Assembly (NCBI RefSeq): GCF_903643065.1
Contig: NZ_CAHJWX010000008.1
Span: forward strand, 1 to 19,844
Length of the DNA: 19,844 nucleotides
Direction: 5' to 3'
DNA from: Sphingomonas bacterium
GTDB taxonomy: Bacteria; Pseudomonadota; Alphaproteobacteria; Sphingomonadales; Sphingomonadaceae
The position numbers and the translations under genes were made by a program. Numbering within the stretch: position 1 is the first letter of the stretch; each line of letters begins with the position of its first letter. Positions 1-19,844 of the stretch are shown here, piece by piece. The notes beneath the pieces are model-generated. The model ran no database searches. It was given only the letters and a program-made list of their open reading frames with translations, and had not been told where the DNA came from.

Positions 1-1
1 G

Positions 2-471
2 GGTGGCGCGGGCGTGGTGATCGCGTCGCAGTCCGGGCACCGCCTTCCGGCGCTGACTGCGGACGATGATCGCCTGCCGGCGATCACCCGACGGAGGACC
101 TGCTCGCTCTGCCGATGCTGCAGGGCATTACGGACCCGCTCCATGCCTATCAGCTGTCCAAACGCGGTAAGTCGCTGCGGGTAAAGGCGCAGGCGGTTCG
201 CTGGGCGACGCGAGGCGCGCGCGTGAACACGATCAGCCCGGGTATCATCATGACGCCGCTTGCCCATGACGAGATGACGGGTCCGCGAGGCGAAGGTTAC
301 CGGCGCATGATCGAGCTCAGCCCGGCCGGACGCGCGGGCACGCCCGACGAAGTGGGCAACGTCGGAGCATCGCTGATGGGTCGAGACGGCGCGTTCATCA
401 CCGGCAGCGACGTCCTGATGGACGGCGGCGTCACGGCCAGCTGGTTCTACGGGGAGCTCGCTCGGCAATAG
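2..471 (+). pseudogene. SDR-family oxidoreductase, C-terminal part, frameshifted
   Basis: This is the C-terminal portion of a short-chain dehydrogenase/reductase, an NAD(P)-dependent Rossmann-fold enzyme; its 5' end lies outside the window. The catalytic YxxxK is visible as YQLSK (Tyr codon 148-150, Lys codon 160-162), followed by the family's SPGIIMTPLA segment, the PAGRAGTPDEVG stretch and the terminal ITGSDVLMDGGVTAS motif. Upstream, the homologous sequence (GGAGVVIASQSGHRL) is read from base 2 in another frame. The two frames join if one C is restored in the C-run at 87-89: ATC ACC (C)CG ACG GAG GAC then reads I-T-P-T-E-D-L-L-A-L-P-M-L-Q. As written, the first frame runs into unrelated Arg/Cys-rich codons and the gene is broken. 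It is either a real pseudogene or a base-call error in a short homopolymer. The substrate cannot be told. Confidence 0.8.
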
Positions 472-619
472 CCAGTCCAGCCGCTCACAGCCCCTGCTCC
501 GATCATGCGCGAAGCGACTTGAACGAAGGGCCGGTTTCGAAGAGCGCTCAAGCTGCCTTGAATGGCCGCCTCTGGGTCTTTCACGCCAACGCTCTTGCGA
601 TCACACCAGCCAGCGCGGC
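472..619. other. Intergenic spacer between SDR remnant and IS element
   Basis: About 150 bases between the SDR stop codon and the IS target site. I see no convincing gene, strong hairpin or promoter. Before the IS arrived, this would have been the spacer between the convergent SDR and porin genes. Confidence 0.5.
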
Positions 620-621
620 TA

Positions 622-639
622 GGGCTCAAACCCAATCAG
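622..639 (+). repeat. Left terminal inverted repeat of the IS
   Basis: GGGCTCAAACCCAATCAG matches the reverse complement of 1449-1466 (GTGCCCAGACTTATTCAG) at 12 of 18 positions and is preceded by the TA target copy at 620-621. The exact boundary is inferred from this alignment. Confidence 0.7.
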
Positions 640-700
640 CGGGTTGAGGCGGAGCGGCTTTCCTGATTCACTGCGGGCGCGGGTCACGGGGAGTGCGGGC

Positions 701-1452
701 ATGGCGCTGTTCTGGTTGTCGGATGAAGCGTGGGCGGCGATCAAGCCGCACCTGCCCAAGAACCAGCCTGGAGCGCGACGGGTGGACGACCGGCGGGTGA
801 TCTCCGGCATCCTGCATGTGCTGAAGGTCGGCTGTCGCTGGTGCGACTGCCCGGCCGACTACGGGCCCTCGACGACGGTTTACAACCGGTGCAACCGCTG
901 GTCGCACCGAGGCTTCTGGCTCAAGCTGCTGGATGCGCTGGTGGACGCGGGCGCAGTGACGAGGAGCACCGCTATCGACAGCACCTACGTGAAGGCGCAG
1001 CGTGCCGCGTTCGGCGCAAAAGGGGGCGCTCGGCCCAGGCGATCGGCCGCTCCCGTGGTGGCTGGACGACCAAAATCCACGCGCTCACCGACGTCATCGG
1101 CCGCCCCTATACGCTGATGCTGACGCCCGGCAACGTCAGCGACGTGAAGGCCGCGCCCGCCCTCCTCGAACGCGCCGGGCGCATGCGCTACCTGCTGGGC
1201 GACAAGGGCTACGACGCCGACCGGCTGCGCCGTCTGGCCCGCGATGCCGGCGCCGTCCCGGTCATCCCCGGCCGGCGCAACCGCAAGCGCGCCATTCGCT
1301 ACGACAAGAACCGCTACGCTGGCCGCCATCTCATCGAGAACGCCTTCTGCCGCCTAAAAGACTTTCGCCGCGTCGCCACCCGCTACGACAAGCTCGCCGC
1401 CAACTTCCTCTCAGGCGTCGCTCTCGCCACTGCCCTGGCATTCTGGCTCTGA
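701..1452 (+). CDS. IS5-family DDE transposase, made by -1 frameshift
   Basis: This transposase cuts and pastes the IS. The first frame starts best at the ATG at 701 (MALFWLSDEAWAAIKPHLP), an N-terminus typical of IS5/IS427 transposases; an in-frame ATG at 644 is possible but lies just inside the IS end. The first frame holds the N-terminal domain and the first catalytic Asp (TAIDSTYVKA). The second frame holds the RSRGGWTTKIHAL block, the second Asp (LLGDKGYDADRL) and the Glu with its basic partners (HLIENAFCRLKDFRR). The frames join at an A4G5 run at 1018-1026. A -1 slip there gives a protein of about 250 residues ending in LATALAFWL, the usual length for the group. Without the slip the first frame runs on into unrelated sequence to 1117. 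The complete DDE set suggests the element could be active. Confidence 0.85.
1018..1026 (+). other. Putative -1 frameshift slippery site (AAAAGGGGG)
   Basis: In the zero frame the site reads gcA AAA GGG GGC. Moving back one base continues as AGG GGG CGC TCG GCC CAG into the downstream transposase frame. Runs of A followed by G are usual frameshift or transcript-slippage sites in IS427-type elements. The position lies just before the conserved RSRGGWTTKIHAL block, where the family's frames join. Confidence 0.7.
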
Positions 1453-1466
1453 ATAAGTCTGGGCAC
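1449..1466 (-). repeat. Right terminal inverted repeat of the IS
   Basis: This is the partner of 622-639. It contains the transposase stop codon (1450-1452) and is followed by the second TA copy at 1467-1468, which also forms part of the porin stop codon. Confidence 0.7.
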
Positions 1467-2665
1467 TAAAAACCCCAGTCCGCCTCCAGCCACGCCTTGT
1501 CGGTGTCGATCGCAAGGTCGACGGCGCGGTAGCGGGCGTAGCGGGCGGACAGCGCGGTGCGGCCGCGCTTGACCGCGGCGAGCAGGTCCCATTCGGTACC
1601 GTAACGCTGGTCTAACCGGTCGCTGCGGAACCGGTGCCAAGTCGCCGACAGGGTCGCGCCGGTGAACGGACCCGCCTTCTTCCACGCCAGCGCGGCCGTG
1701 CCATAAAGGTCGCGCAGGCCATTGGGCGGCGTCGTCCCGAATCTTCCCGCCCAGCCATTAAAGCGAAAGAAGCTGGCGAGCGGCGTCTGCACGCTGGTCA
1801 AGGCCCGCCCGTCGTCCGCACCCAGCACCTCGTGCCCGCCGGTCAGCGACAAACGATCAAGCGTGGCGGTCGCCTCGACCGACCAATAGCCGGCTGCGTA
1901 GCGGTTGGGGTTGCGCCGCCAATCGCCCTGTCGTGCCCAGCTCGCGGCATAGACGAGCGTCGCTGGGCCGACTCGGCGTGTGCCGGCAAGGCGGACGCCA
2001 TAGGTCTGGCTGGAGAGGCGGAAGCCCTGCACCGCGGCGTTGTCCTGGTCGACCAGATAGGCGAAGCCGGTCAGCGTGCCGGCGGGAGTATGCGCGCCGG
2101 CAAGCGCGAACACATTGTCGCCGCCGATCGCCGTCGGCCGCGCGCCGACGCCATCGACGCCGTTCACCGTCCGATCCGACCAAGCATAGGTCAGGTCGAC
2201 GAACAGGCGCTTGGGGTCGCCCCATTGCGAACGGGCGGCATCGAACGTCTGCTGGTTCTGCCGCCAGCTCGACGAGCCGACCCAGCGCTGGTCTGCCAAT
2301 TCCACCAGCTGGCGCCCCGCCGTCGCGGTCAGGCCGTGCGCGCGGTAGCGTAGCTGGGCGCGGTTAAGCTCGACGTTCTGCGGGTCGACCACCAGCGGAT
2401 AGCGGCTTAGCCCGTTGCTGCCGCTGTTGTAATGCTCGATGATCGCCAGCGTCGCCTCGGTCTCGGCGAGCGCCTGCCAGGGGCCGAGATCGACGGCCGT
2501 CCCGGCGCGGACGCGGGCGGTGAGTGCCTCCGCGTCGCGCGGGATGTCGGCCTGGTCGACCTGCTCCCAGCGCAGCCGCGCGTCGATCAGCGGCGTGAGG
2601 CGGAGGTCCTGCGCGGCGGCGCTGCCCGCGAGCAGCGCCGCCGCGGCGAGCGGCCACGACTTCAT
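1466..2665 (-). CDS. Outer-membrane porin-like beta-barrel protein (alginate-export-like)
   Basis: This gene encodes 399 residues with a clear Sec signal peptide (MKSWPLAAAALLAGSAAA, cut before QD). The mature part is made of alternating aromatic/polar strands typical of a beta-barrel and ends in Phe (LEADWGF), the outer-membrane assembly signal. Phrases such as RLRWEQVDQ, GRQLVELADQRWVGSSSWRQN and FVDLTYAWSDRTVNG resemble the alginate-export porin family (AlgE-like, Alginate_exp). The substrate is unknown and alginate itself is not implied. The start at 2665 has a good ribosome site (AAAGGACC), and upstream in-frame starts lack the signal peptide. It begins 55 bases after the antiporter stop on the same strand, so the two are probably co-transcribed. 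An IS inserted in the TAG stop codon leaves the protein unchanged. Confidence 0.75.
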   Translation of the reverse strand: MKSWPLAAAALLAGSAAAQDLRLTPLIDARLRWEQVDQADIPRDAEALTARVRAGTAVDLGPWQALAETEATLAIIEHYNSGSNGLSRYPLVVDPQNVELNRAQLRYRAHGLTATAGRQLVELADQRWVGSSSWRQNQQTFDAARSQWGDPKRLFVDLTYAWSDRTVNGVDGVGARPTAIGGDNVFALAGAHTPAGTLTGFAYLVDQDNAAVQGFRLSSQTYGVRLAGTRRVGPATLVYAASWARQGDWRRNPNRYAAGYWSVEATATLDRLSLTGGHEVLGADDGRALTSVQTPLASFFRFNGWAGRFGTTPPNGLRDLYGTAALAWKKAGPFTGATLSATWHRFRSDRLDQRYGTEWDLLAAVKRGRTALSARYARYRAVDLAIDTDKAWLEADWGF

Positions 2666-2720
2666 CGGTGGTCCTTTCGAATGAGAGCGGAGGTCGGCAG
2701 TAACGTCAGCGGCGACGCGA

Positions 2721-4091
2721 TCAGGCTGCCTCGAGCCGGCCGCCATCCAGCGCCTGCAATTCGCCGCTCGCCCGGCTTTGGCGGCCATAGACCAGTTCGA
2801 ACAGCGGCCCGGCCATCATCGTCGTGACGATCGCCATCAGCACCAGCATCGCGAACAGCGTCGGGCCGATGATGCCCTTTTGCAGCCCGATATTGATGAT
2901 GATCAGCTCCATCAGCCCGCGCGCGTTCATCAGCGCGCCAATGCCGAGCGCCGTGCGGTTGTCGGCACCGGCCACTCGCGCGGCGATCCAGCACGCGCCG
3001 CCCTTGGCGAGGATCGACGCCGCGAGGATGCCGAGCGCGATCAGCAGCAGGATCGGCGAGTTCACCATGTCCATCCGGGTGTTGAGACCCGAATAGGTGA
3101 AGAACATCGGCAGCAGTAGCACCACCGTCAGCGGTTCGAGCTTGCGCTTGATCTCGGTGGTCAGCAGCCCGCGCGGCATCACCACGCCCATGATGAAACC
3201 GCCGAAGATGGCGTGGATGCCGACCGCGTCCATGAAGAAGGCCGACAGGCAGAACGCCGTTAAGACGATGGCGAACGCGCCCGTGCCGAGTTCACCATCG
3301 CGCTCGACCCGCCGCGCGAGTGGGGCCAGCAGGCGCGGTCCGGCGAGCAGCACCAGCGCCGTCCAGGCAAGCCCGCCGCCGATCGCCAGGATCGCGACCC
3401 CCGCGCCGCCGCCAAAGGTCGCCAGCACGATCGCCAGCACGCACCAGGAACAGGCGTCATCGAACGCGCCGGCGGTCAGCGACAGGGTGCCGAGAGATGT
3501 GTCCGCCAGTCCGCGCTCGTTGATGATGCGCGCCAGCATGGGGAAGGCGGTCAGCGCGATGCAGGCGCCCAAGAACAGCGTCGCGCTTGCTTGACCGATG
3601 TTGGGGGCGAAGAGGCCGGGCATGCCGAGCAGCAGCGGCGTGATCAGCACCGCGACGGCGAACGGCGCGGCGATGCCCGCCAGCGACACCGCCGCCGCGC
3701 TGCGTGCCTTGCCGCGGACATGGTCGAGGCGCAGCGTTGTCCCGACCAGGAACATGTACAACCCGACGCCGAGTTGCGCACCCGCGTAGAGAACGTTCTT
3801 GGTATCCTTGGGAAAGATTGCGCCCTGCATCTCCGGGAAGATGAGGCCAAGCAGCGACGGGCCCAACACCACGCCGGCAATCATCTCACCCACCACCTGC
3901 GGCTGGCCGAGCAGCCGCTTGCCCAGCCAGCCGACCACGCGGCAGGCGATCAGGATGGTCGCAAGCTGCAGAAAGAAGTGCACCGAGAAATCGCCGGGCG
4001 CATAGCTTTGCGCCGCTGCCGTCGTCGCCGGCCCGTGCGGCGACAGCATGCCTGCCGCGATATCGTGCAGGCCGCTCAGCCAATCCGTCAT
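2721..4091 (-). CDS. CPA2-family cation:proton antiporter (KefB/NapA-like)
   Basis: This is an inner-membrane monovalent cation/proton antiporter of 456 residues with about 12-13 hydrophobic segments and no cytoplasmic nucleotide-binding (TrkA-N) tail. Family signatures include QPQVVGEMIAGVVLGPSLLG (residues 63-82), LGVGLYMFLVGTTL (107-120) and the membrane-embedded acidic pair in LTAGAFDDACSW (Asp211-Asp212), the ion-binding site in CPA2 transporters. The C-terminal half has ALGIGALMNARGLMELIIINIGL, the usual conserved helix. The ATG at 4091 is chosen because a strong GGGGGAGGA lies just upstream; a longer open frame to 4697 runs antisense to the toxin genes. It reads towards the porin gene 55 bases away. 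The transported ion (Na+ or K+) cannot be told from sequence. Confidence 0.85.
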   Translation of the reverse strand: MTDWLSGLHDIAAGMLSPHGPATTAAAQSYAPGDFSVHFFLQLATILIACRVVGWLGKRLLGQPQVVGEMIAGVVLGPSLLGLIFPEMQGAIFPKDTKNVLYAGAQLGVGLYMFLVGTTLRLDHVRGKARSAAAVSLAGIAAPFAVAVLITPLLLGMPGLFAPNIGQASATLFLGACIALTAFPMLARIINERGLADTSLGTLSLTAGAFDDACSWCVLAIVLATFGGGAGVAILAIGGGLAWTALVLLAGPRLLAPLARRVERDGELGTGAFAIVLTAFCLSAFFMDAVGIHAIFGGFIMGVVMPRGLLTTEIKRKLEPLTVVLLLPMFFTYSGLNTRMDMVNSPILLLIALGILAASILAKGGACWIAARVAGADNRTALGIGALMNARGLMELIIINIGLQKGIIGPTLFAMLVLMAIVTTMMAGPLFELVYGRQSRASGELQALDGGRLEAA

Positions 4092-4231
4092 GTCATCCTC
4101 CCCCGCCCCCCGGGTCGGCGGCGCAGGACCCAGATAGCCAGCGGAGATTGCCACCGTGCAAGACCCCACAAACGATGAAAGGAACGATTTCCGGCCGACG
4201 GGGCCAAAGCGTTGCAGGGCCGCTACAAGGT
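4092..4231. promoter_or_regulatory. Divergent spacer between antiporter and toxin-antitoxin genes
   Basis: This region should hold the promoter of the leftward antiporter-porin genes and part of the promoter of the rightward antitoxin gene. I could not pick convincing -35/-10 elements. A small dyad, GGAA-N4-TTCC (4181-4192), is the only structure noted here. Confidence 0.4.
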
Positions 4232-4243
4232 AGGTACGTACCT
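4232..4243. promoter_or_regulatory. 12-bp perfect palindrome, candidate antitoxin operator
   Basis: AGGTACGTACCT is a perfect palindrome, 34 bases before the antitoxin ATG. Phd/YefM antitoxins repress their own promoters by binding palindromes with GTAC cores, so this is a plausible operator arm. Confidence 0.5.
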
Positions 4244-4257
4244 CCGTCAATCGACCG

Positions 4258-4263
4258 TGTACA
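4258..4263. promoter_or_regulatory. TGTACA hexamer, candidate YefM/Phd operator core
   Basis: TGTACA, 14 bases before the antitoxin ATG, is identical to the core hexamer described in the yefM-yoeB operator. With the 4232-4243 palindrome it would form a two-site operator. The hexamer alone is short and could be chance. Confidence 0.4.
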
Positions 4264-4277
4264 AGACGGGAGGAGCC

Positions 4278-4511
4278 ATGCGAAGCATCACCAGCCGCGC
4301 CTTTAACCAGGACGTCAGCGCGGCCAAGCGACTGGCCCAACTCGGGCCGGTGTTCGTCACCGATCGCGGCCGCCCTACGCATGTGCTGCTCAGCGTTGAC
4401 ACCTTCCGCCAGATGACCGGCCCGGCCGAGACGATCGTGGACCAGCTCGCAATGACCGAGCCGGTTGGCGCGGAACTCGAGTGGCCCATGGTGACGCGCT
4501 GGAAGCGGTAG
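4278..4511 (+). CDS. Type II antitoxin, Phd/YefM family
   Basis: This is a small antitoxin of 77 residues. It should bind its toxin partner through the C-terminal tail and repress its own operon through the N-terminal fold. The N-terminus MRSITSRAFNQDVSAAKRLAQLGPVFVTDRGRPTHVLLSVDTFRQM has the family's two parts: an initial strand and helix with the conserved xNxD-type turn, then the VxVTxRGxPxHVL strand pair. The tail (AETIVDQLAMTEPVGAELEW) is hydrophobic and acidic, as expected for toxin binding. The ATG at 4278 follows GGGAGGAG directly; the longer frame from 4212 crosses the presumed operators. Its TAG stop overlaps the toxin start by one base (TAGTG), so the pair is translationally coupled. 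Confidence 0.85.
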   Translation: MRSITSRAFNQDVSAAKRLAQLGPVFVTDRGRPTHVLLSVDTFRQMTGPAETIVDQLAMTEPVGAELEWPMVTRWKR

Positions 4512-5008
4512 TGCACCTGCTCGACACTGAAGTGGTCTGGGCCTTGCGGGAGGCGAGTGTAGGACGCTGCGACCCCGCCGTGACGGACTGGGCGACGGCG
4601 CAGCCGCGTACCGGCCTGTTCGTTTCAGCGCTGACGCTGGCCGAGCTGGCCGCCGGTGCCGCCCACATCGCGCCAACGGACCGGGTCGCGGCGGCATCGG
4701 TCCGGCAATGGCTCGACGGACCGGTGGCGACGGCGTTCGATGGCCGCGTGCTGGCCATCGACAGCACTGTAGCCCGACGTGCCGGGATGCTGGGTTATGC
4801 CGATTTGCGCGACGGGCTGCTCGCCGCCACCGCGCTGGAACATGGTCTGACCCTGGCGACGCGCGCGCCGCAGGCGTTCCGCCTCGGCAAGGTCCGCGCG
4901 ATCAATCCTTGGGCCTACCGGCGTGATCGCGAGGCAGAAGGCGGCGACTGGCGCCAGGCGATACACGGGCCGCCCGTCTGGCTCAGGAACCTGTTCGCGC
5001 GGGGCTGA
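4511..5008 (+). CDS. PIN-domain toxin (VapC/FitB-like ribonuclease)
   Basis: This is the putative endoribonuclease toxin paired with the upstream antitoxin; 165 residues from the GTG at 4511, which gives the canonical PIN opening (V/M)HLLDTEVV. An ATG at 4481 would add ten residues and overlap the antitoxin more. Acidic PIN residues seen are Asp5 (LLDT), Glu45 (LTLAELAAG) and Asp101 (RDGLLAATALEHGLTLATR). The usual TRNxxDF motif reads TRAPQAF, so the fourth acidic position is Ala122. The Asn of LLDTN is also Glu7. After the normal C-terminus (INPW) there is an extra tail of about 35 residues rich in Arg, Trp and Gly. The 3' end overlaps the convergent halogenase 1 by 26 bases. Weakened activity is possible but not shown. 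Confidence 0.8.
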   Translation: MHLLDTEVVWALREASVGRCDPAVTDWATAQPRTGLFVSALTLAELAAGAAHIAPTDRVAAASVRQWLDGPVATAFDGRVLAIDSTVARRAGMLGYADLRDGLLAATALEHGLTLATRAPQAFRLGKVRAINPWAYRRDREAEGGDWRQAIHGPPVWLRNLFARG

Positions 5009-6530
5009 GCGATCCGACCGCGCTGAGCGCGTCGACCAGCGCACGGTGCGATGGCAAATCGCGCGCGGCGCGTTCGCCAAACGCACGGATGCGGGAAAAC
5101 TGGCGATCGGCTTCGGCTGCGTGCGGGAAGTCCCCCGCTCCCTCCGCAAGCTCGGTGCGGAAGTCCATGCCGTACAGAATATACTGGTAGTTGAAGTAAG
5201 CGAAGCTCTCGACGTCGAGCTGGAAGTCGAACCGGCTCGGCGGGCGCCAGCGCCATTGGTCGATCAGGTCTCGTAATCGCTCTGGCACGGTCGCCGGGTC
5301 GGCATTGTCGCGCCAGAAAGGCTCCGGTCGGCGGCTGAGGCAGTAATGCAGCTTCAGGAAATTGACGATCGTCGCGTAGCGCGCGCTCATCAGCTCGTTG
5401 AACCGCGCCGCCGACAGGTCGATCGGTCCCTGCCGGGGGAACAACTCGGCAATGATGCCGACCGCCGCCTCGATCAGCACCGTACCGGTCGACTCGAGCG
5501 GTTCCAGAAAGCCGCCCGCCAGGCCGACCGCGACGCAATTGCCGATCCAGGGCCGCTCGCGCCACCCCGGCTCGAAGGCAAGACGGCGCGGCGTCACCGA
5601 GCCGGCGGCGGAACCAAGATAGTCGGCGAGGATCGCCGCGGCGCGGTCGTCGTCGATGTAACGGCTGGCATAGACGCAGCCGACGCCGCGAGCGCCGGCC
5701 AGTCCAATGTCCCAGATCCAACCCGCCTCGTGCGCGGTCGCGACGGTGTAGCTCTCGATCGGCGCGTCGGGGGTGTCGTAGGGCAGCTTGCACGTCAGCG
5801 CTCGGTCGGTGAATAACCGGCCCGCGACCGAGTGGAATGGCGAGGCGAGCGTCCGGCCGATCAGCTCGGCGCGAAAGCCCGTGCAGTCGACGAACAGGTC
5901 CGCCGTCAGCGTCCCCTCATCGGTGCTTACGCCGGCAATCCAGCCGCGCTCGTCCGTCTCCACGGCGCGCACTTGGCCCGACAGATGCTTCACACCGAGC
6001 GCGCGGGCGCGGTCGGCTACCAAGCCAACGAACCGCGCGGCGTCGAAGTGGAAGGCATAGGCAAGCGGGCCGGTGAAATCACCGTCGCCCGGCTGTTTGG
6101 GCGCGCGGCGGGCGGCGGCGACACGGCTTTGCAACGTCATCGCGTCGGCGAAGGACGGCCGCGTCAGCTCATCCTGCCGCAACCAATACGGAATCAGACC
6201 GGTTCCCTCGCCATGGAAGGGCGGCTCGAACGGATGAAGATAGCTGTGTGGCGACCCCTCGCCGGCCGACGATTGCCAGCCCGTGAAGCGAACGCCCTGC
6301 TTGAACGTGGCGGACGCCTCGCGAACGAGGTCGGTCTCTTCAACACCGATGAAGCGCAGCGTGTCGCGGATGGTCGGAAACGTGCCTTCGCCGACGCCGA
6401 TGATGCCGATCTCGGACGATTCCAGCAGGGTGACGCGCACCGAGCCGCCAAGTGCCTTTGCAAGATAGGCGGCGGCGAGCCAGCCGGCAGTACCGCCGCC
6501 GACAATCAGGATTTCACGAACACGCGGCAT
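4983..6530 (-). CDS. Flavin-dependent tryptophan-halogenase-family protein 1
   Basis: This protein belongs to the FADH2-dependent halogenase family, which makes HOCl/HOBr at the flavin and directs it to an aromatic substrate; 515 residues. The FAD motif GGGTAGW begins at residue 11 and GVGEGTFPTIR at 45. The catalytic Lys is Lys77 (SATFKQGVRF, PrnA Lys79 equivalent). The Glu/Ser pair of FLEPLESTG is Glu346-Ser347. The WxWxIP motif reads WIWDIG (271-276), with Gly for Pro. It closely resembles halogenase 3 (FLKLHYCLSRR, DPATVPERL, YQYILYGM) and differs from halogenase 2. The start is uncertain: 6530 gives the normal N-terminus with GAGG 12 bases upstream, and ATGs at 6548 and 6572 are possible. 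It stands apart from the main operon, divergent from the sugar permease. The substrate is unknown. Confidence 0.85.
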   Translation of the reverse strand: MPRVREILIVGGGTAGWLAAAYLAKALGGSVRVTLLESSEIGIIGVGEGTFPTIRDTLRFIGVEETDLVREASATFKQGVRFTGWQSSAGEGSPHSYLHPFEPPFHGEGTGLIPYWLRQDELTRPSFADAMTLQSRVAAARRAPKQPGDGDFTGPLAYAFHFDAARFVGLVADRARALGVKHLSGQVRAVETDERGWIAGVSTDEGTLTADLFVDCTGFRAELIGRTLASPFHSVAGRLFTDRALTCKLPYDTPDAPIESYTVATAHEAGWIWDIGLAGARGVGCVYASRYIDDDRAAAILADYLGSAAGSVTPRRLAFEPGWRERPWIGNCVAVGLAGGFLEPLESTGTVLIEAAVGIIAELFPRQGPIDLSAARFNELMSARYATIVNFLKLHYCLSRRPEPFWRDNADPATVPERLRDLIDQWRWRPPSRFDFQLDVESFAYFNYQYILYGMDFRTELAEGAGDFPHAAEADRQFSRIRAFGERAARDLPSHRALVDALSAVGSLSPARTGS

Positions 6531-6616
6531 GAACAGGTCATACCTCATTCGGTGAGGCGGCGACACCTTCATGGTCTTGCCGGCTTCGGTATGGGCCGCC
6601 TACGATAGCCTCAAGC

Positions 6617-6647
6617 GATTGCCGTTGGAGCGATCGCATCGGCAGTC
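6617..6647. promoter_or_regulatory. Nested dyad in the halogenase 1 / sugar permease spacer
   Basis: GATTGCCG (6617-6624) and CGGCAGTC (6640-6647) form an inverted repeat with one mismatch around a perfect GCGATCGC palindrome (6630-6637). A further GCGATCG occurs at 6681-6687. The position between two divergent genes suits an operator, but no AACGTT site like those at the receptor promoter is present, so the cognate regulator is unknown. Confidence 0.35.
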
Positions 6648-6661
6648 TATGCCGGGATATC

Positions 6662-6669
6662 GGGAGGGG
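6662..6669 (+). promoter_or_regulatory. Ribosome site unusually far from the permease ATG
   Basis: GGGAGGGG is a strong Shine-Dalgarno match but lies 20 bases before the ATG at 6690. Two in-frame ATT codons at 6675 and 6678 lie 5 and 8 bases from it, so a rare ATT start, or leader folding, may be used. Confidence 0.4.
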
Positions 6670-6689
6670 AAGGCATTATTGCGATCGAC

Positions 6690-8009
6690 ATGACAGGTGT
6701 GGCCGGTGCCGAAGCGCCTGCGTCAGGCGACGCCGCGCATGGCTATGACGCGCCCGATCTGCGCGTGTTCGTCTTCGCGCTGTTCTTTATCTTCGGCGGG
6801 ATCACCAGCCTCAACGATGTGATCATTCCCAAGCTGAAGGAGCTGTTCACACTCAGCAACTTTCAGGCGTCGCTGGTCCAGGTGTGGTTCTTCATCGCCT
6901 ATGCGGTGATCGGCATCCCGGGGGCGAAGCTGGTGCGGCGGGTCGGCTACATGCGTGGCGCCGTCGCGGGGCTGGTGACGATGATCGCGGGCTGCCTGCT
7001 GTTCATCCCGGCGAGCCGGACAGCGACCTTCGCGGTGTTCCTGCTCGCCTACTTCGTGCTGGCGAGCGGCGTCGTCATCGTCCAGGTCGTCGCTAACCCG
7101 CTCATCAGCCTGCTCGGCAGGCCCGACACCGCGCACAGCCGGCTGACCTTCGCGCAGGCGTTCAATTCGCTCGGCACGACGATCTTCCCCTATTTCGGCG
7201 CGATCCTGATCCTCGGCGGCCTCGCCGCGGTCACCGCCACGCAGCTGTCGGGTGTCGCGCTCGATGCCTATCGCACCAACGAAACGCGGGCGATCGTGCA
7301 CGGCTATCTCGGCATCGCCGCCGCGCTGGCCATCGTCGCGGCGGCGGTCTGGCTGTTCCGAAACCGGTTGACGGGCGAGCGGCACGACGTGTCCAGCTTC
7401 GCGCAGGGTCTGGCACTCCTGAAGAGAACGCGGTTCGGGTTCGGTGCGGCCTGCATCTTCCTTTATGTCGGTGCCGAGGTGGCGATCGGCAGTTTCCTGG
7501 TCGGCAATCTCACTCAGCCGACCATGCTCGGCCTGTCGTCGGAGGCGGCGGGCAAGCTGATCCCCTTCTATTGGGGCGGCGCGCTGGTCGGCCGCTTCGT
7601 CGGCTCGGGCGTGCTGCGGATACTGAACCCGGGCAAGGTGCTGGCGTTCAGCGCCGCCGGCGCGATCGTGCTGGTGCTCGTCGCGATCGGCACCACCGGC
7701 ACGTCGGCGGGCTATGCGCTGCTCGCCGTGGGGTTGATGAACTCGATCATGTTCCCGACGATCTTCAGCTTGGCGTGCGAGCGGCTCGGCCGGCGCACCA
7801 CCGACGGATCGGGGATCATCAACGTCGCGATTGCCGGGGGCGCGATGATCCCGGCGCTGTACGGCAAGATCGCCGACGTCGTGAGCCTGCGCCTCGCGCT
7901 CTTCCTGCCGATCGCCTGCTACGCCGTCATCCTCGCCTACGGCCTGTACGCCCGCCGCCCGGCACCGGAGGTCGCCGTGCCCGACGACTCGCACGGCAGC
8001 TTGGCCTGA
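6690..8009 (+). CDS. Sugar:proton MFS permease, FucP/GluP (FHS) family
   Basis: This is an inner-membrane major-facilitator permease of 439 residues with about 12 hydrophobic segments. The FHS family imports fucose, glucose, galactose and related sugars by proton symport. Signatures are the first-helix phrase FALFFIFGGITSLNDVIIPKLKELF (residues about 30-54), the GAKLVRRVGYMRG loop, VVIVQVVANPLISLLGRP and FAQAFNSLGTTIFPYFGA, all characteristic of FucP/GluP proteins, plus NSIMFPTIFSLACERLG in the second half. It has a hydrophilic N-terminal tail of about 25 residues. It diverges from halogenase 1 and meets the LacI gene tail to tail with only two bases between stop codons. In the locus it would take up the monosaccharide released by the GH3 enzyme. 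The exact sugar is not readable. Confidence 0.88.
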   Translation: MTGVAGAEAPASGDAAHGYDAPDLRVFVFALFFIFGGITSLNDVIIPKLKELFTLSNFQASLVQVWFFIAYAVIGIPGAKLVRRVGYMRGAVAGLVTMIAGCLLFIPASRTATFAVFLLAYFVLASGVVIVQVVANPLISLLGRPDTAHSRLTFAQAFNSLGTTIFPYFGAILILGGLAAVTATQLSGVALDAYRTNETRAIVHGYLGIAAALAIVAAAVWLFRNRLTGERHDVSSFAQGLALLKRTRFGFGAACIFLYVGAEVAIGSFLVGNLTQPTMLGLSSEAAGKLIPFYWGGALVGRFVGSGVLRILNPGKVLAFSAAGAIVLVLVAIGTTGTSAGYALLAVGLMNSIMFPTIFSLACERLGRRTTDGSGIINVAIAGGAMIPALYGKIADVVSLRLALFLPIACYAVILAYGLYARRPAPEVAVPDDSHGSLA

Positions 8010-8011
8010 GA

Positions 8012-9070
8012 CTAGCCGGCGCTGGGGGGCGGTGCCGTCGAGCCCCTGATCGCAAGGTGACACGGCACCGCGAGCGGCGCGCCCGAGGGCATCTCCCCCT
8101 GCTCGGCCTGGACGATCAACTCGACCGCGCGCTCGGTGATTTCGGCGATCGGCTGGACGACGGCGGTGAGCGGAGGCTGCGCAAAGCGTACGATCGGTGT
8201 GTCGTCGAAACTGACGATCGACAGGTCGCTGGGGACGCTCATCCCGCGCCCGCGCGCGAGGTCCAGCGTCGCCAGCGCCATCTGGTCGCTGCTGGCGATG
8301 ATCGCGGTCGGCGGCCGCTCGCCGTCGAGCAGTATCATTGCGCAGCGCCGCCCCGACGCCCAACCGAAGTCACCACGGCACAGCAGGCCTTCGTCGGTCA
8401 ACCCTGCCGCCGCCATTGCCGCCCGCCACCCGGCGATGCGCCATTCGCTCAGTTCATATTCCTCCGATCCCGCAATGAAACCGATGTGGCGATGGCCGAG
8501 CGCGACGAGATGCTCGGTCGCCAGCCGCGCCGCGTGATCGTCATCCATCGTCAGCAGAAAGCCGGGGCCGGGTGCTAGCGAGCCGATCCGCGCAATGGCG
8601 ATATGATGGCTGGCGAGCAGGTCGACGATCGCACGGTTCTGCGAATGCGGCGGCGTCAGCAGGACCCCGTCCGGCTGCAGCGCGGCGATCACGGCCGCAA
8701 GCTCGCCTTCGATATGGTCGCTATGCGTGTCGACCAACTCGACGATCATGCGATAGCCCTGACGCGCACAGGTAAGCATACCGCCAAGCAGCATTTGGTC
8801 GAGCCAGTTGCTGCCGTCACGCCGTCGCCAATCGGCGATGGTACGGTCGCGGTCGTTAAATGCCATGATCAGCCGCGAGCGCGAACCGCCCATCCGCTGC
8901 GCCGCGATCGAGGGGACATAGCCGAGCCGGTCGATCGCCTCCTGCACGCGCCGGGTCATTTCGGGGCGGACGTTAGGCTCGTTGTTGATGACCCGGCTGA
9001 CGGTCTGCAGCGACACGCCCGCATCGGCAGCGACGTGCCGGATGGTGACCGCCTGCCGTCGTCGCGCCAC
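8012..9070 (-). CDS. LacI-family transcriptional regulator
   Basis: This is a sugar-responsive DNA-binding regulator of 352 residues, the usual LacI length. The N-terminal helix-turn-helix is textbook (VTIRHVAADAGVSLQTVSRVINN, residues 8-30), followed by the hinge region (EAIDRLGYVPSIAAQRM) and a periplasmic-binding-protein-like sensor domain (PDGVLLTPP, GHRHIGFIAG, PTAIIASSDQMALATLDLARGRG, DLSIVSFDDTP). The start is GTG at 9070, only five bases after the halogenase 2 stop, so it is the last gene of the five-gene operon and has no room for its own promoter there. It probably controls the receptor, the glycosidase and, through the operon, its own synthesis; the AACGTT sites at 17146 and 17222 are the obvious candidate targets. 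The effector is presumably a sugar. Confidence 0.92.
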   Translation of the reverse strand: MARRRQAVTIRHVAADAGVSLQTVSRVINNEPNVRPEMTRRVQEAIDRLGYVPSIAAQRMGGSRSRLIMAFNDRDRTIADWRRRDGSNWLDQMLLGGMLTCARQGYRMIVELVDTHSDHIEGELAAVIAALQPDGVLLTPPHSQNRAIVDLLASHHIAIARIGSLAPGPGFLLTMDDDHAARLATEHLVALGHRHIGFIAGSEEYELSEWRIAGWRAAMAAAGLTDEGLLCRGDFGWASGRRCAMILLDGERPPTAIIASSDQMALATLDLARGRGMSVPSDLSIVSFDDTPIVRFAQPPLTAVVQPIAEITERAVELIVQAEQGEMPSGAPLAVPCHLAIRGSTAPPPSAG

Positions 9071-9075
9071 CCCGA

Positions 9076-10557
9076 TCAGGCTCGTGCAGCGCCGCAGTAA
9101 TGCGTCACATAGGCGTCGTGCGTGGGCAGGCCGGCGACCGTGCGCGTCACCTTGTCGCGCAGCGTTGCCAGCACCTGCGCCAGCTCGGGATCAGACATCT
9201 TGGCGGCGATCGGGTGATGGCTCTGCGGCATGATGCCCTGTCCCATCATCACCTGCACCCAACTATTCTCGGCGAACAGCTCCTCGTGGCGGCGGAAGAC
9301 GCGCCCGGTCTCGCGGAACAGTTCGATCTTCTGGGTTAGGCTGTCGGGGATCGGCATCGACGCGCAATAGCGCCAGAAGCCGCTGTCGCGCCGTTCGGTC
9401 GCCTTGTAGTGGAGGATCAGGAAATCGCGGATCTGCGCCATGTCCTCCAGCTGCTGGTCGTTGAACTCGGCGACATCGCGTTGGGAGATCGTGCCGGCGG
9501 GCAGCATCCGCAACAGGCGCAGCACCGCGCGCTGGATGAGGTGGATCGAGGTCGACTCGAGCGGCTCCATGAACCCGCCCGACAGGCCGATGGCGATGCA
9601 GTTGCGATGCCATTGCCGCCGCCGCGCGCCGGTCGTGAACTTGATATGGTTGGGCTCGGTCAGCACCTTGCCCTCGAGATTGCCGAGCAGCCGCTCCAGC
9701 GCCTCGTCGCGCTCCAGGTAGCGGCTGCACCAGACGATGCCGTTGCCGGTGCGGTGCTGCAGCGGGATGCGCCATCGCCAGCCCGCATCGTGCGCCATCG
9801 CGCGGGTATAGGGGACGGGCGCGCCGACGCTCTCCGTCTGCACCGCGATCGCGCTGTCGTTGGGCAGCCAGTGGGTCCAGTCGTCGAAGCCGGCGTGGAG
9901 TGCGCCCTCGATCAGCAGTGCGCGAAAGCCGGTGCAGTCGAGGAACAGGTCGCCCTCGATCCGCGCACCGCCCTCCAGGGTAAGAGCGGCGATGTCGCCG
10001 CTCTCGCCGTCGAGCTCGACCTTGGCGATGCGGCCCTCGATCCGCGTCGCGCCGTTCTTCTCCGCGAACTGCCTGAGGTACGCCGCATAGCGTGTCGAAT
10101 CGAGCTGGTAGGCGTAACTCATGCCTTCGTCAGGCAGATGCGCGAAGCGCGCGCCCAACGCCGCCTTCAGCTCCAGGCAATACTCGTCATAGGATTCGCG
10201 ATGGCCTTTGGTCAGGCCCTGCAGCCAGAAATGCTGGAAACCGGCCGACCAGTGATCCTTGCCGGTCAGCCCGAAGGAATGAAAGTAGCGATCGCCGCCG
10301 TCACGCCAGCCGTCGAACAGGATGCCGAGCTTGAAGGTCGCCTGTGTCGCGCGCATGAAATCGGCTTCGGCGATGCCCAGCACGCGGTTGAACAGCGCGA
10401 GCGGCGGGATGGTCGATTCGCCGACGCCGACAGTACCGATCGCGTCCGACTCGACCAGCGTCACCTCGGCGACTGGACCGAGCGTGTAAGCGATCGCGGC
10501 GGCGGCCATCCAGCCGGCGGTGCCGCCGCCGGCGACGACGATGCGGCGCGGATTCAT
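9076..10557 (-). CDS. Flavin-dependent tryptophan-halogenase-family protein 2
   Basis: Of the three halogenases in the window this is the most canonical: 493 residues. It has the FAD motif GGGTAGW at residue 10, GVGESTIPPL near 44, the catalytic Lys76 in ATFKLGILF and Glu334-Ser335 in GFMEPLESTS. The WxWxIP motif is complete (WRWRIP, residues 260-265); it is taken to separate halogenases from flavin monooxygenases. The sequence between motifs differs markedly from halogenases 1 and 3 (SFGLTGKDHWSAGFQHFW, GNGIVWCSRYLERDEALERL), so it belongs to another clade. The ATG at 10557 overlaps the cupin stop as ATGA, and I see no separate ribosome site, so translation is probably coupled. Longer upstream starts run through the cupin gene. 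A dedicated flavin reductase is not in the window. The substrate is unknown; indole-type aromatics are a family-based guess. Confidence 0.9.
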   Translation of the reverse strand: MNPRRIVVAGGGTAGWMAAAAIAYTLGPVAEVTLVESDAIGTVGVGESTIPPLALFNRVLGIAEADFMRATQATFKLGILFDGWRDGGDRYFHSFGLTGKDHWSAGFQHFWLQGLTKGHRESYDEYCLELKAALGARFAHLPDEGMSYAYQLDSTRYAAYLRQFAEKNGATRIEGRIAKVELDGESGDIAALTLEGGARIEGDLFLDCTGFRALLIEGALHAGFDDWTHWLPNDSAIAVQTESVGAPVPYTRAMAHDAGWRWRIPLQHRTGNGIVWCSRYLERDEALERLLGNLEGKVLTEPNHIKFTTGARRRQWHRNCIAIGLSGGFMEPLESTSIHLIQRAVLRLLRMLPAGTISQRDVAEFNDQQLEDMAQIRDFLILHYKATERRDSGFWRYCASMPIPDSLTQKIELFRETGRVFRRHEELFAENSWVQVMMGQGIMPQSHHPIAAKMSDPELAQVLATLRDKVTRTVAGLPTHDAYVTHYCGAARA

Positions 10558-11588
10558 TGCTGGAGCTGCCGCAGGAGATAGCCGCGCATTCGCCCCGCGC
10601 CCTCCGCCGTCATCGGCGCGAGCACGCCGCGGCCGCCCTCGGGAAGGTGGGCGGCGGCCGCACCGGCATCGCCAAACACGTAATAGTCGAACAGGTCGCG
10701 CCAATGCGCGCGATCCGCCTCGGGCAGATCACGGATCGCCATCATCGCATGGTTGAGCGCGTCCTGCGGGTTGCCCAGCCAGCGCGGCGTGGTGCGCCAC
10801 CAATAATTCACCAGCACATTGAACGGCGCCAGCCCCTCGACATGGTGCCACCACATCGACGGGATGTAGAGCGCATCGCCGGCCTCCAGCTCGGCGACCT
10901 GCGCGTGCGCCAGCGCGTCGACGAAGCGGGGAAAACGGCCAAGGTCGGGGGCGTAGAAGTCTACCATGCTCACCGCCCGTCCGGCCGGCGTGTTGTCGAC
11001 CGGGCCGAGGTACAGGTTGCGGAACTGCTCGCGCGGGAACAGTGTAAATCTCCGTCGCCCGACCGCGACGCAAGCGAGATTGTCGGGGGTGTCGTTGTGC
11101 GCCGCGACGCGGGTGCGCGTGCCGATCCAGATGCTGGCGAGCGGTTCGCGGTCGCAAAGGTCGACATGGTTCGCCTCGTGCAGCCCGGTGAAATACCCCT
11201 TCACGTCGATTGACGCGAGATAGACCGGCGGGGCATCGGCGCGGTCCTCGAACTGTCCGATGCGGCCGAATATTTCAGGCAACGCCGCGCGCATCGTGCG
11301 GAAGTTCATCCCCATCGCGTCGTCGTAGAACAGCCGCCCGCCATCGGTCGCGGGCGCGCCGACCGATACGGTGAACGGCATGCCGCGGGCGTAGGACAGG
11401 AGATAGGCGCGCGCCTCCGCGCTCGACCGGCGGCCGGCGGCGACGAGCGGCCAATCGGCGACCAGCCTGCGCACGACGAAGGGGCGGTCGGCGGCGCGCA
11501 GGCGTGCGTCGAGGTCGGTGGCATTATCGACTATCACCTCCGGAATGACCGGCAGGCCGGCGAAGATACCGGGATCGGCCTCAGCCAT
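10554..11588 (-). CDS. Cupin-like / JmjC-type Fe(II) oxygenase (FIH-like, Cupin_8)
   Basis: This is a 344-residue cupin_8/JmjC-type protein, a family of Fe(II)/2-oxoglutarate oxygenases that hydroxylate proteins or small molecules. The metal triad is visible as His164-x-Asp166 (AAHNDTPDNLACV) and a distal His in IPSMWWHHVEGL (His248/249), very like the WWHH segment of FIH. The family phrases GRRRFTLFP and LEAGDALYIP are present, and ASIWIGTRTR precedes the first His as in FIH-like enzymes. The gene starts inside the SapC gene (ATGGCTGA overlap, 8 bases) and ends in the halogenase 2 start (ATGA). This tight coupling suggests that the cupin, SapC and halogenase 2 are made in fixed ratio. Comparable cupin genes are reported beside TonB receptors and halogenases in related bacteria. 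The substrate is unknown. Confidence 0.88.
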   Translation of the reverse strand: MAEADPGIFAGLPVIPEVIVDNATDLDARLRAADRPFVVRRLVADWPLVAAGRRSSAEARAYLLSYARGMPFTVSVGAPATDGGRLFYDDAMGMNFRTMRAALPEIFGRIGQFEDRADAPPVYLASIDVKGYFTGLHEANHVDLCDREPLASIWIGTRTRVAAHNDTPDNLACVAVGRRRFTLFPREQFRNLYLGPVDNTPAGRAVSMVDFYAPDLGRFPRFVDALAHAQVAELEAGDALYIPSMWWHHVEGLAPFNVLVNYWWRTTPRWLGNPQDALNHAMMAIRDLPEADRAHWRDLFDYYVFGDAGAAAAHLPEGGRGVLAPMTAEGAGRMRGYLLRQLQQ

Positions 11589-12309
11589 GCGCCGCCCCGG
11601 CGCGAACCCTGGCGTTCTTGCGCGCGATCAGCTCCGCCACGTTCGCCAGCGACGCCAGCGCCATGAACACGGGCATCAGATGCCCAGCCGCGTGCAGCTC
11701 GCCCAACGCGGCGGCATCAAGCGCCTGCAACCGATCCTCGTCGATGCCGTGGTAGCCGACCAGACGATTGATCGACCCGTTGTCCAGCGTGATCTCCAAG
11801 GTCAGCGGCTCCAGCAGCATGTGGCGGGCCAGCGCGACGAAGAAGTCGTCGAGGCCGCGCCAGCCGGCGTCGAGTTCGCCGAGCTGTTCGGCGACGGCGT
11901 CGAGATAGGGGCTGGGCCGACCGAGTTCATCGAAGACCGCGACCCCTTCGTTCCCTCGCGCGATGCGCGGACTGTCGAGATCGACATGCACCTGCCGCTC
12001 ACCCTGCTCGTCGGCCTGGCGACCGATCAGGAACGGCTGGATTCGCATCGCCAACGGGCGATGGCGCGCATCCCAATGGTTTCCGTCGAGGAACAGGTTT
12101 TCCCCCGGCTCGAAGCCGAACATCGCCAGCGCGTGATAGCCGTCGCGCTCGGGGGTCAGGCGGAACAGGATGGGATAGTTGTTCTGCACGCGGCGGAATT
12201 CGCTTGGCACGACCACGCACGACATGACCGCATCACCGCGGTCCGCTCCCGCCGCGGGGTCAACGCGCAAGCCGCTGTGCGCCTCGGCGGTGAGGATGGC
12301 GTGCGTCAT
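11581..12309 (-). CDS. SapC-family protein
   Basis: This is a 242-residue SapC-family protein, named after a Campylobacter S-layer gene; its biochemical role is not established. Family features seen are the N-terminal VVVPSEFRRVQNNYPILF (about residues 32-49), the ALAMFGFEPGENLFLDGNHWDARHRPLAMRIQPFLIG segment split over 61-97, the acidic DLDSPRI and the central NGSINRLVGYHGIDEDRLQAL. No signal peptide or membrane helix is seen, so it is probably cytoplasmic. The ATG at 12309 overlaps the TAA stop of halogenase 3 by one base (TAATG), and the 3' end overlaps the cupin start. SapC, cupin and halogenase genes recur together near TonB receptors in sphingomonads and Caulobacter relatives, so a shared task is likely but undefined. 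Confidence 0.88.
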   Translation of the reverse strand: MTHAILTAEAHSGLRVDPAAGADRGDAVMSCVVVPSEFRRVQNNYPILFRLTPERDGYHALAMFGFEPGENLFLDGNHWDARHRPLAMRIQPFLIGRQADEQGERQVHVDLDSPRIARGNEGVAVFDELGRPSPYLDAVAEQLGELDAGWRGLDDFFVALARHMLLEPLTLEITLDNGSINRLVGYHGIDEDRLQALDAAALGELHAAGHLMPVFMALASLANVAELIARKNARVRAGAAHG

Positions 12310-13880
12310 TAGGACGTTTGTTCCAGAACGGCGGGCGGCTGCTCGGCCCGCAGCGCATCGAGATAGGCGCGGATGGGAGGCAAGGAGGCCGCAAGCGTCC
12401 GCCCACGCTGCGCGATCGGATCGAGCGGTGGTGGCGGCGCGTCGCGGATCGGCGTCGCGACGGGGGTGGAGGCGTTCATGCCGTAGAGGATGTACTGATA
12501 GCTCGCGGCCGGAAATATCTCGTCGGCCATCGGCAGGTCGGCGCGGGTCGGCGGCCGGTTCGCCCAGAGCTGGAAGAGATCGGCGAGCCGCGCCGGCACC
12601 GACGCCGGATCGCGATGCGCGCGCCAATAAGGTTCGGTGCGGCGGCTGGGCAGGTAATGCAGCTTCAGGAACTCGACGATCCGGTCCCAGCGATAGCGGA
12701 ACAGCTCGTTGAAGCGCGTCGCAATCAGCGCCATGGTCGACCGCGTCGGCCAGTCGGCGATTAGTGCGTCGAGCGACAACTCGACGGTGACGATGGCCGA
12801 CGCCTCCAGCGGCTCCAGAAAACCTGCCGACAGACCGATCGCCAGGCAATTGCCAACCCAGAAGCGCTCGCGATGCCCGGAGCGAAAGGTCAGCCGCCGC
12901 GGCGTCGGCATCGCTACGTCACCGAGATAGGCGGCGAGAGTCGTCGCCGCCGCGTCGTCGCTCATGTGGGCCGACGAATAGACGCAGCCGACGCCGCGCC
13001 GCGTCGGTAGGCCGATGTCCCAGATCCATCCCGCCGCGTGCGCGGTGGCGTCGGTCTGTGCCAAGATGGGGCTGTCGGCGGCGACTGGCACCTGCACCGC
13101 GAGCGCGCGGTCGTTGAACAGCACGTCGCCGCGATCGAGGAACGGCACGTCACCGACGAGCAGCGCGGCATGCCCCGAACAGTCAAGGAACAGGTCGCCC
13201 GCGACGTGGCCGTGCATGCGGGTGTCCACCGAGGCGATGGTGCCGTCCTCGCGCCGCTCCACTCCGGTAACGTGGTCACGCAGATGACGCACCCCCAAGC
13301 GGCTGGTCGCATGACGCATCAGCAGCGCCGCCAGCTTGGCCGCATCGACGTGGTAGCCGTAATTCAGCGCACCCGCATAGTCGGGCATTGCCCGTTGACG
13401 GGGTGCAAGACCGAGACGTGCGGCTCGCGGCTGCGCGCTGACCGCATCGGCAAACGTGGGTTCGCCCGGTAGCGCCTGCCATGCCGCGACCATCGCGGCG
13501 GGATCGCCGCCTAGCGGTGGCGTAAACGGATGCATATAGGCGTCATCGACGGACCCGGTAGCCCAGCCGATAAAGCGCGAGCCATGCTTGAACGAGGCGT
13601 CGCAGGCGGTGAGGAACTCCGCCTCGCCAATACCGATCCGCTCCAGCGTGCCGCGCATCGTCGGCCAAGTACCCTCGCCGACGCCGATCGTCGCCACCTC
13701 GGGTGATTCGACCAGCGTTACCTCGATCGGGTAAGGCACGTCGGTACGGGCGGCCGCCGCGATGCGACACGCGGCAAGCCAGCCGGCGGTACCACCACCG
13801 ACGATGATGACTCGCGAGATCGTCGCGCCGCCGTCTTCCGACGTAGCCGCAGAAATGGACCGAGAACCGGCCGTGTGCAC
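12309..13880 (-). CDS. Flavin-dependent tryptophan-halogenase-family protein 3
   Basis: First gene of the five-gene operon; 523 residues from a GTG at 13880, chosen because AAGGAA (13889-13894) lies eight bases upstream. A second GTG at 13886 is too close to that site, and the TTG at 13964 lies inside the receptor terminator. The FAD motif GGGTAGW begins at residue 28, GVGEGTWPTMR at 67, and the catalytic Lys is Lys98 (DASFKHGSRF). WxWxIP reads WIWDIG (285-290), as in halogenase 1. The family's EPLES reads EPLEA: the catalytic Glu is kept (Glu359) but the adjacent Ser is Ala360. It shares FLKLHYLPSRR, DPASVPARL and YQYILYGM with halogenase 1, pointing to an old duplication. Its tail is joined to SapC by TAATG. 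The substrate is unknown. Confidence 0.85.
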   Translation of the reverse strand: MHTAGSRSISAATSEDGGATISRVIIVGGGTAGWLAACRIAAAARTDVPYPIEVTLVESPEVATIGVGEGTWPTMRGTLERIGIGEAEFLTACDASFKHGSRFIGWATGSVDDAYMHPFTPPLGGDPAAMVAAWQALPGEPTFADAVSAQPRAARLGLAPRQRAMPDYAGALNYGYHVDAAKLAALLMRHATSRLGVRHLRDHVTGVERREDGTIASVDTRMHGHVAGDLFLDCSGHAALLVGDVPFLDRGDVLFNDRALAVQVPVAADSPILAQTDATAHAAGWIWDIGLPTRRGVGCVYSSAHMSDDAAATTLAAYLGDVAMPTPRRLTFRSGHRERFWVGNCLAIGLSAGFLEPLEASAIVTVELSLDALIADWPTRSTMALIATRFNELFRYRWDRIVEFLKLHYLPSRRTEPYWRAHRDPASVPARLADLFQLWANRPPTRADLPMADEIFPAASYQYILYGMNASTPVATPIRDAPPPPLDPIAQRGRTLAASLPPIRAYLDALRAEQPPAVLEQTS

Positions 13881-13888
13881 CTGCACTG

Positions 13889-13894
13889 TTCCTT
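13889..13894 (-). promoter_or_regulatory. Ribosome site deciding the halogenase 3 start
   Basis: Read on the minus strand this is AAGGAA, eight bases before GTG at 13880. No ATG gives the expected N-terminus, so this site is the main support for a GTG start. Confidence 0.5.
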
Positions 13895-13944
13895 CAGAGT
13901 GCCCGACAAGGACGGTACATGGACATATCGCCGCCGGCCGGTAA

Positions 13945-13973
13945 AGGCCACCCTCGTGTACCAAGGGTGGCCT
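13945..13973 (-). terminator. Hairpin terminator after the TonB receptor gene
   Basis: AGGCCACCCT (13945-13954) pairs perfectly with AGGGTGGCCT (13964-13973) around a 9-base loop, giving a 10-bp GC-rich stem starting nine bases after the receptor stop. On the minus strand it is followed by a short T tract (TTTA). The weak T tract suggests partial termination, so some receptor transcripts may read into the halogenase operon. Confidence 0.75.
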
Positions 13974-13981
13974 CCCCTAAG

Positions 13982-16900
13982 TCAGAAAGCGAGACGAACC
14001 CCTGCTGAATAGCGCGCATCGAGCTTCTGCACCAGATTGATGTTACTCTCCGACCGGAGATGTTGGCTACGGTTTTCACCGGTAATGTTGATACCTTCGA
14101 AGAACACTGCGACGTTCTTGGTGATGGCATAGCTTGAGCTGAGATCAAGCTGTCCGAAGGAATCGGTGTAGGTCGGGTTCACTCCGGACGACGACAGAAA
14201 CCCGTCCCGCCAGTTGTAGGCAGCGCGGACCTGAATGCCATTCTTGTCATAGAACAGCACCGCGTTGGCGCTGTTGGACAGGCCTTCGATCGCAAACTGC
14301 GCCGGTGAGACGCTGGCAGGCAGCGTGTTGTTATAGTCACGATTGCCATTGACAATCGTGTAGTTAAGAATCGTACCAAATCCAGTTTGCCAAAAGTTGT
14401 GCTGGATCGCAAACTCGAAACCGTTGAAAGTCGCCGTCTGATCGCTGTTACTTGGCGTCGTGATAACGAAATTGACCGAAGGGTCGCCCGGACCGGCGAG
14501 CAACTGTCCCTGCGCCCCGACGAACGCAGGAAAGTTGGTTTGGTAGTAATTCTGTATTTGCGCAATCGTGGCGTTGGCACCAAGTGCGGAGAGCGCCGCC
14601 TGGTAGCGCGGTCCATTCGTGGTCACGCCGTTAAAGGTCGTCGTCGGCGCGGCGATGCCAGGTATCGCCGTGTTGAGTTGCGTCGAACTGATGTAGTTCG
14701 ACACATCCTTGTGGAAATACCCGATCGAAATATAGCTCTCGTTGCCGTAATACCATTCTGCCGACAGATCGACGTTCTTCGATTTGAAGGGGATGAGGCC
14801 GGGGTTGCCGACCGAACCGGTGCCGCCGCCGACGCGGAACAGCGTGTCGAGCCGCCGCCCGCCCTGCAGATTATCGTAGGTCGCGCGCGTAATCGTGTGG
14901 CTGTACGACGCGCGCAGCTTGACGCCTGCCAAAGGTTGAATGTCGAAGTCCACCGCTGGCAGCCAGTTGTCGTACGAACCCTTGAACGTAGTGAAGCCCT
15001 GGCCGTTGAACAGGACATTGAACTCATTCTGAGAATTTTGCTGCCCGCCGACCGGCGTCGGCACCAGCGCGGTCGCCGACACGTCGGTGCTTTCATAGCG
15101 AACGCCGGCGATCAGATGACCCGGACGCGAGAACAGGTCAAACTTGCCATTGAATTGGAAATAGGGCGAGATTGTCTTTTCATGCACGCCGGAGTCAGTG
15201 GTGTAAGGCAATAGACATTGCAGGTTGCCGCCGCACGTCTTGTACACCCGATCGGTCAGCGCGAGCGCGGTCGGTAGGTCGAAGGTGTAGAACGCTTTGA
15301 CGATGTTAGGATCGTTGGCGCCGCTGATCCCCGAGAACTTGTCTGGAATGCTGACAAGATTGAAGATGCTGTCTGGAAGCAGCGTCGCCGCCGCAGCGCG
15401 CTGGGCGTCCGTGCCGCCGCCGGCACCGCCCCAGGTGTCGTTCTGCAGCACGCTGTAGGCGGAGCGAACCTTGTTGTCGGTGTACTCGAAACCCCAGTCG
15501 AGGCTGTCGAGGAAGCCGTCATGGTGGTCGTAATGACCCGACAGCTTGATCTGGTTGATCTCGTCGCGCTCGTAGCTGTTGCGGAACGCGTTGCCAGTCG
15601 GCACAATGTTCGCCGGGTTTAGCGGATCGATGCCCGGATACATGGCGAACGAGATGACGGGCAGCTTGTTCGCGAAGTTGATCGTCTGCGTCTGGATGCC
15701 GAACACCGCCGTGCCGAACGAATTGCTGTTGCCATAGGGGCTGTTGGGCTTGGATTCAGCGGTCGAGTGATGACCGTCGAGCGCGATCGTGACGCCGCCC
15801 GGGCCAGCCCAGGTCAGATTGCCGCCGGTCGACTTGTTTTCGCTGCGATAGGCGGTCTGCGAGGCCGAATAGGCGAGATCCTTGGTCTCGGCGGCTTGGA
15901 AGCGCTCGGTGTAGAAGATGGGGCCGGCAATCGGTCCGTTGGTCCAGGCGCTCGACGTGTCGTTGTGGTTGTACCAAATGCCGACGCTGTCGTCGCGGAT
16001 GGCGACGGTGTTGCGCGAATAGGTGAAGTCGACCGTGCCGGTCAGGCTGTCGGTCGGTCGGAATTGCAGAACCGCTTGACCGTTGATGCGCTGGCGTCGG
16101 CCGTCCACGACATCGTAGCCGGCGTTCTGCGGCACCTGATAGACGTCGGTCGCCTTGGGCCGGTTCTGGATGTTGCGGTAGTCGCTAAGATTGCCGGTCG
16201 CGGGATTCGCGACCTGACCGGGCTGGGCGAGCGAGCCCCAATTGTTCTCCGAACCGAGATAGCCGTCGCGAAAGCCGACGTTCACTGAATTCTGACTGAA
16301 GTGGCGCACCTGGTAGGCGCCGTCGATCAGGATGCCGATCCGGTCGTCGGCGAATGTATCGGAGAAGATGCCGGAGATCTCCGGCGTCACGTCCTTGTGG
16401 CCGTTCTGCGACGTGTCGTAGACGCCCTTGGCGGTCAACGAGCCGCGGATGCCCATCTTGTCGAACGGGCGCGGCGTGCGGATGTTGATCGTAGCCCCGA
16501 TCCCACCCGAGGGCACCGTCGCACGGCCCGACTTGTAGACCTCCAGCGCCGCGACGCCTTCCGACGCGAGATTGGCGAAATCGAACGATCGCGAGGCCGG
16601 CGCGCCGTTGCCGTCGCCAATCGTCGTCGTCGGCATCTGCCGGCCGTTGAGGACCACGAGGTTGTAGTTCGGACCGAAGCCGCGGACGGTGACGAACTGC
16701 CCCTCGCCGTTCTGGCGATCGATCGACACACCCGTGATACGCTGCAGCGACTCGGCAAGGTTGGTATCGGGGAACTTGCCTATCTCCTCGGCGGAGATGG
16801 CGTCGACGACGCCCTGCCCGTCACGCTTCAGTTCGATCGAGCGACGAAGGCTGGCGCGGATGCCAGTGACGACGACATCGTCGGCGACGGGCGCACCCAC

Positions 16901-17104
16901 ACTCGCGTTGGTGCCGTCGGTAACCGCGGTGCTCTGGGTGGTTGAGGCGGTGTTGCTGCCGGTCGGCGGCGTTTGCGAAGGACCTGGCTGACCGACCGTG
17001 CTGGACGCATCCTGCGCAGCCGCCGCCGTCGCGAAGGTCGCCATGGCCAGCGCCGACGCGCCGATCGCGAACCGTGCAGCCACGCGGCCGGAGAATCCCT
17101 TCAT
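13982..17104 (-). CDS. TonB-dependent outer-membrane receptor (probable carbohydrate transporter)
   Basis: This 1040-residue active outer-membrane transporter is powered by TonB-ExbBD. It has a Sec signal peptide (about residues 1-30, ending TAAAA-QD), then a Ser/Thr/Pro/Gln-rich linker of some 45 residues, a TonB box (DDVVVTGIRASL, 75-86), a plug domain (VDAISAEEIGKFPDTNLAESLQR, VTVRGFGPNYNLVVLNGRQM, SGRATVPSGGIGATINIRTPRPF) and a long 22-strand-type barrel ending in Phe (SAGVRLAF). The length and the KFPDTNLAESLQRITGVSI plug phrase fit the Xanthomonas/Caulobacter receptor subfamily often tied to plant or algal saccharides. ATG 17104 follows AAGGAGGGG. The longer open frame to 18598 is an antisense artefact of the GH3 gene. 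It diverges from the GH3 gene across two operator-like sites, and its ligand is presumably the GH3 substrate. Confidence 0.93.
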   Translation of the reverse strand: MKGFSGRVAARFAIGASALAMATFATAAAAQDASSTVGQPGPSQTPPTGSNTASTTQSTAVTDGTNASVGAPVADDVVVTGIRASLRRSIELKRDGQGVVDAISAEEIGKFPDTNLAESLQRITGVSIDRQNGEGQFVTVRGFGPNYNLVVLNGRQMPTTTIGDGNGAPASRSFDFANLASEGVAALEVYKSGRATVPSGGIGATINIRTPRPFDKMGIRGSLTAKGVYDTSQNGHKDVTPEISGIFSDTFADDRIGILIDGAYQVRHFSQNSVNVGFRDGYLGSENNWGSLAQPGQVANPATGNLSDYRNIQNRPKATDVYQVPQNAGYDVVDGRRQRINGQAVLQFRPTDSLTGTVDFTYSRNTVAIRDDSVGIWYNHNDTSSAWTNGPIAGPIFYTERFQAAETKDLAYSASQTAYRSENKSTGGNLTWAGPGGVTIALDGHHSTAESKPNSPYGNSNSFGTAVFGIQTQTINFANKLPVISFAMYPGIDPLNPANIVPTGNAFRNSYERDEINQIKLSGHYDHHDGFLDSLDWGFEYTDNKVRSAYSVLQNDTWGGAGGGTDAQRAAAATLLPDSIFNLVSIPDKFSGISGANDPNIVKAFYTFDLPTALALTDRVYKTCGGNLQCLLPYTTDSGVHEKTISPYFQFNGKFDLFSRPGHLIAGVRYESTDVSATALVPTPVGGQQNSQNEFNVLFNGQGFTTFKGSYDNWLPAVDFDIQPLAGVKLRASYSHTITRATYDNLQGGRRLDTLFRVGGGTGSVGNPGLIPFKSKNVDLSAEWYYGNESYISIGYFHKDVSNYISSTQLNTAIPGIAAPTTTFNGVTTNGPRYQAALSALGANATIAQIQNYYQTNFPAFVGAQGQLLAGPGDPSVNFVITTPSNSDQTATFNGFEFAIQHNFWQTGFGTILNYTIVNGNRDYNNTLPASVSPAQFAIEGLSNSANAVLFYDKNGIQVRAAYNWRDGFLSSSGVNPTYTDSFGQLDLSSSYAITKNVAVFFEGINITGENRSQHLRSESNINLVQKLDARYSAGVRLAF

Positions 17105-17145
17105 CAACCCCTCCTTGACAGACGTCCACTCTCTGGACCGCCCAT

Positions 17146-17159
17146 TGATAACGTTCCCC
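17146..17159. promoter_or_regulatory. LacI-type operator candidate 1 (TGATAACGTTCCCC)
   Basis: An AACGTT-centred imperfect palindrome, 42 bases before the receptor start. It differs from the ideal TGGGAACGTTCCCA at three of 14 positions. It lies just downstream of a consensus-like TTGACA on the minus strand, where a repressor would block transcription. Confidence 0.55.
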
Positions 17160-17170
17160 TGGAACTGCAT

Positions 17171-17202
17171 CCCATCGATGTCAATCCACCGCAACCGATG
17201 GG
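17171..17202. repeat. Inverted repeat between the two operators
   Basis: CCCATCG (17171-17177) and CGATGGG (17196-17202) form a 7-bp inverted repeat with 18 bases between, lying close to midway between the two AACGTT sites. It could bind a second regulator or be chance. Confidence 0.3.
17179..17184 (-). promoter_or_regulatory. Possible -35 element (TTGACA) for the receptor gene
   Basis: A perfect TTGACA on the minus strand in the receptor/GH3 spacer. No good TATAAT-like -10 follows at the normal distance; that position abuts operator candidate 1. The assignment is tentative. Confidence 0.3.
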
Positions 17203-17221
17203 CCTCGACCCCTTGCATTGT

Positions 17222-17235
17222 TGAGAACGTTCCCA
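17222..17235. promoter_or_regulatory. LacI-type operator candidate 2 (TGAGAACGTTCCCA)
   Basis: A near-perfect palindrome; only one base departs from TGGGAACGTTCCCA. It lies about 50 bases before the GH3 start and its centre is 76 bp from that of candidate 1, so both divergent genes could be controlled together, perhaps by DNA looping. Confidence 0.6.
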
Positions 17236-17284
17236 GTTTGTGGAATGGACGAGCAAAGGACACTGATAGATCGAAGGAGAGGGC

Positions 17285-19552
17285 ATGATGGCTGCAAGGC
17301 GACAGTTCTTGGCGACGGCGGCACTGGCTAGCCTGACGGTGACGACGGCGGCCCATGTGTCGGCCGAGCCGGGCCGTCCGGCTACGGCCATCGGCGGCGA
17401 GGCGGCTGCGGCGACGCGCGCTCGGGCGCTGGTCGCCCAGCTGACGCTCGACGAGAAGATCGCCCTGGTCCACGGCCTGTTTCCGCCGCACGCGCAGGGC
17501 AAGACCAAGAACGAGCTTATTCAGGCGGCAGGCCATATCGATGGTGTGCCGCGGCTCGGCATCCCGCTGGTGCGCGAGAGCGACGCCTCGCTCGGCGTCG
17601 CCAACCAGGTCGAGCAGCGTAAGGGCGACGTCGCCACCGCGCTGCCCTCCAGCCTCGCCACCGCGGCGAGTTTCGACCCCGCGGTCGCTCGGGCGGGCGG
17701 GGTGACGATCGGTGCCGAAGCGCGCGCCAAGCGCTTCAATGTGCTGCTCGCCGGCGGCGTCAATCTCACGCGCGACCCCTTCAACGGCCGCAACTTCGAG
17801 TATTTCGGCGAGGACCCGTTGCTCGCCGGCACGATGGCGGGCGCGCACATCGCCGGCGTCCAGTCGAACCGTATCGTCTCGACCGTGAAGCACTTCGCGC
17901 TCAACGCGCAGGAGACGGGGCGCACCATTCTGGATGCGCGGATCGGCGAGGCGGCGTTGCGCATGAGTGACCTGCTGGCGTTCGAGCTGGCGATCGAGGG
18001 GGGCCATCCCGGCTCCGTGATGTGCGCCTACAACAAGGTCGGCGGCGACTGGGCGTGCGAGAATCGGCATCTGCTCACCGACGTCCTCAAGCATGACTGG
18101 AACTATCCGGGCTGGGTAATGAGCGACTGGGGCGCAGTCCACTCGACCGCCAAGGCGGCGAATGCGGGGCTCGACCAGGAGTCGGGACAGGAACTCGACG
18201 ACCATATCTGGTTCGACGACGCGCTGAAGACCGATGTCGAGGCGGGGCGTGTTCCTATGGCGCGGCTCGACGACATGGTCGCGCGTTATTTGACGGGGCT
18301 GATCGCGACAGGCGCTTACGACACGCCGGTGCCCGACACGCCGGTGGCGATCGACTATGCCGGCCATGCGCAGGTCGCCCAGCGCGCCGCCGAGGCCGGC
18401 ATCGTGCTGCTCAAGAACGATGCCGGCACGCTGCCGCTGGCGGCGCGGGCGCGGCGCATCGTCGTGATCGGCGGCCACGCGGATGTCGGCGTGCTGTCGG
18501 GCGGCGGGTCGAGCCAGGTGCGCTCGGTCGGCGGCGTGCCGATCGAGATCCCGCTGACCAGCGGAGCGGCCGCCTCCTTCGCGCGCGTGACCTATCACTC
18601 GTCCTCGCCGCTGAAGGCGCTCAAGGCCGAGCTGCCCCGCGCGCGGATTGACTATCTCGACGGCAGCGACCCCGCCGCGGCCACGGCGGCCGCGCGCGCC
18701 GCCGACGTCGCGATCGTCATCGCCACGCAGTGGACGACCGAGGCCCAGGACGTGCCGACCATCGCCTTGCCCGACAACCAGGACGCGCTGATCGCGGCGG
18801 TGGCGGCCGCGCAGCCCAGGACCGTCGTCGTGCTGGAAAATGGCGGGCCGGTGCTGATGCCATGGATCGACCGCGTCCCCGCGGTGGTCGAGGCCTGGTA
18901 TCCCGGCCAGCGCGGCGGCGAGGCGGTCGCCGGCGTCCTGACCGGGCGGGTCAACCCGGCTGGCCGCCTGCCGATCACCTTTCCCGCCGACGCCGGCCAG
19001 CCGCCCCGCCCCTCTCCGGTCGGGCTCGATCGACTGACGGCGACGCAGGCGGAGGCGGCGGGCGACCCCGGTCAGGCGGGCAAGGCGACGCCGCAGGGCT
19101 TCCCTGTCGACTACCGCGAGGGTGCCGATGTCGGCTATCGCTGGTACGAGCGCCAGGGGCTAAAGCCGCTCTTCCCGTTCGGCCATGGCCTTGGCTATTC
19201 CAGCTTCGCCTATGCGCGGCCGAGCGTCGGCGGCGGCCGCGAGCTGGTGGTGTCGTTCGACGTGACGAACACCGGCGAAGTGGCGGGGTCGGACGTGCCG
19301 CAGGTCTATGTCGCGCGTGCAGACAGCAAGGCATCGATGCGACTTGCCGCCTATACCCGCGTCACCTTGCGGCCCGGCGAGACGCGGCGGGTGACGCTGA
19401 CCGCCGAGCCGCGGGTGATCGCCGACTATGACCCGGCGTTGCCCGGCTGGCGGATCGCCGGCGGCCGTTACCGCGTCGCCATCGCGCACGATGCTGCCGA
19501 TCGGAGGCAGATGCTGACGACGACGCTCACGCCGGCGACGATGAAGCCGTAG
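17285..19552 (+). CDS. Glycoside hydrolase family 3, exported beta-glucosidase-like
   Basis: This 755-residue GH3 enzyme would release terminal beta-linked sugars from oligosaccharides, most likely in the periplasm. The N-terminus MMAARRQFLATAALASL has a twin-arginine RRxFL motif followed by a hydrophobic stretch and an AxA-like cut site (HVSAEP), pointing to Tat export. The TIM-barrel domain contains STVKHFALNAQETGR and the nucleophile Asp281 (GWVMSDWGAVHS). The second domain begins near AAEAGIVLLKNDAGTLPL and probably carries the acid/base Glu486 (WTTEAQDVPTIALP). A C-terminal fibronectin-III-like domain follows (FDVTNTGEVAGSDVPQVYV). The ribosome site AAGGAGAGGG is next to tandem ATGs (17285/17288). 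It is divergent from the TonB receptor, so the two are probably co-induced. Beta-glucosidase and beta-xylosidase activity cannot be separated by eye. Confidence 0.92.
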   Translation: MMAARRQFLATAALASLTVTTAAHVSAEPGRPATAIGGEAAAATRARALVAQLTLDEKIALVHGLFPPHAQGKTKNELIQAAGHIDGVPRLGIPLVRESDASLGVANQVEQRKGDVATALPSSLATAASFDPAVARAGGVTIGAEARAKRFNVLLAGGVNLTRDPFNGRNFEYFGEDPLLAGTMAGAHIAGVQSNRIVSTVKHFALNAQETGRTILDARIGEAALRMSDLLAFELAIEGGHPGSVMCAYNKVGGDWACENRHLLTDVLKHDWNYPGWVMSDWGAVHSTAKAANAGLDQESGQELDDHIWFDDALKTDVEAGRVPMARLDDMVARYLTGLIATGAYDTPVPDTPVAIDYAGHAQVAQRAAEAGIVLLKNDAGTLPLAARARRIVVIGGHADVGVLSGGGSSQVRSVGGVPIEIPLTSGAAASFARVTYHSSSPLKALKAELPRARIDYLDGSDPAAATAAARAADVAIVIATQWTTEAQDVPTIALPDNQDALIAAVAAAQPRTVVVLENGGPVLMPWIDRVPAVVEAWYPGQRGGEAVAGVLTGRVNPAGRLPITFPADAGQPPRPSPVGLDRLTATQAEAAGDPGQAGKATPQGFPVDYREGADVGYRWYERQGLKPLFPFGHGLGYSSFAYARPSVGGGRELVVSFDVTNTGEVAGSDVPQVYVARADSKASMRLAAYTRVTLRPGETRRVTLTAEPRVIADYDPALPGWRIAGGRYRVAIAHDAADRRQMLTTTLTPATMKP

Positions 19553-19604
19553 CGCTGATCGTCAGTCGGATTGAAGGATCGGGCGGCCTGCGGCACAGGG
19601 CGAC

Positions 19605-19844
19605 ATGACGCTCCGGCTTCGTCGACCGATCGGCTTGCCGCTGGCTTGCGCGCTCGCTTATGCCGGCGTGGTTGTCGGCTACACGCCATTACTAACGGTG
19701 CTGCTGCCGATTGAGGTGGCGCGGACCGCTGGCGAGGGCCGGTACGCGTCGCTGGCGCTGGTGCTGGCCGTCGGCGCGGTGACGGCGGGGGGCGCAAACC
19801 TGGCGTTCGGCTGGCTCAGCGACCGGTCGCGGCGGCGCGGCGGC
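19605..19844 (+). CDS. MFS transporter, N-terminal fragment (runs off the window)
   Basis: An open frame of 80 codons from ATG 19605 continues past the window end. It has two hydrophobic segments (LACALAYAGVVVGYTPLLTVLLP and SLALVLAVGAVTAGGANLAF) followed by GWLSDRSRRRGG, the MFS loop 2-3 signature. It starts 52 bases after the GH3 stop on the same strand, so it may be co-transcribed with it. It is a different MFS family from the FucP-like permease at 6690. The ribosome site is weak (AGGGCG). The substrate is unknown. Confidence 0.75.
   Translation, partial: MTLRLRRPIGLPLACALAYAGVVVGYTPLLTVLLPIEVARTAGEGRYASLALVLAVGAVTAGGANLAFGWLSDRSRRRGG

Follow-up and report, generated by a model that had tools for sequence, protein, structure and literature searches.

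A LacI-linked TonB receptor locus with halogenases, SapC and an FIH-like cupin in a Sphingomonas bacterium, and its recurrence in Proteobacteria

Organization of the locus and its enzymes

The window analyzed here, by which we mean the whole 19,844-nucleotide stretch of contig NZ_CAHJWX010000008.1, was searched with Pfam and NCBIfam profiles, and these searches confirmed the gene set annotated in the preliminary description. An A-type halogenase, SapC, an FIH-like Cupin_8 protein, a B-type halogenase and a LacI-family regulator lie tightly packed on the minus strand, downstream of a TIGR01782 TonB-dependent receptor (13982..17104, minus strand; 587.4 bits against a cut-off of 310, with Plug and barrel domains). 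This receptor has 1040 amino acids and, judged by eye, an export signal at its N terminus; it is the first gene of the cassette, and its ATG at 17104 marks the end of the region of interest. Just past its stop codon lies a GC-rich intercistronic hairpin of 27 bases (13946..13972, minus strand). There follow halogenase 3 (12309..13964; PF04820, 2e-111), whose start is uncertain (TTG at 13964 or later), SapC (PF07277; 11581..12309; 242 amino acids, 4.6e-59, 200.1 bits against a cut-off of 28.9), the cupin, a JmjC-type oxygenase by family (PF13621; 10554..11588; 7.6e-64), halogenase 2 (9076..10557; PF04820, 4.8e-184) and, as the final gene of the run, the LacI-family regulator (8012..9070). This run had been described as a five-gene operon with start/stop overlaps, which holds for three of its four junctions: the stop of halogenase 3 and the start of SapC have 1 base in common (TAATG), SapC and the cupin overlap by 8 bases and the cupin and halogenase 2 by 4 bases, whereas halogenase 2 and LacI are 5 bases apart.

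Beyond the regulator lies an MFS sugar permease gene of TIGR01272 (gluP) type (6690..8009, plus strand; 270.7 bits, cut-off 202.55), from which a third halogenase, halogenase 1 (4983..6572, minus strand; PF04820, 2.9e-122), is divergent, as first described. On the other side, a GH3 glycoside hydrolase gene (17285..19552, plus strand) is divergent from the receptor. Two LacI-type boxes were located on the plus strand, TGATAACGTTCCC (17146..17158), in the divergent receptor/GH3 promoter, and TGAGAACGTTCCC(A) (17222..17235); neither is in the promoter between the MFS and third halogenase genes. The window thus unites a receptor, a permease, a glycoside hydrolase and a sugar regulator that has a likely site, as in a carbohydrate uptake locus, and the imported substrates are probably beta-glucan-type oligosaccharides. 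No Rfam family over threshold and no tRNA was found in the window, and a natural-product cluster was rejected, since carrier-protein and assembly-line genes are absent among the 15 scanned window proteins. The source genome assembly is fragmented and 72% complete.

All three halogenases match PF04820 over the whole domain (409, 613 and 374 bits; cut-off 21) and contain GxGxxG, the catalytic Lys and the catalytic Glu, and an export signal is absent by eye from these flavin enzymes and from the cupin. Halogenase 2 carries WxWxIP; halogenases 1 and 3 read WIWDIG, and halogenase 1 is nearer the A type (mean identity of 42% to A and 32% to B). The closest solved relative of halogenase 2 is Xcc4156 (6y1w; E 7.5e-200, near full length), and BrvH (6frl) is also aligned. 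It is quite unlikely that a monooxygenase or oxidase activity, and not halogenation, is the function of one or both flavin enzymes, a possibility most applicable to the A type, which has WxWDI and shows WxWxIP in 0/70 sequences (B type, 83/89), and which gains from QhpG, a monooxygenase that, in the available part of its description, structurally resembles halogenases (PMC7876137). Nevertheless, the catalytic Lys (69/69 A, 87/88 B) and Glu (67/69 A, 88/88 B) are conserved almost throughout both types, and the solved structures closest to the A type (9ltb, 2pyx and 9lu2) were deposited as tryptophan halogenases, although a deposited name is no assay result.

The nearest solved relative of the cupin is FIH, a protein hydroxylase, at E 7.4e-18 and with the match limited to residues 161-274. 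The iron ligands H164, D166 and H248 (HxD...H), which align with FIH, are invariant in 22/22 sequences. R179, also present in 22/22, stands at the position of the FIH Lys that binds 2-oxoglutarate; this Arg could serve in place of the Lys, but we do not file the cupin as an FIH orthologue.

SapC is a widespread family, occurring in 111 of the 299 sampled proteobacterial genomes, with the window SapC inside the cassette clade, which is a clade of its own among those sampled. A halogenase is missing from 71 of 100 sampled SapC loci, whose SapC fall in another clade together with six rows labelled as cassette, and SapC is therefore rejected as a marker of the cassette in general. Export or outer-membrane genes stand near the noncassette SapC in 26/71 loci, compared to 6/40 controls (p 0.017, a post hoc value, since these families were picked after viewing the loci), giving a modest export theme for lone SapC that comes from another clade than that of the cassette. 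When a confident predicted model of SapC was compared with the PDB in a limited search, no clear match emerged, and our literature search found no assigned activity for this protein.

Recurrence and linkage to the receptor

The cassette recurs in many Proteobacteria, following a single type of outer-membrane sugar receptor. Among 80 named loci found via the cupin, the receptor is present in 77, SapC in 73, a halogenase in 71 and sugar-type genes in 67, whereas 40 control stretches from the same genome sample contain a halogenase in 1/40, SapC and the cupin each in 0/40, the receptor in 1/40 and sugar-type genes in 2/40. We looked for signs that the block is just as frequent at a distance from TonB or sugar genes, and found none. 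Across 99 genomes of the order, subfamily receptors have a cupin at most 4.1 kb away in 25/25 cases, and such cupins have the receptor in 25/25, such that the neighborhood comparison bears out the proposed linkage in both directions. In addition, genomes with a strong halogenase have a TIGR01782 receptor in 46/55 cases, against 22/244 of the others (not corrected for kinship), and separate sets adjoin separate receptors inside one genome.

The complete set is found in 54 of the 77 cupin loci longer than 7.8 kb. Twelve of these 77 lack one or both of SapC and the B halogenase (in two cases along with the receptor), so that the reactions of those enzymes are not always required, and the five receptor loci without SapC have no halogenase between receptor and cupin. 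Receptor and cupin form the core, to which SapC and the two halogenases are added, though not at every locus. As the A type was defined in this count by its position before SapC, the count cannot test a dependence of the A halogenase on SapC, on which only the five SapC-less receptor loci bear, and we do not claim such a dependence.

That an old receptor operon simply carries the cassette as passenger genes, without action on receptor or ligand, is very improbable: gene order can persist through descent, and related genomes are not independent, but the linkage spans distant proteobacteria with varied neighbors and is complete both ways within the order.

LacI-type sites centered on AACGTT lie near the receptor start in 52/77 regions, with two such sites in the window, and form a conserved operator-like element, which supports the coupling to receptor and sugar regulator suggested in the preliminary description. 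Stems of at least 7 bp follow the receptor gene in 61/105 cases, compared to 5/105 after one random shuffle each, and as the predicted window hairpin lies between the receptor stop and halogenase 3, receptor and enzymes are likely on one transcript. In 98 cases, the gap from receptor to next gene never exceeds 315 bases (median, 105), leaving little space there for a precursor peptide gene.

These regulatory features bear on the idea that the enzymes make a diffusible halogenated signal or defense product, in a sugar-dependent manner, from indole, a peptide or another central metabolite. The operator-like sites do link the enzymes with uptake, and B-type relatives, in the available parts of the papers describing them, accept indole and prefer bromide. 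However, in addition to the scant precursor space, efflux and assembly genes are absent among the recurring neighbor clusters identified, and a genome that holds distinct sets at distinct receptors is hard to square with one signal, which makes this explanation unlikely.

Candidate substrates of the enzymes

The setting of the cassette varies. The complete set recurs beside beta-glucan genes (GH16, GH3 and GH1), sets lacking the cupin are found with genes for N-acetylglucosamine (GH20, amidohydrolase and SIS) and an agarase-like protein, and five marine full-set loci adjoin RPE65, AMP-ligase and methyltransferase genes, three of the five without a sugar-type marker. No such marker is within reach at 13/80 cupin loci, of which three lie on contigs shorter than 7.8 kb. 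With cupin-less forms beside chitin- or agar-type genes, and some full forms beside RPE65-type genes, an aromatic group on a single glycoside explains little, and the earlier suggestion that the enzymes modify such a group on an imported glycoside is not supported as stated. Since the neighbors vary while receptor and enzymes persist, the receptor or a shared product is indicated, and the cassette enzymes may modify the receptor or its imported cargo.

If the cargo is modified, which was the main idea of the preliminary description, an imported aromatic or indole-bearing compound, alone or sugar-bound, would be halogenated and hydroxylated in the cytoplasm for use or detoxification. The aromatic residues of the receptor subfamily are nearly the same across alpha-, beta- and gammaproteobacteria, as binding of a common ligand would require, LacI and sugar genes stand next to the cassette, and the RPE65 and AMP-ligase neighbors at the five marine loci could fit aromatic or isoprenoid breakdown. 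Against this, the commonest partners are GH16 and GH3, which act on plain beta-glucan, the chitin and agar settings come without an evident aromatic, and no aromatic-ring breakdown genes were found among the scanned neighbor proteins, a minority of all neighbors. BrvH brominates indole, but at low activity, and its authors, in the part of the paper available, doubt that indole is the native substrate (PMC5945002). We regard this explanation as possible but doubtful, ranking closely behind modification of the receptor.

Turning to the receptor itself, its matches to PDB sequences comprise two distinct sequences, both colicin I receptor and covering the plug region only. Columns special to the cupin-linked receptors include N148, N341, H445, H902 and W558 (numbering of the window receptor), and N803, W377, W387 and W965 are likewise retained in these receptors, but a receptor subfamily would show such columns anyway, and the contrast is weak because the controls are few (10 nonadjacent receptors in one contrast and 15 that are not cupin-linked in the other) and include L107, which is next to a cassette receptor. 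The conserved receptor Trp are kept in the seven halogenase-free loci examined, apart from a single Tyr in each of L216 and L187; they thus lend no support to halogenation as the reason for their conservation, an idea that we set aside.

Our preferred reading, put forward tentatively and at well below even odds, is that this is a LacI-controlled uptake locus whose receptor travels with a dedicated cassette for modifying a peptide or protein in the cytoplasm. Both the flavin enzymes and the iron/2-oxoglutarate enzyme would act there, with the unfolded receptor precursor as the most likely substrate prior to export; an aromatic side chain would be halogenated or hydroxylated, an Asn, His or Asp would be hydroxylated, and SapC might act as a substrate-holding or export-linked partner. 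In favor, we count the receptor-cupin linkage in the order, the receptor at nearly all cupin loci, the frequency of the full set, the kept catalytic residues, the FIH likeness of the cupin, the five SapC-less loci, the co-occurrence of strong halogenases with TIGR01782 receptors, the analogy to QhpG discussed below, and the export neighbors of lone SapC. Against it, we count the Trp kept in halogenase-free loci, the 12 incomplete loci, the QhpG family cut-off (see below), the cupin Arg179, the subfamily-like character of the special columns, and the post hoc nature of a SapC export theme taken from another clade. A sharper form of receptor tailoring, in which receptor-specific halogenases and the hydroxylase, with SapC holding the substrate, would brominate and hydroxylate, before export, TonB transporter residues that cassette-linked receptors keep and other receptors mostly lack, while related sets serve other TIGR01782 receptors of the cell, is rather improbable.

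The fixed association with one receptor subfamily, a hydroxylase and a regulator site reduces the candidates from aromatic compounds in general to a few that can be tested, namely the receptor, its ligand and a single inducible product. Should the receptor prove to be modified, it would represent a novel type of outer-membrane protein modification.

Relation to known systems

SapDEF form a secretion system. The S-layer locus of Campylobacter fetus is sapCDEF in the available part of PMC4943207, and the cassette SapC shares its family name with the SapC of that locus.

Halogenase 2, with its GxGxxG, Lys, Glu and WxWxIP, aligns with BrvH and Xcc4156 over nearly its full length, but the enzymes of those papers are single, whereas in the window there is an A-type partner from a separate subfamily without WxWxIP. 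Their native substrates are, in the part of PMC7336383 available, not known to the authors. Halogenases beside TonB receptors had been attributed to Brevundimonas and Xanthomonas; TonB and SapC are words absent from the main texts of the BrvH and Xcc4156 papers, whereas the arrangement itself is present in two Xanthomonas arboricola loci (L240 and L251). Neither term is present in the available part of PMC8269204, that of PMC11337851 is not about the SapC, halogenase and TonB set, and we found no literature joining the three within the terms and collection searched.

QhpG, as described in the available part of PMC7876137, is a halogenase-like flavoprotein that modifies a protein Trp in the cytoplasm before export, and these are the features that it would share with the window enzymes. 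The latter are, however, far below the cut-off of the QhpG family model (24.6 to 39 bits against 240), and no quinoprotein or radical SAM partner of the QhpG/QhpC kind was found among the scanned window proteins. The cupin, in turn, resembles FIH and the JmjC enzymes in its aligned HxD...H, and differs in its Arg at the Lys position and in the restricted extent of the match.

TonB/LacI carbohydrate uptake loci are known from sphingomonads and xanthomonads. The present locus resembles these in its receptor, LacI, MFS and GH3 genes, often with GH16, and in the LacI-type sites near the receptor start, but differs from them in that its receptor and regulator genes are separated by those for halogenases, SapC and a hydroxylase.

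Organization of the Locus and Its Host Assembly

Coordinates and Pfam/NCBIfam matches place every gene claimed in the preliminary description where it had been positioned. A TIGR01782 TonB receptor (13982–17104, minus strand) heads a run of halogenase 3 (12309–13964, start unsure), SapC (11581–12309), an FIH-like Cupin_8 protein (10554–11588), halogenase 2 (9076–10557), and a LacI regulator (8012–9070), all on the minus strand. Start/stop overlaps had been claimed along this run, and three of the four junctions from halogenase 3 to LacI do overlap, by 1 base (TAATG) between halogenase 3 and SapC, 8 bases between SapC and Cupin_8, and 4 bases between Cupin_8 and halogenase 2, with a 5-base gap between halogenase 2 and LacI. 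The GH3 gene (17285–19552, plus strand) is divergent from the receptor, and, also as described, halogenase 1 (4983–6572, minus strand) is divergent from the MFS sugar permease gene (6690–8009, plus strand), which is convergent with LacI. We note that the 3′ end of halogenase 1 is overlapped by 26 bases by a PIN-domain protein (4481–5008, plus strand, E 4.8e-07), and that further left lie an Alginate_exp-type porin and a Na/H exchanger (1466–4130, minus strand) and an IS4/5-type transposase in two overlapping frames, DUF4096 and then DDE_Tnp_1 (644–1452).

The source assembly, of which the window is contig C8, is fragmented and 72% complete. PF04820 matches it eight times (twice at a contig end), SapC once, and Cupin_8 twice. 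Three receptors in it exceed the TIGR01782 cut-off: that of the window, one on contig C74 with a halogenase immediately after it, and one on contig C64, on which a halogenase match was sought and none found. Contig C202 encodes two paired halogenases close to GH18 and a GntR regulator.

A Receptor Subfamily Tied to a Cupin Subfamily

The proposed neighborhood comparison was performed on the best 80 of 585 relatives from a cupin-alignment search, all in named genomes (sphingomonads, Hyphomonadaceae, Massilia, Duganella, Xanthomonas, Lysobacter, Catenovulum, and Porticoccaceae, among others). The receptor is present in 77/80 of these loci, SapC in 73, a halogenase in 71, LacI in 58, and GH3 in 49. 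Make-up was scored for the 77 loci exceeding 7.8 kb, with the A halogenase defined by its place before SapC: 54 have receptor-A-SapC-cupin-B, 11 the same without A, four receptor-SapC-cupin, three receptor-cupin, two receptor-cupin-B, one receptor-A-SapC-cupin, and two the cupin alone. In the minimal form, seen in three Duganella loci (L226, L231, and L238), the cupin lies directly behind the receptor, with neither SapC nor halogenase. A scripted gene-order test was passed by 71/77 loci; four failures (L212, L213, L217, and L228) do have a same-strand upstream receptor, beyond the script's coordinate limits, and the other two (L223 and L235) are without a receptor.

For the converse test, 99 genomes of the order were searched with a cassette-receptor profile (E up to 1e-150; weakest match 3.4e-236). 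A cassette-type cupin lies at most 4.1 kb from each of the 25 receptors found, and all of the 25 strongest of 42 cupin matches, a split set post hoc at an E-value gap, have the receptor within 5 kb. The receptor and cupin subfamilies are thus inseparable; since cassette receptors were the basis of the profile, this concerns these subfamilies, not any TIGR01782 receptor.

The surroundings vary. Sugar-type neighbors occur in 67 of the best 80 of 585 cupin loci (GH16 in 38) and 19/26 sampled cassettes, vs 2/40 controls. No such neighbor is in reach in 13 of the 80, three of which are on contigs below 7.8 kb; others adjoin elongation factor G in Duganella, LeuA in Catenovulum, and a DPPIV peptidase in Xanthomonas arboricola. 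GH20 occurs in three sampled loci, at least one of which also has SIS and amidohydrolase genes, and an agarase-like CBM protein is encoded in L115; these chitin- and agar-type sets have no cupin and more divergent receptors. In five named marine loci (L228, L229, L239, L242, and L253; SAR92/Porticoccaceae/Cellvibrionales), genes for a methyltransferase, HxlR, an RPE65-type oxygenase, nitronate monooxygenase, AMP-ligase, and sometimes a thiolase come after the cassette, and three of the five lack a sugar-type marker. The constant element is the receptor.

An AACGTT core occurs in 52/77 regions spanning 400 bases before to 150 after the receptor frame start, against 0.08 cores expected per region from the same loci. 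It lies mostly within a palindrome, for instance TGWGAACGTTCWCA (sphingomonads) or TGGAAACGTTTCCA (several betaproteobacteria); a few cores, such as one each in L216 and L226, lack it. In the window, two boxes stand at 17146 and 17222, between receptor and GH3, and none was found at the halogenase 1/MFS promoter. A looser pattern gives five matches over the whole window against 2.3 expected, a number reached by 24/200 shuffles, so the case for an operator rests on conserved position. A hairpin with a stem of at least 7 bp follows the receptor stop codon in 61/105 receptor genes vs 5/105 shuffled sequences (one shuffle each), and may set receptor output above enzyme output; its presence makes read-through into the enzyme genes a presumption. 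The window's hairpin (13946–13972) is strong, GC-rich, and directly behind the stop codon, and across loci the position is similar and the sequence varied.

SapC and Related Sets Elsewhere

SapC is present in 111/299 sampled proteobacterial genomes. Among 100 SapC stretches from 78 genomes, hand-picked from the listed rows with long contigs preferred, a halogenase occurs in 29, a cupin in 21, and a receptor in 27, vs 1, 0, and 1 of 40 control stretches drawn from the same sample of genomes. All three accompany SapC in 21 loci and none in 70; five have halogenase and receptor, three a halogenase only, and one a receptor only. A quick tree of 174 SapC sequences separates a purely cassette clade (97 rows) from one of 71 lone rows and six labeled cassette, three of these from chitin-type loci. 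The SapC structure model is confident (pLDDT 95.7) and, in a limited comparison with solved structures, clearly resembled none of them.

With families chosen post hoc, export or outer-membrane genes lie near 26/71 lone SapC loci vs 6/40 controls, and SecA-like proteins near 10/71 vs 0/40; open reading frames above 1200 residues lie near 17/71 vs 3/40. At the other 45 loci, the chosen families yielded no export gene. These surroundings hint that the family's role may be export-linked. HlyD/OEP-type export genes and two-partner ShlB transporters are also seen near lone SapC, and export-type surroundings are exemplified by L086, L088, L092, L098, L077, L055, L062, L065, L078, and L080, among others.

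Among the 17 weaker of the 42 cupins, one has a cassette receptor within 5 kb. Thirteen of the 17 are in genomes of the halogenase list; at least nine of these have a halogenase within 5 kb, and at least seven of the nine have another TIGR01782 receptor equally near (among the matches listed); related sets therefore seem to serve other receptors. The 17 weaker cupins and L257:319–1383 form a second cupin group that frequently neighbors halogenases and further TIGR01782 receptors, a hint that one cell may have several such sets in parallel. A TIGR01782 receptor over the cut-off is found in 46/55 halogenase genomes (E <1e-80) vs 22/244 others (odds ratio 52, kinship not corrected), and at least 78 of 150 halogenases lie within 10 kb, and at least 35 within 1 kb, of a receptor among the matches listed. 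DUF6445 (PF20043) recurs beside these halogenases (e.g., L114:12805–13509 and L256:2082–2786). It is present in 6/26 sampled cassettes and in one named locus among the best 80 of 585, and on contig C355 of the assembly to which the window belongs it adjoins a halogenase.

The Enzymes and Their Possible Substrate

Each of the two halogenase subfamilies has its own constant position, A preceding SapC and B following the cupin; mean identities over sampled pairs are 32% between A and B and 54% and 58% within subfamilies. The FAD motif, Lys, and Glu are kept in nearly all rows of both; WxWxIP is found in 83/89 B and 0/70 A sequences, and WxWDI in 70/70 A sequences. The nearest solved relatives are Xcc4156, 9luq, and BrvH for halogenase 2, 9ltb and 2pyx for halogenase 3, and, more weakly, 9ltb, 9lu2, and 2pyx for halogenase 1. 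The BrvH (PMC5945002) and Xcc4156 (PMC7336383) papers describe enzymes with open active sites that do not act on free tryptophan and whose native substrates were unknown to the authors, who suggest peptides.

We tentatively favor modification of a peptide or protein, in which the cassette enzymes would act most likely on the receptor precursor. This is preferred because the receptor is the constant partner, related sets adjoin other receptors, the halogenase active sites are open, the cupin is nearest to a protein hydroxylase, SapC elsewhere lies near export/outer-membrane genes, and QhpG offers a precedent (PMC7876137). Several results speak against it: loss of the halogenases leaves the conserved Trp residues of the receptor almost unaffected, 12 of the 77 loci above 7.8 kb (from the best 80 of 585) lack SapC, the B halogenase, or both, 45 of the 71 lone SapC loci gave no export gene of the families chosen, and the RPE65 loci fit an aromatic ligand equally well. 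A shared ligand would also explain the conserved receptor; given this and the counter-results, we hold action on the receptor precursor or another protein at modest confidence only, with ligand modification a close second.

We found no description of the joint module, the two-halogenase layout, the two-way receptor-subfamily tie, or the operator in the open-licence literature searched; the SapC and cupin families, the receptor class, and the group to which the halogenases belong were each known before. Compared with FIH, the cupin keeps the iron ligands (22/22) and has Arg at the position of FIH's Lys.
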